The position numbers and the translations under genes are program-made. Below are positions 1-64,000 of a stretch of 64,000 nt of DNA, in pieces (the first letter of the stretch is position 1; every line of letters starts with the position of its first letter). The DNA is from Pseudomonas sp. SCB32 (lineage in GTDB: Bacteria; Pseudomonadota; Gammaproteobacteria; Pseudomonadales; Pseudomonadaceae), in NCBI RefSeq assembly GCF_009189165.1, contig NZ_CP045118.1:1302001-1366000 (forward strand). The letters are read 5' to 3'. Under the pieces are notes generated by a model that searched no databases, had not been told where the DNA came from, and saw only the letters and a program-made list of their open reading frames with translations.

Positions 1-515
1 CGGTCTTCCAGGCGGCGAGCCTGCTCTTCGGGGCTGACTTCCAGCCAGAACTTCAGCAGGATGATCCCCGACTCAGTCATCATCCGCTCGAACAGCGGCG
101 TGACGGAGAGGAACTTGTCGGCCTGTTCTTCCGTGCAGAAGCCCATCACGCGCTCGACACCGGCGCGGTTGTACCAGCTGCGGTCGAAGATCACCACTTC
201 GCCGGCGGCCGGCAGATGCTTGATGTAACGCTGGACGTAGAGTTGCGACTTCTCGCGCTCGGTCGGCGCGGGCAGCGCTACCACGCGGAACACGCGCGGG
301 CTGACGCGCTCGGTGATGGCCTTGATGGTGCCACCCTTGCCGGCGCCGTCGCGCCCTTCGAAGACGATGCAGACCTTCAGGCCCTTGTGGATCACCCACT
401 CCTGCAGCTTGACCAGTTCGATGGTCAGCTTCTTCAGCTGCTCCTCGTACTCCTTGTTCTTCATTTTCCCGGCCTGTTCCGGGACCAGGTTACTCGCCTT
501 GCTCTTCTTGCCCAT
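1..515 (-). CDS. ppk2: Polyphosphate kinase 2 family protein (partial, C-terminus outside window)
   Basis: PPK2 enzymes move phosphate between polyphosphate and nucleotides in the cytoplasm. The visible N-terminal part has the P-loop-like FEGRDGAGKGG and downstream RSWYNRAGVERVMGF, both diagnostic of the family. Two in-frame ATGs exist, at 527 and 515. The one at 515 has GGAG six bases upstream, so it is preferred. The gene runs off the left edge after about 170 codons. It is divergent from recC. Family assignment is firm; the preferred nucleotide (ADP or GDP) cannot be told from this part. Confidence 0.9.
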   Translation of the reverse strand, partial: MGKKSKASNLVPEQAGKMKNKEYEEQLKKLTIELVKLQEWVIHKGLKVCIVFEGRDGAGKGGTIKAITERVSPRVFRVVALPAPTEREKSQLYVQRYIKHLPAAGEVVIFDRSWYNRAGVERVMGFCTEEQADKFLSVTPLFERMMTESGIILLKFWLEVSPEEQARRLED

Positions 516-783
516 TTTTTTCTCCATGGCTGGCCTGTGCGGCCGTGGAGAGGATCATAGTCCCTGGCCGCTGCGCTGGATGCTAATCGAGTGGGTTTCG
601 AAAATGTAGGAGGGGGCCGGTAACGCTCGTGCTATTTGGAGAACGGTGATCAGCTATTTCGAGGTGACGGCGAAAATAGCGGGATCGAGCCGGGAAAAAG
701 GCTGCCCCGGTGCTCAGTTTTTGGTGAAATGCGGAGCATTCCACGTGGTGCGCGCATGACGGCCGCCCGAACCAGGAGAGACG

Positions 784-3700
784 ATGAACGAGCAGCGACT
801 GACCCCCGGCCTGATGGTGATCCACGGCAACCATCCGGAAGCGCTGCGCGACCTGCTGGTGCAGTGGATGAGCCTGCACCCGCTGGCGCCGCTGGAGAAC
901 GAAGTCATCCTGGTGCAGAGCAACGGCATCGCCCAGTGGCTGAAGCTGGCGCTGGGGCGCGATGTGGAGGAGGGCGGTTGCGGTGTGACCGCCGCCCTCG
1001 ACGTGCAGCTGCCCGCGCAGTTCCTCTGGCGTGCCTACCGGGGCGCGCTGGGGCGCGATGAAATCCCCGAGGTCTCGGTGCTCGACAAGGGCCCGCTGAC
1101 CTGGCGCCTGATGCGCCTGCTGCCGACCTTGCTGGAGCTCGACGAGTTTTCCACCCTGCAGCGCTTCCTCGCCGACGACGCCGACCTGCGCAAGCGCCAC
1201 CAGCTGGCCGAGCGCCTGGCCGACCTGTTCGACCAGTACCAGGTCTACCGCGCCGACTGGCTGGAAGACTGGAGCCGTGGCGTCGACCAGCTGCGCCTGG
1301 CCAACGGCACGGTGCGCGAGCTGGATGCCGACAACCGCTGGCAGGCCGCGCTGTGGCGCGCGCTGCTCGACGACGTTGGCGCCGAAGGCCTGGCCACTAG
1401 CCGCGCCGGCGTGCACGGGCGCTTCATCGAGAAGCTCAAGGCCGCCGGGAGTCCGCTGCCGAACCTGCCGCGCCGGGTCGTGGTGTTCGGCATCTCCGCC
1501 ATGCCCGCGCAAACCGTCGAGGCGCTCGCGGTGCTGGCGCGCCACGCCCAGGTGCTGCTCTGCGTGCACAATCCCTGCCGCCATCACTGGGCCGACATCG
1601 TCGCCGACAAGGACCTGCTGCGCCACGAATACCGCCGGCAGCGCCGCCGCGCCGGCACTCCGGAGCTGCTCTCCGACGACCAGCAGCACCAGTACGCCCA
1701 GCCGCTGCTGGCCGCCTGGGGCAAGCAGGGGCGTGACTACATCAACCTGCTCGACCAGTACGACGACCCGGAAAGCTACCGTGCGCGCCTGGGCGCGGTG
1801 AGCAACGGACGCATCGACCTGTTCAGCGAAGTGCAGCCGACCAGCCTGCTCGGCCAGTTGCAGGATGACATTCTCGAACTGCGACCGATCAACGAAACCC
1901 GCGAACACTGGCCGGCGGTCGACCCGCAGGCCGACGACTCGGTGCGCTTCCACGTTGCCCACAGCGCGCAACGGGAAGTGGAAATCCTCCACGACCAGCT
2001 GCTCGCCCGCTTCGATGCCGACCCGACGCTGCGTCCGCGCGACGTGATCGTCATGGTCCCGGACATCAACCCCTACGCGCCGCACATCGAAGCCGTGTTC
2101 GGCCAGCTCGCGCGCGACGACAAGCGCTTCATCCCCTACACCCTGGCCGACCAGGGCCAGCGCGGCCGCGAGCCGCTGCTGGTGGCGCTGGAGCACCTGC
2201 TGCGCCTGCCCGACAGCCGCTTCGCGGTGAGCGAAATCCTCGACCTGCTGGACGTCGCTGCCGTGCGGGCGCGCTTCGGTCTGGCCGAGGCCGACCTGCC
2301 GCTGCTGCGCCGCTGGATCGATGGCGCCGGTGTGCGCTGGGGCCTCGACGGCCAGCAGCGCGAACGCCTCGGCCTGCCGGCCGCTGCCGAAGCCAACAGC
2401 TGGCGCTTCGGCCTGCGGCGCATGCTGCTGGGCTTCGCGGTGGGCGAGGGCGACGCCTTCCAGGGCATCCAGCCCTATGCGGAAATCGGCGGGCTGGACG
2501 CCGCCGCCCTCGGCCCGCTGGCCGGGCTGCTCGGGGCGCTGGAGCAAGCCTGCTCCAGCCTGGCCGAGGACGCTGCGCCGAAGGTCTGGGCGGAACGCCT
2601 GCGGGCATTGCTCGAAGCGTTCTTCCGGGTTACCGATGATCACGACGAGCTGCTGCGCCAGCAATTGCTGGCCCTGCTCGACGCCTGGCTGAAAACCTGC
2701 GAATACGCCGGCTTCGGCGATCCGCTGCCGCTGTCGGTGGTGCGCGAGGCCTGGTTGAGCGGCCTGGATGCCGGCGGCCTGAACCAGCGCTTCCTCGCCG
2801 GCGCGGTGAGCTTCTGCACCCTGATGCCGATGCGCGCGATTCCCTTCCAGCTGGTCTGCCTGCTGGGCATGAACGACGGCGACTACCCGCGCCCGCAATC
2901 GCCGCTGGACTTCGACCTGATGCGCAACGACTACCGCCCCGGCGATCGTTCGCGCCGCGAGGACGACCGCTACCTGCTGCTCGAAGCGTTGCTCTCGGCG
3001 CGCCGCCAGCTCTATGTCAGCTGGGTCGGGCGGAGCATCCGAGACAACAGCGAGCGCCCGCCCTCGGTGCTGGTCGGCCAGTTGCGCGATCACCTCGCCG
3101 ATGGCTGGCAGGGCGCCAACGGCGGCGACCTGTTGCACGGGCTGACCCTGGAGCACCCGCTGCAACCCTTCAGCCGCGCCTATTTCGATGCGCCCTCGGT
3201 GCAGGGCATCGACGGCCTCTACACCTACGCCCGCGAGTGGCGCGACGTGCACCGTGAGCACGCGGCTGAGGCGGATGAAGCGCCATTGCCGCCGCTGGCG
3301 CTCAATGCGCCTGTTGGCCTGCGCGTGCTGTCCGACTTCCTCGCCAATCCGGTCGGTGCCTTCTTCGTCCAGCGCCTCAAGGTGCGCTTCGCCGAGGAAC
3401 AGCTCACCGGGCAGGATGAGGAGCCCTTCGAGCTGAATGGCCTGGATGTCTGGCAACTGCAGTTCGAACTCTGCGAGCGCCTGCGTCCCTGGGTGGAGCA
3501 GCACTGGCAGGATGATCAACTGGCCATGCAGCTGACCGAACAGGTCGAGCGCCTGCGCCGTGAAGGCCGTCTGCCGCTGGCCGCCTTCGGCGACTTCTCC
3601 GCCCAGGCGCTGGTGGCGCCCTTGCATGACCTGCTGGCGCGCTACCGTGAGCAGCTGGAGCATTGGTCGCAAGTGGAGGAGGAGCAGCGCGAACTCAACC

Positions 3701-4251
3701 ACCAGCACGCCGGCATCGAACTGGCCGACTGGCTCGGCGGCCTGCGCCGCAACGCCGACGGGCAGCTTGCCAGCCTGCAGTTGGTCAGCGGCAAGCTGCA
3801 TGAGGGCAAGGGCTACAAATGGCATGGCCTGGTGCGCCCGTGGGTGCGCCACCTGGCGCTGCAACTCTGCGGCGAGCCGGTGACCAGCGTGCTGGTTGGC
3901 CTCACTGGCACCCTGGAGTTCCCGCCGCTTCCGGCCGAGCAGGCGCGCAACGAGCTGAACAGCCTGATGGATGCCTGGTTCCAGGGTATGAGCCGCCCGC
4001 TACCGGTCGCCTGCAAGGCGGCTTTCGCCTGGCTGGCCGCTGGCGATGACGAAGAGCGTGGCGCCCGCGAAGCCGCCAAGCGCTATGACGGTGGCTACAA
4101 CCTCAGCGGCGAGGCGGCGTCCTCGGCGGCGCTGGCGCGGGTCTATCCGGACTTCGCCACACTCAACGCCAGCGAGGAATTCGCAACCTGGGCCGAGGCT
4201 CTTTATGGGCCCTTGTTCGAACTGCTGCAGCGCAAGGAGGCGGAACAATGA
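784..4251 (+). CDS. recC: Exodeoxyribonuclease V subunit gamma (RecC)
   Basis: RecC is the non-catalytic scaffold of RecBCD, the helicase-nuclease that processes double-strand breaks; it splits the strands and reads Chi. The 1155-residue product starts with LTPGLMVIHGNHPEALRDLL and carries EVILVQSNGIAQWLKLAL, typical of RecC, and its length is close to the E. coli protein (about 1120). The start has AGGAG six bases upstream. Its stop overlaps the recB start (ATGA), so the three rec genes are probably translationally coupled. Nothing looks broken. Confidence 0.96.
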   Translation: MNEQRLTPGLMVIHGNHPEALRDLLVQWMSLHPLAPLENEVILVQSNGIAQWLKLALGRDVEEGGCGVTAALDVQLPAQFLWRAYRGALGRDEIPEVSVLDKGPLTWRLMRLLPTLLELDEFSTLQRFLADDADLRKRHQLAERLADLFDQYQVYRADWLEDWSRGVDQLRLANGTVRELDADNRWQAALWRALLDDVGAEGLATSRAGVHGRFIEKLKAAGSPLPNLPRRVVVFGISAMPAQTVEALAVLARHAQVLLCVHNPCRHHWADIVADKDLLRHEYRRQRRRAGTPELLSDDQQHQYAQPLLAAWGKQGRDYINLLDQYDDPESYRARLGAVSNGRIDLFSEVQPTSLLGQLQDDILELRPINETREHWPAVDPQADDSVRFHVAHSAQREVEILHDQLLARFDADPTLRPRDVIVMVPDINPYAPHIEAVFGQLARDDKRFIPYTLADQGQRGREPLLVALEHLLRLPDSRFAVSEILDLLDVAAVRARFGLAEADLPLLRRWIDGAGVRWGLDGQQRERLGLPAAAEANSWRFGLRRMLLGFAVGEGDAFQGIQPYAEIGGLDAAALGPLAGLLGALEQACSSLAEDAAPKVWAERLRALLEAFFRVTDDHDELLRQQLLALLDAWLKTCEYAGFGDPLPLSVVREAWLSGLDAGGLNQRFLAGAVSFCTLMPMRAIPFQLVCLLGMNDGDYPRPQSPLDFDLMRNDYRPGDRSRREDDRYLLLEALLSARRQLYVSWVGRSIRDNSERPPSVLVGQLRDHLADGWQGANGGDLLHGLTLEHPLQPFSRAYFDAPSVQGIDGLYTYAREWRDVHREHAAEADEAPLPPLALNAPVGLRVLSDFLANPVGAFFVQRLKVRFAEEQLTGQDEEPFELNGLDVWQLQFELCERLRPWVEQHWQDDQLAMQLTEQVERLRREGRLPLAAFGDFSAQALVAPLHDLLARYREQLEHWSQVEEEQRELNHQHAGIELADWLGGLRRNADGQLASLQLVSGKLHEGKGYKWHGLVRPWVRHLALQLCGEPVTSVLVGLTGTLEFPPLPAEQARNELNSLMDAWFQGMSRPLPVACKAAFAWLAAGDDEERGAREAAKRYDGGYNLSGEAASSAALARVYPDFATLNASEEFATWAEALYGPLFELLQRKEAEQ

Positions 4252-7200
4252 GTGCCGTAGAGCTCAATCCCCTCGACTTCCCGCTGCACGGCAGCCGGCT
4301 GATCGAGGCCAGTGCCGGCACCGGCAAGACCTTCACCATCGCCTTGCTCTACGTGCGCCTGGTGCTCGACCACGGTGGCGAGCAAGCCGCCTTCGGCCGG
4401 CCGTTGAGTCCGCCGGAAATCCTCGTGGTGACCTTCACCGAAGCGGCGACCCAGGAGCTGCGCGAGCGTATCCGTGCGCGCCTGGGTGAGGCCGCGCATT
4501 GTTTCGCCGAGCCAGAGGGCGAACACGATGGCCTGCTGCTGAAACTGCGCGCCAGCTATCCCGTCGAGCGCTGGCCGGGTTGTGCGCGCCTGCTGCGCCT
4601 GGCGGCCGAATGGATGGACGAGGCCGCCGTTTCCACCATCCACAGCTGGTGCTACCGCATGCTGCGCGAGCACGCCTTCGACAGCGGCAGCCTGTTCACC
4701 CAGGACCTCGCCGCCGACCAGAGCGAGCTGCTCGCCGAAGCGGTGCGCGACTACTGGCGGCGCAATTTCTATCCACTGGGCGTCGCGGCCGCCAATGTCG
4801 TGCGCCACTGCTATGCGGCCCCCGAAGCGCTGATGCGCGCGTTGCAGCCGTTGCTGGCCGCGCAGGAAGCGGGCTTCCGCTACGGCGACCAGCCGCTCGA
4901 GACCCCCACCTCGCTGGGTGAGCTGTTGGAGTCCACCGGCCAGTGGTACGCCGAACTCGAGGCCGCCGAATCCCGCGCCCGCGAAGCCTGGGCCGCCGAT
5001 CGCGCCAGCCTCGGCGAGCTGCTGCGCAACTTGCGCGGCGATCTCAACGGCAACAGCTATCGCGGCAAGGATGACGACGCCATTTTCGGTGGCTGGCTCG
5101 AAGCGCTGGACGCCTGGAGCGAGGGCGCCGACGCACCGGACAACCTGATCAAGTTCGGCCAGACGCGGATCAAGGTGAAAGCCAAGGCCGTGGTGCCGGA
5201 GCATCCGGCGCTGCAAGCCATTGACGCCTGGTGCGAGCGCGCCGAGCAGCGCCCGGACATCGCGCCGGAACTCCTGCTGCACGCCCTGAGCGAAGTGCGC
5301 CAGAGCCTGGAGGCGGAGAAGCAGAAGCGCGCCGAGCTGGGCTTCGACGACCTGCTGGTACGCCTCGACCGCGCCCTCGCCGGCAGCGGCGGCGAACGCC
5401 TGGCCGAGCGCATCCGCGAGCAGTTCCCGGTGGCACTGATCGACGAATTCCAGGACACCGACCCGCTGCAGTACCGCATATTCGAGCGGGTCTACCGCAT
5501 CGGCGAGAACCCGAGCGAAGCCTCTTCAGAAAAGAGATTGGGCCTGTTCATGATCGGCGACCCCAAGCAGGCGATCTACGCCTTCCGTGGCGCCGATATC
5601 CACACCTACCTGCGCGCCCGTGCCGCCACCGCCGGGCGTCACTACACCCTGGGCACCAACTTCCGCTCCACGCGCGCCATGGTGGAGGCGGCCAACCGTT
5701 GCTTCCTGTTCGCCGAGGAGCATCCGCGCGGCGCCTTCCGCTTCGCCGGGGACGGGCGCGACAACCCGGTGCCCTTCCTCGAAGTCGGCGCCCGCGGGCG
5801 GGACGAAACGCTGCTACTGGAAGGCGCCGAAGCGCCGGCCATGACCTTCTGGCAACTGGACAACGACGGCCAGGTCTGCGGCTCCACCCTTTACCGCAAC
5901 GAGATGGCCGGGCGCAGCGCCAGTGCCATCCAGCGCTGGCTGAGCTCCGCGCAGAGCGGCTTCCGCGATGCCGGGGGACACTGGCGTGCGTTGCGCCCGG
6001 CGGACATCGCCATCCTCGTGCGCGGCCGCAGCGAAGCCGAAGCGGTGCGCTCCGAGCTGGCCGCGCGCCGCTTGGCCAGCGTCTACCTGTCCGACCGCGA
6101 CTCGGTGTTCGACAGCCCCGAGGCCGTCGACCTGCTGCACTGGCTGCGCGCCTGCGCCGACCCCGGTGACGACGGCACCCTGCGCATCGCCCTGGCTACC
6201 CGCAGCCTGGCGCTGGACTGGTCGACTCTGGAGCGGCTGAACCAGGACGAGCGCTTCTGGGAAGACATGGTGCTGCGCTTCCGCGACTACCGTGTGCTTT
6301 GGCAGCAGCAGGGCGTGCTGCCGATGTTGCGCCGACTGCTCGCCGACTTTGCCTTGCCGGCGCGCCTGCTGCGGCAGATCGACGGCGAGCGCAGCCTGAC
6401 CAACCTGCTGCACCTGGCCGAATGGTTGCAGCGCGAAGCGGTGGAACTGGATGGCGAACACGCGCTGCTGCGGGTGCTCGCCGAGCAGCTGGAAAGCCCC
6501 TCCAGCGAGGAAATCCTCCGCCTGGAAAGCGACGCCGACCTGATCAAGGTGGTGACCATCCACAAGTCCAAGGGCCTGGAGTACCCGCTGGTGCTGCTGC
6601 CCTTCATCTGCAGCTGGCGCGAGCTGGACGGCAAGAGCGCGCCGCCGCCGAGCTTCCAGAGTGGCGAGGCGCGTGTGGTGGAGCTGTCCCGCGACAAGGA
6701 ACTGGCCAAGGCCGCGTATCAACAGGCCAACGACGAACGCCTGAGCGAGGACATGCGCCTGCTCTACGTGGCCCTGACCCGCGCGCGGCATGCCGTGTGG
6801 CTGGGCGTGGCGCCGCTGGTGATGAGCAACAGCAAGAGTCCCGAGCTGCACAAGGGCGCCATGGGCTACCTGCTCGGCGGCGGCAATGCGTTGAGCGTGG
6901 ATGATCTCGCCACACGCCTGGGCGAGTTGCAGGCCGGCCACGGTGAGATCGTCCTCGACGCGGCGCCCGGTGCCGAGCTGCAACTCTTCGTCGGCCCGCA
7001 GGCCGGCGAGCTGGGCGCGGCCCGCGAGCCGCGTCGGCGGGTCGCCGAGAAGTGGTGGATCGCCAGCTACTCGGCGCTGGCGACGCTGGCCGGCGATGAG
7101 GACATCGAGTCGCCCGCTCCCGCGCCGGCAGCGGACGAACCCACCAGTGCCGGCGAAGACCTGCTGCGCGAGAGCAGCCTGGAGGAAAGCCGCGAAGCCG

Positions 7201-7955
7201 ATGCCGTGCCGGCGCCGGGCAGCCTGCACGCCTTCCCCCGTGGCGCGAACCCCGGCAGCTTCCTCCATGGTCTGCTGGAGTGGGCCGCCGACGAAGGCTT
7301 CGGCAACTGCGACCCGCAGCAACTGCGCGACCAACTGGCGCGGCGTTGCCAGGTGCGCGGCTGGGAGGCCTGGATCGAGCCGCTGCACGGCTGGCTGACG
7401 CAACTGCTGCACACCGCTTTCCGCCTGCCCGATGCGGCGCCGGTCAGCCTTGCCGGGCTGGCCAGTTACCAGAAGGAAATGGAGTTCTGGTTCTCCACCC
7501 GCCAGGTGGAGAGCCAGCGCCTGGACCGCATAGTCACCCGCCATACCCTCGCCGGCGCCGCTCGGCCGGCGCTGCAGGCGAACCAGCTCAACGGCATGCT
7601 CAAGGGTTTCATCGACCTGGTGTTCGAGCATGAGGGCCGCTACTACGTGGCCGACTACAAATCCAACTGGCTCGGCGCCGACGACGAGGCCTACACCGAG
7701 CCGGCCCTGCGCGAGGCGTTGCTGGAGCACCGCTACGACCTGCAGTACGCGCTCTACCTGTTCGCCCTGCATCGCCTGCTGCAGGCGCGCCTGCCGGACT
7801 ACGACTACGACTGCCACGTCGGCGGGGCGATGTACCTGTTCCTGCGCGGCAGCCAGTCGGCGACCCAGGGCATGTACCTGGAGCGTCCGCCGAAAAGCCT
7901 GATGGAGGAGCTGGACCGCTTGTTCCGCGCTGTCGATGAGGAGATGCCGGCATGA
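4248..7955 (+). CDS. recB: Exodeoxyribonuclease V subunit beta (RecB helicase-nuclease)
   Basis: RecB is the 3'-5' SF1 helicase and the only nuclease of RecBCD. The 1235-residue protein has Walker A ASAGTGKT near residues 21-28, a UvrD-type DEFQDTDPLQ box, the TIHKSKGLEYP motif and, near the C-terminus, the RecB nuclease residues D1123 in GFIDLVF and D1136/K1138 in DYKSNW. All catalytic motifs are present, so the enzyme should be active. It overlaps recC by four bases upstream and recD by four bases downstream. Confidence 0.97.
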   Translation: MSAVELNPLDFPLHGSRLIEASAGTGKTFTIALLYVRLVLDHGGEQAAFGRPLSPPEILVVTFTEAATQELRERIRARLGEAAHCFAEPEGEHDGLLLKLRASYPVERWPGCARLLRLAAEWMDEAAVSTIHSWCYRMLREHAFDSGSLFTQDLAADQSELLAEAVRDYWRRNFYPLGVAAANVVRHCYAAPEALMRALQPLLAAQEAGFRYGDQPLETPTSLGELLESTGQWYAELEAAESRAREAWAADRASLGELLRNLRGDLNGNSYRGKDDDAIFGGWLEALDAWSEGADAPDNLIKFGQTRIKVKAKAVVPEHPALQAIDAWCERAEQRPDIAPELLLHALSEVRQSLEAEKQKRAELGFDDLLVRLDRALAGSGGERLAERIREQFPVALIDEFQDTDPLQYRIFERVYRIGENPSEASSEKRLGLFMIGDPKQAIYAFRGADIHTYLRARAATAGRHYTLGTNFRSTRAMVEAANRCFLFAEEHPRGAFRFAGDGRDNPVPFLEVGARGRDETLLLEGAEAPAMTFWQLDNDGQVCGSTLYRNEMAGRSASAIQRWLSSAQSGFRDAGGHWRALRPADIAILVRGRSEAEAVRSELAARRLASVYLSDRDSVFDSPEAVDLLHWLRACADPGDDGTLRIALATRSLALDWSTLERLNQDERFWEDMVLRFRDYRVLWQQQGVLPMLRRLLADFALPARLLRQIDGERSLTNLLHLAEWLQREAVELDGEHALLRVLAEQLESPSSEEILRLESDADLIKVVTIHKSKGLEYPLVLLPFICSWRELDGKSAPPPSFQSGEARVVELSRDKELAKAAYQQANDERLSEDMRLLYVALTRARHAVWLGVAPLVMSNSKSPELHKGAMGYLLGGGNALSVDDLATRLGELQAGHGEIVLDAAPGAELQLFVGPQAGELGAAREPRRRVAEKWWIASYSALATLAGDEDIESPAPAPAADEPTSAGEDLLRESSLEESREADAVPAPGSLHAFPRGANPGSFLHGLLEWAADEGFGNCDPQQLRDQLARRCQVRGWEAWIEPLHGWLTQLLHTAFRLPDAAPVSLAGLASYQKEMEFWFSTRQVESQRLDRIVTRHTLAGAARPALQANQLNGMLKGFIDLVFEHEGRYYVADYKSNWLGADDEAYTEPALREALLEHRYDLQYALYLFALHRLLQARLPDYDYDCHVGGAMYLFLRGSQSATQGMYLERPPKSLMEELDRLFRAVDEEMPA

Positions 7956-9988
7956 CTGCGCCGCTGAAAACCGCCAGTGAAATGCTCGAACTGATCGGCC
8001 GCTGGGCCGAGCGTGGCTGGCTGCGCGAACTCGACCGTGCCTTCGCGACCTTCCTGGTGGAACGCGCAGCGGATGCACATCCGCTGCTGATCCTGGCGGC
8101 CGCGCTGGCCAGCCACCAGCTCGGTCGTGGCCACGTCTGCCTGGACCTTGAAGCCACCCTGGCGGACAGCCGGTTCGCGCTGTCATTGCCGCCGGAGGGG
8201 GATTCCGCCAAGGACTCCCCCGAACTGCCTGACGTGCTGCTCGACGGCATGGCGCTCGATGCCTGGCAGGCCGCGCTGAACGACCCACGCCTGATCGGCG
8301 AGGGCGCCGGCGATACGCCGCTGGTGCGTGTCGGTCGGCGCCTGTACCTGCGGCGCTACTGGCAATACGAATGCGCGGTGCGCGCCGGCATCGACCAGCG
8401 CCTGCTCCAGGGTGAGGCATTGCGTGCGGGGTTGCCCGCCGCGCCGTTGCGCCAGGCACTGGACGCACTGTTCCCGAAGAAGGCTGGAGCACCGGCGGAT
8501 TGGCAGAAGATGGCCTGCGCACTGGTGGCCGGGAACGCCTTCGGCATCGTCACCGGCGGCCCCGGCACCGGCAAGACCACTACGGTGGTCAAGCTGCTGG
8601 CACTGCTGCAAAGCCTGGCGCTGGGGGAGGGCGGGCGACCGCTGCGCATCCGTCTTGCGGCGCCAACCGGCAAGGCTGCCGCACGGCTGAACGAATCCAT
8701 CGCAGGCGCCGTGCAGCGCCTGCAACTCGATGGCCTGCCCAATGGCGAGGCCGCGCGCGAAGCGATCCCTACCGAAGTCACCACACTGCACCGCCTGCTC
8801 GGCAGCCGCCCGGACAGCCGCCAGTTCCGCCACCATGCTGGCAACCCGCTGGCGCTGGAGCTGCTGGTGGTGGACGAAGCCTCGATGGTCGACCTGGAAA
8901 TGATGGCCTCGCTGCTCGCCGCGCTGCCGCCGCGCGCGCGCCTGATCCTGCTCGGCGACAAGGACCAGCTGGCCTCCGTGGAGGCCGGCGCGGTGCTCGG
9001 CGAGCTGTGCAGTCGGGCTCGTGAAGGGCATTACCGCCCAGCCACTCGCGACTGGCTGGAGGCGGTGACCGGAGAGCACATCGATCCGGCGCTGCTGGAC
9101 GAGCAGGGCAGCGACCTCGACCAAGCCGTGGCCATGCTCCGTCACAGCCACCGTTTCAGCGCCGCCAGCGGCATCGGCCAGTTGGCGGAAGCGGTGAATG
9201 CCGGCGACATCCCGGCCTTGCGCGAGGTATGGAAGGCCCGTCACGAAGACCTGACCCGCATCGCCGTGGATACTCAGGACACCCGCAATCTGCGTGGTCT
9301 GGTGGTGGACGGCGGACGCGGCGGCGACCTGTTCGGGCCGGTCGGCTATCGCCATTACCTCGGCGTGCTGGCCGCCAGGCGGCCGCGTGAGAGTGCCGAC
9401 CAGGCAGCACTGGATGACTGGGCCCGGCAGGTGCTGGAAGCCCACGGGCAGTTCCAGCTGCTCTGTGCCCTGCGTCGCGGACCTTGGGGCGTCGAGGGCC
9501 TCAATACACTGATCACCGAGCTGCTGCACAGCGAGGGGCTGATTCCCTCGACACACGCCTGGTTCCTCGGTCGCCCAGTGCTGGTGACGCGCAACGACTA
9601 CGGCCTGGGGCTGATGAACGGCGATATCGGCATCACCCTGGCGCTGCCGCAGGCGGCGGATGACGGCAGCGTGCGCTGGGTGCCGCGCGTGGCCTTCCCG
9701 GCAGGCGACGGCAGCGACGCCATCCGCTGGATTCTGCCCAGCCGCCTGCAGGCGGTGGAGACGGTGTTCGCCATGACGGTGCACAAGTCCCAGGGTTCGG
9801 AATTCACCCACGCCGTCTTGCTGCTGCCCGACAGCCTCAACCCCATCCTCACCCGCGAGCTGGTCTACACCGGCATCACCCGCGCCCGGCGCTGGTTCAC
9901 CCTGGCCAGCGCCGGGCGCGGCTGGCAGGTGCTGGAGCAGGCAACCGAACGACGGGTGCAGCGGGCGAGCGGCTTGCTGGAGAGCTGA
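7952..9988 (+). CDS. recD: Exodeoxyribonuclease V subunit alpha (RecD helicase)
   Basis: RecD is the fast 5'-3' SF1B helicase of RecBCD. The 678-residue product has Walker A GGPGTGKTTT (K208), Walker B VVDEASMVD, and the late motifs MTVHKSQGSEF and YTGITRARR. Length is a little above the usual 600-650. It is last in the recCBD operon, and its ATG overlaps the recB stop. No obvious rho-independent terminator follows; the next 700 bases hold dispersed repeats. Confidence 0.97.
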   Translation: MTAPLKTASEMLELIGRWAERGWLRELDRAFATFLVERAADAHPLLILAAALASHQLGRGHVCLDLEATLADSRFALSLPPEGDSAKDSPELPDVLLDGMALDAWQAALNDPRLIGEGAGDTPLVRVGRRLYLRRYWQYECAVRAGIDQRLLQGEALRAGLPAAPLRQALDALFPKKAGAPADWQKMACALVAGNAFGIVTGGPGTGKTTTVVKLLALLQSLALGEGGRPLRIRLAAPTGKAAARLNESIAGAVQRLQLDGLPNGEAAREAIPTEVTTLHRLLGSRPDSRQFRHHAGNPLALELLVVDEASMVDLEMMASLLAALPPRARLILLGDKDQLASVEAGAVLGELCSRAREGHYRPATRDWLEAVTGEHIDPALLDEQGSDLDQAVAMLRHSHRFSAASGIGQLAEAVNAGDIPALREVWKARHEDLTRIAVDTQDTRNLRGLVVDGGRGGDLFGPVGYRHYLGVLAARRPRESADQAALDDWARQVLEAHGQFQLLCALRRGPWGVEGLNTLITELLHSEGLIPSTHAWFLGRPVLVTRNDYGLGLMNGDIGITLALPQAADDGSVRWVPRVAFPAGDGSDAIRWILPSRLQAVETVFAMTVHKSQGSEFTHAVLLLPDSLNPILTRELVYTGITRARRWFTLASAGRGWQVLEQATERRVQRASGLLES

Positions 9989-10625
9989 GGCTCGCGAGCC
10001 AGCAAGCGTCGGCAGTGCGGCATGCAGATTTCGTAGGAAGGACGGGGGCGCCTAGCCCTTGTCCGCGAAGCGTTCAGGCGCGTGCGATGTTCGCGGAGAG
10101 GCTCCGCTTCTACGGGTGTTCATCCTGCAACGTGGGTTCAGTGGCTGGCCTTCGCGGACAAGGTCCGCTCCTACGCGAGCAGAGCCGGCGAGGAGCAAGT
10201 CGCTCTGCTTTTGTTCTTGTGGACTTCCAGAGAAACCTCGGCACGCGCCGGAGCGCCCCTTCAGGAGGCCGATGGAGCGAGGGGAGTCCCGCGAAGCGGG
10301 ACCCGGATGCAGGGGCAAGACCTTTGGTTACTTTCTGTGGAGCGGCCATCCGCAGTTTGAGAAAGTAACTCGCCCGAGGGGGCGAAACAAAATCTCTCAG
10401 CACACGCCGAAGCGGCGCAGAAACACCCAATCTCATTAACGGCGGATAACGCTACGCGTTATGCGCCCTACAAAAAAAGCTCGCCAACAGAGTTCCCTGA
10501 CTACATCGGCGTTGGGCGGTTCGCGAGCAAGGACTAGGCGTCCCCCTCGGTCCTACAAAAAACGCTACTTGTCCATGCCTGCTCCCCACGCGTGAAAACC
10601 CGGCAAAAAAAATTTCGCTGCTGGC
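9989..10625. repeat. Intergenic region with degenerate REP-like palindromes
   Basis: This 640-base stretch has no convincing gene. At 10151-10174 lies the genus-typical element TTCGCGGACAAGGTCCGCTC followed by CTAC, with decayed relatives near 10057-10110. At 10441-10467 is a palindrome built from GGCGGATAACGC and GCGTTATGCGCC around a three-base loop. The same two element types recur at 36832-36880, 36917-36944 and 37513-37561. Between them, at about 10318-10392, is a block of the AAGTAAC...GGGGCGAAAC kind often seen between Pseudomonas genes. ORFs predicted here are overlapping and lack homology features. Confidence 0.6.
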
Positions 10626-10652
10626 TGTCGATTTCCGTCGCCGCGCTTCGAC
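10626..10652 (+). promoter_or_regulatory. Predicted ECF42 promoter
   Basis: TGTCGA (10626-10631) and CGAC (10649-10652) are separated by exactly 17 bases and lie 37 bases before the start of the DGPF/YCII gene. As I recall the literature, ECF42 promoters have TGTCGA at -35 and CGA(T/C) at -10, and ECF42 sigma factors control neighbouring DGPF genes. The sigma gene at 13278 belongs to that group, so the match is meaningful. Only a sequence match is seen; no transcription start is known. Confidence 0.65.
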
Positions 10653-10688
10653 TATGGATAAACCCAGTCGCCAAGCCGGGAGCCAAGC

Positions 10689-11057
10689 ATGAAATACCTC
10701 TGCCTGATCTACGTGGACGACAGCCGGGTCGTCAACCTGCCTCTGCCGATGTTCCGCCAGGTGATCGAGGAATGCCGCTGCAACGAGGAGCGCCTGCGCG
10801 AGAACGGCCAGCTGCTGGCGGCGCAGGCACTGGAGCCGGTGGCGAGCGCCACCACGCTGCGGCATGTCGGCAGCGAGTTGCAGATCACCGACGGTCCTTT
10901 CGCCGAGACCAAGGAGCACCTGGGCGGCTTCGTGCTGCTGGAGGCGCGTGATCTCAACGAGGCGCTGCAGATCGCCGGCCGTCTGCCGTCGGGCCGACTA
11001 GGCTGCGTCGAGGTTCGACCGGTTCGCGACTGGGACCGTTACTTTGCCGGGCAATGA
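10689..11057 (+). CDS. YCII-related (DGPF) domain protein
   Basis: A small 122-residue ferredoxin-like-fold protein of the YCII family. The sequence ITDGPFAETKEHLGGF contains the DGPF signature. The molecular function is unknown; DGPF proteins are the classic genomic partners of ECF42 sigma factors. GGGAG sits seven bases before the ATG. It probably opens an operon with the SRPBCC gene 27 bases downstream, then the DUF899 and SnoaL-like genes, and is preceded by an ECF42-type promoter. Confidence 0.88.
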   Translation: MKYLCLIYVDDSRVVNLPLPMFRQVIEECRCNEERLRENGQLLAAQALEPVASATTLRHVGSELQITDGPFAETKEHLGGFVLLEARDLNEALQIAGRLPSGRLGCVEVRPVRDWDRYFAGQ

Positions 11058-11084
11058 GCCCATCGACACCATCAGGAGGATGTC

Positions 11085-11615
11085 ATGTTGAAGTGGATTG
11101 CAGTGGTCGTGGTGCTGGCCGTGGTCGTGGTGCTGGTTCTGGCGGCCACCCGGCCGGACAGCTTCAGGGTGGAGCGCAGCGTGCGCATCCAGGCTCCGCC
11201 GGAGAAGGTCTTTGCGATTATCGAGGACTTCCATCGCTGGCCGCAGTGGTCACCCTTCGAGAAGCTCGACCCGAACATGCAGCGCAGCTTCTCGGGTGCG
11301 GACAAGGGGCGCGGTGCGGTGTACGCCTGGGCCGGCAACAGCAAGGCCGGGGAAGGGCGCATGGAAATCATCGAGAGTACGCCGGCGACGCGAGTGAGCA
11401 TTGCGCTGGAATTCCTCAAGCCGTTCAAGGCCAGCAATACCGCCGAGTTCACCCTGTCGCCGCGCGACGGCGCCACCGAGGTGACCTGGGCCATGTTCGG
11501 CCCCACGCCCTTCGTGGCGAAGATCATGCACCTGTTCTTCAGCATGGACAGCATGGTCGGCAAGGATTTCGAGGCGGGCCTGGCCAACCTCAAGCAGCTC
11601 AGCGAGCAGGGCTGA
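11085..11615 (+). CDS. SRPBCC family protein (polyketide cyclase/START-like fold), membrane-anchored
   Basis: The 176-residue product has an N-terminal hydrophobic helix (about residues 4-21) followed by a SRPBCC domain beginning at FRVERSVRIQAPPEKVFAII and containing the characteristic DFHRWPQWSPF. SRPBCC proteins bind hydrophobic ligands in a deep pocket; no specific ligand can be named. The leading helix suggests anchoring in the inner membrane with the domain probably outside. An AGGAGG ribosome site lies five bases from the ATG. It appears co-transcribed with the DGPF gene. Confidence 0.8.
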   Translation: MLKWIAVVVVLAVVVVLVLAATRPDSFRVERSVRIQAPPEKVFAIIEDFHRWPQWSPFEKLDPNMQRSFSGADKGRGAVYAWAGNSKAGEGRMEIIESTPATRVSIALEFLKPFKASNTAEFTLSPRDGATEVTWAMFGPTPFVAKIMHLFFSMDSMVGKDFEAGLANLKQLSEQG

Positions 11616-11659
11616 GCTTCCCTCTCAGGCGACGACCGAGGAGGTCCGCCAGGTGCCCC

Positions 11660-11803
11660 TTGTGCCTTTCCACCCTGACGCTGGCGCTGTCCGGCGCCCT
11701 CTGTGCCGGCGGCGCCAGCGCGTTCGCCCTCACTCGCCTGCGTGGCAGCCGCCGCGTGCGCCCCAATCCGCAACCGGGTCGTCCCCAGGAGCGTGCATCA
11801 TGA
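11660..11803 (+). CDS. Possible 47-residue hydrophobic protein overlapping the DUF899 start
   Basis: In the frame ending in TGA at 11801-11803, which overlaps the DUF899 ATG, lies CLSTLTLALSGALCAGGASA followed by a basic tail. It looks like a short membrane segment with cysteines. There is no ATG. TTG at 11660 is the only in-frame start near the AGGAGG at 11639-11644, and its spacing is poor. The well-spaced GTG at 11653 is in the DUF899 frame instead. The hydrophobic content and the four-base stop/start overlap favour a real small gene, perhaps with a lost start codon. Confidence 0.3.
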   Translation: MCLSTLTLALSGALCAGGASAFALTRLRGSRRVRPNPQPGRPQERAS

Positions 11804-12582
11804 GTCTCGCCAACCAACCTTTCCCCCGCGAGGTTTCCCAGGACGAGTGGCGGCAGGCGCGCAAGCACCTGCTGGAACAGGAGAAGGCCGCCACCCGCGC
11901 CCGCGATGCGCTGAGCGCCGTGCGGCGGGCGCTGCCGGTGGTGCGCATCGACAAGGATTACCGCTTCGAAGGGCCCCGTGGCACCTTACGGCTGCTGGAT
12001 CTGTTCGAAGGGCGTCCGCAACTGATCGTCTACCACTTCATGTTCCACCGCGATAAGGCGCTGGGCTGCGAGGGCTGCTCCTTCCTGATCGACAACCTGG
12101 GCCGGCTGGAGCATCTGCATGCGCGGGGCACCACCCTGGCGATGGTCTCCCGCGCGCCGCTGCAGGAGATTGCGCCGTTCCGCGAGCGCATGGGCTGGAC
12201 CCTGCCCTGGTATTCCTCGTTCGGCAGCGACTTCAACTACGACTTCCACGTCACCATCGACGAACAGGTCGCGCCGGTGGAATACAACTACCGGGACAAG
12301 GCCGAACTGGAGCGACTTGGCCAGAACTATCACGTGCAGGGCGAGCAGCCGGGCCTGAGCGTGTTCCTGCGCGATGGCGACCAGGTGTTCCACAGCTACT
12401 CGACCTACGGACGCGGGCTGGAAGCACCCCTGTTCACCTACCACCTGCTCGACCTCACGCCGTTGGGGCGGGGCGAGGGCTGGGGTGGCATGCCCGACTA
12501 CCAGGGCAAGGGCATGAACTGGACACGCTTCCACGACGAGTACGAAGAGCCCGCCAAGCCGCACAGCTGCTGTGCGTCCTGA
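11800..12582 (+). CDS. DUF899 family (thioredoxin-like) protein
   Basis: A 260-residue DUF899 protein with the family landmarks VYHFMF, CEGCSFLIDNLGRLEHL, SRAPLQEIAPFRERMGW, GSDFNYDFHV and the C-terminal LDLTPLGRGE. The family has a thioredoxin-like fold; no reaction is established. ATG 11800 is chosen over the GTG 49 codons upstream because AGGAG lies eight bases before it and the family begins here. It probably belongs to the ECF42-linked operon. A diverged paralogue is at 49447. Confidence 0.85.
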   Translation: MSLANQPFPREVSQDEWRQARKHLLEQEKAATRARDALSAVRRALPVVRIDKDYRFEGPRGTLRLLDLFEGRPQLIVYHFMFHRDKALGCEGCSFLIDNLGRLEHLHARGTTLAMVSRAPLQEIAPFRERMGWTLPWYSSFGSDFNYDFHVTIDEQVAPVEYNYRDKAELERLGQNYHVQGEQPGLSVFLRDGDQVFHSYSTYGRGLEAPLFTYHLLDLTPLGRGEGWGGMPDYQGKGMNWTRFHDEYEEPAKPHSCCAS

Positions 12583-12605
12583 CCTGACCGGTGGAGGGGG
12601 ACCCG

Positions 12606-13040
12606 ATGACCCGCGCCGAAAACACCCATGCCGAGCTGCACGCGTTGCTGGAAAGCTGGCGCAACGCCGTACGCGCCTCCGACCTGCAGGGCATCACCGC
12701 GCATTACAGCCGCGACATCCTCGCCTTCGATGCGGCGAAGCAGTTGCAGTTCCAGGGCGTGGAAGCCTACGGCAAGCACTGGCAGGAATGCCTGCAGCTG
12801 TACACGCAGGACACCTTCGACATTCACCAGCTGAGCTTCGAGAACTCCGGGGACATCGCCTTCGGCCACTACCTGGCGTATTGCGGCGGGGTCGACGAGG
12901 ACGGCGTGCCCAGCGCCTCCTGGGCGCGCGTCACGGTCTGCCTGCGGCGCGAGTCGGGGCAGTGGAAGATCGTCCATGAGCACTTCTCGATTCCGTTCGA
13001 TCTGGCGACCGGGAAAGCGTTGTTCGATGCCAGACCGTGA
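12606..13040 (+). CDS. SnoaL-like / NTF2-fold protein
   Basis: A 144-residue alpha+beta-barrel protein of the SnoaL/NTF2 type, recognised from the N-terminal ELHALLESWRNAVRASDLQG, the central DILAFDAAKQLQFQG and the C-terminal RESGQWKIVHEHFSIPF. Such proteins often act in ligand binding or small-molecule turnover; the substrate is not evident. ATG 12606 has GGAGGGGG six bases upstream. It follows the DUF899 gene by 23 bases and is the last gene of the putative ECF42-controlled operon. Confidence 0.8.
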   Translation: MTRAENTHAELHALLESWRNAVRASDLQGITAHYSRDILAFDAAKQLQFQGVEAYGKHWQECLQLYTQDTFDIHQLSFENSGDIAFGHYLAYCGGVDEDGVPSASWARVTVCLRRESGQWKIVHEHFSIPFDLATGKALFDARP

Positions 13041-13049
13041 CGACCTGTT

Positions 13050-13142
13050 TTGTAGGAGCGAGGCGGACGCCCAGTTCTTGCTCGCGAACCTCGCCTGATG
13101 CCCGTGGCGTCCTGCTGTTCGCGAGCAAGCTCGCTCCTACAA
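13050..13142. repeat. Pair of inverted REP-like elements
   Basis: TTGTAGGAGCGAG at 13050-13062 and its complement CTCGCTCCTACAA at the far end face each other across about 65 bases that contain further GCTCGCGAAC/GTTCGCGAGC matches. This is the usual Pseudomonas intergenic twin-REP arrangement, and may act as a transcript end for the operon before it. Confidence 0.7.
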
Positions 13143-13277
13143 TCACAACTTGGTTTCGGCACGTGTCCGGGCCGGAATGAAACACCCCGCAAAGCTCCCC
13201 CCGTCCGCCCGCTTCCCACTCCGTCGAAAACCCGTGCAGGATAGGCGGACCTCTCTTCGCCAAGGACTCCGGCAACC

Positions 13278-14534
13278 ATGCACGACTACGCCCCCCAGGC
13301 CCTGCGCGACGTAGTGGACGACGTCTACCGCCGCGAATCGCGCCGTGTGCTGGCCACGCTGATCCGCCTGCTGGGTGATTTCGACCTGGCCGAGGAAGCG
13401 CTGCACGAAGCCTTCGTCGCCGCGGTGGAGCAGTGGCGGCGCGATGGTGTGCCGGCCAATCCACGTGCCTGGCTGGTATCCGCCGGGCGCTTCAAGGCCA
13501 TCGACGGCCTGCGCCGCCGCTCGCGTTTCGACGCCTCGCTGCTGCAGATCGCCGAGCAACTGGAAGTCGACGCGCAATCGGTGGAGGAGCAGGCCGACGA
13601 GAGCGTCGAGGACGACCGCCTGCGCCTGATCTTCACCTGTTGCCACCCGGTGCTGGCGGCGGACGCCCAGGTGCCGCTGACCCTGCGCGAGGTCTGTGAC
13701 CTGAAGACCGAGGAGATCGCCCGCGCCTACCTGGCCACGCCGTCCACCATCGCCCAGCGCATCGTCCGCGCCAAGGCGAAGATCCGCGATGCGCAGATTC
13801 CCTACCAGGTGCCGGAAGCCGCCGAGTTGCCCGAGCGCCTGGCCAGCGTGCTGCGGGTGATCTACCTGGTGTTCAACGAAGGCTACTCGGCTTCGGCGGG
13901 TGATTCGCTGACCCGCACCGACCTCTCCGCCGAGGCCATACGCCTGGGCCGCCAACTGCTCGAACTGCTGCCGGAAGCGGAAGTGATGGGGCTGCTGGCG
14001 CTGATGTTGCTGCACGAGTCGCGGCGTGAGGCGCGTACCGTCGAGGACGGCGAATTGGTGCTGCTGGAAAATCAGGACCGCACGCGCTGGAACCGTGCGC
14101 TGATCGAAGAGGGCCAGCAACTGATTGCTGCCGCGCTCGCTACCCGGCGTGTCGGCCCCTACACCTTGCAGGCTGCCATTTCCGCGGTGCATGCCGTCGC
14201 GCCGGACATGGCCTCTACCGACTGGGCGGAAATCGTCGGACTCTACGACCTCCTGCTGGCAGTGCAGCCTTCGCCGGTGATCGAGCTCAACCGCGCAGTG
14301 GCGCTGGCCATGCGTGACGGCCCAGAGGCCGGTCTGCAGAAGGTGGACGTCATCCTTGCCCGAGGCGAGCTGCAGGACTACCACCTGGCCCACGCCGCCC
14401 GCGCCGACTTCTGCCGGCGCCTGGGGCGGCGCGAGGAGGCCCGAGCGGCTTATCAGCGAGCGCTTGAACTCGCGCGGCTGGAGCCTGAACGGAGATTCCT
14501 GGAAGGGCGCATCCAGGCGCTCGAAACCTGCTGA
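13278..14534 (+). CDS. ECF42-group RNA polymerase sigma factor with C-terminal TPR-like extension
   Basis: An unusually long ECF sigma factor of 418 residues. The sigma-2 region (about 10-80) contains FDLAEEALHEAFVAAVEQW and AWLVSAGRFKAIDGLRRR. Sigma-4 (about 120-175) contains RLIFTCCHPVL and LKTEEIARAYLATPSTIAQRIVRAK. The 230-residue extension has YLVFNEGY and VIELNRAVALAM, typical of ECF42. Known ECF42 factors have no anti-sigma partner and need this extension. The gene follows the DGPF operon it probably controls. Its own upstream region has only a poor ECF42-type match, so autoregulation is not supported. Confidence 0.9.
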   Translation: MHDYAPQALRDVVDDVYRRESRRVLATLIRLLGDFDLAEEALHEAFVAAVEQWRRDGVPANPRAWLVSAGRFKAIDGLRRRSRFDASLLQIAEQLEVDAQSVEEQADESVEDDRLRLIFTCCHPVLAADAQVPLTLREVCDLKTEEIARAYLATPSTIAQRIVRAKAKIRDAQIPYQVPEAAELPERLASVLRVIYLVFNEGYSASAGDSLTRTDLSAEAIRLGRQLLELLPEAEVMGLLALMLLHESRREARTVEDGELVLLENQDRTRWNRALIEEGQQLIAAALATRRVGPYTLQAAISAVHAVAPDMASTDWAEIVGLYDLLLAVQPSPVIELNRAVALAMRDGPEAGLQKVDVILARGELQDYHLAHAARADFCRRLGRREEARAAYQRALELARLEPERRFLEGRIQALETC

Positions 14535-14659
14535 AGCCGTCTCGGGAACAGCTCCCTTAGGGGGGCTGGAGAGGGTCTCTAGGACTATTCGGTCCGACAG
14601 AAAACGGTGCAATGCCTTTTCTGTTTGAGGGATTTCCTACGGTATCACCAGACTTTTCA

Positions 14660-14688
14660 CGACAAGTTCTTCGCTACGATTCTTGTCG
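14660..14688. promoter_or_regulatory. Inverted repeat upstream of the PKS operon
   Basis: CGACAAG (14660-14666) and CTTGTCG (14682-14688) flank 15 bases in the 297-base gap before the PKS gene. It could be an operator or a leader hairpin. No confident -35/-10 pair was identified in this gap. Confidence 0.3.
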
Positions 14689-14831
14689 CCTGCCAGGGCC
14701 ATACAAGCTCTTCCTGTCGCGGGCTTCCTCCGTCCTCGCTCCACCGATCAGCGTATCGCTGACTGCTCGCAGACTCTGCAGCGCAAGTGCGAGGGGGGCA
14801 TCAATCCCAGAGATAGTTACGAGAGTTTCAC

Positions 14832-17800
14832 ATGTACCAGGTTGGGCAATCCCACTCTTGCAATCCGGATGGAAAGATCGCCGTCATCGGCTCGGCCTGC
14901 CGTTTCCCTGGCAAGTCCCATTCCCCCGAGTTCTTCTTCGAACAGCTTCTGGCAGGTCGTACCTGCGTAGGCCCGGTTCCCGAGGGCCGCTGGGCCGCGG
15001 AAAAATTCACCAACACCCGCGATGTCGCCGGCAAGGCCTACGTCGCCCGCGGTCACTTCCTGGAAGACTACGACTTCCGCACCTTCGACGCTGACTTCTT
15101 CCGCCTTTCCCCTCGTGAGGTCGAGTTCCTCGACCCGCAGCAGCGCCTGCTGCTCGAGCTTTCCTGGGAAGCCATGGAAAACGCCGGCCTGGACGTCGAG
15201 GCACTGGCCGGCTCGCGTACCGGTGTCTTCGTCGGTGGCTTCACGGTCGATCACCTGCTCAACCAGTTCGGTTCCAGTGCGCGTGACTCGATCGGTTCCC
15301 ACAGTGCGGCGGGCGCGACCCTGACCATGCTGTCCAACCGCATTTCCTACGCCTTCGACTTCTGTGGCCCGAGCCTCTCCATCGACACCGCCTGTTCGTC
15401 GTCGCTGGTGGCGCTGGCCCAGGGCGTGACCGCGATCAGCGCGGGGCAGTGCGAAATGGCGCTGATCGGCGGTGCCAACTTCATGCTGCGGCCGGAGTAC
15501 AGCATCGCCATGTCCAAGGGCCGCTTCCTGGCTCGCGACGGCCGCTCCAAGAGCTTCGACGCCCGCGCCGATGGCTACGGCCGCGGTGAAGGCGGTGGCA
15601 TCGTGATTCTCAAGGATTACGCCGCGGCTTTGCGTGACGGCGATGAGATCCTCGCCATCATCGAGGGCGCCGGGGTGAACCAGGATGGCCGCACCAGCGG
15701 CATCACCGTGCCCAATCCGGAGGCCCAGCGTGCCCTCATGGAGGACGTACTCGCCGCCAGTGGTTGCACCGCCGAAGACATCGACTACATCGAGGCCCAT
15801 GGCACCGGCACTCCGGTGGGCGATCCCCGCGAAACCAGCGCCATCGCCCAGGTCTACGGGCGCGACGGGCACTGCGTGGTCGGTTCGGTCAAGGCGAACA
15901 TCGGTCACCTCGAGGCCGCCGCCGGCATGGCCAGCGTGATCAAGTCGCTGATGATGCTGCGCCACGGCGTCATTCCGCCTGTGGCCGGGCTCGAGGAAGT
16001 CAATCCCGAGATCCCCGCGCAGGTTTCCCTGCCGCGCTCTGTCATTCCGCTGGGGAGCACGGAGCGTCAACGGCGCATCGCGATCAACTCGTTCGGCTAC
16101 GGTGGCACCAACGCTCACGTGATCATCGGGTCTGCACCGCAGGCCGCCGGGCCGGACGCGAACAACGTTTCCGCGGCATCGGTCGCGGTACTGCCCGTCT
16201 CCGCCCGCGACGGCAAGGCGCTGCGCGAGCGCGCCGGGCAGTTGGCGACACTGCTCGAAAGCGAACCGGCGACGGCTCTGGAAGATGTGCTGTACACCGC
16301 CGGTGTGCGTCGTACCCACCTGGACCACCGCCTGGCCGTGTCGGGCGAGAGCCGAGAGGAGCTGGCCGCGCACCTGCGCAGCTTCGCCGCCGGCGAGGCG
16401 CCGGAAGCGGGCAGCGAGGGTATTCGCCCGTTCAAGGGTGATGGCCGTATTGCCTTCGTCTACACCGGCATGGGGCCGCAGTGGTGGGCGATGGGTCGCG
16501 AACTGCTGCGCGAGAATGCGCTGTTCCGCCAGGCCCTGGAGCGGGCCGATGCGATCTTCCGGAATATCTCCGGCTTCTCGATCCTGCAGGAAATGCTGCG
16601 TGAGGAAGGCGCGTCGCAGATCAAGCGCACCGAGTTCGCCCAACCGGCCAACTTCATGATCCAGTACGGCCTGACCGACGTGCTCAAGGCCGAAGGCATC
16701 GAGCCTGACTCGGTGATCGGCCATTCCGTGGGCGAAGTGGCCTCGGGCTGGGCTTCGGGCATGCTGTCGCTGGAGGATGCGCTGCGGGTCAGCTACCACC
16801 GTAGCCGCATCCAGGCCACCACCGCCGGTACTGGCGGCATGTTGGCCCTCGGCCTGTCCATGGAGGATGCCGCCGAGCTCATGGCGCCCTACGCGCAGGC
16901 CGTATCCTTCGCTGCGATCAACTCGCCCGGCAGCGTGACGCTGGCCGGCGACCGCGAGGCCCTGGAGTGCATCCGTCAATCGGCTACCGAGCGCGGCGTG
17001 TTCGCCCGCGCACTGGATGTCGAAGTTCCGTACCACAGCCCGCTGATGGAGCCGCTCAAGCCGGCCCTGCGCGATGCACTGGCTCAGCTGCGGCCAGTAC
17101 ACCCGCATATCGACCTGTATTCCACGGTAACCGGCGGCCTGATCGGCGCTCCGGGCGGCGAGCGTTTCTATGACGCCGAATACTGGTGCGACAACGTCCG
17201 TAACCCGGTGTATTTCGCCGATGCCATCTCGGCAATGATCGACGACGGCCACACGCTGTTCGTCGAGGTGGGACCGCACCCGGTGCTGCGCCGCTCCCTG
17301 GAGGAGATCGCCGCAGCCAAGGGCACCGAGATCCGCACCGTGTCGACCCTGTGGATGAACCGCCCGGAAACTCGCGCGCTGCGTCTCGCCATCTGCGACA
17401 TCTATGCGCAGGGTGGTGCCGTCGACTGGGCCGCACGTACTCCGCAAGGTCGCCTGGTCGAGATGCCCGGCTACCCCTGGCAGCGTCAGCTGCTATGGCG
17501 CGAGAGCCGCACGCAGGAGCGTGATCGACTGGCCGTCGAGCAGGCTCCGCTGAGCGTTGCCGCCGGTGGCGCCGACCTCAATCTGCAGCGCCTGAACTAC
17601 CTGTTCGACCACGTGGTCGACGGCGCCCCGATCATGCCCGCTGCCGGGTATCTCGAAACCTTGTGCGAGGAAGCCCGCCGGTTCTGGCCGGAACAGGCAG
17701 GTGTGCAGTTGCGTGATGTGCGGATTCATCAGGCGCTGGTCCTGGACCATGACCGTGCGCTGCGTCTGGACATCAGCCTCGATCCGCTCTCGCAGCGAGC

Positions 17801-20800
17801 TCGACTGACCTCCCGCACCAATGAAGAGCCTCAGGCAGCGGTGTTGCATGCCGAAGCGTCCCTGTATCCCTGTGCGGGCAAGGTGCCTGTCGCACGAATC
17901 GCCGCTCCCGCGGGGATGGCTGTGGAAACGCTGGAGGCGCACGAACTTTATGTCGGCCTGCGCGAGCTGTCGCTGCAATATGGTCCGGCCTTCCAGTCCA
18001 TCGTGGCACTGCAGCGCGATCGCATCGCCAAGCGGGCCGAGGCCCGACTGTGCCGACCGGCGGACGCGGGCGAGGGTGCCGAACACTATGTGCTGCACCC
18101 GTCCCTGCTCGATGGCTGCTTCCAGGTTGCATTGACCCTGCTGGGTGACGAGGACGGCGCTTACCTGCCCGTTTCCCTCGCGGCCCTGGAGGTCTATCGC
18201 AACCTGCCCGAGGAGATCATCTGCCGTGCGCAGGTGGTCAGCCAGGATGAGGCGCAGATCATCTGCGACTTCGAACTGAGCGATCCGCAGGGCCAACTCC
18301 TGGCACGCATCGACGGTTTGTCGTGCCGTGCACTGCGCGGTGCCGCGCGGCACGACGAGTTCCCGGCGGGCGACTACCAGCGCACCTGGGCGCAATTGCC
18401 CGAAGCCATCGGCCAGGGCCGGCAGGCCGGCCGCGTGCTGGTACTGGGCGAGTGTGACGATGAGCTGGCCGATAGCGTTGCGGCGGATGTCGAGGCACTC
18501 GGCCTGGTCAGTGACCGATGCGGCTGGAGCGAGCTGGCGGGCTATCCGCGCTTGGCTGAAGTCCAGCGGGTCATCGGTTTCTCGCTGGCCGGCTGCGCGG
18601 CCTCGGACGATTTCACCGGCGAGCACGACATCGCTGAGATGCTCCAGGCGGTACAGGCACTGTCCGCCCAGGCACGGGACCTCCCCCTGCTGATGGTCAC
18701 GCGCAATGCCCATGCAGTCTCTGACGACGAGCAGGTGATTCCGGCGCAAGCGGCCATCGCCGGGTTCATGCGCGTGGTCCGTAACGAATTCGCCCAGCTG
18801 CGGCAGACCCTGGTCGATGTCCAGGCCGATGCCAACGGAGCCTTGCCCTCTGTCGACCGTGCAGCGCTGCTCGATGTCCTGATCGCCGAGCGGCTGATCG
18901 ACGAAATCGCCCTGCGCGCCGGCCGTCCGTATGGGGCCAAGCTGGTGCAAAGTGGCTGGCTGCAGGCGCCGGCGAAAGTGACGGTATCCGCTGCCAGCGG
19001 AGTCGAACTGTCCTTGCAGGCTGGTCGCTACACCGCGCGGGTACTGCCCCGTCAGTCGTTGCCGGAGGATGCTTACGAGCTGGAAGTCGAGCGTCTGGCC
19101 TTGCAGCATGGCGCGCAAGACCAACCCGTCGGCGTAGTGGGCGTCATCGTTCGCGCCGGTTCGCGTGCGGCTCGCTTCCCTGTGGGGATGCGTGTGGCCG
19201 GCCTGGTGCCGCGCCGGATCGCCAGCCGGATGATCGTCGATGAGAGCATTGCGCTGCTGGAGCCTGTTTCCGGGGCCGGGGCGTCCGCGCTGTGTGCGCC
19301 GGTGGAAGTCCAGGCGCTGGAAATCGTTCGCCGCGCCGTGATGGCGCAGGGGGCGCGAGCCATGGTGGTGGACGGTGCGCTGGGCGATGCCCTCAGCCGA
19401 CGTCTGGAAGCCGATGGCGTCGTGGTCGAACGCGTCAGCGCAGACCTGTCCGACTGGCGTCGTGACAACCGTGACGGCTCGTTCGACATGATGGCCGGTC
19501 CACTGGCCCAATGGGGCCGTCTCACCGGGTTCTTCCCGCTGGCGAAAGGCGGGCAACTGGTCGATCTCGACCGGGGAACCGCACCCATCGGCGTGCCGCC
19601 GCAGTGCGGCCAGCTGGTCCGACTGAGTAGCGACCTGTCGCACCTGGTCGAGGACGAAGGCTACCGGGCCAGCCTGCAGAACCTGCTGGCCGCTCCGGCG
19701 CCGAGCCTTGCCGAGCCTCAGCTGAGGATTGCCGAGCTGCTGGCGGAGGAGGGCGTCGAATTGCCGGTGGCGCTGCTGGCCGGAGACTGGGTCGAATTGC
19801 GGGTGCGTGACGACGAGCGCGAGTTCGTCGCAGAGGCTTCGGATCTTCCGCTCTTCCGGTCGGCCGGTGTCTACCTGGTCACCGGTGGTTTCGGCGGACT
19901 GGGCTGCGCGGTTGCCCGCTGGCTGGCGGCCAATGGTGCCGGGCATGTCGCCCTGGTCGGCCGTCGTGGCCTGGACACTCCCGGTGCGGTCGAGCTGCTC
20001 GACGAGCTTCGCGCCCTCGGGGCCCAGGCCAGTGCTCACGCGCTGGACGTCGCCGACACCACTGCGGTCGCTGCCCTGGTACGTGAGCTGCATCGTCCCG
20101 GACGTCCGCTGCTGGGTATCTATCACGCCGCTGGCGTGCTGGAAGATCGCCTGCTGATGCAGATGCAGCCCGATCAGCTCTCCCGCGTCATGCAGCCCAA
20201 GACCCTGGGCGCCTGGGCATTGCACGAGGCCGCGCAGGATTGCGGCGCGCCGCTGGAGCAGTTCGTGCTGTTCTCCTCCATCGCTGCCTTGGTGGGCAAC
20301 AGCCGCCAGGCGAACTACTGCGCCGCCAACGGCTACCTCGAAGGCCTTGCGCAGCTGCGTCGGCACCAGGGGCAGGTTGCCCTGGCGGTGAATTTCGGCG
20401 CCATCGCCGGCGTCGGCATGCTGGAAAGCGATGCCCGCATCGCCCAGCACCTGACCCAGATCGGCTTGCCGCCGCTGCCGGTACAAACCGCGCTGCGCGG
20501 ACTGGGACGTGCACTGGTGCACGGCCTGGAGCAGGTGGCGATCTCCGCGGCTGCCGACTGGGGCCGTTGGGCCTCCTATGAAAGCGTGGGTGGCACCTGC
20601 GCCACCTTCGCCGACCTGATCGCCGCCAGCCGAGCATCCAGCGGCCGGGACGGCTCGCTGGTCGAGCAGCTGCACGCTGCCTTGCGTGGCGTGGAGGCCA
20701 GCGAGGCCATGGCGATCCTGCAGGAGCTGATCACCGGTGTCGTCGCCTCGGGCCTCAAGACCACTCCCGAGCGTTTGCGCGCGGACCAGTCCTTCGACTC

Positions 20801-20969
20801 CCTCGGCATGGACTCGCTGATGTCGACGGATATCCAGCTGCAGCTGGAGCAGAAGCTGGGCGTCACCTATTCGGTCATCGAACTGTTGGGCGCTTCCACC
20901 ATTGGCAAGCTCACCGAGCGCGCGCTGATTCAGATTCACGAGGGCGCCGACGGTTCGGCAGCACTCTAA
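14832..20969 (+). CDS. Iterative type I polyketide synthase (KS-AT-DH-psiER-KR-ACP)
   Basis: A single-module PKS of 2045 residues. KS (about 14-440) has C188 in DTACSSS, H323 and H359. AT (about 540-850) has S632 in GHSVGE and VPYHSP at the specificity site, suggesting malonyl. DH (about 880-1180) has H927 in HVVDGAPIMP and D1094. A structural KR half and an ER-like segment (about 1390-1660) follow; the ER lacks a recognisable NADPH glycine motif. KR (about 1680-1880) has TGGFGGLG, S1816, Y1829 and N1833. The ACP carries S1995 in GMDSL. There is no thioesterase, so release probably falls to the next gene. With DH and KR intact and ER probably dead, a polyene or partly reduced chain is expected. 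Confidence 0.93.
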   Translation: MYQVGQSHSCNPDGKIAVIGSACRFPGKSHSPEFFFEQLLAGRTCVGPVPEGRWAAEKFTNTRDVAGKAYVARGHFLEDYDFRTFDADFFRLSPREVEFLDPQQRLLLELSWEAMENAGLDVEALAGSRTGVFVGGFTVDHLLNQFGSSARDSIGSHSAAGATLTMLSNRISYAFDFCGPSLSIDTACSSSLVALAQGVTAISAGQCEMALIGGANFMLRPEYSIAMSKGRFLARDGRSKSFDARADGYGRGEGGGIVILKDYAAALRDGDEILAIIEGAGVNQDGRTSGITVPNPEAQRALMEDVLAASGCTAEDIDYIEAHGTGTPVGDPRETSAIAQVYGRDGHCVVGSVKANIGHLEAAAGMASVIKSLMMLRHGVIPPVAGLEEVNPEIPAQVSLPRSVIPLGSTERQRRIAINSFGYGGTNAHVIIGSAPQAAGPDANNVSAASVAVLPVSARDGKALRERAGQLATLLESEPATALEDVLYTAGVRRTHLDHRLAVSGESREELAAHLRSFAAGEAPEAGSEGIRPFKGDGRIAFVYTGMGPQWWAMGRELLRENALFRQALERADAIFRNISGFSILQEMLREEGASQIKRTEFAQPANFMIQYGLTDVLKAEGIEPDSVIGHSVGEVASGWASGMLSLEDALRVSYHRSRIQATTAGTGGMLALGLSMEDAAELMAPYAQAVSFAAINSPGSVTLAGDREALECIRQSATERGVFARALDVEVPYHSPLMEPLKPALRDALAQLRPVHPHIDLYSTVTGGLIGAPGGERFYDAEYWCDNVRNPVYFADAISAMIDDGHTLFVEVGPHPVLRRSLEEIAAAKGTEIRTVSTLWMNRPETRALRLAICDIYAQGGAVDWAARTPQGRLVEMPGYPWQRQLLWRESRTQERDRLAVEQAPLSVAAGGADLNLQRLNYLFDHVVDGAPIMPAAGYLETLCEEARRFWPEQAGVQLRDVRIHQALVLDHDRALRLDISLDPLSQRARLTSRTNEEPQAAVLHAEASLYPCAGKVPVARIAAPAGMAVETLEAHELYVGLRELSLQYGPAFQSIVALQRDRIAKRAEARLCRPADAGEGAEHYVLHPSLLDGCFQVALTLLGDEDGAYLPVSLAALEVYRNLPEEIICRAQVVSQDEAQIICDFELSDPQGQLLARIDGLSCRALRGAARHDEFPAGDYQRTWAQLPEAIGQGRQAGRVLVLGECDDELADSVAADVEALGLVSDRCGWSELAGYPRLAEVQRVIGFSLAGCAASDDFTGEHDIAEMLQAVQALSAQARDLPLLMVTRNAHAVSDDEQVIPAQAAIAGFMRVVRNEFAQLRQTLVDVQADANGALPSVDRAALLDVLIAERLIDEIALRAGRPYGAKLVQSGWLQAPAKVTVSAASGVELSLQAGRYTARVLPRQSLPEDAYELEVERLALQHGAQDQPVGVVGVIVRAGSRAARFPVGMRVAGLVPRRIASRMIVDESIALLEPVSGAGASALCAPVEVQALEIVRRAVMAQGARAMVVDGALGDALSRRLEADGVVVERVSADLSDWRRDNRDGSFDMMAGPLAQWGRLTGFFPLAKGGQLVDLDRGTAPIGVPPQCGQLVRLSSDLSHLVEDEGYRASLQNLLAAPAPSLAEPQLRIAELLAEEGVELPVALLAGDWVELRVRDDEREFVAEASDLPLFRSAGVYLVTGGFGGLGCAVARWLAANGAGHVALVGRRGLDTPGAVELLDELRALGAQASAHALDVADTTAVAALVRELHRPGRPLLGIYHAAGVLEDRLLMQMQPDQLSRVMQPKTLGAWALHEAAQDCGAPLEQFVLFSSIAALVGNSRQANYCAANGYLEGLAQLRRHQGQVALAVNFGAIAGVGMLESDARIAQHLTQIGLPPLPVQTALRGLGRALVHGLEQVAISAAADWGRWASYESVGGTCATFADLIAASRASSGRDGSLVEQLHAALRGVEASEAMAILQELITGVVASGLKTTPERLRADQSFDSLGMDSLMSTDIQLQLEQKLGVTYSVIELLGASTIGKLTERALIQIHEGADGSAAL

Positions 20970-20986
20970 CAACGAGATAAGGAACC

Positions 20987-22288
20987 ATGCCTCAAACGAA
21001 AAAGAAACTGGAGGAACTGCTGGGCAAAGTGCGTTCGAGCATCGGTTGCCAGCAGGCACCTGCGGCCACCTACAAGCCGGTGCCGCCCTCCCTGAGCGAC
21101 TATCCCGAGCACGCGCTGCTGCAGAGCATGCAGCAGCTCTACCGCGAGGGCAGTGGCCTGCGCAATCCCTACTTCCTCCCGCGCAGCGCGGAGGTCGGCG
21201 GCACCTTGCGCATCGAGGAGAAGGATTACATCACCTTCTCCAACTACAACTACCTCGGGCTGTCCCATGATCCCCGGGTGCGGCAGGCCGTGCACGAGGC
21301 CGTGGATCGCTACGGCTGCCACGCCGGTGCCGCCCGCATGGTCGGCGGCGAGATCGAACTGCACGCGCAGCTGGAGGCCGAACTGGCCGATTTTACCGGC
21401 TTCGAGGATGCACTGGTGTCCGTTGGCGGCTACAGCACCAACGTGGCGGTGATCGGTTATCTGCTCGATCGCCGCGACCTGATCCTGCACGACGAGTACA
21501 TGCACAACAGCGGCCTGATGGGCGCGGTCATGTCCGGCGCCCGTCGCATCGCCTTCCCGCACAACGACATGGATGCTCTGGAGCGCCTGCTGCGCGAGCA
21601 CCGCTCGCAGCATCGCCGCACGCTGATTGTGGTCGAAGGTGCGTACAGCATGGACGGCGACCTGGTCGACCTGCCGCGTGTGGTGGAGCTCAAGCAGCGC
21701 CACGGCGCCTGGCTGATGGTCGACGAGGCGCACTCCTGCGGCACCGTCGGTGCCACCGGCCGTGGCGTATGCGAGTACTTCGGCGTCTCGACCTCGGACA
21801 TCGACCTGATGATGGGGACCCTGTCCAAGAGCTTCGCCAGCTGTGGCGGTTTCCTCGTCGGCCGGCGCGAGCTGATCGATCTGCTCCGGCATTTCTGCCC
21901 GGGCCTGTTGCTGTACAGCACGGGTATCAGCCCGGCCAACGCGGCGGCGGCACTCGCCGCCCTGCGTCTGATGCGCGAGGAGCCGGAGCGCGTCGCGAAG
22001 CTGCAGAACAACGCGCGACGCTTCCGCGAACTGGCCATCGCCAACGGCCTGGATTGCCGCACGGCGGTGCCGGGCGTACCGATCGTACCGCTGATGATCG
22101 ACAACGACGGCGCCTTGAAACTCATGTCGCGACTCTTCGAGAACGGCGTAATCGCTCATGCCGTCATGCATCCGGTGGTTCCTCGCGACGCGGCGCGGCT
22201 GCGTTGCTTCATCAGTGCCGAGCACGACGAGGCAATGATCCAGCGCACCCTCGAACTGATCGTCGCCTGCACGACACATCAACCCTGA
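20987..22288 (+). CDS. PLP-dependent alpha-oxoamine synthase (class II aminotransferase fold)
   Basis: A 433-residue member of the family that includes BioF, KBL, HemA and serine palmitoyltransferase. These enzymes condense an acyl thioester with an amino acid, with loss of CO2, to give an alpha-amino ketone. Visible features are the SNYNYLGLS motif, GCHAGAARMVGG, D246/H249 in DEAHS and the Schiff-base lysine K281 in LSKSFASCGG. A 70-residue N-terminal extension precedes the fold. It lies 17 bases after the PKS, which has no thioesterase, so it probably releases the chain from the ACP as an amino ketone. The amino acid used is unknown. A biotin role is unlikely in this context. Confidence 0.9.
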   Translation: MPQTKKKLEELLGKVRSSIGCQQAPAATYKPVPPSLSDYPEHALLQSMQQLYREGSGLRNPYFLPRSAEVGGTLRIEEKDYITFSNYNYLGLSHDPRVRQAVHEAVDRYGCHAGAARMVGGEIELHAQLEAELADFTGFEDALVSVGGYSTNVAVIGYLLDRRDLILHDEYMHNSGLMGAVMSGARRIAFPHNDMDALERLLREHRSQHRRTLIVVEGAYSMDGDLVDLPRVVELKQRHGAWLMVDEAHSCGTVGATGRGVCEYFGVSTSDIDLMMGTLSKSFASCGGFLVGRRELIDLLRHFCPGLLLYSTGISPANAAAALAALRLMREEPERVAKLQNNARRFRELAIANGLDCRTAVPGVPIVPLMIDNDGALKLMSRLFENGVIAHAVMHPVVPRDAARLRCFISAEHDEAMIQRTLELIVACTTHQP

Positions 22289-22318
22289 CCTGAAACCTCA
22301 CTCAAAGGAAATCTTCCC

Positions 22319-23122
22319 ATGACTCTCCGTCACCTTGCGGTGGCCGGTGCTCTGCTCGGCTGCCTGACTTTCCAATGCCAGGCCGATACCGCTACCGACA
22401 ACCGTGCCCGCGGCCTGGAAATCGCCCGTACCGTGGACAGCCACGATGCCGGCTTCGTCGACTATGTGGTCGACGGCCGCATGACCCTCAAGCGCCCAGG
22501 CGGTGCCACCGCCGAGCGCGGCTTCCGCATGAGCACGCTGGAAGTCCGCGATGGCGGCGACAAGCGCATCGTGGTGTTCTCGCAACCGCGTGACCTGGCT
22601 GGCTTCGTCTCGCTGACCTACGCCAATACCGCCGCTGCCGATGACCAGTGGATCTACCTGCCCGCCACCAAGCGCGTGAAACGCCTGGCTGCGCGGGACA
22701 AGACCGGCTCGTTCGCCGGCTCCGAGTTCTCCTACGAGGACATTTCCACCTGGGAGCTGGGCAACTACGACTACGAATTCATCAAGGAAGAACCCTGCGG
22801 TACACCGGCGACCACTTGCTACACCCTGGCCAACCTGCCCAAGTACGAGTACTCGGGATATTCGAAGCTGGTCGAAACCATCGATCCGCGCATCTGGCAA
22901 CCGGTGCGCATCGTCTATTCCGACAAGACCGGTCGTGAGCTCAAGAAGCTGGAGTTCTTCGACTACAAGCAGTACGGCAAGCACTGGCGCCCCTCGCGTA
23001 TCGTCATGACCAACCTGCGCGATGGTGCCGAGTCGGAGATCGTCTGGAGCGATTACCGCTTCGGCACTGGCTTGAAGGCCGCCGACATGACCGATAGCCG
23101 TCTGAGCTCCTGGTCGCGATGA
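22319..23122 (+). CDS. LolA-like outer membrane lipoprotein-sorting family protein
   Basis: A 267-residue periplasmic protein with a signal peptide (about residues 1-22). The body matches the LolA-like family often paired with MMPL transporters: ARGLEIARTVDSHDAGFVDY near the start, ADDQWIYLPATKRVKRLAA in the centre and a C-terminal W-D-Y-R-F-G pattern. Such proteins have an open hydrophobic barrel that can carry lipids. Here it probably shuttles the PKS product across the periplasm. The stop overlaps the next start by four bases. Confidence 0.82.
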   Translation: MTLRHLAVAGALLGCLTFQCQADTATDNRARGLEIARTVDSHDAGFVDYVVDGRMTLKRPGGATAERGFRMSTLEVRDGGDKRIVVFSQPRDLAGFVSLTYANTAAADDQWIYLPATKRVKRLAARDKTGSFAGSEFSYEDISTWELGNYDYEFIKEEPCGTPATTCYTLANLPKYEYSGYSKLVETIDPRIWQPVRIVYSDKTGRELKKLEFFDYKQYGKHWRPSRIVMTNLRDGAESEIVWSDYRFGTGLKAADMTDSRLSSWSR

Positions 23123-24327
23123 TCGATTCCTCGAAACGGCCGTACCTGCTGGGCTGCTCCGCGCTGCTCTGCCTGCTCATCCACGATGCCGCGCGTGCTG
23201 ACGTGCGCGGCGTCGTGGGGGCGGAATTGAGCTTCTACCGGAAGTCACCGCAGTACCCGGGGCAGAGTGGCGATCGTCAGCAGGGTGCCCTGCATGCCGG
23301 GCTGATCGCAGGGGGCAGGACCGCACAGGACCTGCTCTACGACGTGGAGCTGCATGCCCGGCACAAACCGACGGCGGCCCGTGTCGACTCCGGTGATGTC
23401 CGTCAGGCCACCATCGGCAGGAACACCGAGCAGGTCGAGTGGTCGGCGGGCGTGCTGGCCGAGAGCTGGGGAACGCTGGAGGCGTACAACCCGGTGGACA
23501 TCATCAACCAGCGTGACCAGGACGAGGACTTCCGCGGCAAGGTCAAGCTGGGCCAACCGGGCGCCAAGGCGTCCGTGCGGCTGAATGACGATACCCAATT
23601 GACGTTGTATGGCACCACCTACGCTCGCGAACGTCGCTACGCCGAAGGTGGCGAGCGTAATCAGTTGCTCCCTGCGCCCGTGCGCCACAGCAAGTTCGAA
23701 GACGGGAATCTGTCGCCGGAGGTCGCGGCCCGCGTGCAGCACCGGGCGACAGAAAACCTGGATGTCGCAGCGTCCTATTTCGTCGGCCACTCGCGTGAGC
23801 CGCTGCTCACGCCATTGCTCGGCCCCAAGGGGCTCGAAGGCTTCGATGCCTACTACGAGAAGGAGCAACAGGCCGGCTTCGAGGCCCAGTACGTGGTGGG
23901 CGACAGCGTTCTCAAGAGCGAGGTGGTTCACCGCGATGCCGCTTCCGACAAGTCCTGGGGCGGTGGCGTGGGGATCGAGACCACCTTCAGCAAGCTCGCA
24001 GGCGGGGTCGGTGATCTGTCCACCTATCTCGAACTGTACGGCGACACCCGCTCCGACAAGGCTCCGACCACTCCGATGGATCATGACCTCTATGCCGGTA
24101 TGCGTTACGCGCGCAACGATCCACGGGGAACGGTGTTCGAGCTGCAATTCACCCATGACTTCGAATGGAAGTCCGAACTCATCCAGCTCAATGCCTCGCA
24201 GCGTGTCTTCGAAGACACGGTGGTGACCACCTCGCTCCTGGTGCCTCAACGCACCCAGGACGATCCGGCACTCACGGGGCTTTCCAATGATGTCCAGTTG
24301 ACGGTCGGCGTGAGCTGGTACCGCTGA
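23119..24327 (+). CDS. Outer-membrane beta-barrel protein (DUF1302-like) of the PKS operon
   Basis: A 402-residue protein with an N-terminal signal (cleavage near ARA-DV, about residue 28) and alternating amphipathic strands such as LYDVELHARH, TQLTLYGTTY and EFTHDF-like segments, ending in GVSWYR. This fits an outer-membrane barrel. The VEWSAGVLAESWGTLEAYNPVDIINQRD segment resembles DUF1302/DUF1302-like barrels found with RND/MMPL exporters. It overlaps the LolA-like gene, so the two are probably translated together. Likely role: outer-membrane exit or insertion point for the product. Confidence 0.7.
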   Translation: MIDSSKRPYLLGCSALLCLLIHDAARADVRGVVGAELSFYRKSPQYPGQSGDRQQGALHAGLIAGGRTAQDLLYDVELHARHKPTAARVDSGDVRQATIGRNTEQVEWSAGVLAESWGTLEAYNPVDIINQRDQDEDFRGKVKLGQPGAKASVRLNDDTQLTLYGTTYARERRYAEGGERNQLLPAPVRHSKFEDGNLSPEVAARVQHRATENLDVAASYFVGHSREPLLTPLLGPKGLEGFDAYYEKEQQAGFEAQYVVGDSVLKSEVVHRDAASDKSWGGGVGIETTFSKLAGGVGDLSTYLELYGDTRSDKAPTTPMDHDLYAGMRYARNDPRGTVFELQFTHDFEWKSELIQLNASQRVFEDTVVTTSLLVPQRTQDDPALTGLSNDVQLTVGVSWYR

Positions 24328-24343
24328 CAAGAGAGATTTACCT

Positions 24344-26722
24344 ATGACGATCGAACCAGGCGCTGCCGTTGCCCACGAGCACGGCCCGCAAAACAGGCGC
24401 GAAGCGATGATGCACGCATACGCCGACTGGGTTACCGGCAAGCCCTGGCGAACGGTGCTGCTGGCGCTGCTGGTGATGCTGGCGCTGGCCTCGGGCCTGA
24501 GCCATCTGACCTTCCGCAGCGATAACCGGGTCTTCTTCGGTGAAGACAACCCGGACCTGATCGCCCTCGATCAGTTCGATGCCACCTACGGCCGCGACGA
24601 TACCCTGCTGTTCGTGGTGACAGCGCGCGACGGTGACCTGTTCACGCCGGAGCGCCTGAAGGCTCTCAACGAACTGACCGATGCCGCCTGGACCCTGCCC
24701 GAGGCCAAGCGGGTCGATTCGCCCACCAACTTTCAGCGTGCGCAGGCGGTCGGGGATGACATCAACATCGACCAGCTTGCCCGTTCCGGCGATGTGCTCA
24801 GCGACACCGATGCCCGGCGCCTCAAGCAGGAGGCTGCGCTGGAGCCATTGCTGATCGACCGGCTGTTGTCCCGCGATGGCCGCACCGCCATGGTGGCGGT
24901 GAGCTTCCTGTTCGACCCGGTGAAAGTCTCCGACCAGACCCTGGCAGCCATGGCGGCCGGCCAGAAAATCAACGATGCCTTCGCCCTCAAGCATCCTGAC
25001 CTGGAAGTCGGACTGTCCGGCTCCGTGGCGCTGGACGACGCCTTCGTCGTGGCCAGCACCTATGACAGCGCCGTGCTGCTGCCGATCATGGTGGTCGTGC
25101 TGCTGGGCATCATCGTCGTTGCCATCCGCTCGTTCGCCGGCGCGCTGGCGACTTTCTGCGTGGTGATCCTCGGCACCCTGAGCGCACTCGGGACGTCGGC
25201 GCTGATGGGTATTCCGCTGTCCTCGCCGAGCGTAGCGGCGCCGAACATCATCCTGACCATCGCCTGCTGCGACTGCATTCACCTGTGTTCCGGGATGATG
25301 CGGCTGCGCCGCGAGGGGCTGAGCCGCCGCGACGCGGTCCGCGAAATCCTGATCGAATGCGGCTGGCCGGTGACGCTGACCACCATCACCACGGCCATCG
25401 GCTTCCTCTCCATGGTCTTCAGCGCGGTGCCGCCGTTCGCCCATCTGGGCGTGATCGTGGCGCTGGGTTCGGTGCTGGCCTGGTTCCTGACCATGACCTT
25501 CCTGCCCGCGCTGTTGTGCATCCTGCCGTGGAAAGGGCCGTCCCGCGCGATGCCGGCGGAAATGCTCAGCCTGCGAGTGGCCGAGATGGTGATGAAGCGA
25601 CCGGGCAAGGTATTGGCCGGGGTGGGGCTGGTGGCCGTGGTGTTGTCGTCACTGGCGTTCTCCAACACGCTCGATGACCGCTACGTGCGCTACTTCGATG
25701 GCAGCTTCGCCTTCCGTCAGGCAACCGACCGTCTGAACCACGACCTGGGCGGCTTCTACACCCTGGAGTTCTCTCTGGACTCCGGCGAGGACGACGGGAT
25801 CGTGCAACCCGAATACCTGGCCGAGGTGGACCGTTTCGCCGACTGGTTGCGCCAGCAGCCGGGAGTGACCCATGTGCATGGCCTGCCCGACATCATGAAA
25901 ACCATCAACCGTGCCATGAATGGCGGCGGCCAGGATGAGTACCGGCTGCCCGCGGCGCGCGACGTCACGGCGCAGTTCCTGGCGCTGTATGAGATGTCGT
26001 TGCCCTTCGGGACTGACCTCAAGAACCAGCTCACCGCCGACAAGCGCTACAGCCGGCTGAGTGTCAGCCTGGGGGATGTCTCCACGGCGTCGATGGCCGA
26101 CCTGCAGGTGCGCGCCGAGCAGTGGGCGCGCGCGAACACTCCGCTGATCGCCGACTCGGCCCGCGCCACCGGTACCTCGCTGCTGTTCGCCCATATCGGC
26201 AACCGCAATATCGAGGAAATGTACGTCGGCATCTTCAGCGGCATCCTGGTGGTCTGGGTGATCTTCGTGATCGCCTTCCGTTCCGTTGGCTTGAGCCTGA
26301 TCGGCACCATCGCCAATACCGTGCCGTCCCTGGCCACGCTGGGGGCCTGGGCGCTGGTCAACGGTGAGGTCGGGATGGCTGTGGCGACGGTGGCATCGGT
26401 CACCTTCGGCGTCATCGTCGATGACACCATTCACATGCTCTCGACCTATGCGCGCCTGCGCCGCCAGGAAAAACTGTCGCCGGAAGACGCGGTACGCGGC
26501 GCGTTCCGCACGGTGGGGCCGGGTATGATCGCGATGACCCTGGCGCTGTCCTCGGGGTTTGCCTGCCTGACTTTCTCAGGGTTCCAGATCAATTCCTGGA
26601 TGGGGCTGATGGCCTCGATGACCATTCTCATCGCGGTGCTTTTCGACCTGCTGTTCATCCCCGCCGTGCTGCTGGTCTTCGCCAACTGGCGACGGTCCCG
26701 GGAGGCGGCCCTGGCGCCCTGA
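24344..26722 (+). CDS. MMPL/RND-superfamily transporter
   Basis: A 792-residue inner-membrane transporter with the RND layout: TM1 (about 38-56), a first periplasmic loop, TMs 2-6 with VVLLGIIVVAIRSFAG and SPSVAAPNIILTIACCDCIHL, a second loop, then TMs 8-12 containing VTFGVIVDDTIHMLSTY. The acidic residues D-D in TM10 match proton-relay positions. No membrane-fusion or TolC partner is nearby, which fits lipid-exporting MMPL/HAE-type members. It is last in the PKS operon, 16 bases after the barrel gene, and probably exports the amino-polyketide. Confidence 0.88.
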   Translation: MTIEPGAAVAHEHGPQNRREAMMHAYADWVTGKPWRTVLLALLVMLALASGLSHLTFRSDNRVFFGEDNPDLIALDQFDATYGRDDTLLFVVTARDGDLFTPERLKALNELTDAAWTLPEAKRVDSPTNFQRAQAVGDDINIDQLARSGDVLSDTDARRLKQEAALEPLLIDRLLSRDGRTAMVAVSFLFDPVKVSDQTLAAMAAGQKINDAFALKHPDLEVGLSGSVALDDAFVVASTYDSAVLLPIMVVVLLGIIVVAIRSFAGALATFCVVILGTLSALGTSALMGIPLSSPSVAAPNIILTIACCDCIHLCSGMMRLRREGLSRRDAVREILIECGWPVTLTTITTAIGFLSMVFSAVPPFAHLGVIVALGSVLAWFLTMTFLPALLCILPWKGPSRAMPAEMLSLRVAEMVMKRPGKVLAGVGLVAVVLSSLAFSNTLDDRYVRYFDGSFAFRQATDRLNHDLGGFYTLEFSLDSGEDDGIVQPEYLAEVDRFADWLRQQPGVTHVHGLPDIMKTINRAMNGGGQDEYRLPAARDVTAQFLALYEMSLPFGTDLKNQLTADKRYSRLSVSLGDVSTASMADLQVRAEQWARANTPLIADSARATGTSLLFAHIGNRNIEEMYVGIFSGILVVWVIFVIAFRSVGLSLIGTIANTVPSLATLGAWALVNGEVGMAVATVASVTFGVIVDDTIHMLSTYARLRRQEKLSPEDAVRGAFRTVGPGMIAMTLALSSGFACLTFSGFQINSWMGLMASMTILIAVLFDLLFIPAVLLVFANWRRSREAALAP

Positions 26723-26796
26723 CGGGCGACGTTGCCGCTGGCGCCTTGCAAGCGGAGCGCAGCGAAACCTTGCGGGTTTCGCTGCGAGGTCGAGCG

Positions 26797-27570
26797 TTAC
26801 AGGCTGCTCACCAGGTGCCCGCCATCCACCGCCAGCACGGCGCCGGTCATGAAGGCACCGGCGTCGCTGGCCAGCAGCAGGAAGGGGCCTTCCAGCTCCC
26901 TCAGCTGACCCAGGCGGCGCATGGGCACGGTATCGCGGATATAGGCCTGGCCCTTCTCGCTGTCGAAATAAGCGTCGTTCATTTCCGTCTTGAAGTAGCC
27001 CGGGGCGATGGCGTTGACGCGTACCTGGTAGCGCGCCAGTTCCAGCGCGAGGGACTTGCTCAGCTGCACCACGCCGGCCTTGGCCGCGCAGTAATGGCTG
27101 TAGCCCCCGCCCACCCGCAGGCCGAGGATCGAGGCGATGTTGACGATGCTGCCGCCGCGCTTCGCCTTGGCCAGGCGCTGCGCCGCGCACTGGGCCACGC
27201 GCCAGACACCGTCGAGGTTGGTGGAGAGCATGCTGCGCCAGTCGTCTTCTGTGATCTCCAGTGCACGCTGGCCGTTGCCGATGCCGGCGTTGTTCAGCAC
27301 TACCTCGACCACGCCGAACTGTGCCTCGGCGCTGTCGAAGGCGGCCTCGACGCTGGCGCGGTCGGTCACATCCAGCGCCACGGCGTGGGCTTCGCCGCTG
27401 TCGGCACGGATGGCTTCAGCCAGTTGCGACAGGCGCTCGGTGCGTCGTGCGGCCAGCACCACCCGCGCCCCGGCGCTGGCGGCGACGCGCGCCAGGTGGG
27501 CGCCGATGCCGCTGGAAGCGCCGGTGATCAGCACGGTCTTGCCGGCCAGGGAGAAGAGGTCGTTGCTCAT
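26797..27570 (-). CDS. SDR family NAD(P)-dependent oxidoreductase
   Basis: A classical short-chain dehydrogenase of 257 residues with TGASSGIG (16-23), NNAG at about 93, and catalytic S147, Y160 and K164 in YSHYCAAK. It also has the usual C-terminal FMTGAVLAVDGGH. The substrate is unknown. It is convergent with the PKS operon, 74 bases away, so it may or may not serve that pathway; a reductase acting on a 3-keto or amino-ketone product is only a possibility. AAAGGTG precedes the ATG. Confidence 0.88.
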   Translation of the reverse strand: MSNDLFSLAGKTVLITGASSGIGAHLARVAASAGARVVLAARRTERLSQLAEAIRADSGEAHAVALDVTDRASVEAAFDSAEAQFGVVEVVLNNAGIGNGQRALEITEDDWRSMLSTNLDGVWRVAQCAAQRLAKAKRGGSIVNIASILGLRVGGGYSHYCAAKAGVVQLSKSLALELARYQVRVNAIAPGYFKTEMNDAYFDSEKGQAYIRDTVPMRRLGQLRELEGPFLLLASDAGAFMTGAVLAVDGGHLVSSL

Positions 27571-27722
27571 GGCTGCACCTTTGTCAGAGAGCGAAATCGC
27601 TGGTCGACAAGGTTAGCCCGAGGCGCCCTCAAGGGCGTGCAGGGTTAGCCATTCGCAGCACGAATGAGCGGGAGCGACTGGCTTCTCGCGGGGAGAACTG
27701 TGTCTGGGCTTCTCCCTCACCC

Positions 27723-27755
27723 CAGCCCTCACCCTCTGGGAGAGGGTGAGGGCTG
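27723..27755. repeat. Long perfect inverted repeat
   Basis: CAGCCCTCACCCTCT and its exact complement flank a three-base loop (GGG). Fifteen paired bases make a very stable hairpin. The sequence is of a kind often scattered in Pseudomonas intergenic DNA. It lies in the 328-base gap between the SDR and the amidotransferase gene, with a REP-like element and a terminator. Confidence 0.75.
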
Positions 27756-27774
27756 ATCCGGGCACGGAAATACC

Positions 27775-27824
27775 CTGTAGGAGTGGGCCATGCCTGCGAT
27801 CGCGCGCATGGCGCGCTCCTACAG
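27775..27824. repeat. REP-like palindrome
   Basis: CTGTAGGAGTGGGCCATGCC is followed by a short centre and the complementary GCATGGCGCGCTCCTACAG. It belongs to the same family as the elements at 36832, 37513 and 13050. Confidence 0.7.
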
Positions 27825-27850
27825 TCGATACGCCGTGTCTGGGGCGCCCA

Positions 27851-27883
27851 AGAAAAAGCCCGGCACATGGCCGGGCTTTTTCA
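27851..27883 (-). terminator. Bidirectional rho-independent terminator
   Basis: AAAAAGCCCGG (27853-27863) and CCGGGCTTTTT (27871-27881) form a stem with runs of A and T on both sides. It lies just after the stop of the amidotransferase gene on the minus strand. Confidence 0.85.
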
Positions 27884-27898
27884 TGACGCGGGTGACGC

Positions 27899-28702
27899 TC
27901 AGGCAGCGAGTGCGCGGGCGTGCTTCTTCTTGACCTGCTGGCGGCATGCATCACCAAAGGCCTTGAAGATTTTCACCGAGTCGGGGTTCTGCGCGGCTTG
28001 CCATTCCGGGTGCCACTGCACCGCAAAGAGGAAGGGCGACAGGGTCGGGGCATGGATCGCCTCGACCAGGCCGTCTTCGGCATGGCCGATGGGCTCAAGG
28101 CCCTTGCCCAGGTTCTTCAGGCCCTGGCCGTGCAGCGAGTTCACGCGGATCTCGTCGCCCAGCAACTGCTGCAGCCAGCTGCCTTTCTGCAGGCGCACGC
28201 CGTGGACCTGGCTGTACTGCACGTCGACCGGGTCTTCGGGATTTTCGCGATGGTCGTTGAAGCCAGGCTCGGCATAGACCTTCTGGTAGATGTCACCACC
28301 GAGCGCGACGTTGATTTCCTGCATGCCGCGGCAGATACCGAAGATCGGCAGGCCACGCGCGATGGCGGCCTTGATCAACGGCATGTCGAAATTGTCGCGG
28401 TCCTTGTCCTGGCCCTTGCCGGGAGTTTCGTTCTCCTGGCCATAGAGCGTCGGATCGATGTTGCTGCCGGCGCCGGTGAGGTAAACACCGTCGGCCATGT
28501 CCAGGTACTGCTCGAGGTCTTCGATGCCGCAGCAGGTCGGTACCAGTACCGGCACGCAATCGGACTGTTCGACCAGGGGCACGATGTATTTGTGGGTCAT
28601 TACCTGATAGTCGTGGCCTTTGCGCTCTTGGCTGCCCATGGACATCAGGACGACGGGTTTGCGGAGGGTCTGTTTCTTGTTGCCAATGTTGCTGTTGGAC
28701 AT
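27899..28702 (-). CDS. Gamma-glutamyl-gamma-aminobutyrate hydrolase family protein (class I amidotransferase)
   Basis: A 267-residue class I glutamine amidotransferase of the PuuD/SpuA type. In polyamine catabolism these hydrolyse gamma-glutamyl-GABA to glutamate and GABA. The nucleophile elbow is GICRGMQEINV (C124), and the rest of the triad is H231/E233 in VQWHPEW. The C-terminus has a basic KKKHARALAA tail. No other polyamine genes are adjacent, so the exact substrate remains inferred from family. An A+T-rich region with an inverted repeat lies upstream. Confidence 0.85.
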   Translation of the reverse strand: MSNSNIGNKKQTLRKPVVLMSMGSQERKGHDYQVMTHKYIVPLVEQSDCVPVLVPTCCGIEDLEQYLDMADGVYLTGAGSNIDPTLYGQENETPGKGQDKDRDNFDMPLIKAAIARGLPIFGICRGMQEINVALGGDIYQKVYAEPGFNDHRENPEDPVDVQYSQVHGVRLQKGSWLQQLLGDEIRVNSLHGQGLKNLGKGLEPIGHAEDGLVEAIHAPTLSPFLFAVQWHPEWQAAQNPDSVKIFKAFGDACRQQVKKKHARALAA

Positions 28703-28898
28703 ATGTCACCTTTGGACGGGCTGCAGCCCATCGTTTTTGTGCAGGCGCACCGCTCTGGGCTTGGGCTACCTGAGGTTCCGAGCACTGCCGGGAACGCACA
28801 GAAGGCGAAATTTCCCGGTCGAAACCTGCCTACCAGCCTGCCAGAGCCGTTAAATATGTCAAACGATTTCGGCGAATGGCGTCAAAAATAATGGCCGA

Positions 28899-28917
28899 AA
28901 CATTGTCGAACAATGTT
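28899..28917. promoter_or_regulatory. Inverted repeat in the AT-rich gap upstream of the amidotransferase gene
   Basis: AACATTGT and ACAATGTT flank CGA, about 195 bases before the amidotransferase start. The surrounding 28880-29000 stretch is far richer in A+T than its neighbours. It may be an operator, but no regulator can be named. Confidence 0.35.
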
Positions 28918-28965
28918 ATTAAATTATTGTTTTTAAAGGATTTTTATAAATATCCATTCGAAGCA

Positions 28966-29000
28966 AAAAGTCCATTATTTACAACGCCTGTAAATAATGG
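28966..29000 (-). terminator. Terminator after the GGDEF gene
   Basis: CCATTATTTACA (28972-28983) pairs perfectly with TGTAAATAATGG (28989-29000). On the minus strand the hairpin is followed by ACTTTTTGC. It lies 77 bases past the cyclase stop. Confidence 0.65.
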
Positions 29001-29076
29001 TGAAAAATTCTGAACATTTTTTCATGGCAGGCAGCAGGGCGTACCGGGCGGCACGCTCTGCCTCGCGGGTTGCCGT

Positions 29077-30729
29077 TCAGTGGCACTCGATGCGGTTGCG
29101 GCCGTTCTGCTTGGCGCGGTAGAGCGCACTGTCGCTGCGGGACAGGGCGGCCTCCGCCGATACATCGTCGACCTGCAGGGTCGCGATGCCGATGCTGATG
29201 CTCAGCGGGATTTGTTCGCACCCCAGCAGCAGCGGCTGGTCGGCCAATTGCTGTTGCAGGCGCCTGGCGAATATCACGGCGCTGGCGACATCCGCGTCGC
29301 CAAGCACCACGGCGAACTCCTCGCCGCCCATGCGCCCGGCGAAGTCGATGCGGCGGATGGCACGGCCGAGGATGATCGCGAAATGGCGCAGCGCTTCGTC
29401 CCCCACGCCGTGGCCCCAGCGATCGTTGATGGCCTTGAAGTGGTCCAGGTCGCACATCAGGATCGCCGCCCCGTGCGTCGTCGAACGCTGCACGCGGCCC
29501 ATCTCCGCCTCTATCAGCTGCATGAAGTGACGGCGGTTGGGCAGCTGGGTGAGGAAGTCGGTCGTGGCCAGCACCTGCAGTTCGGCTTCGATGCGCTTGC
29601 GCTCGGTGACGTCGGTGATCAGGCCATGCCAGATCACGCTGCCATCGTCCAGGCGCTTGGGCTGGGCGTTGCCCAGGCGCCAGAGGGTGCCGCGCCCGCG
29701 AAGCTGCACGCGGAATTCGTGGCGCCATGGCCGTAGCGTTGCGGCGGAGATTTCCAGCGAGGCGAGGAGGGCGGGCAGGTCGTCCGCCTGGACCACCTCG
29801 TGGAGCACCGCCGAGTTGCCGCTGATCTGTTCGGCGGTCATGCCGAAGATATCCGCGACCCCGGCGCTGACATAGGGGAAGGTGCCGGTGCCGTCGGGCA
29901 GGTTGCGGAACTGGAAGACCATGCCGGGGATTTCGTCGGTGAGGTCGGTGAGCAGTTCGACGTTCTGCCGCAACTGTTCCGAGACGCCCCGCAGCGTGGT
30001 GACGTCGGTGGTGGTGCCGATCATGCGCAGCGGGCGGCCGGCGTCGTCACGCTCGACGACCTTGCCACGGCTGCAGACCCAGATGTAGTGACCAGCCTTG
30101 TGGCGTAGCCGGTGTTCCACTTCGTAGGCCGGGGTGCGGCCTTCGAAGTGTGCGCTGATGGTCGCCTGGACGTACGCGAGATCGTCGGGATGCACGCGCA
30201 CGTATGCATCGTCGATGCGATTGCCGATCTCGTGGTCGGCGTAGCCCAGCAAGGCTTTCCAGCCGGAGGAGTAGTGGATCTCGCCACTGGGGACATGACG
30301 GTCCCACACCCCCGTGCCGCTGCCGGCGATCGCCAGCGCCAGGCAGCCTTCGTCGGTGCGGCAGAGCAGTTCCTGGGCGATGCCGGCGGCATCGCCCAGC
30401 ACGCTTTGCGCGGCGCTATCCAGGGTTCGTGGCTGGTGGTCAAGCACACACAGCCAGCCGAGCGTGGCGCCGTCGGCGGCACGCAGGACAGCAGTGCCCA
30501 GCGGGTGCAGATCGCCTTCGCGGCTGCGCAGGGGGGCCGAGGCGGCGTTGAGGCAGAGCAGGGTGGCGAATGATTGCGCCGCCTCGTGCGTCAGGCCATC
30601 GAAGCCCAGCAGGCGGCCATGGGCGTCGGCCAGCAATGCGGCGACCGCGCCAATTGGTGAACGGACCAGGCGCAAGAGACTGTCGAATCGCCCGTATTCC
30701 TGCACTTCAGGATCGCTGGAAGTTCGCAT
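29077..30729 (-). CDS. PAS-domain diguanylate cyclase (GGDEF)
   Basis: A 550-residue soluble sensor that should make cyclic di-GMP. An N-terminal GAF-like segment (about 1-123) is followed by two PAS/PAC units (about 125-247 and 255-375) and a GGDEF domain (about 385-548). The active-site motif is MGGEEF, and RRID five residues before it is an intact inhibitory I-site. No EAL domain or membrane helix is seen. The gene stands alone, with an AT-rich hairpin terminator downstream. The signal it senses is unknown. Confidence 0.93.
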   Translation of the reverse strand: MRTSSDPEVQEYGRFDSLLRLVRSPIGAVAALLADAHGRLLGFDGLTHEAAQSFATLLCLNAASAPLRSREGDLHPLGTAVLRAADGATLGWLCVLDHQPRTLDSAAQSVLGDAAGIAQELLCRTDEGCLALAIAGSGTGVWDRHVPSGEIHYSSGWKALLGYADHEIGNRIDDAYVRVHPDDLAYVQATISAHFEGRTPAYEVEHRLRHKAGHYIWVCSRGKVVERDDAGRPLRMIGTTTDVTTLRGVSEQLRQNVELLTDLTDEIPGMVFQFRNLPDGTGTFPYVSAGVADIFGMTAEQISGNSAVLHEVVQADDLPALLASLEISAATLRPWRHEFRVQLRGRGTLWRLGNAQPKRLDDGSVIWHGLITDVTERKRIEAELQVLATTDFLTQLPNRRHFMQLIEAEMGRVQRSTTHGAAILMCDLDHFKAINDRWGHGVGDEALRHFAIILGRAIRRIDFAGRMGGEEFAVVLGDADVASAVIFARRLQQQLADQPLLLGCEQIPLSISIGIATLQVDDVSAEAALSRSDSALYRAKQNGRNRIECH

Positions 30730-30925
30730 CGGATGGCTGCTTCTTCGCCGGAGAATGGGGCGTTTCCGTCTGGCGGCGCGGACGACGTCGTCTCGCGAAC
30801 AACAGATGGCCCTATGAAATCACGGGGCGGGTATGCGCCACAATCTCCGCGTGAGGGGCGGGCGACGAGTGAACCGGGCAGCCCATCCATGCCTGGCCGC
30901 TTCCGCGCCGTCCGGGGCCTGGCAC

Positions 30926-31270
30926 TCAGCTCAGGAGTTGGTCGATCAGGACTGCATTGGTGTAGATCAGGCTGCCATCGCTGGCCCGGTGGCCCACCAG
31001 GTGAAAGTGCCCGCGGTGGTCGCTCTGGCTCAGGTAGACGCGGTACTGGCAGTCGGACAGCGGGCCATAGCCGTCGGGCATCTTCAGGTCGAGGTCGCCC
31101 AGGTCGGCGTCCACCATGACGTCGTGCTTCCCGCTGTTCTGCAGGTACTCCTCGGCTTGCTCCAGGCGCAGGTGATCGGCGTCGCTGACGAAGAAGTGGA
31201 TGTCTTCCAGCGGGGTAGGTTTCTGGTCGATGCTGGTCTTGCACCAGCCTTCGAGAGTCATCGCGCTCAT
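30926..31270 (-). CDS. Small hypothetical protein
   Basis: A 114-residue acidic cytoplasmic protein starting MSAMTLEGWCKTSID. It contains DADLGDLDLKMPDGYGPLSD and ends with a segment on RVYLSQSDHRGHFHLVGHR. I do not recognise the family. ATG 31270 has AGGAG about 12 bases upstream and is preferred to the start 23 codons earlier, which would extend into non-coding-looking sequence. The compact, well-ordered composition suggests a real gene. Confidence 0.65.
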   Translation of the reverse strand: MSAMTLEGWCKTSIDQKPTPLEDIHFFVSDADHLRLEQAEEYLQNSGKHDVMVDADLGDLDLKMPDGYGPLSDCQYRVYLSQSDHRGHFHLVGHRASDGSLIYTNAVLIDQLLS

Positions 31271-31383
31271 GGTGAATGGGTCTCCTGCAGCTGTGTGGGC
31301 ATTCTGTATTGCCGCCACTTTCACTGCTTTTGACCGCACGTGTTCCCGGGTGATTCAACCGATATTGCACCGGTGATCGACGG

Positions 31384-31415
31384 GCATAAAAAAAGCCGCT
31401 CCTGAGAGCGGCTCG
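31384..31415 (-). terminator. Strong rho-independent terminator
   Basis: AGCCGCTC (31394-31401) pairs with GAGCGGCT (31406-31413) around CTGA. On the minus strand it is followed by seven T. Confidence 0.88.
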
Positions 31416-31505
31416 AAAGGACGTTGAAGGAGCAATCACAATATCAACGTCAGGAGTCATCTTTCGATAATCGACGATATGAGTTATCGAAAGCGGGAAA
31501 GAGGG
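31386..31505 (-). ncRNA. Candidate small RNA (or structured 3' end) downstream of the OprD gene
   Basis: Reading the minus strand, three hairpins follow each other: CTTTCGATAA/TTATCGAAAG (31461-31493), GACGTTGA/TCAACGTC (31420-31451) and a terminator stem GCCGCTC/GAGCGGC with CTGA loop and seven T. A possible promoter precedes them (TAGAAT at 31511-31516, 17 bases from TTTATC at 31534-31539), predicting a transcript of about 120 bases. No known family was recognised. It could instead be the 3' untranslated end of the porin mRNA. Confidence 0.45.
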
Positions 31506-31593
31506 CGGGGATTCTAGAAAGTTTGAAGGCGCGGATAAACCACGATCCGGGGAAGACACTTTCTGTCACGGTGCAATAATACAGGCTGCATAG

Positions 31594-31629
31594 CGGAACA
31601 ACTCTCAGAAAATTCCGAAAGTTGTTCCG
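31594..31629. promoter_or_regulatory. Perfect inverted repeat just after the OprD stop
   Basis: CGGAACAACT (31594-31603) and AGTTGTTCCG (31620-31629) surround 16 bases. There is no T run after the stem on either strand, so a simple terminator is unlikely. It could be a protein site or an RNA-stabilising hairpin at the end of the porin mRNA. Confidence 0.45.
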
Positions 31630-31647
31630 TGATTATTCGCGAACGAA

Positions 31648-32976
31648 TTACAGGATCGACAGCGGATAATCGATGATCAGACGCAGTTCGTTATTGTCCG
31701 ACTCGCCCTGATCGGCGTTGGCGCGGTGGAAGGCCTGGCGCAGGCGGAAGGACATGTCCTTCACCGGGCCGGACTGCACGACGTACTTGGCCTCGAAGTC
31801 GGTCTCGTGGTGCTTGCCGTCTTCGCCGTACAGGCCGACGTACTGGCCGTTCGGGTCGGCGTGGGTGCCGTCGATGTTGCTGCCGTTGATGTAGCGGGTC
31901 ATGAAGCTCAGGCCCGGCACGCCGTAGGTGTCCATTGCCAGGTCATAGCGCAGTTGCCAGGAGCGTTCGCCCGGACCGTTGAAGTCGGAGAACTGCACGG
32001 AGTTGGCGAGGAAGATCGAGTCGCCGCCAGCGCCCGCGCCGTTGTCGCCGAAGCCGACGTAGTCGAACGGGGTGTCGCCGTTGACCTTCTGGAAGGCCAG
32101 GGTGACGGTGTGCGCGTGCAGGAAGGAGTAGGCGGCAGCCAGCGACCAGGTGGTGTTGCTGATCTCGCCGGCCTTGGCCTGGCCGTAGTCGGTGGTGCGG
32201 TAGACGTTGAAGTCCAGGCCCAGCGACTGGTCGCTGCCCAGCGGCTGCAGGTAGTTCACGTTGGCGTAGTACTGGCGCCAGATGTCCTCGAACTCCGAGC
32301 CGTACAGCGAGACGTTCAGGCTGTCGGTGAGGGCGTACTTGCCGCCGACGTAGTCCACGCTGTCGGCTTCGACGTTCGCGTAGGTCGCGTACAGGCCGCC
32401 ATCGTGGCTGGTGGTGACCGGGCTGGTGCCGGAGGTGAAGTGGCCTGCTTCCAGGTCCAGGCCTGCGATTTCGCTGCTCAGCAGGTTGAAGCCCGACGCG
32501 GTCTGCGGAATCAGGCGGCTGCCGCCGGCGGCGAATACCGGTGCGACCGGCTGCATGTCGCCGAATTTCAGCTCGGTCTTGGAGATGCGCACCTTCAGCG
32601 CGCCGCCGGCCTTGCCATAGTCATCCTCGGGGTTGCCGTGTTTGTCCACCGGCAGGTTGCCGGTGCCGGCACGGCCGCCGCCCGCATCGAGCTTGATGCC
32701 CAGGTAGCCGAAGGCGTCGACGCCGAAACCGACGGTGCCCTGGGTGTAGCCGGAGGAGAAGTTGGCGAGGATGCCCTGGGTCCAGTCACGGTTGTCGCCG
32801 GAGCCGTTCTTGCCGTCGTGGTCGTAGTAGTAGTTGCGCAGCAGCACGTCGAACTTGGCGTCGTCGACGAAGCCCTTGGCATCGGCCTGGTCGGTGACGA
32901 AAGGTTCGGCGCTGGCGAACTGGCTGGCGGCGGCGGAAACGGCGAGCACGATAGCGCTGCGTTTGAGGTGCTTCAT
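31648..32976 (-). CDS. OprD family outer membrane porin
   Basis: A 442-residue substrate-specific porin with a signal peptide (MKHLKRSAIVLAVSAAASQF plus ASA, cleavage before EPF) and the OprD landmarks DDAKFDVLLRNYYYDHDG, DWTQGILANFSSGYTQGTVGF, GSRLIPQTASGFNLL and a terminal LRLIIDYPLSIL. OprD-type channels take up amino acids, peptides or organic acids; the substrate cannot be assigned here. TATAAA about 60 bases before the start is a likely -10. It is monocistronic, with structured RNA downstream. Confidence 0.92.
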   Translation of the reverse strand: MKHLKRSAIVLAVSAAASQFASAEPFVTDQADAKGFVDDAKFDVLLRNYYYDHDGKNGSGDNRDWTQGILANFSSGYTQGTVGFGVDAFGYLGIKLDAGGGRAGTGNLPVDKHGNPEDDYGKAGGALKVRISKTELKFGDMQPVAPVFAAGGSRLIPQTASGFNLLSSEIAGLDLEAGHFTSGTSPVTTSHDGGLYATYANVEADSVDYVGGKYALTDSLNVSLYGSEFEDIWRQYYANVNYLQPLGSDQSLGLDFNVYRTTDYGQAKAGEISNTTWSLAAAYSFLHAHTVTLAFQKVNGDTPFDYVGFGDNGAGAGGDSIFLANSVQFSDFNGPGERSWQLRYDLAMDTYGVPGLSFMTRYINGSNIDGTHADPNGQYVGLYGEDGKHHETDFEAKYVVQSGPVKDMSFRLRQAFHRANADQGESDNNELRLIIDYPLSIL

Positions 32977-33025
32977 GGATATTGCCCCTAGAGTCTTGGA
33001 GAACCGGCCCGTCGAGTCGCGTGAG

Positions 33026-33063
33026 GACCGGAATTTTTATAGGCAGGCACAATGAATCCGGTC
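33026..33063 (-). promoter_or_regulatory. Probable promoter region of the OprD gene
   Basis: On the minus strand TATAAA (33036-33041) is a good -10. GACCGGA (33026-33032) and TCCGGTC (33057-33063) form an inverted repeat around it. The rest of the 445-base gap to the RidA gene is AT-richer than coding DNA and holds TTGACATTGTCA at about 33100-33111; no gene is seen in it. Confidence 0.4.
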
Positions 33064-33421
33064 ATGGAATAACCACGACAGAAATCACAGGAAGTTGCAT
33101 TGACATTGTCACAATCAACTTTCCCCTTGCCCGCTCCAGGCAGGAAAAAGCCGGCGTCATAATGCCGAAAGAGTGCCCTGTTTAAATAACGGAATATGAA
33201 AAGGTCTATGTCCTAAACTGTAATAATCCCTCTTTGAAGTTCGAGGGGAATATGGCCCGCTCATACGATGGATGTATTGACGAATGACAAACCGAAGGGA
33301 ATAGGCGGCTGCGGTGAGTTGTCCGCCGGCGTGGCGGCGGGGGGCGGGATGAGGCTAAGCTGCGCGTCCCGGGCGGGCCGAACGTGCCCCGCTCATAGCC
33401 CCCGATAGCAGAGAGTTCCCC

Positions 33422-33811
33422 ATGGCGCAGAATGACAGCCCCTTCTTCATTCCCGACGCGGATCCCGAATCCATTTCCTCCGACGTCGCCGGTTTCGGCG
33501 GCCTGCTGGTCTCCACGCAGATCCCCACCCTCGAAGACGGCAGCCTGGAGTTGGGCGACATCAAGGCCCAGAGCGAAGCCACCCTGCGCAGCCTGAAGGT
33601 TGCACTGGAGAAGGCCGGCAGTGGCCTGGACCACGTCCTGCACCTGACCATCTACCTCACCAGCATGGCTGACCGCGCCGCCTTCAACGAGGTGTACTGC
33701 AGCTTTTTCGGCAAGCCCTATCCGGTACGCGCCGCCGTTGGTGTGTCCGAGCTGGCCGTCGACGGAATGAAGGTGGAAGTCACCGCCATCGCCGCCAAGC
33801 GCGCGGGCTGA
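33422..33811 (+). CDS. RidA family protein
   Basis: A 129-residue member of the RidA/YjgF/UK114 family of reactive enamine/imine deaminases. The C-terminal half has HVLHLTIYLTSMADRAAFNEVY and YPVRAAVGVSEL, with the conserved arginine (R105 in RidA numbering) present. The N-terminus is longer and more acidic than in RidA itself, so it may be a Rid subfamily protein. A terminator follows at about 33853. It seems to stand alone. Confidence 0.85.
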   Translation: MAQNDSPFFIPDADPESISSDVAGFGGLLVSTQIPTLEDGSLELGDIKAQSEATLRSLKVALEKAGSGLDHVLHLTIYLTSMADRAAFNEVYCSFFGKPYPVRAAVGVSELAVDGMKVEVTAIAAKRAG

Positions 33812-33828
33812 TCCTGCCTTTACCGCCG

Positions 33829-33931
33829 TAAGAGCGGGCGATGCCCGCGAAGGGGCCGCTTAGCGGCCCTTTCTCTTTCCCCTGCGCACCCGCCACACCT
33901 CCGCTTCGCGGGCATGGCCTGCTCCTGCAGG
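33829..33931. repeat. REP-like pair enclosing a terminator
   Basis: AGAGCGGGCGATGCCCGCGA and, about 60 bases on, CTTCGCGGGCATGGCCTGCT are complementary REP-like arms. Between them GGGCCGC-TTA-GCGGCCC (33853-33869) followed by TTTCTCTTT should terminate the RidA transcript. Confidence 0.6.
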
Positions 33932-33962
33932 TCTATTCCCGGCCCTGAGCCGTCCCGCCGAA

Positions 33963-34040
33963 TGTATTCCTGTGTATCTGCCGCTCTCCAGGCGGATACA
34001 GACATACAAAAGCCTCCAGCCGCCGATACGCCAGCGATAC
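33963..34040. promoter_or_regulatory. Predicted response-regulator site upstream of the HvfA-like cluster
   Basis: TGTATTCCTGTGTATCT contains two TGTAT half-sites ten bases apart. Sixty-two bases further are GATAC repeats eleven bases apart (34025 and 34036). The same two-part arrangement, with 61-base spacing, occurs at 41111-41187 next to the response-regulator gene. Tandem half-sites at about one helical turn are typical of OmpR-family regulators. This part of the gap before 34176 holds no gene. Confidence 0.5.
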
Positions 34041-34175
34041 ATCGCCAAGGCGAAATAGCCCTACCCGAACGATGAACGCGACGGCAGGGCAAAACCTCCA
34101 GCGCTTCGTTCCAGGGATACCGCCATCAAGGCATGACCCGGCGCGTGAATGCGCCCAAGCATCTGGAGAAGCACC

Positions 34176-34637
34176 ATGACCCGCACCTCGAAAACTCAAC
34201 TGGGCCTGCTCGCTGTCGCCCTGGCCGGTGGCCTGAACCTGGCGTCCTCCGCCTTCGCCGTGGAAGCGCTGCCGCAGGGTTACCAACTGGCTTCCGCCGC
34301 CAAGGTCGGGGAAGGCAAGTGTGGCGAAGGCAAATGCGGTGCCAGCGGCGCCCAGGCCCAGGCCAAAGCCACCGGCGCCGAGGGCAAGTGTGGTGAAGGC
34401 AAGTGCGGCGATGCCTCCTTCGCCCGTACCGACGCGGACCACGATGGTCGCGTCTCCCGCGCCGAACTGCTGGCTGTGGCGCCCAATGCCGGTGCCGAGT
34501 TCGACGCCATCGACGCCAACCACGATGGCTACCTCTCCGAGGGCGAGGTCTACCAGTTCCGCAAGCACCAGTTCGACGCCAACGGCAAGCCGTTCCCGTC
34601 CGACCTCTACAGCAAGCTGAGCCAGGCCAGGAACTGA
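34176..34637 (+). CDS. HvfA-like RiPP precursor with EGKCG repeats fused to an EF-hand pair
   Basis: A 153-residue exported protein. A signal peptide (about 1-28) is followed by a low-complexity part with four EGKCG motifs (46-50, 51-55, 69-73, 74-78; cysteines 49, 54, 72, 77). Two calcium-type EF-hand loops follow, DADHDGRVSRAE (86-97) and DANHDGYLSEGE (113-124). In Haemophilus HvfA, EGKCG cysteines are converted by an MNIO/partner pair into oxazolone-thioamide copper ligands. The MNIO and DUF2063 genes follow directly here. The EF-hand fusion is unusual for an HvfA. ATG 34176 (GGAGA upstream) is preferred to a start nine codons earlier. Confidence 0.85.
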   Translation: MTRTSKTQLGLLAVALAGGLNLASSAFAVEALPQGYQLASAAKVGEGKCGEGKCGASGAQAQAKATGAEGKCGEGKCGDASFARTDADHDGRVSRAELLAVAPNAGAEFDAIDANHDGYLSEGEVYQFRKHQFDANGKPFPSDLYSKLSQARN

Positions 34638-34698
34638 TCGCCGCTGACATCCTCCCCGCGCCGCTGGCCGGGGAGGGCACTTCGCCAAGGAGACCGCC

Positions 34699-35544
34699 AT
34701 GACCCCATTCCTTTCCCTGCAAGGTGCCGGCCTCGGCCTGCGACGCGCGCTGATGCCCGAACTGCTCACCATGGACACTGGCGCCGTGGACTTCCTCGAG
34801 TGCGCACCGGACAACTGGATCGGCGTCGGCGGTACCTACGGCGACGGCCTGGCCCGCCTGGCCGAACGCTTCCCACTGTCCTGCCACGGCCTGTCGCTGT
34901 CCCTGGGCGGCCCCGAGCCGCTGGACCACGTGTTCCTGCGCCAGACCCGCGAATTCCTCGACCGCCACCATGTGCCGCTGTTCAGCGAGCACCTGAGCTA
35001 CTGCTCCGATGACGGTCACCTGTACGACCTGATCCCCATGCCCTTCACCGACGAAGCCGTGCGCCACATCGCCAGGCGCATCCGTGAAGTGCAGGACGCC
35101 CTGGGCCGCCGCATTGCGGTGGAGAACATTTCCTACTACGCCGCGCCCTACCAGGCGCTGAGCGAGATCGACTTCCTCCGCGCCGTGCTCGCCGAGGCCG
35201 ACTGCGACCTGCTGCTGGACGTCAACAACCTCTTCGTCAACGCCTGCAACCACGGCTACGACGCCGCAGGCTTCCTCGCCCGTGTGCCCGCCGAGCGTGT
35301 CGTCTGCCTGCACGTCGCCGGCCACTACGACGAAGCACCGGACCTGAAGATCGACACCCATGGCGCCGCCGTGAAGGAAGACGTCTGGGGCCTGCTGGCC
35401 AGCGCCTACCAGCACCTGGGCAGAGTACCGACGCTGCTGGAGCGCGACTTCAACCTGCCGCCGCTGGCCGAACTGCTCGGTGAGGTGGGCTACATCCGTG
35501 GCCTGCAAAGCGCCGCGCAAGCGCTGGAGGTGCGTCATGGCTGA
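34699..35544 (+). CDS. MNIO (DUF692) family RiPP-modifying iron oxidase, HvfB-like
   Basis: A 281-residue TIM-barrel multinuclear non-heme iron oxidase. Family landmarks with likely metal ligands are [59 protein letters not shown] and [10 protein letters not shown]. Such enzymes oxidise precursor cysteines using oxygen. It lies 61 bases after its probable substrate gene and overlaps the DUF2063 partner by eight bases. A paralogue from the other cluster is at 45373. Confidence 0.93.
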
Positions 35545-36310
35545 GACCCTGCGCGAACAGCAGCTGTGCATGACCCGATTCATCCGCGACCCGCAGGGCC
35601 ACGAGCCGCCGCTGGGCATCGAGGCGCGGCGCCTGGCGGTGTACCGGCAGCTGTTCTTCGGCAACCTGCAATCGCTGCTGGCCGGCAACTTCCCGGCGTT
35701 GCGCGCCAGCCTGCCGGACGATCAGTGGCAGTCGCTCACCGAGGACTTCTACGCCCGTTACCGCTGTCGGACGCCGCTGTTCACCGAAGTGGCCGGCGAA
35801 TTCGTCGAGTATCTGGAGGGTCGCGCCGAGCAGCCCGGCTGGGTCGCCGAACTGGCCCACTACGAGTGGGTCGAGATCGCGCTGTTGCTCAGTGACAAGG
35901 CCGAGCCGGCGCATGACCCGGACGGCGACCTGCTCGACGGCGTGCCCCTGCTGTCCAGCCTTGCCGTGCCGCTGGCCTATGTCTGGCCGGTCAGCCACAT
36001 CGGCCCCGGCAACATCCCGATGGCGGCCCCGGCCGAACCTGCGCTGCTGCTGGCCCGCCGAGGCGCCGACCTGAGGGTGCATTTCTCGCGTCTCGCGCCG
36101 CTGGCCCATGCCCTGCTGGTGTCGCTGCAGCAGTGGCAGCTAACCGGCCGTGAACACCTCAAGGCGCTGGCGGAAATCGCCGGCATCGAACTGGCTGCCA
36201 TCGAGCCCCAGGGCATCGCCCTGCTGCGCAGCCTCAAAGAGCAAGGCGTGGTGCTCGGCACCCGCCCCAACTGCACCACTCTCACCCGTCCACTTCTGGC
36301 ACGACCCTGA
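35537..36310 (+). CDS. DUF2063 family RiPP maturation partner, HvfC-like
   Basis: A 257-residue protein whose N-terminal half (about 1-100) is a DUF2063 DNA-binding-like domain: [28 protein letters not shown]. In MNIO systems this partner presents the precursor to the oxidase. The C-terminal half (about 150-250) is less conserved. ATG 35537 lies within the MNIO gene, so the two are coupled in translation. Confidence 0.9.
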
Positions 36311-36322
36311 AGGAGAAGCCTC

Positions 36323-36745
36323 ATGACCAACGCCCTGGCAACCATTCTCTACACCGCCCAGACCCACACCACCGGCGGCCGCGACGGGCGCGGCCAGACC
36401 ACCGACGGCTCGCTGGACCTGCCACTGAGCCCGCCCGGCTCCGGCCGCCACGGCACCAATCCGGAGCAGCTGTTCGCCATCGGCTGGTCCGCCTGCTTCA
36501 TCGGCGCCCTGCGCCGGGCCGGGCAGAAGTACAACATCCGCCTGCCGGACGGGGTGGCGGTGGATGCCGAAGTGTCCCTGGGCAATACGGCCGACGGTGG
36601 CTTCGCCCTGGCCGCCCGGCTCATCGTGCACCTGCCCGGCCTGTCGACGGAAGACAAGGAGAGGCTGGTGGCCGAAGCTCACCAGATCTGCCCTTACTCC
36701 AAGGCGACTCGCGGGAACATCGAGGTGGGCTTCGTCATTCCCTGA
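36323..36745 (+). CDS. Organic hydroperoxide resistance protein (Ohr/OsmC family)
   Basis: A 140-residue thiol peroxidase that reduces organic hydroperoxides. The reactive cysteines are in GWSACFIGAL (near residue 57) and HQICPYSKATRGN (near 120). Its start ATILYTAQTHTTGGRDGR is Ohr-like. It follows the DUF2063 gene by 12 bases, so it seems to be the last gene of the HvfA operon, before a strong terminator. That links oxidative stress with the copper-peptide system. Confidence 0.9.
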   Translation: MTNALATILYTAQTHTTGGRDGRGQTTDGSLDLPLSPPGSGRHGTNPEQLFAIGWSACFIGALRRAGQKYNIRLPDGVAVDAEVSLGNTADGGFALAARLIVHLPGLSTEDKERLVAEAHQICPYSKATRGNIEVGFVIP

Positions 36746-36763
36746 TCGCATTTATCCACAAGC

Positions 36764-36798
36764 AAGCCCGCACACCCTCACCGGTGCGCGGGCTTTTT
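36764..36798 (+). terminator. Terminator of the HvfA-like operon
   Basis: AAGCCCGC (36764-36771) pairs with GCGGGCTT (36788-36795), with CACC/GGTG inside, followed by a T run. It lies 19 bases after the ohr stop. Confidence 0.88.
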
Positions 36799-36831
36799 GC
36801 GTTCCGCGTTTGGGGGTGTGCTCGTCTCCCT

Positions 36832-36944
36832 TGTAGGAGCGGGCCATGCCCGCGATCGCGGACAAAGTCCGCTCCTACAGTTTTCCCACTGCCGGGGATT
36901 TGGATCGAACCCGTAGGGCGAATAACGCCTCAGGCGTTATCCGC
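36832..36944. repeat. Two intergenic repeat elements
   Basis: TGTAGGAGCGGGCCATGCCC with its complement spans 36832-36880. GGCGAATAACGCCT and AGGCGTTATCCGCC at 36917-36944 form a second palindrome, close to the one at 10441. No gene is seen between the operon terminator and the stop of the hypothetical at 37026. Confidence 0.7.
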
Positions 36945-37025
36945 CATTCATTGCTCATTCGCAGCGAAGGCGCCCGTGGTTCCGTCTGACGAAGTACAGG
37001 TGACGGCACGATGGGGAACGTCGAT

Positions 37026-37364
37026 TCAGTTGTATTTCTGGGCCGCCAGGGCTCTTTCCCGGCTGATGGGCTGGAGCAAGGGCTTCTGGCTCTCGATATG
37101 GATGTACAGAAAGTACCCGCCGTTGCTGTCGGATATCACGCGATGCACTTCAAAGAGCTTGTTGACCCGGCCTTTGGCGCCAGGGACCAGTTGCTCATGA
37201 AGAAGCTCGTATTCGTTGATGTGGTGCTGCCTGAGGGTGTCCAGGAATGCGCCCGCCTCACGCTCGCGCAGTTCGATCCTGGCGGACTTCTCAACCTCTA
37301 TCAGCGCCTTGATGAAGAGACCGGCGCCGGCCACTGCAAGAAGCGTTTTCACCAGTAGGCTCAT
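37026..37364 (-). CDS. Hypothetical membrane-anchored protein
   Basis: A 112-residue protein with one N-terminal hydrophobic helix (SLLVKTLLAVAGAGLFIKAL) and a charged soluble part holding HQVISDS-like and GGYFLYIHIESQKP segments. I do not recognise the family. ATG 37364 has AAGGAAG six bases upstream; the open frame extends further but through repeat sequence. It has repeats on both sides and no evident operon partner. Confidence 0.6.
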   Translation of the reverse strand: MSLLVKTLLAVAGAGLFIKALIEVEKSARIELREREAGAFLDTLRQHHINEYELLHEQLVPGAKGRVNKLFEVHRVISDSNGGYFLYIHIESQKPLLQPISRERALAAQKYN

Positions 37365-37439
37365 GGGTAACTTCCTTGTATTCGAGCGTGCCGATTGTGC
37401 ATCAAGTCGGCGAAGGGGCGGCACCCAGTTCGTAGGGTG

Positions 37440-37562
37440 GTTGGAGCGCAGCGGTACCCATGCTTCCCATGCCAAAGGATTGATGAAACGCATCCGCCCC
37501 ACCCGAGTACCTGGTAGGAGCGGGCCATGCCCGCGAATCGCGGACAAAGTCCGCTCCTACAG
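37440..37562. repeat. REP-like element and associated repeat
   Basis: GGTAGGAGCGGGCCATGCCC and its complement GGACAAAGTCCGCTCCTAC lie at 37513-37561. The block before it, with GGTTGGAGCGCAGCG and CCGCCCCACCC, is also a common intergenic sequence type in this genus. Confidence 0.65.
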
Positions 37563-37586
37563 GTCTGCACCACCCCGCAGGCAAAG

Positions 37587-37616
37587 AAAAACGCCCTCTC
37601 CAATGGAAAGGGCGTT
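37587..37616 (-). terminator. Terminator after the DoxX/HvfX gene
   Basis: AACGCCCT (37590-37597) pairs with AGGGCGTT (37609-37616). On the minus strand it is followed by TTTTCTTT. Confidence 0.82.
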
Positions 37617-37645
37617 GCTCGGTAAGCAGACGAATCAGCAGCCGG

Positions 37646-38161
37646 TCATGCCGTGCGCGAAGTCCCCAGGAATCGCCGCACCAGACCATCCACACTGAAC
37701 GCCCCCGCACCCTTCAACACCAGCGGGAGCAAGGCCACCAGATAGATCAACGGCAGCTTGTAGTTGCCGAATCCATGGTCGGTGATCGAGTACCCCTGGG
37801 CCAGTTCCGCCAGGCTCGACCACTGCGCCGGCCAGTGCACGGCGGCGATGGCGACGATGGTCACGACGATCAGCGAGGCCGAGGCGAAGCGGGTACCCAG
37901 TCCCAGCAACAGCAACACCGGCGCGATCAGCTCGGCCCACATCGACACTTGCCAGTCGAAGCCGGCGGAGAAGTGATTGAAGGGGAATGGGAAGTTGGCG
38001 TGGATCTGTTCGAACCAGTTGTCGCCGTGCCATTTCTCCAGGCCTGACTCGAGGAATTCCCAGGCCAGGAACAGCCGCAGGGGGATGTCCCAGCCCCAGG
38101 CGGCGAGGCGGTCGAGTTGGTCGAAGACGGCTTTGATCGGATTCAGGGTGAGCAGGGTCAT
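37646..38161 (-). CDS. DoxX family membrane protein, HvfX-like
   Basis: A 171-residue DoxX protein with four predicted helices: residues about 24-40, WAELIAPVLLLLGLGTRFAS, SLIVVTIVAIAAVHW and LIYLVALLPLVLKG. It has the motif WEFLESGLEKWHGDNWF near residue 34. DoxX proteins, named HvfX in Haemophilus, accompany HvfABC and the bufferins. It is transcribed against the HvfA operon, with the ferric-reductase-like gene just upstream on the same strand. ATG 38161 with GAGGTG is chosen over upstream starts. Confidence 0.85.
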   Translation of the reverse strand: MTLLTLNPIKAVFDQLDRLAAWGWDIPLRLFLAWEFLESGLEKWHGDNWFEQIHANFPFPFNHFSAGFDWQVSMWAELIAPVLLLLGLGTRFASASLIVVTIVAIAAVHWPAQWSSLAELAQGYSITDHGFGNYKLPLIYLVALLPLVLKGAGAFSVDGLVRRFLGTSRTA

Positions 38162-38207
38162 GGTGCACCTCAGGGGAAAAGTTGAACGTTTGGGAGGAGA
38201 GGGCAGG

Positions 38208-38855
38208 TCAGCGGATTGCGCTCGGAACGGCGGCCGGACTCGCGTTACGACGCCGGCGTACGGCCAGCTTGGCGATGAGCTTGAAGGCGATGGCACTGAA
38301 GATCAGGCCGAAGCCCAGCGGGTACCAGGAGCCCAGCGGCAGGCGCTTGTAGAAGGACAGGAAGAACACCCCGGCGATCACCCAGGTGCCGGTGCTGTGC
38401 AGGCCCTTCCAGACGCGGGCACCGAGCAGCCTCACTGCGTAGGGAAAGGAGGTGATCGTCAGCAGGATGATGAACAGGTAACCGATCGAACCGGGGATAT
38501 TCGCGGCGGTGCTGCGGCCGTGCCAGAAGGTCTCGGGGAAGAACTTCACGTAGAGGATGATCAGCACCGCGTGCACGGCGTGGGAGAAGGCGAAGGCCAG
38601 GCCCAGGAAGCGCCGCTCGCGCAGCAGGCTACGGGTGAGGTCACTGGGCACCAGGGCCGCCAGCGACGAAGCGAGGAAGGTGGCGAGGAACAGTGTGAAG
38701 GACGTACGCGCAGTGGTGCGGATCGCGCTGCGCAGGGCCTCCACCCATTGCGGCTGCGCCCACAGGGCCAGCGCGGTGACTATCAGCACCAGCAGCGAAA
38801 GCAGGGAGAACAGGCGCCAGCCATGCAGGCTGGCGGTTTCGGCGGGACGGTTCAT
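38208..38855 (-). CDS. Ferric reductase-like transmembrane protein
   Basis: A 215-residue protein with about six hydrophobic helices and histidines within them (SHAVHAVLIILY, GLHSTGTWVIAGVF), as in the heme-binding ferric reductase-like/MsrQ superfamily. It has no FAD or NAD domain. It probably carries electrons in the inner membrane. It precedes the DoxX/HvfX gene by 46 bases on the same strand and probably forms an operon with it. A TGTAT-type site lies about 105 bases upstream. Confidence 0.8.
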   Translation of the reverse strand: MNRPAETASLHGWRLFSLLSLLVLIVTALALWAQPQWVEALRSAIRTTARTSFTLFLATFLASSLAALVPSDLTRSLLRERRFLGLAFAFSHAVHAVLIILYVKFFPETFWHGRSTAANIPGSIGYLFIILLTITSFPYAVRLLGARVWKGLHSTGTWVIAGVFFLSFYKRLPLGSWYPLGFGLIFSAIAFKLIAKLAVRRRRNASPAAVPSAIR

Positions 38856-38956
38856 GGCGGGCTCCGAAGTGGGAGCGCGGCGTGCGGGATGCCGCCGCGC
38901 TTCGTGGAGCCATGGTGTCAACGGGCTTTATCTGCGATGTGTCCGGTAAAGCCCGG

Positions 38957-38976
38957 CATGTATCGCTTTGTACATT
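38957..38976. promoter_or_regulatory. TGTAT-type direct repeat upstream of the ferric-reductase-like gene
   Basis: TGTATCGCTTTGTACATT has TGTAT (38959) and TGTAC (38969) ten bases apart, like the sites at 33963 and 41111. It lies between the histidine kinase stop and the reductase start, with no other purpose evident. Confidence 0.4.
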
Positions 38977-38994
38977 CCTTTCACGAGCAAGGTG

Positions 38995-40305
38995 TCAGGC
39001 GGAGGGGCGCAGCTCCAGCTGCGCACACAGCCCGCCGGTGGGGCGGTTGGACAGGCTCAGCGTGCCGCCCAGCGCCTGGCTCAGCTGCTGGGCAATCGCC
39101 AGCCCAAGGCCGGTGCCGCCGGTGCTGCGGTTACGCGAGCTTTCCACCCGGTAGAAGGGTTTCACCACATCGGCCAGTTCTTCGTTGGGAATGCCCGGGC
39201 CGTTGTCCAGTACACGAACACACACGATGCCCTGGGTGTCGCGCTCGACTTCCACCTGCGCCGAACCGCCGAACTTCAGCGCGTTGTCCACCAGGTTGGT
39301 GAGTACCCGGCGCAGCGCGTGGGGGCGGGTTTCCAGCACGGCGTTGCTGTTGCCTTGCAGCTCCACGGCCTGACCGCTGTCCTGGTAATCGAGGACCAGG
39401 CTGTCGAGGAAGGCGTCGAGGTTGACCTTGACCGCCGCTTCGCTGGCGCCGTCCATGCTGCGTGCGTAGGCCACGCCTTCGCGGACCAGGTGCTGCATTT
39501 CTTCCAGGTCGCTCCACAGGCGTTCGCGCTCGGGCGAGTCATCCATCTGCTCGACGCGCAGTTTCATTCGCGTGATGGGGGTCTGCAGGTCGTGGGAGAT
39601 GGCCGCTAGCAGTTGCATGCGCTCCTTGAGGTATGAACCGATGCGCCCTTGCAGCGCATTGAAGGCGCGGGCGGCGTAGGCGACCTCGCTGGGGCCATGC
39701 TCGTCCAGCTCTGGGGCTGGAGCGTCCGGGTCGAGGTGGTCCACTGCATGGGCCAGCTGGGTCAACGGGCGGATCGCCAGGCGCACAGCCAGCCAGGTGC
39801 AGAACAGCAGCAATGCCAGTTGCACCACCAGCACCCACGGCAGCCACTGCGCCACCGGCACGCCCCTGGGCGTCACGTCGATGGTCAGCGGGCTGCCGTC
39901 GGCCAGTTTCAGGTGCACCTGGAAGTGCGGGATGGCGCCGGGGATGTTCTCGAAGCGCAGCGCGTAACGCGGCCCGACGACATCGGCGATGGAGCTCGCG
40001 GCCATGGGTGCCTGCGCCATGTTCATCGGCTCGCCGGGCTGGCCATCGCTCAGCAGGTAGCGATAGTTGGGCCGCTGCACCATGGGCAGCCAGTGTTCGC
40101 GCTCCTCCGCCGGCAGGCGATCGAGCAGGGCAACGGCGGTGCTGACGTCGGTTTCCAGGTTGCCCAGCATCATGCTGCGCGCGCTCTGGTAGCGCTCGTA
40201 GAACTGCGAGCAGAACGACAGGCTGTAGGCGAACACCAGGCCGGCGAGGAAGATCAGCGCCAGGCGCGCGGCCAGCGTGCGTGGCCAGTGCAGGACGGAT
40301 TTCAT
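38995..40305 (-). CDS. Sensor histidine kinase (EnvZ-like)
   Basis: A 436-residue inner-membrane kinase. TM1 (about 12-31), a periplasmic domain (32-155), TM2 (about 156-175), HAMP, the H-box SHDLQTPITRMKL with H238, and ATPase motifs NLVDNALKFGG, DNGPGIP and GGTGLGLAIAQQL are all present. The start overlaps the regulator stop (ATGA). The signal is unknown. Gene neighbours suggest an envelope metal or thiol stress. Confidence 0.93.
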   Translation of the reverse strand: MKSVLHWPRTLAARLALIFLAGLVFAYSLSFCSQFYERYQSARSMMLGNLETDVSTAVALLDRLPAEEREHWLPMVQRPNYRYLLSDGQPGEPMNMAQAPMAASSIADVVGPRYALRFENIPGAIPHFQVHLKLADGSPLTIDVTPRGVPVAQWLPWVLVVQLALLLFCTWLAVRLAIRPLTQLAHAVDHLDPDAPAPELDEHGPSEVAYAARAFNALQGRIGSYLKERMQLLAAISHDLQTPITRMKLRVEQMDDSPERERLWSDLEEMQHLVREGVAYARSMDGASEAAVKVNLDAFLDSLVLDYQDSGQAVELQGNSNAVLETRPHALRRVLTNLVDNALKFGGSAQVEVERDTQGIVCVRVLDNGPGIPNEELADVVKPFYRVESSRNRSTGGTGLGLAIAQQLSQALGGTLSLSNRPTGGLCAQLELRPSA

Positions 40306-41042
40306 TCGTTCGGCTCGATCAGTTCGACGGCCAGCGCAAAGACGTAGCCCTCGCTGCGCACCGTCTTGATGTAGGCCGGCTCGCGGGCGTCATCCAGCAG
40401 GCGCTGGCGCAGGCGGCTGACCAGCAGGTCAATGGAGCGGTCGAAGATGTCCGCCTCGCGGCCCTGGGTCAGGTTCAGCAGCTGCTCGCGGCTGAGCACG
40501 CGCTGTGGGTGGTCGACGAACACGCGCAACAGGCGGTACTCGGCGCCGCTCAGGGCGACCAGGGTGCCGTCTTCGTCGAGCAGGTGGCGTGCGGTGGTGT
40601 CCAGCTTCCAGCGGCCGAAGCCGATCAGCCGGCTGGCTTCGCTGACCTGCAGGTTGGGCGGCAGCATGCGGGTGCGGCGCAGCACGGCGTTGATCCGCGC
40701 CAGCAGTTCGCGGGCGGAGAAGGGCTTGGTGAGGTAGTCGTCGGCGCCCATCTCCAGACCGACGATGCGGTCGGTTTCGTCGTTGCGCGCGGTGAGCATC
40801 AGCACCGGGGTGGACTTGTGCTTGCCCACGCGCAACTCACGGCACAGCTTCAGGCCGTCGTCGCCGGGCATCATGATGTCCAGCACGATCAGGTCCACGC
40901 TATTGCCGTCGAGGAAGGCGCGCATCTGCCGGCCGTCCGCAGCCAGGCTTACGCGAAGGCCGTTCTTCTTCAGGTAGTTGCCGACCAGCTCGCGGATCTC
41001 GCGGTCGTCATCGACGATGAGTACGTGATCGACATGGTCCAT
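40302..41042 (-). CDS. OmpR-family response regulator
   Basis: A 246-residue regulator with receiver domain (phospho-acceptor D55 in IVLDIMMPGDDG, and LTARNDE, TKPF) and a winged-helix C-terminus ending FDRSIDLLVSRLRQRL and IKTVRSEGYVFA. ATG 41042 with GAGGAA seven bases upstream is chosen over a longer frame. It is co-transcribed with the kinase and divergent from the DUF2790 gene; the shared gap holds a predicted binding site. Confidence 0.93.
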   Translation of the reverse strand: MDHVDHVLIVDDDREIRELVGNYLKKNGLRVSLAADGRQMRAFLDGNSVDLIVLDIMMPGDDGLKLCRELRVGKHKSTPVLMLTARNDETDRIVGLEMGADDYLTKPFSARELLARINAVLRRTRMLPPNLQVSEASRLIGFGRWKLDTTARHLLDEDGTLVALSGAEYRLLRVFVDHPQRVLSREQLLNLTQGREADIFDRSIDLLVSRLRQRLLDDAREPAYIKTVRSEGYVFALAVELIEPNE

Positions 41043-41110
41043 GCCGGTTCCTCGTTCGTAGTGGGTTGAGCGCAGTGTATAGCGGCGTTCCGCGCTTGCC
41101 CCGTGGGCTT

Positions 41111-41188
41111 TGTATTCCACTGTATCTCGCGCCGCCGCCGATACCCGACGCGGCAATCCTGCGCCGTGGGCGACACAAGCCCGATACC
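41111..41188. promoter_or_regulatory. Predicted response-regulator site between the two-component system and DUF2790
   Basis: TGTATTCCACTGTATCT (half-sites at 41111 and 41121) is almost the same as the sequence at 33963. Sixty-one bases on, GACAC and GATAC (41172 and 41183) are eleven bases apart, matching the second part at 34025-34040. Probable binding region of the neighbouring regulator. Confidence 0.55.
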
Positions 41189-41266
41189 TCCGGCCACTGA
41201 AATGGGCAGCAACGGCAAGGCGAACCGCCTCCTGCCGGCAACCCCATCACAGGTCAGGAGATCACC

Positions 41267-41539
41267 ATGAAAGCCTTTCACCTCGGCAGCGCCTGTCTGC
41301 TGGCAACCCTCGCTGCGTTCGCCAGCCTTGGCGCCCAGGCCGCCGATGCTCCGCCGGTCGAGCAGTATCACTATGGCCAGAAACTGGACGTGAAGCAGGT
41401 CATCGCCATTCTCGAGGACAGCGGCTCGCCGTTCGACTGCGGGATCGTCAATGCCCGCATGGATTACCTGGACTCCCACGGTCAGGCGCACAGCCTGGCC
41501 TATCGCAAGTTCGCCACCCAATGCAACGACGGCGGCTGA
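41267..41539 (+). CDS. DUF2790 family small periplasmic protein
   Basis: A 90-residue protein with a signal peptide ending QAADA and the DUF2790 core VEQYHYGQKLDVKQVIAI followed by two cysteines, in FDCGIV and TQCN, that could form a disulfide. Some family members in P. aeruginosa (such as PtrA) are copper-induced and lie by two-component genes. It is divergent from the response regulator and probably its target. The CcdA-thioredoxin gene follows 64 bases later. Confidence 0.85.
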   Translation: MKAFHLGSACLLATLAAFASLGAQAADAPPVEQYHYGQKLDVKQVIAILEDSGSPFDCGIVNARMDYLDSHGQAHSLAYRKFATQCNDGG

Positions 41540-41603
41540 TTTCCCCTGGCTCCGGCCAGGGACGGCCGAGGCGTTTATCCGACCCAAGTTCCACGAGGTG
41601 CCT

Positions 41604-42824
41604 ATGTTGCTCATCGCCTTTCTCGGCGGGGCGCTGACGTTGCTCAGCCCCTGCATCCTCCCCGTACTCCCGTTGCTGCTGCAACGCGCCGGCGGCCCTG
41701 CGTGGTCACCCTGGGTCACGCTGCTGGGGCTGGCCAGCGGCTTCGCCGTGCTGGCGAGCCTGGCCGCCGTCTCCAGCAATTGGGTGATCGCCGCCAGCCA
41801 GTGGGGACGTTATTTCGCCCTCGCGCTGCTGGCGGTCTCCGCGTTGGCGCTGCTCTGGCCGCGTTTCAGCGATGCCCTGGCCAAGCCCTGGGCCTGGCTC
41901 GGTGACCGACTGCACGGTGAAGCCCGGCGACTGCCGCCGGGGTTTTCCGCCTATCTGCTCGGTTTCGCCGCCGGCCTGCTGTGGGCACCCTGCGCGGGAC
42001 CGGTGCTTGGGCTGATTCTCTCCGGCGCGATGCTCCAGGGTCCGAGCGCACAGACCAGCCTGCTGCTGTTCGCCTACGGCCTGGGCAGCGCTACCGTGCT
42101 AGGCCTGGTGCTCTTCGCCGGGCGCCGCCTGATGCAGCACCTGCGCCCAAGGCTGGTCGTGTTCGAAGGCCTGCGCCGCGCCACCGGCGTGCTCGCCTTG
42201 CTGGCCGTGGCCGGCATTGCGAGCGGCGCCAGCGCGCAGCTCGCGTCGGGCAGTTCGTCCACCCTGGTGAACAGCCTGGAGCGCAAGGTCATCGACGGCG
42301 TGCCCGCGCTGCTCGCCAAGCTTGTGCCCGGTAGTACTGCCCTTGGCGCCGAGCGTCTGCCGGACCTCGGTTCCGCCCCGGAACTCAAGGGCGCGGTGGA
42401 ATGGATCAACAGCCCCGAACTGAAGACGCAGGACCTGCGCGGCAAGGTGGTGCTGATCGACTTCTGGACCTACGACTGCATCAACTGCCAGCACAGCCTG
42501 CCATACGTGAATGCCTGGGCCAGGAAATATGCGGGCCAGGGCCTGCTGGTGATCGGCGTGCATACCCCGGAATACCCCTACGAGCGCATTCCGGCAAATG
42601 TCCGCGCCGCCGTGAAGAAGCACGACATCCATTACCCGGTGGCGTTGGATAACCAGTACCGCATCTGGAACGCCTTCGCTAACCAGTACTGGCCGGCGCA
42701 TTACTTCATCGATGCCAAGGGGCGGATTCGCCACCTGGCGATCGGGGAGGGTGGTTATGGGGAGCAGGAGGAGGTGATCAAGGCGTTGTTGAAGGAGCGG
42801 GACGGCGCTTCCGCTGGCGCTTGA
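41604..42824 (+). CDS. CcdA/DsbD-type membrane protein fused to a thioredoxin-like domain (DipZ-like)
   Basis: A 406-residue fusion. The N-terminal six-helix CcdA part carries two redox cysteines, in LSPCILPVLPLL and WAPCAGPVLGLIL. The periplasmic C-terminal half is TlpA-like with the active site DCINCQHSLPYV (CINC), GVHTPEYPYER and IDAKGRIRH. It moves reducing power across the inner membrane to periplasmic thiols. ATG 41604 follows GAGG. It follows DUF2790 and ends at a terminator (42833-42861). Confidence 0.9.
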   Translation: MLLIAFLGGALTLLSPCILPVLPLLLQRAGGPAWSPWVTLLGLASGFAVLASLAAVSSNWVIAASQWGRYFALALLAVSALALLWPRFSDALAKPWAWLGDRLHGEARRLPPGFSAYLLGFAAGLLWAPCAGPVLGLILSGAMLQGPSAQTSLLLFAYGLGSATVLGLVLFAGRRLMQHLRPRLVVFEGLRRATGVLALLAVAGIASGASAQLASGSSSTLVNSLERKVIDGVPALLAKLVPGSTALGAERLPDLGSAPELKGAVEWINSPELKTQDLRGKVVLIDFWTYDCINCQHSLPYVNAWARKYAGQGLLVIGVHTPEYPYERIPANVRAAVKKHDIHYPVALDNQYRIWNAFANQYWPAHYFIDAKGRIRHLAIGEGGYGEQEEVIKALLKERDGASAGA

Positions 42825-42832
42825 AACGAAGA

Positions 42833-42861
42833 GGGACAGATAGCGCATCTGCCCCCTTTTT
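42833..42861 (+). terminator. Terminator after the CcdA-thioredoxin gene
   Basis: GGG-A-CAGAT and ATCTG-C-CCC form a stem with one mismatch, followed by TTTTT. It also lies just beyond the antitoxin stop of the opposite strand. Confidence 0.7.
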
Positions 42862-42862
42862 G

Positions 42863-43186
42863 TCAGTCGCTGGACGGCAGGTTTCCATATGATTTCCCAG
42901 CTGCCAGTGGTTTGGCCTGAAGCTCCACACCCAGTGCGCGCATGACTTTCATCACCGTTTCGAAGCGTGGCTTGGCACCCGGTGCGAAGACCTTGTACAG
43001 GCTTTCCCGCCCCAGCCCCGAGTCGTTGGCGATCTTGGTCATGCCGCGCGCCTTGGCGATATTGCCGATGGCTACCAGCAGCTCGTCCGAATCACCGTCG
43101 GCCAGCACCTGGGACAGGTATTCAGCGATCACTTCCTCATTGTCGAGGTAAGCGCTGGTATCGAATTCGCGTAATTCGAGGGTCAT
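42863..43186 (-). CDS. HigA-type antitoxin (addiction module antidote protein)
   Basis: A 107-residue protein with a helix-turn-helix core (IGNIAKARGMTKIANDSGLGRESLYKVF), characteristic of the short putative addiction module antidote family. The start MTLELREFDTSAYLDNEEVI is typical. It overlaps the toxin gene by four bases, with the toxin first, as in HigBA. It should bind the toxin and repress the pair. Confidence 0.9.
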   Translation of the reverse strand: MTLELREFDTSAYLDNEEVIAEYLSQVLADGDSDELLVAIGNIAKARGMTKIANDSGLGRESLYKVFAPGAKPRFETVMKVMRALGVELQAKPLAAGKSYGNLPSSD

Positions 43187-43479
43187 TCAATCTCTCCCGC
43201 CAGCTGCTGCGCCAGCTTGATATCGCGCTGCTGGGATGACTTGTCTCCACCGCACAGCAGCACGATCACCACATTGCCACGACGCGTGAAATACACGCGA
43301 TAGCCGGGGCCGATATCCAGTCGCAGTTCCGAGACGCCAACGCCGACTGATCTGGCGTCGCCAAGATTGCCGCTCCTGATCCGCTCCATGCGACGCAGGA
43401 TGGCCACCTTGCTCTGGACGTCGCGCAGTCCCGCGAGCCAGCGGCCGAAAATGTCGGTTTGCTTGATCAGGTAGGTCAT
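43183..43479 (-). CDS. HigB/RelE-ParE superfamily toxin
   Basis: A 98-residue toxin with IFGRWLAGLRDVQSKVAILRRMERI, SELRLDIGPGYRVYFTRRGN and LLCGGDKSSQQRDI, matching the addiction module killer family. The family usually cleaves ribosome-bound mRNA. ATG 43479 is the first codon consistent with the family. A perfect palindrome lies eight bases upstream. Confidence 0.9.
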   Translation of the reverse strand: MTYLIKQTDIFGRWLAGLRDVQSKVAILRRMERIRSGNLGDARSVGVGVSELRLDIGPGYRVYFTRRGNVVIVLLCGGDKSSQQRDIKLAQQLAGEIE

Positions 43480-43486
43480 GTTGCGA

Positions 43487-43506
43487 CTGTATCCATGAGG
43501 ATACAG
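43487..43506. promoter_or_regulatory. Predicted operator of the toxin-antitoxin pair
   Basis: CTGTATCC-ATGA-GGATACAG is a perfect palindrome with eight-base arms, directly in front of the toxin start. This fits autoregulation by the HTH antitoxin. Confidence 0.7.
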
Positions 43507-43623
43507 GTAGGCAACGGATTGCGCATCTGAAAGATGACAACGTGACGTGCAAATGGCTGATGCTGCCGTAGGCCCGGTCTGACGAGGCAAACCTCGCCTT
43601 AGGTGATCAGAAGGGTACTGCCC

Positions 43624-44265
43624 TCACCACCGCAACAACCTCGGCCCCAGCAACACCCCCAGCACCGTGGGCACAAGCATCCCCAGCAGGTACCAGACCC
43701 CCCAGAATGGCACGCCCATTTCCGGGCAGTGCAGGCAGTAGGCGAGGGTGGCGGTGGCTCCGGCGAGCAGGCCACCGGCGGCGCCGGCCTGGCGCAGGCG
43801 GGTAGGGGCGAGGCCGCGCAGGGCCCAGAAGATGGCGAGGAAGGCCGGCACCGAGAGCAGGGTGATATTCAGCGCGCAGGTGCGCCAGGTACGGCCGAGG
43901 ATCAGGTCGGCACGAGCTTCCTGCGGGGCGCCGGCGAGGGTGACGGCCGCGCCCAGCCAGACCAGCAGCAGCGGCAGGATGAGCAGCGTCCAGGCGGCGC
44001 CACCGCGCACGCCCGGCCGGGCCAGGCGTGCGTTGAGCCAGAGGGCGAGCAGGGCCAGGCTGCCAGGTAGCGCGACCTTGGCCCAGAAGATCGGGGTGAC
44101 CGCCACCTCGGCGAGGTCGGCGCGCACGCCGTACAGCGTCGTCGTCAGCAGCAGCGCGCCGAGGGCTCCGCCGAGCAGCGCCACGCCCAGGCGGCGCGCC
44201 AGGGCGTGGCGCTCGACGGGGCCTTCGCCGCTGGCGAGCAGGTCGATCAGTTCATGGGTGTTCAT
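43624..44265 (-). CDS. nrsF: NrsF-like (DUF1109) anti-sigma factor
   Basis: A 213-residue protein with about six membrane helices. The cytoplasmic N-terminus MNTHELIDLLASGEGPVER is typical of DUF1109/NrsF, the partner of SigF. Two cysteines, in LNITLL-flanking TCALN and in YCLHCPEMGVPFW, are as expected for a redox or metal-responsive anti-sigma factor. It overlaps the sigma gene by 14 bases. It should hold SigF at the membrane until stress. Confidence 0.9.
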   Translation of the reverse strand: MNTHELIDLLASGEGPVERHALARRLGVALLGGALGALLLTTTLYGVRADLAEVAVTPIFWAKVALPGSLALLALWLNARLARPGVRGGAAWTLLILPLLLVWLGAAVTLAGAPQEARADLILGRTWRTCALNITLLSVPAFLAIFWALRGLAPTRLRQAGAAGGLLAGATATLAYCLHCPEMGVPFWGVWYLLGMLVPTVLGVLLGPRLLRW

Positions 44266-44839
44266 CGTTACCCTTACCTCGAATCATGCTGGCCAGCGCC
44301 TTCAGGCCTCGGTGGATGCCAACCTTGACCGCCGAACTGGACAGCCCGGTGAGGTGCGCGGTTTCTTCCACCGACAGCCCCTCCAGCTTCACGTGGACGA
44401 TCGGCAGGCGCTGGCGTTCGGGCAGGTGCTGGAGCAGCTTGCCCAGGTCGCGGCTGGCCTGCGCGGGTTCCTCATCACCCTCGGCGAACAGGTCGCCGTC
44501 TTCGTCCAGCGGGTCATGCAGCGCATCGCGACGGGCGAATGCGCGGAAGTGGTCGGCCAGCTTGTAGCGGGCGATCGCCTGTACCCAGGCGGTCAGCGGC
44601 TGGTCGGCGTGGTAGGTGTGACGGGCGTTGTGCACCGCCAGCAGGACCTCCTGCAGCAGGTCCTCGATTTCACTGGGCCGGCGTTCCAGCCGGCGCCGCA
44701 GGAAGCCACGCACATGGAGCGCCAACGCCGCGAGGAATTCGCGATAGGCCGCCGCGTCACCCGCCATGCCGCGCAGCAGCAGGGCCTGCAACTGCGCTTC
44801 GCGTGCGCTCAACTCGTCCTCTCGGGTAGTTCGTTGCAT
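44252..44839 (-). CDS. sigF: SigF-like ECF RNA polymerase sigma factor
   Basis: A 195-residue (as drawn) ECF factor with region 2 (PSEIEDLLQEVLLAVHNARHTYHADQ... AWVQAIARYKLADHFR) and region 4 (LPERQRLPIVHVKLEGLSVEE, SSSAVKVGIHRGLKAL). The predicted autoregulatory promoter has its -10 box inside codons 3-4 of this reading, so translation probably begins downstream. TTG at 44812 (nine codons later, with AGAGGA in front) would give 186 residues. It is divergent from the bufferin cluster, which it probably drives. Confidence 0.9.
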   Translation of the reverse strand: MQRTTREDELSAREAQLQALLLRGMAGDAAAYREFLAALALHVRGFLRRRLERRPSEIEDLLQEVLLAVHNARHTYHADQPLTAWVQAIARYKLADHFRAFARRDALHDPLDEDGDLFAEGDEEPAQASRDLGKLLQHLPERQRLPIVHVKLEGLSVEETAHLTGLSSSAVKVGIHRGLKALASMIRGKGNDEHP

Positions 44840-44855
44840 CGGCCGCCTGGGTTAC
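44830..44855 (-). promoter_or_regulatory. Predicted SigF autoregulatory promoter
   Basis: On the minus strand GTAACC (44855-44850), 16 bases, then CGAA (44833-44830). This is the motif I recall for Caulobacter SigF (GTAACC-N16-CGAA). It overlaps the nominal ATG of the sigma gene. Confidence 0.65.
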
Positions 44856-44988
44856 ATCCGTGAGGAAATTTTCTATGGCAGATCGCCCCGTGGTCAGTCA
44901 CGGAGCGCCGCGTGGGCGTGAAAAGCGACAGCACTTCATTACGTTAGCGGGGGCGATGGAAAAATCTCAAAAAAATTTTCGGGTGCCT

Positions 44989-45014
44989 GTAACCGCCTGC
45001 CCGCAGCACACGAA
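44989..45014 (+). promoter_or_regulatory. Predicted SigF promoter of the bufferin cluster
   Basis: GTAACC (44989-44994), exactly 16 bases, then CGAA (45011-45014), 58 bases before the DUF2282 start. It mirrors the promoter on the opposite strand. Confidence 0.72.
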
Positions 45015-45071
45015 TTACTCCACGAGCCCGGCAGATCGCCGCGGCCTTCCAACCCTTGTGGAGACGACACC

Positions 45072-45356
45072 ATGAAAAGCCTCACTCTCGCCACCGCCGC
45101 CCTTGCTCTCGCCTCCCTGGCCGGCGTAGCCCTGGCGGATGACACGAAAGCTCCGGCCGGCGGCGCGGCCATGGAGAAGTGCTACGGCGTGGCCATGGCC
45201 GGCAAGAACGACTGCAAGGCCGGCGCCGGCACCACCTGTGCGGGCAGCGCCAAGATGGACTACGACGGCCTGCACTGGAAGAACGTCCCGGCCGGTACCT
45301 GCACCACGATCAAGACCCCTCACGGCATGGGTTCGCTGACCCCGATGAAGTCCTGA
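45072..45356 (+). CDS. bufA: DUF2282 bufferin-type RiPP precursor
   Basis: A 94-residue exported peptide. The signal peptide (about 1-22) is followed by a core with four cysteines (37, 48, 56, 77) in [23 protein letters not shown] and VPAGTC, the standard DUF2282 pattern. In Caulobacter bufferins, MNIO-modified cysteines bind periplasmic copper. It is followed by DUF692, DUF2063 and DoxX genes with tight spacing. Confidence 0.9.
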
Positions 45357-45372
45357 CAAGGAGGCGCCGATC

Positions 45373-46206
45373 ATGACTCTGTGCAACCGAATGGGCGCCG
45401 GGCTGGGGCTGAAGGCCGAGCATTATGGCGAGGCCTGGGCGTGCGACGCCGACGGCCTGTGGTTCGAGGTCCATCCGGAGAACTACATGGTCGGCGGTCC
45501 TCGCCGCGCCTGGCTGGAGCGGATGGCCGAGCGCCACCCGCTCTCGCTGCATGGCGTGTCGCTGTCGCTGGCGGCGGACGCCCCGCCGGATGCGGACCAC
45601 CTGCAACGCCTGCGTGCGCTGGTGGACCTCGTCGATCCGGCGCTGGTCTCCGAGCACCTGGCCTGGTCCGCCTGGCGCGGCCAGTACCACCCGGACTTGC
45701 TGCCGTTCCCGCGCACGGACGAAGCGCTGAAACGCATCGCCGACAATATCCAGCGCACCCAGGATGCGCTCGGCCGGCGTATCGCCGTCGAGAACCCGAG
45801 CCACTACCTGCGCCTGGAAGGCCATGACTGGGACGAGATCGACTTCCTCGCCGAGCTGGTGCGACGCACCGGCTGCGCGCTGCTGATGGACGTCAACAAC
45901 GTCCACGTCAGCGGCCACAACCTTGGCTACAGCGCCGACGCCTACCTCGAGCGGGTGCCCGCCGAGGCCATCGCCGAGATTCACCTCGCCGGTTACAGCC
46001 ACGATGCCGGCGGCGAACTGCTCATCGACTCCCATGACGCCGCCATTGCCGAACCGGTCTGGGCGCTCTACCAGCGCCTGGTCCAGCGCATCGGGCCACG
46101 GCCGACGCTGATCGAGCGGGACGACCATATCCCGGCGTTCGGCGAACTGCTGGCCGAGCGCGAGATCGCCCAGGCCACGCTGAATCTCGCAGGAGGTTGC
46201 CCATGA
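45373..46206 (+). CDS. bufB: MNIO (DUF692) family bufferin-modifying oxidase
   Basis: A 277-residue multinuclear iron oxidase with [61 protein letters not shown] and [10 protein letters not shown]; several of these carry the conserved His/Asp/Glu/Asn ligands. It should convert precursor cysteines to copper-binding heterocycles. AAGGAGG precedes the ATG, and the stop overlaps the DUF2063 start by four bases. It is distinct from the HvfB-like paralogue at 34699. Confidence 0.94.
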
Positions 46207-46958
46207 AACGCTCCCTCGGCCAGTTCCAGGACGCCTTCATCGACGCCCTCTACCAGCGCCCGGCCCCCGAGCTGGACGCGCTGACGTCACAGGCGGCCTT
46301 CGCCGTCTACCGCAATACCGTGCTCAAGGGCTGCGTCGATGCCCTCTGCGACAACTACCCCAGCGTCGAGCGCCTGGTGGGTACGCCGTGGATGCGCGCC
46401 GCCGCAGCCGAATACGCCTGGCGTTCGCCACCGACCGATGCGCGGATGGTGCGTTACGGCGCGGCGTTCCCGGCCTTTCTCGCGGACCTGGAAAGCGTCC
46501 GCGAGCTGCCGTACCTGGCTGACGTGGCGCGGCTGGATCGCGACTGGCTGGAGGTGTTCTGCGCCGCCGCCGAGCCGAGCCTGGAGCTGACCTCGCTGAT
46601 GGGCATGACCGCCAGCGACCTCGGCGCACTGAACCTGCGACCCTGCCGTGCGGTGCGCTGGCGCTGGTTCGAGACGCAACCGGTGTACAGCCTCTGGCAT
46701 TGCAGCCGCGAAGGCCTGGACTGGCCGGAGGAGCTGCCGTGGATCGGCGAAGGCGCGCTGCTGGTCGCCGGCCCCGAGGGTGTCGTCGGATTGCCGCTGG
46801 AGAAGGGCGGTTGCGCTTTTCTCGATGCCTGCGCCGCCGGCCACAGCCTGGACCACGCCTCGGCTCTGGCGCTGCAGGAACAGCCCGACCTCGATTTCAC
46901 CGACCTGCTCGGCCGCCTGTTGCGGGCCCGCGTCTTCCGTCCCCTGTGCCTCGCTTGA
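46203..46958 (+). CDS. bufC: DUF2063 bufferin maturation partner
   Basis: A 251-residue protein with the DUF2063 N-terminal domain ([44 protein letters not shown]) and a less conserved C-terminal half. It should deliver the precursor to the MNIO. It is translationally coupled to the DUF692 gene, and the DoxX gene starts 11 bases after its stop. Confidence 0.9.
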
Positions 46959-46969
46959 AGGAGCCCGCC

Positions 46970-47431
46970 ATGGATATTGCCCATCCCACTTCCCTGTCAC
47001 CGCGCCGGCTCTGGAACCAGCTGGCCGACGGCCTGCAGCGCTGCCTTAGCGAATCCTTCCTGTGCCTGGTGGCGCGGCTGGGGATCGCCGCGGTGTTCTT
47101 CATGTCCGGGCGGACCAAGGTCGAGGGCCTCCTGACCATCACCCCGAGCACCTACGACCTGTTCCAGACCGAGTACGCGCTGCCGTTGATCTCGCCCTAC
47201 CTCGCGGCGCACCTGGCGACCTACGCCGAACACCTGTTCCCGATCCTGCTGGTGCTCGGCCTGTTCACCCGTCTCTCGGCGCTGGCGCTGCTGGGCATGA
47301 CCACGGTGATCGAGGTCTTCGTCTACCCGGACGCCTGGCCCACGCACCTGTCATGGGCCGGCCTCCTGCTGTTGCTGATCGCTCGCGGGGCGGGGGGCTG
47401 GTCGCTGGACCGACTGCTGCGCCTGCATTGA
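46970..47431 (+). CDS. bufD: DoxX family membrane protein of the bufferin cluster
   Basis: A 153-residue four-helix membrane protein: [56 protein letters not shown] and [15 protein letters not shown]. DoxX proteins regularly close bufferin operons; their exact role is not settled. GGAG lies seven bases upstream. It is the last gene of the SigF-controlled operon. Confidence 0.88.
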
Positions 47432-47439
47432 TCCTGCTG

Positions 47440-48084
47440 TCAGGCTGTGCGCCGGGTGGGCCTGCGCACGGCACGCAGCTTGCCGCTGCCGCCACCGCCG
47501 CAGAAAAAGCGCTCGCCACCGTCGGATTCCAGCCCGGAGACGCCAATGCCGGCGGGCATCTCCACGCTCTCCAGCACTTCGCCGGTGCCGGGGTCGATGC
47601 GCCGGATGTCGCTGTGCTCGTTCTCCCAGGTGCCATGCCAGAGCTCGCCGTCGACCCAGGACACCCCGGTGACGAAGCTGTTGGACTCCAGCGTGCGCAG
47701 CACCTTCCCGCTGTCCGGGTCGATCTGGTGGATCTTCCGCTCGCGGTACTGCCCGACCCAGAGCGTGCCTTCGGCCCAGGCCAGCCCCGAGTCCGCGCCG
47801 TTGCCGGGGGCCGGGATGCTGGCCAGCACTTCGCCGGTCGCCAGATCGATCTTCTGGATGCGCGCGTCGGCGATCTGGTAAAGGTGCCGGCCATCGAAGG
47901 CCGTGCCGGCGTCTCCGGGGACGTTCAGGGTGCGCACGGTTTCGCCGCTGTCCGGGTCGAGGGCGAGCAGCCGCTCACCGACGGCAAGCCACACGCGCTC
48001 GCCGTCGAAGGTGACGCCGTGTACCGCGTCGACCCCGGGGAAGGGGCCGAATTCGCCGAGGATTTCGGCATTGGTGCGTTTCAT
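47440..48084 (-). CDS. Beta-propeller-like protein (YncE/glutamine-cyclotransferase-like repeats)
   Basis: A 214-residue protein made of repeating blades of the form R-I-D-P-x-T/S-G-E-V-L (such as LALDPDSGETVRTL, KIDLATGEVLASI, QIDPDSGKVLRTL, RIDPGTGEVLESV). This suggests a short propeller. There is no signal peptide. Function unknown. It is convergent with the bufferin operon. An HTH regulator gene lies just upstream on the same strand, 36 bases away. Confidence 0.72.
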   Translation of the reverse strand: MKRTNAEILGEFGPFPGVDAVHGVTFDGERVWLAVGERLLALDPDSGETVRTLNVPGDAGTAFDGRHLYQIADARIQKIDLATGEVLASIPAPGNGADSGLAWAEGTLWVGQYRERKIHQIDPDSGKVLRTLESNSFVTGVSWVDGELWHGTWENEHSDIRRIDPGTGEVLESVEMPAGIGVSGLESDGGERFFCGGGGSGKLRAVRRPTRRTA

Positions 48085-48120
48085 GGGGCAGTCCTCGTCT
48101 GAAGTGATCGAGACTCCAGC

Positions 48121-49341
48121 CTAGTTTCCCGACCAGGGTGTGGGGAGTAACAAGGTCGTCGCGAAACCCGGCACCGTGGGCGCGGTCCAGCGCCGTGCGC
48201 GGCCCTGGCCGAAGGACTGCACCTTGCCGTTCTCGGCCAGCGTATCGAGTGCGCGCTGCACGGTGCGCTGGCTGGCACCCAGCGCCAGGGCCAGCGCCGA
48301 ACTCGACCAGGCCTCGCCATCGGCCAGGCACGCCAGCACCCCTGCGTGGCGCTCATCCAGCGGCCGGGCCAGCACCCGTACTTCCCGCGTGGCCAGCGGC
48401 GCCAGGGTGAAGCCACGGGGCGTGGCCTTGACCTCGGCCAGCGCGACGAGCGCCTTGCGCAACCGGCCGATCTCCACCCGCAGGCGGGCGCGGTGGGTTT
48501 CGTCCGGCGAGTGGGTGCGGAAGGCGCGGGCGATCAGCGTATTGCGCGGCACATCGGCGGGCCAGCTTTCGGCGAGCACCTGGGCCAGGCAGAACAGTAC
48601 CGGCCGGCGCGCCAGCGAAATCGCCGCCTCGCCCCGGCATACCGCGTAGCGGCAGGCATCCACCAGCAGTGCATCGGAGCCGCGCAAGCGCTCGACCTCA
48701 TCGAGCCGTAGCGGTCGCGCGTCGCTGCCGTCGATCAGTCGGGCGGCGGGGGCGTCGAGCATCGCCGTGGCCCGCTCGACCTCCGCCAGCAGCGCGGGAA
48801 TACCGGCCCGCTGTGCATGGAGCAGGGCATGGGACAGGGCGTCACGAGCTGTCGCACTCTGCACGCGGCGCAGCGCGATGCCGGCGGTGATCAGCGCGTG
48901 GGTCGTGCCCAGGGCGGGGGGCAGGGTAGCGGGATCGAGTTCCGCCAGTTGCCGCTCGGCATCGTCGACACGGCCGATCAGCAGCAGGCGGCGGATTTCC
49001 AGGTAACTGGCGTGGGCGGCGTTCACCCGGTCGCCGTGGGTCTCCAGCGTCATTCGTGCGGCGGCCAGCGCGCGGGGCTGCCAGCCAAGATCACGGCTGG
49101 CGAGCGCCACTTCCGCTTCGGCGACGATGCAGCGGGCGCGCGACATCGCCTCCCGTGGCCCGAAGGCGCGGGCCGCCCGGCGCAGCAAAAGGCGGGCGCG
49201 GGAGAGGTCGCCGAGCTGCGCCATGGCGATGCCGCGCAAGGCCAGCGCCGACGGATCGTCGCGCAGGGCGATGCGGTTCAGCGCCGCCAGCGGATCACCC
49301 GCCGCCAGCGCCCGCGCGGCAGCCGTTACCAGTGAGTCCAT
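48121..49341 (-). CDS. Helix-turn-helix transcriptional regulator with long helical N-terminus
   Basis: A 406-residue protein. The first 210 residues are alanine/leucine-rich helices, like TPR-type repeats. A winged-helix segment near 260-300 (FRTHSPDETHRARLRVEIGRLRKAL) resembles an OmpR-type DNA-binding domain. Near 330-385 is a second HTH (SSSALALALGASQRTVQRALDTLAENG). It is divergent from the DUF899 gene at 49447 with a 105-base gap, so it may control it. Ligand unknown. Confidence 0.78.
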   Translation of the reverse strand: MDSLVTAAARALAAGDPLAALNRIALRDDPSALALRGIAMAQLGDLSRARLLLRRAARAFGPREAMSRARCIVAEAEVALASRDLGWQPRALAAARMTLETHGDRVNAAHASYLEIRRLLLIGRVDDAERQLAELDPATLPPALGTTHALITAGIALRRVQSATARDALSHALLHAQRAGIPALLAEVERATAMLDAPAARLIDGSDARPLRLDEVERLRGSDALLVDACRYAVCRGEAAISLARRPVLFCLAQVLAESWPADVPRNTLIARAFRTHSPDETHRARLRVEIGRLRKALVALAEVKATPRGFTLAPLATREVRVLARPLDERHAGVLACLADGEAWSSSALALALGASQRTVQRALDTLAENGKVQSFGQGRARRWTAPTVPGFATTLLLPTPWSGN

Positions 49342-49446
49342 CGCAATCCCGCCACATTTGTCACTCCCGCCATGCCTGGCCCCGAGCCTAGCCTATCCCT
49401 CGCCCACTGACCGATTTGTCGCCACCGGCGACCGGAGGATTTCCCC

Positions 49447-50202
49447 ATGGCCACGCACCCCCTCGCCACCCGTGAACAATGGCTGGCGGCACGCCTGGAA
49501 CTGCTCGACGCGGAAAAGGCCCTGACCCGCCAAAGCGACGAACTCGCCCGCCGGCGCCAGGCGCTGCCCTGGGTCAAGGTCGACAAGGCCTACCGCTTCG
49601 ACACGGCGGACGGCCCTTCCACCCTGGCCGACCTGTTCCAGGGGCGTTCGCAACTGCTGGTCTACCACTTCATGTTCGGCCCCGACTACAGCGCCGGCTG
49701 CCCCTCCTGCTCGGCCATCGTCGACGGCTTCGACGGCAGCGTCGTGCACCTGGCCCATCATGACGTGACCCTTTGCGCGGTTTCCCGCGCACCGCTGGAG
49801 AAGCTGCAGGTCTACCAGCGACGCATGGGCTGGCGCTTCCCCTGGGTCTCCTCGAAGGGCAGCGACTTCAACTTCGACTTCAACGTCGCCTTCACCCAGG
49901 AACAGCAGCGCGCCGGCACCATCGACTACAACTACGGCCGCCGCGAGCCGGCCCTCGACGTCTCACGCATCCCTGAAACCATGACCCGCTTCGCCGCCCG
50001 CTGCGGCACCGACGCTCCGACCTTCGCCCGCGAGCGGCCGGGCCTGAGCACCTTCATCCGCGAGGACGGTGTCATCTACCACTGCTACTCCACCTATGCG
50101 CGCGGGCTGGATGCGCTGTGGAGCATGTACACCTGGCTGGACCGGGCGCCGCTTGGGCGCAACGAGCACGGCCTCTGGTGGCGGCGGCATGATGAATATT
50201 GA
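49447..50202 (+). CDS. DUF899 family (thioredoxin-like) protein, paralogue
   Basis: A 251-residue DUF899 protein, with VYHFMFGPDYSAGCPSCSAIVDG, SRAPLEKLQVYQRRMGW, SKGSDFNFDFNV and LDRAPLGRNE. The CPSC pair is a possible redox site; the paralogue at 11800 has CEGC in the same place. Function unknown. No ECF42-type promoter precedes it, so it seems to be regulated differently, perhaps by the divergent HTH protein. Confidence 0.86.
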   Translation: MATHPLATREQWLAARLELLDAEKALTRQSDELARRRQALPWVKVDKAYRFDTADGPSTLADLFQGRSQLLVYHFMFGPDYSAGCPSCSAIVDGFDGSVVHLAHHDVTLCAVSRAPLEKLQVYQRRMGWRFPWVSSKGSDFNFDFNVAFTQEQQRAGTIDYNYGRREPALDVSRIPETMTRFAARCGTDAPTFARERPGLSTFIREDGVIYHCYSTYARGLDALWSMYTWLDRAPLGRNEHGLWWRRHDEY

Positions 50203-50225
50203 ATGTGGTGGGGGATAAAAGCACA

Positions 50226-50254
50226 AAACCCCGAGAGCGCGGTGCTTTCGGGGA
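50226..50254 (-). terminator. Possible terminator between convergent genes
   Basis: CCCCGA (50229-50234) and TCGGGG (50248-50253) enclose 13 bases. On the minus strand the stem is followed by TTTTGTG. The remaining sequence to 50458 holds no evident gene. Confidence 0.5.
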
Positions 50255-50458
50255 CTTTGGGGGCTGGAGTGTGTGGAGGAAATTCATTGCCTGCGGCACA
50301 CGCTTCAGGTCGAGCCCACAAGTATGGTTAAGAGCTTGAGAGCTTTGGGGTAATGGGACAGTGTCTGATGTCGGTCAGAAGGTGCAAGGAAAATAAGTCC
50401 GTCCCCTTTCTCCTCGGTAGATTTTCTCCCTTTGTCTATCCAGGCATCCTGTTGATCT

Positions 50459-50866
50459 TTAGGGATTGTGTTTCTTAGGGGATATTTTTATCCACATAAT
50501 GTCCCCTGTTATCGGTTCGGCTCCTAGCTCCTCGCGCAGGTCATCACGTAATAGAGTCAGTATTTTGTTTAGGTCCGAGTCCTCTTTGTTGATAGCTAGG
50601 TCGGTAACAATTTTTTGAACTTCGTTAATCTGTTCTTTTGTGCCGAATAGTTGTATGTCTGAAATGGCGTTTTCTATTTCTAAAGAAATTTCGTGGATTG
50701 CTGGGTGGTTGCTCATCCTTGAGAATACTCTGAAAGTATTTATTAAGTAGCCTGCTCTTTGCTCTCTTCTTTTGTTTTTTTGATCTCTGGTTGATGTCAG
50801 ATGATGAGTAGATAAAGCTACTAGTAGAGCTACTATTGCGGAGATTGATACAGCTAGTGTGGTCAT
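50459..50866 (-). CDS. AT-rich hypothetical membrane-anchored protein
   Basis: A 135-residue product with one N-terminal membrane helix (LAVSISAIVALLVALS) and a charged cytoplasmic helical part (NKRREQRAGYLINTF, IENAISDIQLFGTKEQINEV). I do not recognise the family. Its codons are rich in A and T, unlike every neighbour, which suggests recent acquisition. Low-complexity AT-rich DNA flanks it. Confidence 0.7.
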   Translation of the reverse strand: MTTLAVSISAIVALLVALSTHHLTSTRDQKNKRREQRAGYLINTFRVFSRMSNHPAIHEISLEIENAISDIQLFGTKEQINEVQKIVTDLAINKEDSDLNKILTLLRDDLREELGAEPITGDIMWIKISPKKHNP

Positions 50867-50923
50867 TAGGTAAGCCTTTTGTAAAAGGGGGATAGATATA
50901 TTTTTCCTGCCCTTATTTGGGCC

Positions 50924-51451
50924 TTAATCCCGATCGCGATAGTGAAGGCCGACCGAGGACTTACAGTTTCGCTTCGCGATACTCCCCTCGCGCAAGGGCC
51001 AACATGCGGCCTCTTTCATATCGCGGGTCTCACCAACGACCGTGACGCGGACTTGTCTGGGCTGTTCCGGCTGGACATCCACAGCGTCCGTTCCCATTGG
51101 CACCACGTTATCCGCCCCGCGAGCGACGTAATTGCTGTCGTTGTAGTCGGTCTGCTTCGGCTGGATTTGCTGACGGTTGCTTGTGTTGACGTTTTCCCAG
51201 AACAGTTGCTCGGAGGTTTTTTCCGGCGCCCTGGCGGGTTCGTCGAAATCGTAGACGGGCGTATAGCGTTCGGCGGGAGCGGTTTGAGCTAGGGGAGGCT
51301 CGGGAGAGAAGGAAAGTTTATGGCCGGCCATGTACAACGCCAGGGCCGTGATACCTGCTCCGAGGGCAATCGCGACCAGCCAGATGCCGAGTTCATGGCC
51401 GCGTTTCCTGCTTTTCAGGTAGTGCGGGGCGTCGTCCCAGTCCGCATTCAT
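50924..51451 (-). CDS. Hypothetical single-pass membrane protein
   Basis: A 175-residue protein with a short basic cytoplasmic N-terminus, one membrane helix (LGIWLVAIALGAGITALALYM) and a proline-rich, acidic outside region ending in two cysteines (AACWPLREG, KRNCKSS). I do not recognise it. It sits between two other membrane-anchored hypotheticals on the same strand. Confidence 0.6.
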   Translation of the reverse strand: MNADWDDAPHYLKSRKRGHELGIWLVAIALGAGITALALYMAGHKLSFSPEPPLAQTAPAERYTPVYDFDEPARAPEKTSEQLFWENVNTSNRQQIQPKQTDYNDSNYVARGADNVVPMGTDAVDVQPEQPRQVRVTVVGETRDMKEAACWPLREGSIAKRNCKSSVGLHYRDRD

Positions 51452-51506
51452 AATTGCTCTCCCGTCCGTTGGGAATACTGTCTACTCGAGGCTGTTCTGC
51501 CTGATC

Positions 51507-51896
51507 TCAGGGGCGATTGCGCTGCGGATCAGCCAAAGCCGCTCGGCGCTTTCGCTTTGCGTACAGACTGACCGCGCAGCAGACGACGAAGATTATCCCG
51601 GCGGCTGCGCCAAGGTGCGGAGCTATCACCACGATCAGAGGTACGCTGACCAGGCCGATCTTGGCGCCAATGGCCGCGAGGCCAGTCGGCGCTGCCGCAT
51701 TGGCGGCGGCGACCCCCGCGAAGGCCAGGACTCGAGAGGTTTTGCCAACCTCGTCCGCCGCTTCGTTCAGTTCGGTGGGATCGAGACGCAAGGGTTTGCC
51801 ATTGCGGCGGAACGCCCAGCGAAACAGTCGGCGCAACAGACCGAAGGCGAAATAGAGAAAGAGTGCGGCGAAGCCGAGGCTGATGACGGTACCCAT
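51507..51896 (-). CDS. Hypothetical membrane protein
   Basis: A 129-residue protein with an N-terminal helix (VISLGFAALFLYFAFGLLRRL), a soluble stretch with ELNEAADEVGKTSRVLAFAGV, and a long C-terminal hydrophobic region (VSVPLIVVIAPHLGAAAGIIFV). The tail is basic. I do not recognise the family. It lies 55 bases upstream of the next hypothetical and probably shares its transcript. Confidence 0.6.
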   Translation of the reverse strand: MGTVISLGFAALFLYFAFGLLRRLFRWAFRRNGKPLRLDPTELNEAADEVGKTSRVLAFAGVAAANAAAPTGLAAIGAKIGLVSVPLIVVIAPHLGAAAGIIFVVCCAVSLYAKRKRRAALADPQRNRP

Positions 51897-52055
51897 CGAA
51901 ATTCCTTTTCCCTGGAGGAAGGCATGGCGAGAGTGTCATCAATACGCCATCAGTCTGTCCAGAGGACCGAAGCAGCCATGTGCAGGGCGTAATGCGACGG
52001 CGCCCGACTTCATCCACCTCTACCGCAGCAGATGAGTTCGAGCGCAGTGAGCTTT

Positions 52056-52526
52056 TCAGCGTACCGAAGCGCTAACCACAGCAGCTGGCCCTTCCGAGAG
52101 GAAGCACTTGTAGACCCTGGCCTTCACCCGCCAGCCCGCCGCGGTTTTTTCCAGCCGGTCTTCGTATTGCCCCCACATCGAATAGAGCGCGCCCGCGCAG
52201 TCATTGATGCCGCGATGGACGGCGTAGTAATGGACTTTGGTGCTGGCGGAGTTGCCGTCGATGTCGATGTCGATGGTGAAGTTGCCTACGTTGTGGTGCG
52301 TCGCGCCGCAGTTGGAGCCTTCCCCCAGGTTGAGGTGCATGGACGCGACCAGGCTCTTGAGATTCGGGCTGATCACGCCTGGGCCCAGGGCCTGGGTGTA
52401 GTCCCCGGTGGCTTCCTCCATGAAGACATCGCCCAGTTCATCGAAGCGCTTGCTGTCGACGAGGTCGCAATAGCGGACATAGAGGCCTTCGATTTCGAAA
52501 CGGTCGATCCAATAGGTTTCAGGCAT
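52056..52526 (-). CDS. NTF2-like (SnoaL-type) family protein
   Basis: A 156-residue protein with MPETYWIDRFEIEGLYVRYC and DSKRFDELGDVFMEEATGDY, the usual N-terminal pattern of SnoaL-like/ring-hydroxylating-dioxygenase-beta-like folds. It continues HHNVGNFTIDIDIDGNSAST and YEDRLEKTAAGWRVKARVY. Substrate unknown. ATG 52526 with GGAG eight bases upstream is preferred. It is divergent from the class II aldolase gene. Confidence 0.82.
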   Translation of the reverse strand: MPETYWIDRFEIEGLYVRYCDLVDSKRFDELGDVFMEEATGDYTQALGPGVISPNLKSLVASMHLNLGEGSNCGATHHNVGNFTIDIDIDGNSASTKVHYYAVHRGINDCAGALYSMWGQYEDRLEKTAAGWRVKARVYKCFLSEGPAAVVSASVR

Positions 52527-52744
52527 GACTCGGGCTCCGATCACAGTGAGGTGAATTCAGGATCGATGGCTGGCGGATGGGTATGGCGCCCAACTGATCC
52601 GGACTCGCTGCCACTCTAGGGGCGTGCAATTGGCGGCGCCTCGTCCATTTGCGGCAGACCAGGTCGCATCGCATCAAGTCGCCGGCGACGCCGTCCTTAG
52701 ACTCGGAGACGACCCAGACGTACCCGTATCTCCGAGGAGCTGTC

Positions 52745-53506
52745 ATGCCCACCGAATCCGTTGCCGCTTTCGACGCTCACGCACAGGACCATGCACAAGC
52801 CCGCGCCGAGCTTGCCTGCGCCTTTCGCTGGACCGCCCGACTGGGGATGCACGAGGCGATCGCCAACCACTTCAGCCTGGCCCTGTCCGAGGATGGCCGG
52901 CGCTTTCTGATCAACCCCTACGGCCGGCACTTCTCGCGGGTCCGCGCCAGCGACCTGCTGTTGCTCGACGCCGACGACCCTTCCGCGCTGGACCGCCCGG
53001 ACGCGCCCGACATCACCGCCTGGGCCCTGCACGGCGCCTTGCACCGTCGCCACCGCCATGCGCGCTGCATCCTCCATGTGCATTCGAAGTACGCCACCGC
53101 GCTGGCCTGCCTGGCCGATTCGCGCCTGCCGCCCATCGAGCAGAACTCCATGCGCTTCTTCGAGCGCGTGGCCATCGACGAGGGCTTCGACGGCATGGGC
53201 CTGGGCGACGAGGCCGAGCGGGTCAGCCGGCAGATTGGCGACAAGCCGATCCTGCTGATGGGCAATCACGGCGTGCTGGTGGCTGCGCCCAGCGTGGCCC
53301 AGGCCTTCGACGACCTCTACTACTTCGAGCGCGCCTGCGAGGTCTACCTCACCGCGCTGGCCACCGGCCGCCCGCTGCGCGTCGCCAGCGACGAGGTGGC
53401 GCGCAAGACCTGTCGCCAGTGGCTGGACTACCCGGACTTCGCCGTCCGCCATTTCAACGCGCTGCAGGAGATCCTCGACCAGGAAGAACCCGACTACCGC
53501 ACCTGA
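52745..53506 (+). CDS. Class II aldolase/adducin family protein
   Basis: A 253-residue member of the class II aldolase/adducin family. Metal-binding histidines appear in CILHVHSKYATAL and GNHGVLVAAPS, with the acid E in RVAIDEGF. The family includes fuculose aldolase and related decarboxylases, so the reaction cannot be fixed. GAGGAG precedes ATG 52745. It is the first gene of a cluster for a probable quaternary ammonium substrate. Confidence 0.85.
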   Translation: MPTESVAAFDAHAQDHAQARAELACAFRWTARLGMHEAIANHFSLALSEDGRRFLINPYGRHFSRVRASDLLLLDADDPSALDRPDAPDITAWALHGALHRRHRHARCILHVHSKYATALACLADSRLPPIEQNSMRFFERVAIDEGFDGMGLGDEAERVSRQIGDKPILLMGNHGVLVAAPSVAQAFDDLYYFERACEVYLTALATGRPLRVASDEVARKTCRQWLDYPDFAVRHFNALQEILDQEEPDYRT

Positions 53507-53573
53507 AGGGCCGCCAGAAGCCCGCCCCACTGCACGTGAAACTCCCCCTCGAACCCGCTCCGGAGTCGTTCGC

Positions 53574-54521
53574 ATGTCGAAGAAACGCGCTGTGCCTGTG
53601 CTCGCCGTATCGCTGCTGTTCGCTTCCATCGCCACCGCCCAGGCGGCCGAACCCTCGGCCTGCCAGACGGTGAACTTCGCCGAGGTCGGCTGGGCCGACA
53701 TCGCCGCCACCACCGGCCTTGCTACTACTCTGTTGCAGGGCCTGGGCTACCAGACCAAAACGCAGATGCTGTCGATCCCGATGGCCTACCAGGCCATGGA
53801 GATGAAGGGCATCGATGTCTATCTCGGCGCCTGGATGCCGTCGATGGCGGTGATTTCCAAGCCGTTCCTGGACAAGGGCAGCGTCGAGCGGGTGCGCACC
53901 AACCTGGTCGGCGCCAAGTACACCCTGGCCGTGCCGGACTTCGCCTACGAGGCCGGGCTCAAGGACTTCAAGGACATCGCCCGGTTCAAGGACCAGTTGC
54001 AGGGGCGCATCTACGGCATCGAGGCCGGCAACGACGGCAACCAGATCATCCAGGGGCTGATCGACAAGGACAGCTACGGGCTCAAGGGCTTCCGCCTGGT
54101 GGAGTCGAGCGAGGCGGGGATGCTGGTGGAGGTGCGGCGGGCGGTGCGCGCGCACAAGCCGATCGTGTTCCTCGGCTGGGAGCCACACCCGATGAATACC
54201 CAGCTGCAGATGCGCTACCTGAGCGGCGGCGATGCCGCCTTCGGGCCGGACTATGGCGCCGCCGTGGTCGACACCCACACGCGCCGGGGTTACCGCCAGG
54301 AGTGTCCGAACGTCGGGGCGCTGCTGACCCAGCTGGAGTTCCAGCTGGGCATGGAGAACCAGATCATGGGCGCCATCCTCAACGACAAGCAGAAGCCGGC
54401 GCTGGCCTCGCGCGATTGGCTCAAGCGCAATCCGCAGGTGCTGGACGCCTGGCTGGCCGGGGTGACCACGGTCGACGGTCAGCCGGGCGCGCCGGCGGTG
54501 CGTCGCTACCTGGGGCTCTAG
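53574..54521 (+). CDS. Choline/betaine/carnitine-type ABC transporter substrate-binding protein
   Basis: A 315-residue periplasmic binding protein with signal peptide (cleaved near AQA-AE) and the OpuAC-family features NFAEVGWADIAATTGLATTLL, SIPMAYQAMEMKGIDVYLGAWMP and LGWEPHPMNTQ. Tryptophans in these segments are the usual aromatic cage for a trimethylammonium group. It resembles ChoX/CaiX, stand-alone binding proteins that serve a shared permease. No permease gene is adjacent. Confidence 0.85.
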   Translation: MSKKRAVPVLAVSLLFASIATAQAAEPSACQTVNFAEVGWADIAATTGLATTLLQGLGYQTKTQMLSIPMAYQAMEMKGIDVYLGAWMPSMAVISKPFLDKGSVERVRTNLVGAKYTLAVPDFAYEAGLKDFKDIARFKDQLQGRIYGIEAGNDGNQIIQGLIDKDSYGLKGFRLVESSEAGMLVEVRRAVRAHKPIVFLGWEPHPMNTQLQMRYLSGGDAAFGPDYGAAVVDTHTRRGYRQECPNVGALLTQLEFQLGMENQIMGAILNDKQKPALASRDWLKRNPQVLDAWLAGVTTVDGQPGAPAVRRYLGL

Positions 54522-55567
54522 AGCGGCAGCTGCGACGGGTCATGCGCCAGTGGCTGGCGCATGACCGGCGCGCTCAGGCTCTGCGAGCGATCGTTGCTCG
54601 GCGGGCAGCCGAACCTGGCGCGATAGGCGCGGGAAAAGTGCTCCAGCGAGCCGAAGCCCGAGCTGGCGGCGACCTGGGCAACGCTCATGCGGGTTTGCTG
54701 CAGCAGGTTGTGGGCGCGCGCCAGACGCAGACTGAGGTAGTACTTCAGCGGAGTCAGGCCGGTGTGCTGCATGAATTGCCGTTCCAGTTGCCGGCGTGAC
54801 AGCGAGACCCGCTCGGCAATGGCCTCGCAACTCAGCGGTTCCTCCAGATGCTGCTCCATCAGCTCGATGGCGCGGCTCATCTTGCCGGCCTGGGCGTGTA
54901 GGCTGCGGCGATAGCCTTCGGCCTGCTGCACTTGCGGCTCGCGCACCTGCTCGATGAGCATGTGCATCGCCACCTCGCGCGCGAGGTTCCCGCCCACCAG
55001 GCTGTCCAGCCAGGCGAGCAGCATGTCCAGCACCGCCGTTGCGCCCGCGCAGGTCAGGCGCGTGCGACCCAGGTAGTAGAGCTGCGCGCAGGCCTGTACC
55101 TTCGGGTAGCTCTCCTGAAAGCCTTGCAGGTTGTCCCAGTGCACCGCGGCGGGGTGACCGTCGAGCACGCCGGCAGCGGCGAGCAGTTCGGTGCCGGTCT
55201 CGATGCCCACCAGCACCGCGCCGAAGGCGGCCTGGCGCTTGATCCAGGCCTTGAGCGCGGGACTGCGCGCGTGGCGGTGCACATCGAAGCTGGCGATCAC
55301 CACGCAGGCATCGAACTCCTCAGGCTCGCTGACGCTCGCCTGGGGGCTGGCGAGCAGGCCGTTGCTGGCCGGCACAGGCTGGCCGTCTACCGACAGCAGG
55401 GTCCACTGGAACAGGCTGCGCTGGGCCAGCCAGTTGGCGATGGACAGTGGCTCGATCAGCGCCGCCAGGCCGAAGTTGGAGAACGATGGCAGCAGCAGGA
55501 TGCCGATGCGCAGGGGCGGCCGGGTAGGGTCCTGCCAATCCAGGCTGAGGGGTTCGGTTCGTTTCAT
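54518..55567 (-). CDS. GlxA-type AraC family transcriptional regulator
   Basis: A 349-residue regulator. The N-terminal DJ-1/PfpI-like domain (about 20-220, RIGILLLPSFSNFGLAALIEPL, GIETGTELLAAAGVL) is followed by an AraC HTH domain (about 250-340, CEAIAERVSLSRRQLERQFMQHTGLTPLKYYLSLRLARA). In Pseudomonas this type includes GbdR, CdhR, ArgR and SouR, sensing betaine-like compounds. ATG 55567 with AGGTG is the family start. It ends overlapping the binding-protein stop. Confidence 0.9.
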   Translation of the reverse strand: MKRTEPLSLDWQDPTRPPLRIGILLLPSFSNFGLAALIEPLSIANWLAQRSLFQWTLLSVDGQPVPASNGLLASPQASVSEPEEFDACVVIASFDVHRHARSPALKAWIKRQAAFGAVLVGIETGTELLAAAGVLDGHPAAVHWDNLQGFQESYPKVQACAQLYYLGRTRLTCAGATAVLDMLLAWLDSLVGGNLAREVAMHMLIEQVREPQVQQAEGYRRSLHAQAGKMSRAIELMEQHLEEPLSCEAIAERVSLSRRQLERQFMQHTGLTPLKYYLSLRLARAHNLLQQTRMSVAQVAASSGFGSLEHFSRAYRARFGCPPSNDRSQSLSAPVMRQPLAHDPSQLPL

Positions 55568-55679
55568 GGTGACACCTGGCACGGAAATGGGCGCCGGCTG
55601 CATCGGCCGGCGCCTCGCTCGAATGGATAGGCCCGCTGCGCCTATGCAAGCGGAGCGGGCCGGGTTTGGCAAGTGCGCT

Positions 55680-57341
55680 TCAGCGCTGGCATTCGCGCCA
55701 GCGCGGGTGAATCCACACCGGCGCATCGCTGGCCGGCAGGGCGTTGTGACCACGGATCAGGTCGCTGGCCTTCTCGGCGATCATCACGGTGGGCGCGTTG
55801 GTATTGCCGCTGACGATCTCCGGCATGATCGACGCATCGACCACGCGCAAACCACGCAGACCATGCACGCGCAACTGCGCATCGACCACCGCCGCGGGGT
55901 CGCCGGCCGGGCCCATCTTGCAGGTGCCGCTGGCGTGATAGCCGGTCTCGGTGACGCGCCGGGCCCAGGCGTCGAGCTGGGCGTCAGTGGTCTGGTCGGC
56001 GCCGGGCACCAGTTCGTCGCCGGCATAGGCGCGCATGGCCGGCTGGGCGAGGATCTCGCGCACCAGGCGGGCGCCGGCGCGCATGTCGGCGCGGTCGCGT
56101 TCGGTGGTCAGGTAGTTGAAGAGGATGCGCGGTGCCTGGTGCGGGTCGGCGCTGGTCAGGCTGACGCTGCCCAGGCTGGTCGGGCGCATCAGGTCGATGT
56201 GCACCTGGAAGGCGTGCTCCGGCACCAGGTCGACGCTGCCCGGCTGCACCGCCAGTGGCATGAAGGTCAGTTGCAGGTCGGGGAACTCGACTCCGGCACG
56301 CGAGCGGATGAACGCCCCGGCCTCGAAATGATTGCTCGCCGCAAGGCCATCGTGGCTGGCGAACCAGCGGGCGCCGATCATCCATTTGCCTGGCGCGCGC
56401 GTCCAGGGGTAGATGGACACCGGCTGCTTGCAGCGGTACTGCACGACGGTGTCCGGGTGGTCGTTGAGGCGCTGGCCGACGCCGGGCAAGTCATGCACCA
56501 CGGGGATGCCCAGGCGCTCCAGGTCCTGCGCCGGACCGACGCCGGAGAGCATCAGCAGTTGCGGTGAGTTGATGGCGCCGGCGCTGAGCAGCACTTCATG
56601 GCGCGCGCGCACCTGATGCCGCTCGCCGTCCATTTCGAACTCGACGCCATAGGCCTGGTTGCCATCGAAGAGAATGCGCCGGCTCAGCGCCGAAGTCGCC
56701 ACGCTGACGTTGCTGCCCTTCAGGGCCTCGGCCAGGTAGCCGCGCGCGGTGCTCCAGCGCTTGCCGTCGCGGGTGGTGCGGTCGACCGGGCCGAAGCCTT
56801 CCTGGCGATAGCCGTTGAGGTCGCGGCTGAAGTCGTAGCCGGCCTGCTGGCCGGCCTCGATGAAGGCCCGGCACAACGGCGGCGAAGTATCGCCGGGGGT
56901 GACGTGGAGCAACCCGTCGCCGCCCCGGTAGGCGTCGGCGCCGTCCCGGTGGTTCTGCGCGCGCATGAAGTACGGCAGCACCTCGCGATAGCTCCAGCCC
57001 TCGCAGCCGCGCTCGGCCCAGCCATCGTAGTCGCGGGCATGGCCACGGATGTAGACCATGCCGTTGATCGAGGACGAGCCGCCGAGGGCGCGCCCGCGCG
57101 GGGTGCCGATGCGGCGGTTGTCCAGGCCCGGCTCCGGCTCGCTGGTGTAGCTCCAGTTGAAGCGCGTGCCGCCCACCACGATGCCCACGGCGGAGGGCAT
57201 GTCGATGGTCCAGCTGCTGTCCACCGGGCCGGATTCCAGCACCAGGATGCGCAATGCCGGGTTCTCGCCCAGGCGCTTGGCCAGCACGCAGCCGGCCGAG
57301 CCTGCGCCGATGATCACGTAGTCGTATTCATGCGCGAGCAT
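55680..57341 (-). CDS. GMC family FAD oxidoreductase (choline dehydrogenase-like)
   Basis: A 553-residue flavoenzyme with the FAD motif DYVIIGAGSAGCVLAKRL, the GMC signatures RGRALGGSSSINGMVYIRG and GAINSPQLLMLSGVGPA, and C-terminal ASGTCKMG and SGNTNAPTVMIAEKA with the active-site His/Asn. It is BetA-like and oxidises an alcohol to an aldehyde or beyond. It follows the Rieske oxygenase gene by 30 bases on the same strand, so both likely act on one substrate. Confidence 0.92.
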   Translation of the reverse strand: MLAHEYDYVIIGAGSAGCVLAKRLGENPALRILVLESGPVDSSWTIDMPSAVGIVVGGTRFNWSYTSEPEPGLDNRRIGTPRGRALGGSSSINGMVYIRGHARDYDGWAERGCEGWSYREVLPYFMRAQNHRDGADAYRGGDGLLHVTPGDTSPPLCRAFIEAGQQAGYDFSRDLNGYRQEGFGPVDRTTRDGKRWSTARGYLAEALKGSNVSVATSALSRRILFDGNQAYGVEFEMDGERHQVRARHEVLLSAGAINSPQLLMLSGVGPAQDLERLGIPVVHDLPGVGQRLNDHPDTVVQYRCKQPVSIYPWTRAPGKWMIGARWFASHDGLAASNHFEAGAFIRSRAGVEFPDLQLTFMPLAVQPGSVDLVPEHAFQVHIDLMRPTSLGSVSLTSADPHQAPRILFNYLTTERDRADMRAGARLVREILAQPAMRAYAGDELVPGADQTTDAQLDAWARRVTETGYHASGTCKMGPAGDPAAVVDAQLRVHGLRGLRVVDASIMPEIVSGNTNAPTVMIAEKASDLIRGHNALPASDAPVWIHPRWRECQR

Positions 57342-57371
57342 AAGGTTCTCCCGTGACAGGTAAGCGCGAGG

Positions 57372-58532
57372 TCAGCGACCGCTGATGCCGTCGAACACCA
57401 GCTTGTGGAAGTGGTGCACCAGGTGCTCGCTCTCGTTGCTGCGCTCCGCGTCGATCATGTAGCGGCCCTGGTCGTAGCCGAGGGAGCGCAGGCCCTTCTG
57501 CACGCTGATGTTGAGCTCGATGTCTTCCGGGCCGAGCTCATCGTTCATCCACTTCATGCAGGCGTGGGAGACCTCCGGGACTTCTTCGTGTGGGCTGTAG
57601 TAACCGAAGCGCAGCAGCGAGCGCTCGGCATCCAGCGGAATCATGATGAAGGTGCCGAGGAACTCGGAGTACGGGAAGGTGTAGAAGGTGTTGTTCGGCC
57701 ACAGGCCGATGTTGAAGAAGCGCTCGTCGGGATTGCGCGGCCCGGTGAGTCTCACCCCGTAGGCATCCTCGGCCTGCAGGTTGGCCGGGGCTATGTAGGT
57801 CCACCAGTTGTCGCGCTTGGTCAGGCGGTAGCCCTTGAAGTCGATCAGCTTGGCCAGGTCGATGTGGCAGGGGCCGGAGAGCTTGAAGTGATAGCCCTCG
57901 ATGGAGTTGTCCATGATCACTTTCCAGTTGGCCGGAACGATCACGTCCTGCTCCTCGATCAGGCGCATCTTGCCCAGGTCAGGGAAGACCGCGCGCATTT
58001 CCGCGTCGGCCTCGGGGAAGAGTTCGGCCAGCGCGGGGGCTTCGGCGTCGAAGTTGAAGTAGACGAAGCCGCCGAGCTCCTCGACGCGGATTTTTGGGAT
58101 GTTGAACTCCTGCTTGTCGAAGGCGATCAGCCGCTCGCTGCGTGGCGCACTGCGCAGGCTGCCGTCCATTTCGTAGCACCAGGAGTGGTAGGCGCAGCGC
58201 AGGACGCGGGTGTTGTTGCCACGGCGGACATCGAGCAGGCGATTGCCACGATGCTGGCAGACGTTGTGGAAGGCGTTGATCTTGCCGTCATTGCCGCAGG
58301 CCACCACCACGCTCTGGTCGAAAATGTCGCAAACCACGAACTGCCCCGGTTCGGCGAATTCGTTGCGGTGCCCGGCCAGATGCCAGGCGCTCATGAAGAT
58401 ACGGTCGCGTTCGGCGGCGAAGATCTGCTCGTCGAAGAAGTAGCGCGAGGGCAGGGTGAAGGCCTCTTCCGGGCGCTGCTCGGCCCAATCTGCAATGGAA
58501 GTGCCGCGTTTGATCTGCTCGACGGATTGCAT
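57372..58532 (-). CDS. Rieske-type oxygenase, alpha subunit (betaine/quaternary ammonium type)
   Basis: A 386-residue oxygenase with a Rieske [2Fe-2S] centre (C92, H94, C113, H116 in CQHRGN and CAYHSW) and a mononuclear iron site (E212, H215, H223 in EGYHFKLSGPCH). It resembles GbcA/CntA-type enzymes that demethylate or cleave trimethylammonium compounds. No reductase component lies in this window, so electrons must come from elsewhere. It is the first gene of a transcript with the GMC enzyme. Confidence 0.9.
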   Translation of the reverse strand: MQSVEQIKRGTSIADWAEQRPEEAFTLPSRYFFDEQIFAAERDRIFMSAWHLAGHRNEFAEPGQFVVCDIFDQSVVVACGNDGKINAFHNVCQHRGNRLLDVRRGNNTRVLRCAYHSWCYEMDGSLRSAPRSERLIAFDKQEFNIPKIRVEELGGFVYFNFDAEAPALAELFPEADAEMRAVFPDLGKMRLIEEQDVIVPANWKVIMDNSIEGYHFKLSGPCHIDLAKLIDFKGYRLTKRDNWWTYIAPANLQAEDAYGVRLTGPRNPDERFFNIGLWPNNTFYTFPYSEFLGTFIMIPLDAERSLLRFGYYSPHEEVPEVSHACMKWMNDELGPEDIELNISVQKGLRSLGYDQGRYMIDAERSNESEHLVHHFHKLVFDGISGR

Positions 58533-58767
58533 GGCTGGTCTCCTCCAGACTCTGCCCCCTGGGTTCGATCAGGGGCTTGCTCGGGGCCTAATCTAGGGGA
58601 GCGCGGGAGGCGACTCTTGATGAAAAGCGACAACTTCGCGGGCTGGATTGATCAACCGCTGCTCTTGCTTGAACCGCGCATTCGGCCGCGAGGGAGCGCG
58701 TGCGATCGCCTCCGTCCCCAGGGCCAGCATGTGCAACAGCGAAACACGGCTCGCCAACCTGTCCCGA

Positions 58768-59685
58768 TCAGGCGCGGGTATCGACCTCGGCCAAGCGGAC
58801 GGGAAGCTTCTGCAGAAATGCATCCACCGTTACCCGGACTTTCACCGGAAGGTGCTGCGTGTAGGGCCACACGGCGTGTATGGCGTAGGTCACGCCGGGC
58901 ATCTCGGGCAGCAGCTCCCGCAGCGAGCCGTCGCGCAGCGCGTCACGCACCAGCCAGTAGGGTAGCCAGACCACGCCCAGATCCTTGAGGGCTGCATCCA
59001 GCAAGGCTTGCAGGTCGTCGGAGAGCAGGCGGGTCTCAGGCTGAAGCTCCACCGCTTGCCCCTCGATCAGGACTCGCCACCGGTGCACCTGGCCAAAGCG
59101 CGCATAGGCCAGGGCCTTGTGCTGCGACAGCGCCTCGACGGTCCGGGGCTCCCCGAAGCGCTGCAGGTAGGCGGGCGAGGCGCAGAACGCCATGCTGTGC
59201 TCACCCAGCGGGCGCGCCACCAGGGCGCTGCTGTTGGGGAGCGTGCCGACACGAATCGCCAGGTCGAAACCTTCCTCCACCAGATCGACGGCCCGGTCGC
59301 TGAACGACAACTCCAGATTCAGCTCGGGGTTCTCCTGGGCCAGCTCCATCAGGATCGGCGCCAGGCACAAGTGGCCGAACAGCGAAGGCATCGACACCCG
59401 CAGACGCCCCTTCATCTGCCACTTGCCGCTCTCCAGCAGCGTCTCTCCCGCGCGGATTTCTTCCACGGCGCGCAGGCAGTATTCGTAGAACAGCGTGCCC
59501 TCATCCGTCAGGCTCTGGCTGCGGGTCGTGCGCTGGAACAACACGACGCCCAGCCGCTCCTCGAGGCGAGCGATGCTCTTGCCCACCGCGGAGCGCGTGA
59601 TGTGAAGCTTCTCGGCGGCCTGGGCGAAATTCTTCGCCTCCACCGCAGCCACGAAGACATCAATGCCTTTCAGGTTATTGCGCAT
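58768..59685 (-). CDS. LysR family transcriptional regulator
   Basis: A 305-residue LysR protein. The HTH is near residues 18-40 (AQAAEKLHITRSAVGKSIARLEERLG). The effector domain begins near 90 (GRLRVSMPSLFGHLCL). It is divergent from the azoreductase gene and probably controls it through the LysR-type box in the 111-base gap. The 235 bases between it and the Rieske gene hold no gene I can support. Confidence 0.93.
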   Translation of the reverse strand: MRNNLKGIDVFVAAVEAKNFAQAAEKLHITRSAVGKSIARLEERLGVVLFQRTTRSQSLTDEGTLFYEYCLRAVEEIRAGETLLESGKWQMKGRLRVSMPSLFGHLCLAPILMELAQENPELNLELSFSDRAVDLVEEGFDLAIRVGTLPNSSALVARPLGEHSMAFCASPAYLQRFGEPRTVEALSQHKALAYARFGQVHRWRVLIEGQAVELQPETRLLSDDLQALLDAALKDLGVVWLPYWLVRDALRDGSLRELLPEMPGVTYAIHAVWPYTQHLPVKVRVTVDAFLQKLPVRLAEVDTRA

Positions 59686-59703
59686 GTCAGTGGATACAGA
59701 AAG

Positions 59704-59720
59704 TCTACTTGGTGCGTAGA
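59704..59720. promoter_or_regulatory. Predicted LysR-type binding site
   Basis: TCTAC (59704-59708) and GTAGA (59716-59720) flank seven bases, fitting the T-N11-A LysR box, midway between the divergent LysR and azoreductase genes. Confidence 0.55.
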
Positions 59721-59796
59721 TTTTATCCGTTATGGCTCGAAATGGTGAATGTTAGGATTCTTTCCATTCCTCAATTCAGCAACGGAGAGACCTCAA

Positions 59797-60396
59797 ATGG
59801 CCCGGATTCTCGCGCTCAAATCCAGCATCAACGGCAGCCAGTCGCAGACCAATACCCTGATCGACGACTTCCTGGCGGAGCGCAAGGCCAACGGCCATCA
59901 GGACGAAGTGATCGTGCGCGACCTCGCGAACCTCGACCTGCCGGTGCTCGACAGCGAACTGTTCCACGCACTGCGGGGCGCCGTGCAATCCAGCGAACAG
60001 ATCCGGCAGGCGGTGGCCCTGTCCGACGCACTCATCGCCGAGCTCAAGGGCAGCAACCTGCTGCTGATCGGCGCGCCCATGTACAACCTCAACGTGCCGA
60101 CCCAACTGAAAAACTGGTTCGACCTGGTGGCGCGGGCACAGGTGACCTTCCGCTACACCGAGACTTACCCAATGGGCCTGGTCGAAGGCGTGAAAGCCAT
60201 TGCCTTCAGCTCGCGCGGCGGCGTGCACGTCGGTCAGGAGACCGATGCTGTCACGCCCTACCTGCGGGCAGTGCTGGGCCTGATGGGGATCACCGACGTG
60301 AAGTTCGTCTACGCCGAAGGGCTCGATATCCGGCCCCACGGCGTTGTTGCGGGGCTGGCGAATGCGCGCAAGCAGATGGACGCGCTTCACGCTTGA
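59797..60396 (+). CDS. azoR: FMN-dependent NADH-azoreductase
   Basis: A 199-residue flavodoxin-like quinone/azo reductase. It has ILALKSSINGSQSQTNTLIDDF at the start, the FMN-binding LLIGAPMYNLNVPTQLKNWFDLV, and AFSSRGGVHV. AzoR enzymes reduce quinones and azo dyes by two electrons. ATG 59797 has GGAGAG upstream. A strong terminator follows at 60442-60469. Confidence 0.92.
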   Translation: MARILALKSSINGSQSQTNTLIDDFLAERKANGHQDEVIVRDLANLDLPVLDSELFHALRGAVQSSEQIRQAVALSDALIAELKGSNLLLIGAPMYNLNVPTQLKNWFDLVARAQVTFRYTETYPMGLVEGVKAIAFSSRGGVHVGQETDAVTPYLRAVLGLMGITDVKFVYAEGLDIRPHGVVAGLANARKQMDALHA

Positions 60397-60439
60397 GGGG
60401 CATTGCCCGCGCTGCGGCAGGAGCACCTTGGAAAAACAA

Positions 60440-60475
60440 AAGCCCCCGGCAACGAACGCTGCCGGGGGCATTTGC
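60440..60475 (+). terminator. Terminator after azoR
   Basis: GCCCCCGGCA (60442-60451) and TGCCGGGGGC (60460-60469) pair perfectly around eight bases, followed by ATTTGC. Confidence 0.75.
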
Positions 60476-60484
60476 ATGGGAATC

Positions 60485-60558
60485 TGGAGCGGGCGAAGGG
60501 AATCGAACCCTCGTCATGAGCTTGGGAAGCTCAGGTAATGCCATTATACGACGCCCGC
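60485..60558 (-). tRNA. tRNA-Gly (anticodon CCC)
   Basis: On the minus strand a 74-base cloverleaf starts GCGGGCG and ends CGCCCGC-T-CCA with encoded CCA. The T arm contains GGTTCGATTCC. The anticodon loop TTCCCAA between TGAGC/GCTCA gives CCC (60524-60526), reading GGG. Confidence 0.95.
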
Positions 60559-60709
60559 TTGGGGGTGCCTTTTTACCAGAAGGCGGGGGCTTAGTGAAGC
60601 CTTGGGCGGCGAGCTGCGCCGAGGATGCTGCTTTTGTGCGGTGCTGCGTGCAAAAAATAACCGGAGGCGGTGGGTGGTGTCCGGCCCCCGGTGTTGTGCG
60701 CTGGCTGCA

Positions 60710-61603
60710 TCAGCTCACCATGGCGGCAATCGGTACGCCCTGGCTGTTGGGCTGGTACGCGGGAGCCAGCATGACCTTGCGCTGGGGTTGGAGGAAGGCG
60801 AGCAGGTGCTCCTGGGTTTCCTGCCAGGCCTGCTTGTGCTCCACGTCGATGAAGTGACCGGCGTTGCGGATGGTGCGGAATTCGCAGTCGCGGATCAGTT
60901 GCTGGAACAGGCGCGCTTCGGCCGGGGTGGTGTAGATGTCCAGTTCGCCATTGAGGAACAGCAGCGGGATGTCGATGGAGGAGAAGTTCTCCATGTAGCT
61001 TTCCGCGCTGAGCTGGAGCACCTGGCAGATATGGAAGTGCATCTGCTGATATTCGTGCTCGTCGAGGCTGCTGACGTGTCGGTAGTTGAAGCGCTTGAAC
61101 AGATGCGGCAGGTAGCGGCCGATGGTTTCGTTCACCAGGTTGCCGACGTTGGGACGGTCGCAGGCCGCGAGGTAGTCCAGGCCGCGGTGCAGGTAGTCGA
61201 GCATCGACGCGTTGAGCAGCGGCGAGAACGAGTTGATGACCGCCTTCTGGATGCGCGCCGGGCGCTGGGCCAGGGCCAGCAGCGTGGCGACGCCGCCCCA
61301 GGAGAAGGACATCACGATGTCCGCCTGGTAGTGCTCGATCAGCTCCAGCAGCAGCGCTGCCTCGTACTCCTTGGTGATCGGCTCGCGGCAGTCGTTGTGC
61401 GGCTTGGACTGGCCGGAGTACGGCTGGTCGTAGCAAACCACGTTGAAGTGGGGCTGCAGGTATTTCACCGTTTGCGTGAAGGAGGCAGTGGTTGCCAGCG
61501 AGCCGTTGACCAGGATGATGGTCTGACGCGCTTCCCTGTTGGCGTGGAACTCCGTGTGTACCCGATGTTGCTGAATCTCGACGACGGCGGTTTCCGGCCT
61601 CAT
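60710..61603 (-). CDS. phaG: 3-hydroxyacyl-ACP:CoA transacylase/thioesterase, PhaG-like (RhlA/PhaG family)
   Basis: A 297-residue alpha/beta hydrolase very like PhaG: NGSLATTASFTQTVKYLQ, YDQPYSGQSKPHN, MSFSWGG with nucleophile S101, LFKRFNYRHVSSLDEHEY and AGHFIDVEHK. PhaG links fatty-acid synthesis to medium-chain polyhydroxyalkanoate by releasing 3-hydroxyacyl chains from ACP. RhlA is the nearest alternative; the conserved DYLAACDRPNVGNLVNETIG region favours PhaG. ATG 61603 with GGAGG is chosen. Confidence 0.86.
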   Translation of the reverse strand: MRPETAVVEIQQHRVHTEFHANREARQTIILVNGSLATTASFTQTVKYLQPHFNVVCYDQPYSGQSKPHNDCREPITKEYEAALLLELIEHYQADIVMSFSWGGVATLLALAQRPARIQKAVINSFSPLLNASMLDYLHRGLDYLAACDRPNVGNLVNETIGRYLPHLFKRFNYRHVSSLDEHEYQQMHFHICQVLQLSAESYMENFSSIDIPLLFLNGELDIYTTPAEARLFQQLIRDCEFRTIRNAGHFIDVEHKQAWQETQEHLLAFLQPQRKVMLAPAYQPNSQGVPIAAMVS

Positions 61604-61689
61604 GTCGTTTTCCTCCAGACGCAGGTCATAGGAACGCACCCACGATCGGATGCGAAGAAAAGTACCCAGGCAGAGGAAAGCGCCTTGAC

Positions 61690-61707
61690 GTGACAGCTTC
61701 GTGTCAC
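61690..61707. promoter_or_regulatory. Palindrome upstream of phaG
   Basis: GTGACA-GCTTCG-TGTCAC lies 87 bases before the phaG ATG, next to an AT-rich stretch (61716-61745) that may hold the promoter. The rest of this 500-base gap, to 62105, has no supportable gene. Confidence 0.45.
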
Positions 61708-62105
61708 ACGGCGAAACTTAATATTTTCTTAATTTTCAATCAGTTACGACGCCAAGAAGTATCGTTCCGGCACTGTTTCCAGCGCGGAATGAGGCTCTTG
61801 ACCAGGCAGGGAAGGGGCGGCTTGGGGAACGGCTGCCGCGATGAAGCATTCTTGGACGTTGTGCGTGACTCACCGGTCACGCTTGGGCCAGAGTTAAGCA
61901 GGCGGGGTCGTCCGACGCAACCGTCCGTGAACGATTGTTCGCGCTTGCCGGTCGGGAATCCGACGAAGTGACATTTATCTTTGTGACTCGACGGCGATTT
62001 GGAGAAGGCCGATTACACTCTTTGTGTCAGTCATTTCTTCCCGCCCGCAGATGAGCGTCGTTGACGTGCTCCTCTCAAGGCCGATACCGCGGACGGAGCG
62101 GGTCA

Positions 62106-62939
62106 ATGGCACTGCACCCCTTGCTGCGCACTCTGCAGGTCTTGCCGGCTGCCTGGCTGTTTGCGGTAGCCATGGGCGCCGACCGTTATGGCTGCGAGGC
62201 GCCGATCCGCGTCGCCTATACCCGCAACCTGGTGTTCTTCCACGATGACGGTGGCGGCATCGACACCGACCTGATTGCCGAACTGGCGCGGCGCAGCGGC
62301 TGCAAGTTCGTGGCCTCGGTACGGCCGCGTGACGAGATCTGGCGGATGCTGGAAAGCGGCGACCTGGAGATGGGCACCAGCGGAGTTGCCACGCCGCAGC
62401 GGCGCACCTTCACTTACCTGCTGCCGTACGTCTATCTGCGCAACAAGCTGATCGTGCCGAACGAGTTGGGCGACATGCAGTCGCTGGAGGACTTCCACAA
62501 TATGCCCGGCGCGCGCATCGGCGTGATCGCCGGTTACCGCCATGGCCCTTATATCGATGCCGTGCTGCGCATTCTGCGGGGCGAGGGGCGGGTGGTGGAG
62601 TTCCATGACGATGCGACTCGCTTCACCGCATTGCTCAATGGCGACGTGGAAGGGGTGATCGGCCACGAGCTGAACCTGGAGGGCGCGGTCACCGATCGCC
62701 GTGAGCGCGAGCGGTTCCGGGTGGTCGATGTGATGCGCGGCCCGGCCACGCCGCACCACCTGATGCTCTCGCGCAAGCGATTCACCCCGGCGCAGAGCGC
62801 CGAATGGCTGCGCCTGATCGAGTCGCTGTGGCTGGACGGCAGCCTGGCCGGGATCATGCAACGCAACACGTCGCCGGCCATGGCGACGGAACTTCTCGAT
62901 AGCGGATATCGCTACGGCTCAACGGACAGAGGCTGGTGA
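62106..62939 (+). CDS. Periplasmic solute-binding protein (bacterial extracellular SBP family 3 type)
   Basis: A 277-residue protein with a signal peptide (about 1-24) and a type-3 binding fold (PIRVAYTRNLVFFHDDGGGIDTDLI, GDLEMGTSGVATPQRRTFTYLLPYV, GARIGVIAGYRHGPYID). ATG 62106 has GGAG seven bases ahead. The stop overlaps the start of the following sensor gene, so it is more likely the ligand-binding partner of a signalling protein than of a transporter. Confidence 0.82.
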   Translation: MALHPLLRTLQVLPAAWLFAVAMGADRYGCEAPIRVAYTRNLVFFHDDGGGIDTDLIAELARRSGCKFVASVRPRDEIWRMLESGDLEMGTSGVATPQRRTFTYLLPYVYLRNKLIVPNELGDMQSLEDFHNMPGARIGVIAGYRHGPYIDAVLRILRGEGRVVEFHDDATRFTALLNGDVEGVIGHELNLEGAVTDRRERERFRVVDVMRGPATPHHLMLSRKRFTPAQSAEWLRLIESLWLDGSLAGIMQRNTSPAMATELLDSGYRYGSTDRGW

Positions 62940-64000
62940 TGATGAAGGTACTCAAACGGGGCATCCCGCTGCAGCTGCTGGTGGCTGGCGCCATCATTGT
63001 CAGCATGCTGGTGCTGGCGGGTGCGTTGCTGATACAGGGCTACCGAGGCGTGGAAGGGGCGCTGGTGGCGGCGGCGGGCGAGTCGGCCAGCCAACTGGGC
63101 GCGACCATCAACGAGCGCATCCGCCGCCTGATCGATCCGGCGGAGAGCGCGCTGCGGCTGATGACCCACGACCCCATCTCGCAGATCGACAACCTGCCGG
63201 CGCGCCTGGAGCGCTTGCCGATGCTGGTGGAGAACCTGCGCGCCAACCGTACCCTGAGCGCGGTGTACATCGGTTACCCGAATGGCGAGTTCATGCTGAT
63301 CCGCGCGCTGCGCGTGCCCGAGGTGCGGCGAATCCTGCAGGCGCCGGACGACTCGAAATACCTGGTGCAGAGCCTGACCCTGGACAGCCAGGGGGCGCTG
63401 AAGGGCGAATGGCGCTTCTACGACAAGGACCTGCAACTGCTGGGCGCGCAGGAGCGCCCGGACTACAAGTACGACCCCCGACAGCGGCCCTGGTATCGGG
63501 AATCGCTCGACACCAGCAAGACCGTGCTGACCCAGCCCTATGTGTTCTTCACCACCCGTGAGATCGGCCTGACCCTGGCGCACCGCAGTGTTGACGGTGC
63601 GGCGGTGATCGGCATGGACGCTTCGGTCAACGACCTTGGCGGCGAAATGGGCGACCTGCGCCAGACGGCCCACACCGAGCTGGCGGTGGTCGATGGCAAG
63701 GGCACGGTGATCGCCTACCCGGACCTGACCAAGCTGCTGATCCATCAGGGCAACGAGCTGCGCCTGGCGACGCTGGAGGAACTGGGCGTGCCCAGCCTGA
63801 CCCAGCTGAACGCCGCGTCGATGCCGGCTGGCCAGCCTCGGGCCTTTGAGGCCGGGGGCGCGACCTGGTACGGCATCTGGGTTCCGCTGTCGAACTTCAC
63901 CAACAGCGAGGTGCGCGTGCTGATCGCTATTCCAGCCATCGAGCTGCTGGCCGGCGCCCGCCAGCTGCTGATCGACCAGGCCCTGTGGAGTGCGGTGTTG
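62939..64000 (+). CDS. Membrane sensor protein with dCache-type domain (partial, C-terminus outside window)
   Basis: 354 codons are visible. One membrane helix (about 10-33, LVAGAIIVSMLVLAGALL) is followed by a large periplasmic double-PAS region with ERIRRLIDPAESALRLM, YKYDPRQRPWYRESL and VFFTTREIGLTLAHR, as in dCache_1 sensors of GGDEF, HD-GYP, adenylate-cyclase or kinase proteins. The output domain is beyond the window. It starts within the stop of the binding protein (TGATG), which implies they act together. Confidence 0.8.
   Translation, partial: MMKVLKRGIPLQLLVAGAIIVSMLVLAGALLIQGYRGVEGALVAAAGESASQLGATINERIRRLIDPAESALRLMTHDPISQIDNLPARLERLPMLVENLRANRTLSAVYIGYPNGEFMLIRALRVPEVRRILQAPDDSKYLVQSLTLDSQGALKGEWRFYDKDLQLLGAQERPDYKYDPRQRPWYRESLDTSKTVLTQPYVFFTTREIGLTLAHRSVDGAAVIGMDASVNDLGGEMGDLRQTAHTELAVVDGKGTVIAYPDLTKLLIHQGNELRLATLEELGVPSLTQLNAASMPAGQPRAFEAGGATWYGIWVPLSNFTNSEVRVLIAIPAIELLAGARQLLIDQALWSAVL

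Follow-up and report, generated by a model that had tools for sequence, protein, structure and literature searches.

A five-gene operon of Pseudomonas sp. SCB32 probably directs the synthesis of an amino ketone that resembles sphingolipids but is unusual and unsaturated, and its carriage to the outer membrane. The operon occupies positions 14832-26722 of the window, as we term the whole 64,000-nucleotide stretch of DNA analysed, and its genes encode a polyketide synthase (PKS), an alpha-oxoamine synthase (AOS), a LolA-like carrier, an outer-membrane beta-barrel and an MMPL transporter. The original prediction stands in part: the tightly spaced set, including a single-module PKS without thioesterase, is real and all five genes are present and intact. 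It couples an enzyme pair like PfSgaAB, the PKS-AOS pair of P. fluorescens MYb115, to a transport module that is common but uncharacterised and for which we found no substrate named in the literature; with the enzyme pair tied to the module, the operon is a test case both for a new lipid and for the module's job. We rather favour movement of a PKS/AOS-derived amino ketone by the MMPL-LolA-barrel line, and judge the chances evenly balanced that the chain made by the PKS is a polyene.

Results

Layout and genomic setting of the operon

The first gene (14832..20969, + strand) encodes a type I PKS of 2045 aa, arranged KS-AT-DH-(degenerate ER)-KR-ACP and without thioesterase, as read from Pfam domains, catalytic motifs and a KS-AT tree. 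Downstream on the same strand are genes for a 433-aa PLP-dependent AOS of the SPT/BioF/Kbl superfamily (20987..22288), recognised by family matches and conserved PLP-site residues; a LolA-like periplasmic lipid carrier (22319..23122), which matches PF17131 (E 8.4e-47, 159.6 bits against a cut-off of 30) and whose N terminus, judged by eye, resembles a signal peptide; an outer-membrane beta-barrel of predicted OprD/AlgE fold (23119..24327); and a 792-aa MMPL/RND (HAE3-like) inner-membrane transporter (24344..26722), placed by family matches and an MMPL tree. Measured in 2-kb steps, the operon has a GC content of 0.64-0.68, similar to the DNA around it, and promoters and terminators found in 14000-27700 are as numerous as in shuffled sequence (1 against 1.2 and 6 against 6.1, respectively) and give no signal.

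The operon is flanked by an ECF sigma gene (13278-14534) and an SDR gene (26797-27570), 12268 bp apart in the window's genome. In 14 of 24 same-genus genomes these two genes are on one contig and 9-3188 bp apart, gaps being computed from the listed matches; in the other 10 the ECF sigma or SDR gene is missing, elsewhere, or on a separate contig. An AOS related at E 1e-95 is present in none of the 14. Since the flanking genes adjoin each other in genomes without an AOS at that threshold, the operon either arrived here or disappeared there as one discrete unit. The SDR was considered as the ketone reductase of the pathway and rejected: it neighbours the ECF sigma gene in operon-free genomes too, and is thus no pathway gene.

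Few exporter-type genomes turned up in the samples. An AOS related at E 1e-100 is found in 4 of 298 genomes sampled from the family, three of them of the SgaAB type, and export genes lie beside the AOS, within that sample, only in the window's own genome; a 369-genome sample of the class holds one exporter-type genome besides the window. Further carriers of related proteins, by name, are P. nitritireducens, P. nicosulfuronedens and Pseudomonas sp. M30-35.

Elsewhere in the window, three large overlapping ORFs lie upstream of the operon (784-9988, +); the first is RecC, and their sizes and order suggest recC-recB-recD, the last two being assigned by size only. GC content falls to 0.551 at 50001-52000, against 0.61-0.71 in the rest of the window (2-kb steps). 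This interval holds small ORFs at 50459-50866 and 50924-51451, the second without a Pfam family, and a search of it found no Rfam family.

PKS-AOS loci with and without export genes

We compared 94 AOS loci, 80 and 13 from two listings plus the window, the 80 being fewer than exist; many of the loci are cut short or have no PKS beside the AOS. The export triple occurs in seven: the window, Marinobacterium nitratireducens (L021), two gammaproteobacterial MAGs (L022 and L023), L107 (from genome G514), Thiomargarita nelsonii (L024) and Microbulbifer rhizosphaerae (L054). Gene order is PKS-AOS-LolA-barrel-MMPL in the window and L021, and PKS-AOS-MMPL-LolA-barrel in the other five; in all seven the genes share a strand, and no gap between them exceeds about 140 bp. 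As far as the stretches reach, no further gene family is common to the seven, and neither an ER gene nor a ketone-reductase gene is present in the operon or shared by these loci.

Among the loci listed, 30 are of what we take as the SgaA type, with a PKS of 2437-2625 aa, a full ER and an adjoining AOS. Export genes are found in 0 of the 28 that extend at least 5.9 kb downstream, about 2 kb being seen upstream; L077 and L094, with less than 2 kb downstream, were not counted. As stand-ins for the MYb115 locus, whose own sequence lay outside the comparison, we took L065 and L066 (Pseudomonas) and L111, L112 and L113 (same family), chosen by PKS-AOS adjacency, size and ER.

The PKS and its lost enoylreductase

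Aligned with its relatives, the window PKS has intact catalytic motifs in KS, AT, DH, KR and ACP; a Pfam scan found no loading domain. The linker between DH and KR (aa 1175-1690; 18354..19901, +) probably comprises the structural part of the KR and a remnant of an ER. An ER profile scores the window PKS at 9.1 bits, over aa 1435-1510 (76 residues), and the 30 SgaA-type PKSs among the loci listed, from which the profile was itself built, at 432-582 bits. Most exporter-locus PKSs are as poor as the window's (8.8 bits in L021, 9.7 in L107, 13.3 in L023, 15.7 in L022, no score in L054); L024 keeps 317 bits, and L117 210. Weak or partial ERs (8.6-68.9 bits) are seen in L025, L031, L086 and L044, all without export genes. 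ER loss and export genes are thus not strictly linked: L024 has ER and exporters, and these four loci show the reverse. The profile was run on 44 PKSs longer than 900 aa, shorter pieces of L040, L050, L070 and L080 being dropped. Pfam, which is independent of it, detects ER families in one SgaA-type PKS, that of L065, but not in the PKSs of the window, L021, L023 and L054.

Alignment locates the defect. The glycine-rich nucleotide loop of the 30 SgaA-type ERs among the loci listed reads GG[VI]G in 28 and GAVG in two; in nine PKSs (window, L021, L022, L023, L107, L054, L025, L031 and L086) it is replaced, with a two-residue gap. It is altered in L044, and kept as EGVG in L024 and as GAVG in L117. 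An initial regular expression missed the high-scoring ERs of L108, L087, L119 and L024, which the alignment shows to carry GAVG or EGVG; the window group carries neither. A predicted model of the linker, at a low-confidence pLDDT of 65.9, resembles DH-ER-KR regions such as 5bp4 and hints at relics of the ER fold.

The window PKS is shorter than the SgaA-type enzymes (2045 against 2437-2625 aa, among the loci listed), and shares 33-40% identity with them over roughly 1130-1310 aa. In a midpoint-rooted KS-AT tree from which the ER region was excluded, nine rows with lost or partial ER, from loci with and without export genes, fall on one side of a branch with SH-aLRT support of 99; the 30 SgaA-type PKSs, which bear an ER, group together with support of 92, the window apart from them. 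The tree holds 40 of the 44 PKSs, L022, L024, L038 and L119 having been dropped as short; L117, on a very long branch, groups with the PKSs without ER despite its 210 bits. The loss of the loop in nine related PKSs, together with this split, suggests that ER loss is long established in a lineage distinct from SgaA rather than recent decay in one strain. With KR and DH intact and the ER defective, unsaturated chains are predicted, and the polyene proposed at the outset as a possibility now has this defect behind it; a full polyene follows only if the window PKS is iterative, as stated for PfSgaA (PMC12134224).

The alpha-oxoamine synthase

The window AOS keeps PLP Lys281, stacking His173 and Arg406, and so shares the PLP lysine, stacking histidine, arginine and overall family of ThAOS, SPT, Kbl and BioF. 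The genus sample holds one further such AOS, in genome G006, and the two are 47% identical. The window enzyme departs from these families at the selectivity site: Ala116 stands where S. multivorum SPT has Ser81 and ThAOS has Val79. Ser81 is reported to touch the substrate carboxylate via water (PMC10196870), and Val79 to determine the choice of amino acid, which V79A broadens; SPT and AONS have Ser here, Kbl Val and ALAS Thr, unlike the Ala of the window clade (PMC11906848). Alanine is found in 29 of the 29 window kin examined, and serine in 30 of the 30 SgaB-type enzymes among the loci listed. The 29 are the window, L021, L022, L023, L107 and 24 proteins selected from a list of 120 AOS relatives, of which 25 were drawn on in the AOS comparisons. 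A Ser-Ala-Ser signature like that of SgaB, with Ser at the Ser81 position, is found in the AOSs of L024 and L054. Given alanine at the selectivity site, the serine use shown for PfSgaB should not be assumed for the window AOS, and on the evidence of this one site serine is not assured as its substrate. The alanine of structure 8s1y, considered as a natural parallel of the window pocket, was rejected: 8s1y is the engineered V79A ThAOS (PMC11906848), and the wild-type enzyme (7poa) has valine.

Exporter-locus AOSs do not form one clade, L054 and L024 lying apart; the fork that joins the window clade to that of L022, L023 and L107 has support of 84. This tree uses 85 of 123 rows, 38 having been removed by hand (near-duplicates, cut rows, and thinning of cyanobacteria and planctomycetes), and five of the nine outgroup rows are absent from it.

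Two further groups were seen among the listed loci. Five Streptomyces loci (L040, L051, L053, L067 and L097) have the AOS inside long ORFs (1517-2686 aa), where it is probably joined to PKS domains in one protein. L025, L031 and L086, from a planctomycete and two cyanobacteria, are ER-poor PKS-AOS pairs without the export triple whose AOS pocket signature is GSG; they form a third branch, of which we met no description.

The export genes

MMPL relatives at E 1e-60 occur in at least 113 of 339 sampled gammaproteobacterial genomes, a lower bound since three candidates were scored per genome, and the module must therefore have other uses. At 12 stand-alone places, hand-picked mostly from the best matches of this survey, the MMPL is 39-41% identical to that of the window; nine have a LolA-like gene and a barrel gene beside it and the other three have none at E 1e-4. 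No PKS or AOS match lies within roughly 11-16 kb around the 12. Of six upstream neighbours of stand-alone modules that were scanned, four encode TetR regulators and the other two match no Pfam family.

In the MMPL tree the window groups with L021, L022, L023 and L107 (96/93), and the Thiomargarita protein (L024) falls inside the stand-alone modules (100/98); L054 is long-branched and not placeable. This topology requires at least two changes of state, most simply read as two pairings of the export module with PKS-AOS; L024 also stands apart by the kind of its PKS and AOS. It suggests a common lipid-type transport module that PKS-AOS pairs have recruited, and it is chiefly the repeated pairing that points to the PKS-AOS product as the cargo. 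Relatives of the barrel follow the AOS: of 22 barrels with an identity of at least 43%, the window's included, eight apparently share a genome with an AOS relative. The lipid-type export line foreseen for the operon is upheld; by sequence its genes belong with a widespread module.

The window's genome holds five further pairs of MMPL relative and PF17131 match, near 2.81, 3.04, 3.22, 3.87 and 4.30 Mb, possible lipid-type transport sets; some of these PF17131 matches are below the family cut-off and probably DUF1329-like. An OprD-family porin (PF03573) is encoded 5 kb from the operon, at 31648-32976 (-), separate from the operon's OprD-fold barrel.

Discussion

A proposed pathway and its alternatives

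The PKS would act iteratively, its KS and AT adding what are presumably malonyl units; the KR would reduce and the DH dehydrate the growing chain. With its nucleotide-binding loop gone, the ER would be unable to perform enoyl reduction, so that the ACP-bound chain should stay unsaturated, most likely as a conjugated polyene. The PKS has no thioesterase, and the AOS would release the chain from the ACP through a decarboxylative condensation, presumably with an amino acid. Decarboxylative condensation is the reaction type of the AOS family, and PfSgaB fits it. The predicted product is a long-chain, unsaturated alpha-amino ketone, which the MMPL pump would extract from the inner membrane, the LolA-like protein ferry across the periplasm, and the OprD/AlgE-fold barrel receive or release at the outer membrane; fold, family and repeated co-location point to this direction and destination.

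KR and DH without ER would equally suit a PKS that extends a fatty acyl starter by only one or a few rounds, leaving the AOS to release an amino enone whose tail is saturated and which has a single double bond, and the window PKS has no loading domain that we could find. We think this unlikely, since PfSgaA is described as iterative (PMC12134224) and the window PKS is related to the SgaA type at 33-40% identity, although the KS-AT tree puts the two on opposite sides. An ordinary saturated sphinganine like those of PfSgaAB would result if a separate reductase supplied the enoyl reduction and the AOS used serine. Trans-acting ERs are known from fungi, and could fill such a role. The overall PKS-AOS logic is the same in both systems (PMC12134224), but the operon contains neither an ER gene nor a ketone reductase, no ER gene is common to the seven loci, the loop is lost from nine related PKSs, and the pocket residue separates all 29 window kin from all 30 SgaB-type enzymes listed; this outcome we hold to be improbable.

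Least credible to us, with only a slight chance of being right, is that the export genes handle a different substrate, or work in uptake, and that chance or co-regulation accounts for their place next to the PKS-AOS pair. The abundance of MMPL relatives (at least 113 of 339 genomes), the completeness of nine of the 12 stand-alone modules, and the rise of Thalassolituus TOL_3187/3188 on C28 alkane (PMC6304351) would all sit well with such a role. Against it, the MMPL tree is simplest with two or more PKS-AOS pairings, and all seven loci keep the genes on one strand and no more than about 140 bp apart. We therefore retain export of an unsaturated amino ketone as the preferred reading. A broader proposal is offered tentatively, at somewhat less than even chances: that a separate ER-less PKS-AOS lineage makes polyene amino ketones, pigment-like sphingoid lipids perhaps not built on serine, which a dedicated MMPL-LolA-barrel line delivers to the outer membrane, the same two modules having been joined at least twice. 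If true, an outer-membrane lipid pathway has evolved two or more times by joining the same parts.

Comparison with known systems

PfSgaAB, reported in 2025 as making C24-C28 sphinganines and most likely also phosphoglycerol sphingolipids, is claimed by its authors as the first PKS cluster with demonstrated sphingolipid synthesis, and they count 6,101 related putative clusters; PfSgaB has SPT activity with a strong preference for serine, PfSgaA is described as iterative, and SgaC is proposed as the KDS reductase in MYb115 (PMC12134224). The window likewise has a monomodular PKS directly followed by an AOS, with release as a long-chain amino compound as the common logic, and with this precedent the predicted release of the PKS chain by the AOS is a sound enzymatic reading (PMC12134224). 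The contention that no Pseudomonas pathway of this sort had been described holds for the gene order only, the PKS-AOS core being known from MYb115. Unlike the SgaA-type PKSs (full ER in 30 of the 30 loci listed), the window PKS has a dead-looking ER; unlike the SgaB-type enzymes, its AOS has Ala in place of Ser at the SmSPT Ser81 site; unlike MYb115 with its proposed SgaC, the operon has no 3-ketosphinganine reductase; and unlike the SgaA-type loci (0 of 28 among those listed), it has export genes. The available text of PMC12134224 contains neither 'export' nor 'MMPL', and one unrelated use of 'transporter'.

Aryl polyene clusters export their product through the LolA-like ApeL, the RND protein ApeM and the LolB-like ApeN (PMC8253772), and in both systems an RND protein and a LolA-like carrier are proposed to move a polyene to the outer membrane. 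The resemblance on which the prediction drew is one of kind, with a barrel in the place of ApeN; by sequence the window's export genes belong with the gammaproteobacterial MMPL-LolA_like-barrel modules. Aryl polyene chains are made by separate FAS-like enzymes and end in carboxylic acids, whereas the window has a type I PKS and an AOS: in place of a multi-gene set of separate KS, KR, DH, ACPs and acyl-ACP synthetase, we found one type I PKS.

RND proteins also work with periplasmic or outer-membrane lipid carriers for sterols (BstABC) and hopanoids (HpnN) (PMC10942540). The window has, like these, an MMPL-family transporter, here for a putative membrane lipid, but it falls far below both NCBIfam cut-offs (109 of 752 bits for HpnN, 20 of 1400 for BstA), and their partner proteins are described as belonging to other families (PMC10942540). 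The stand-alone gammaproteobacterial modules have the same three protein kinds side by side; these lack a PKS or AOS match in the stretches read around the 12 places and have TetR genes beside four of the six scanned, whereas the window has PKS and AOS genes. TOL_3187/3188 of the alkane degrader Thalassolituus, which rises on C28 alkane, is by description perhaps another such case (PMC6304351).

Among the open-access papers listed, judged by title and the opening of the abstract, we found no account of the five-gene set. In its resemblance to PfSgaAB the PKS-AOS core is a relative of a described kind; what appears new, as far as the literature found extends, is a lineage poor in ER, an AOS with a changed pocket, and an export line dedicated to the pathway.
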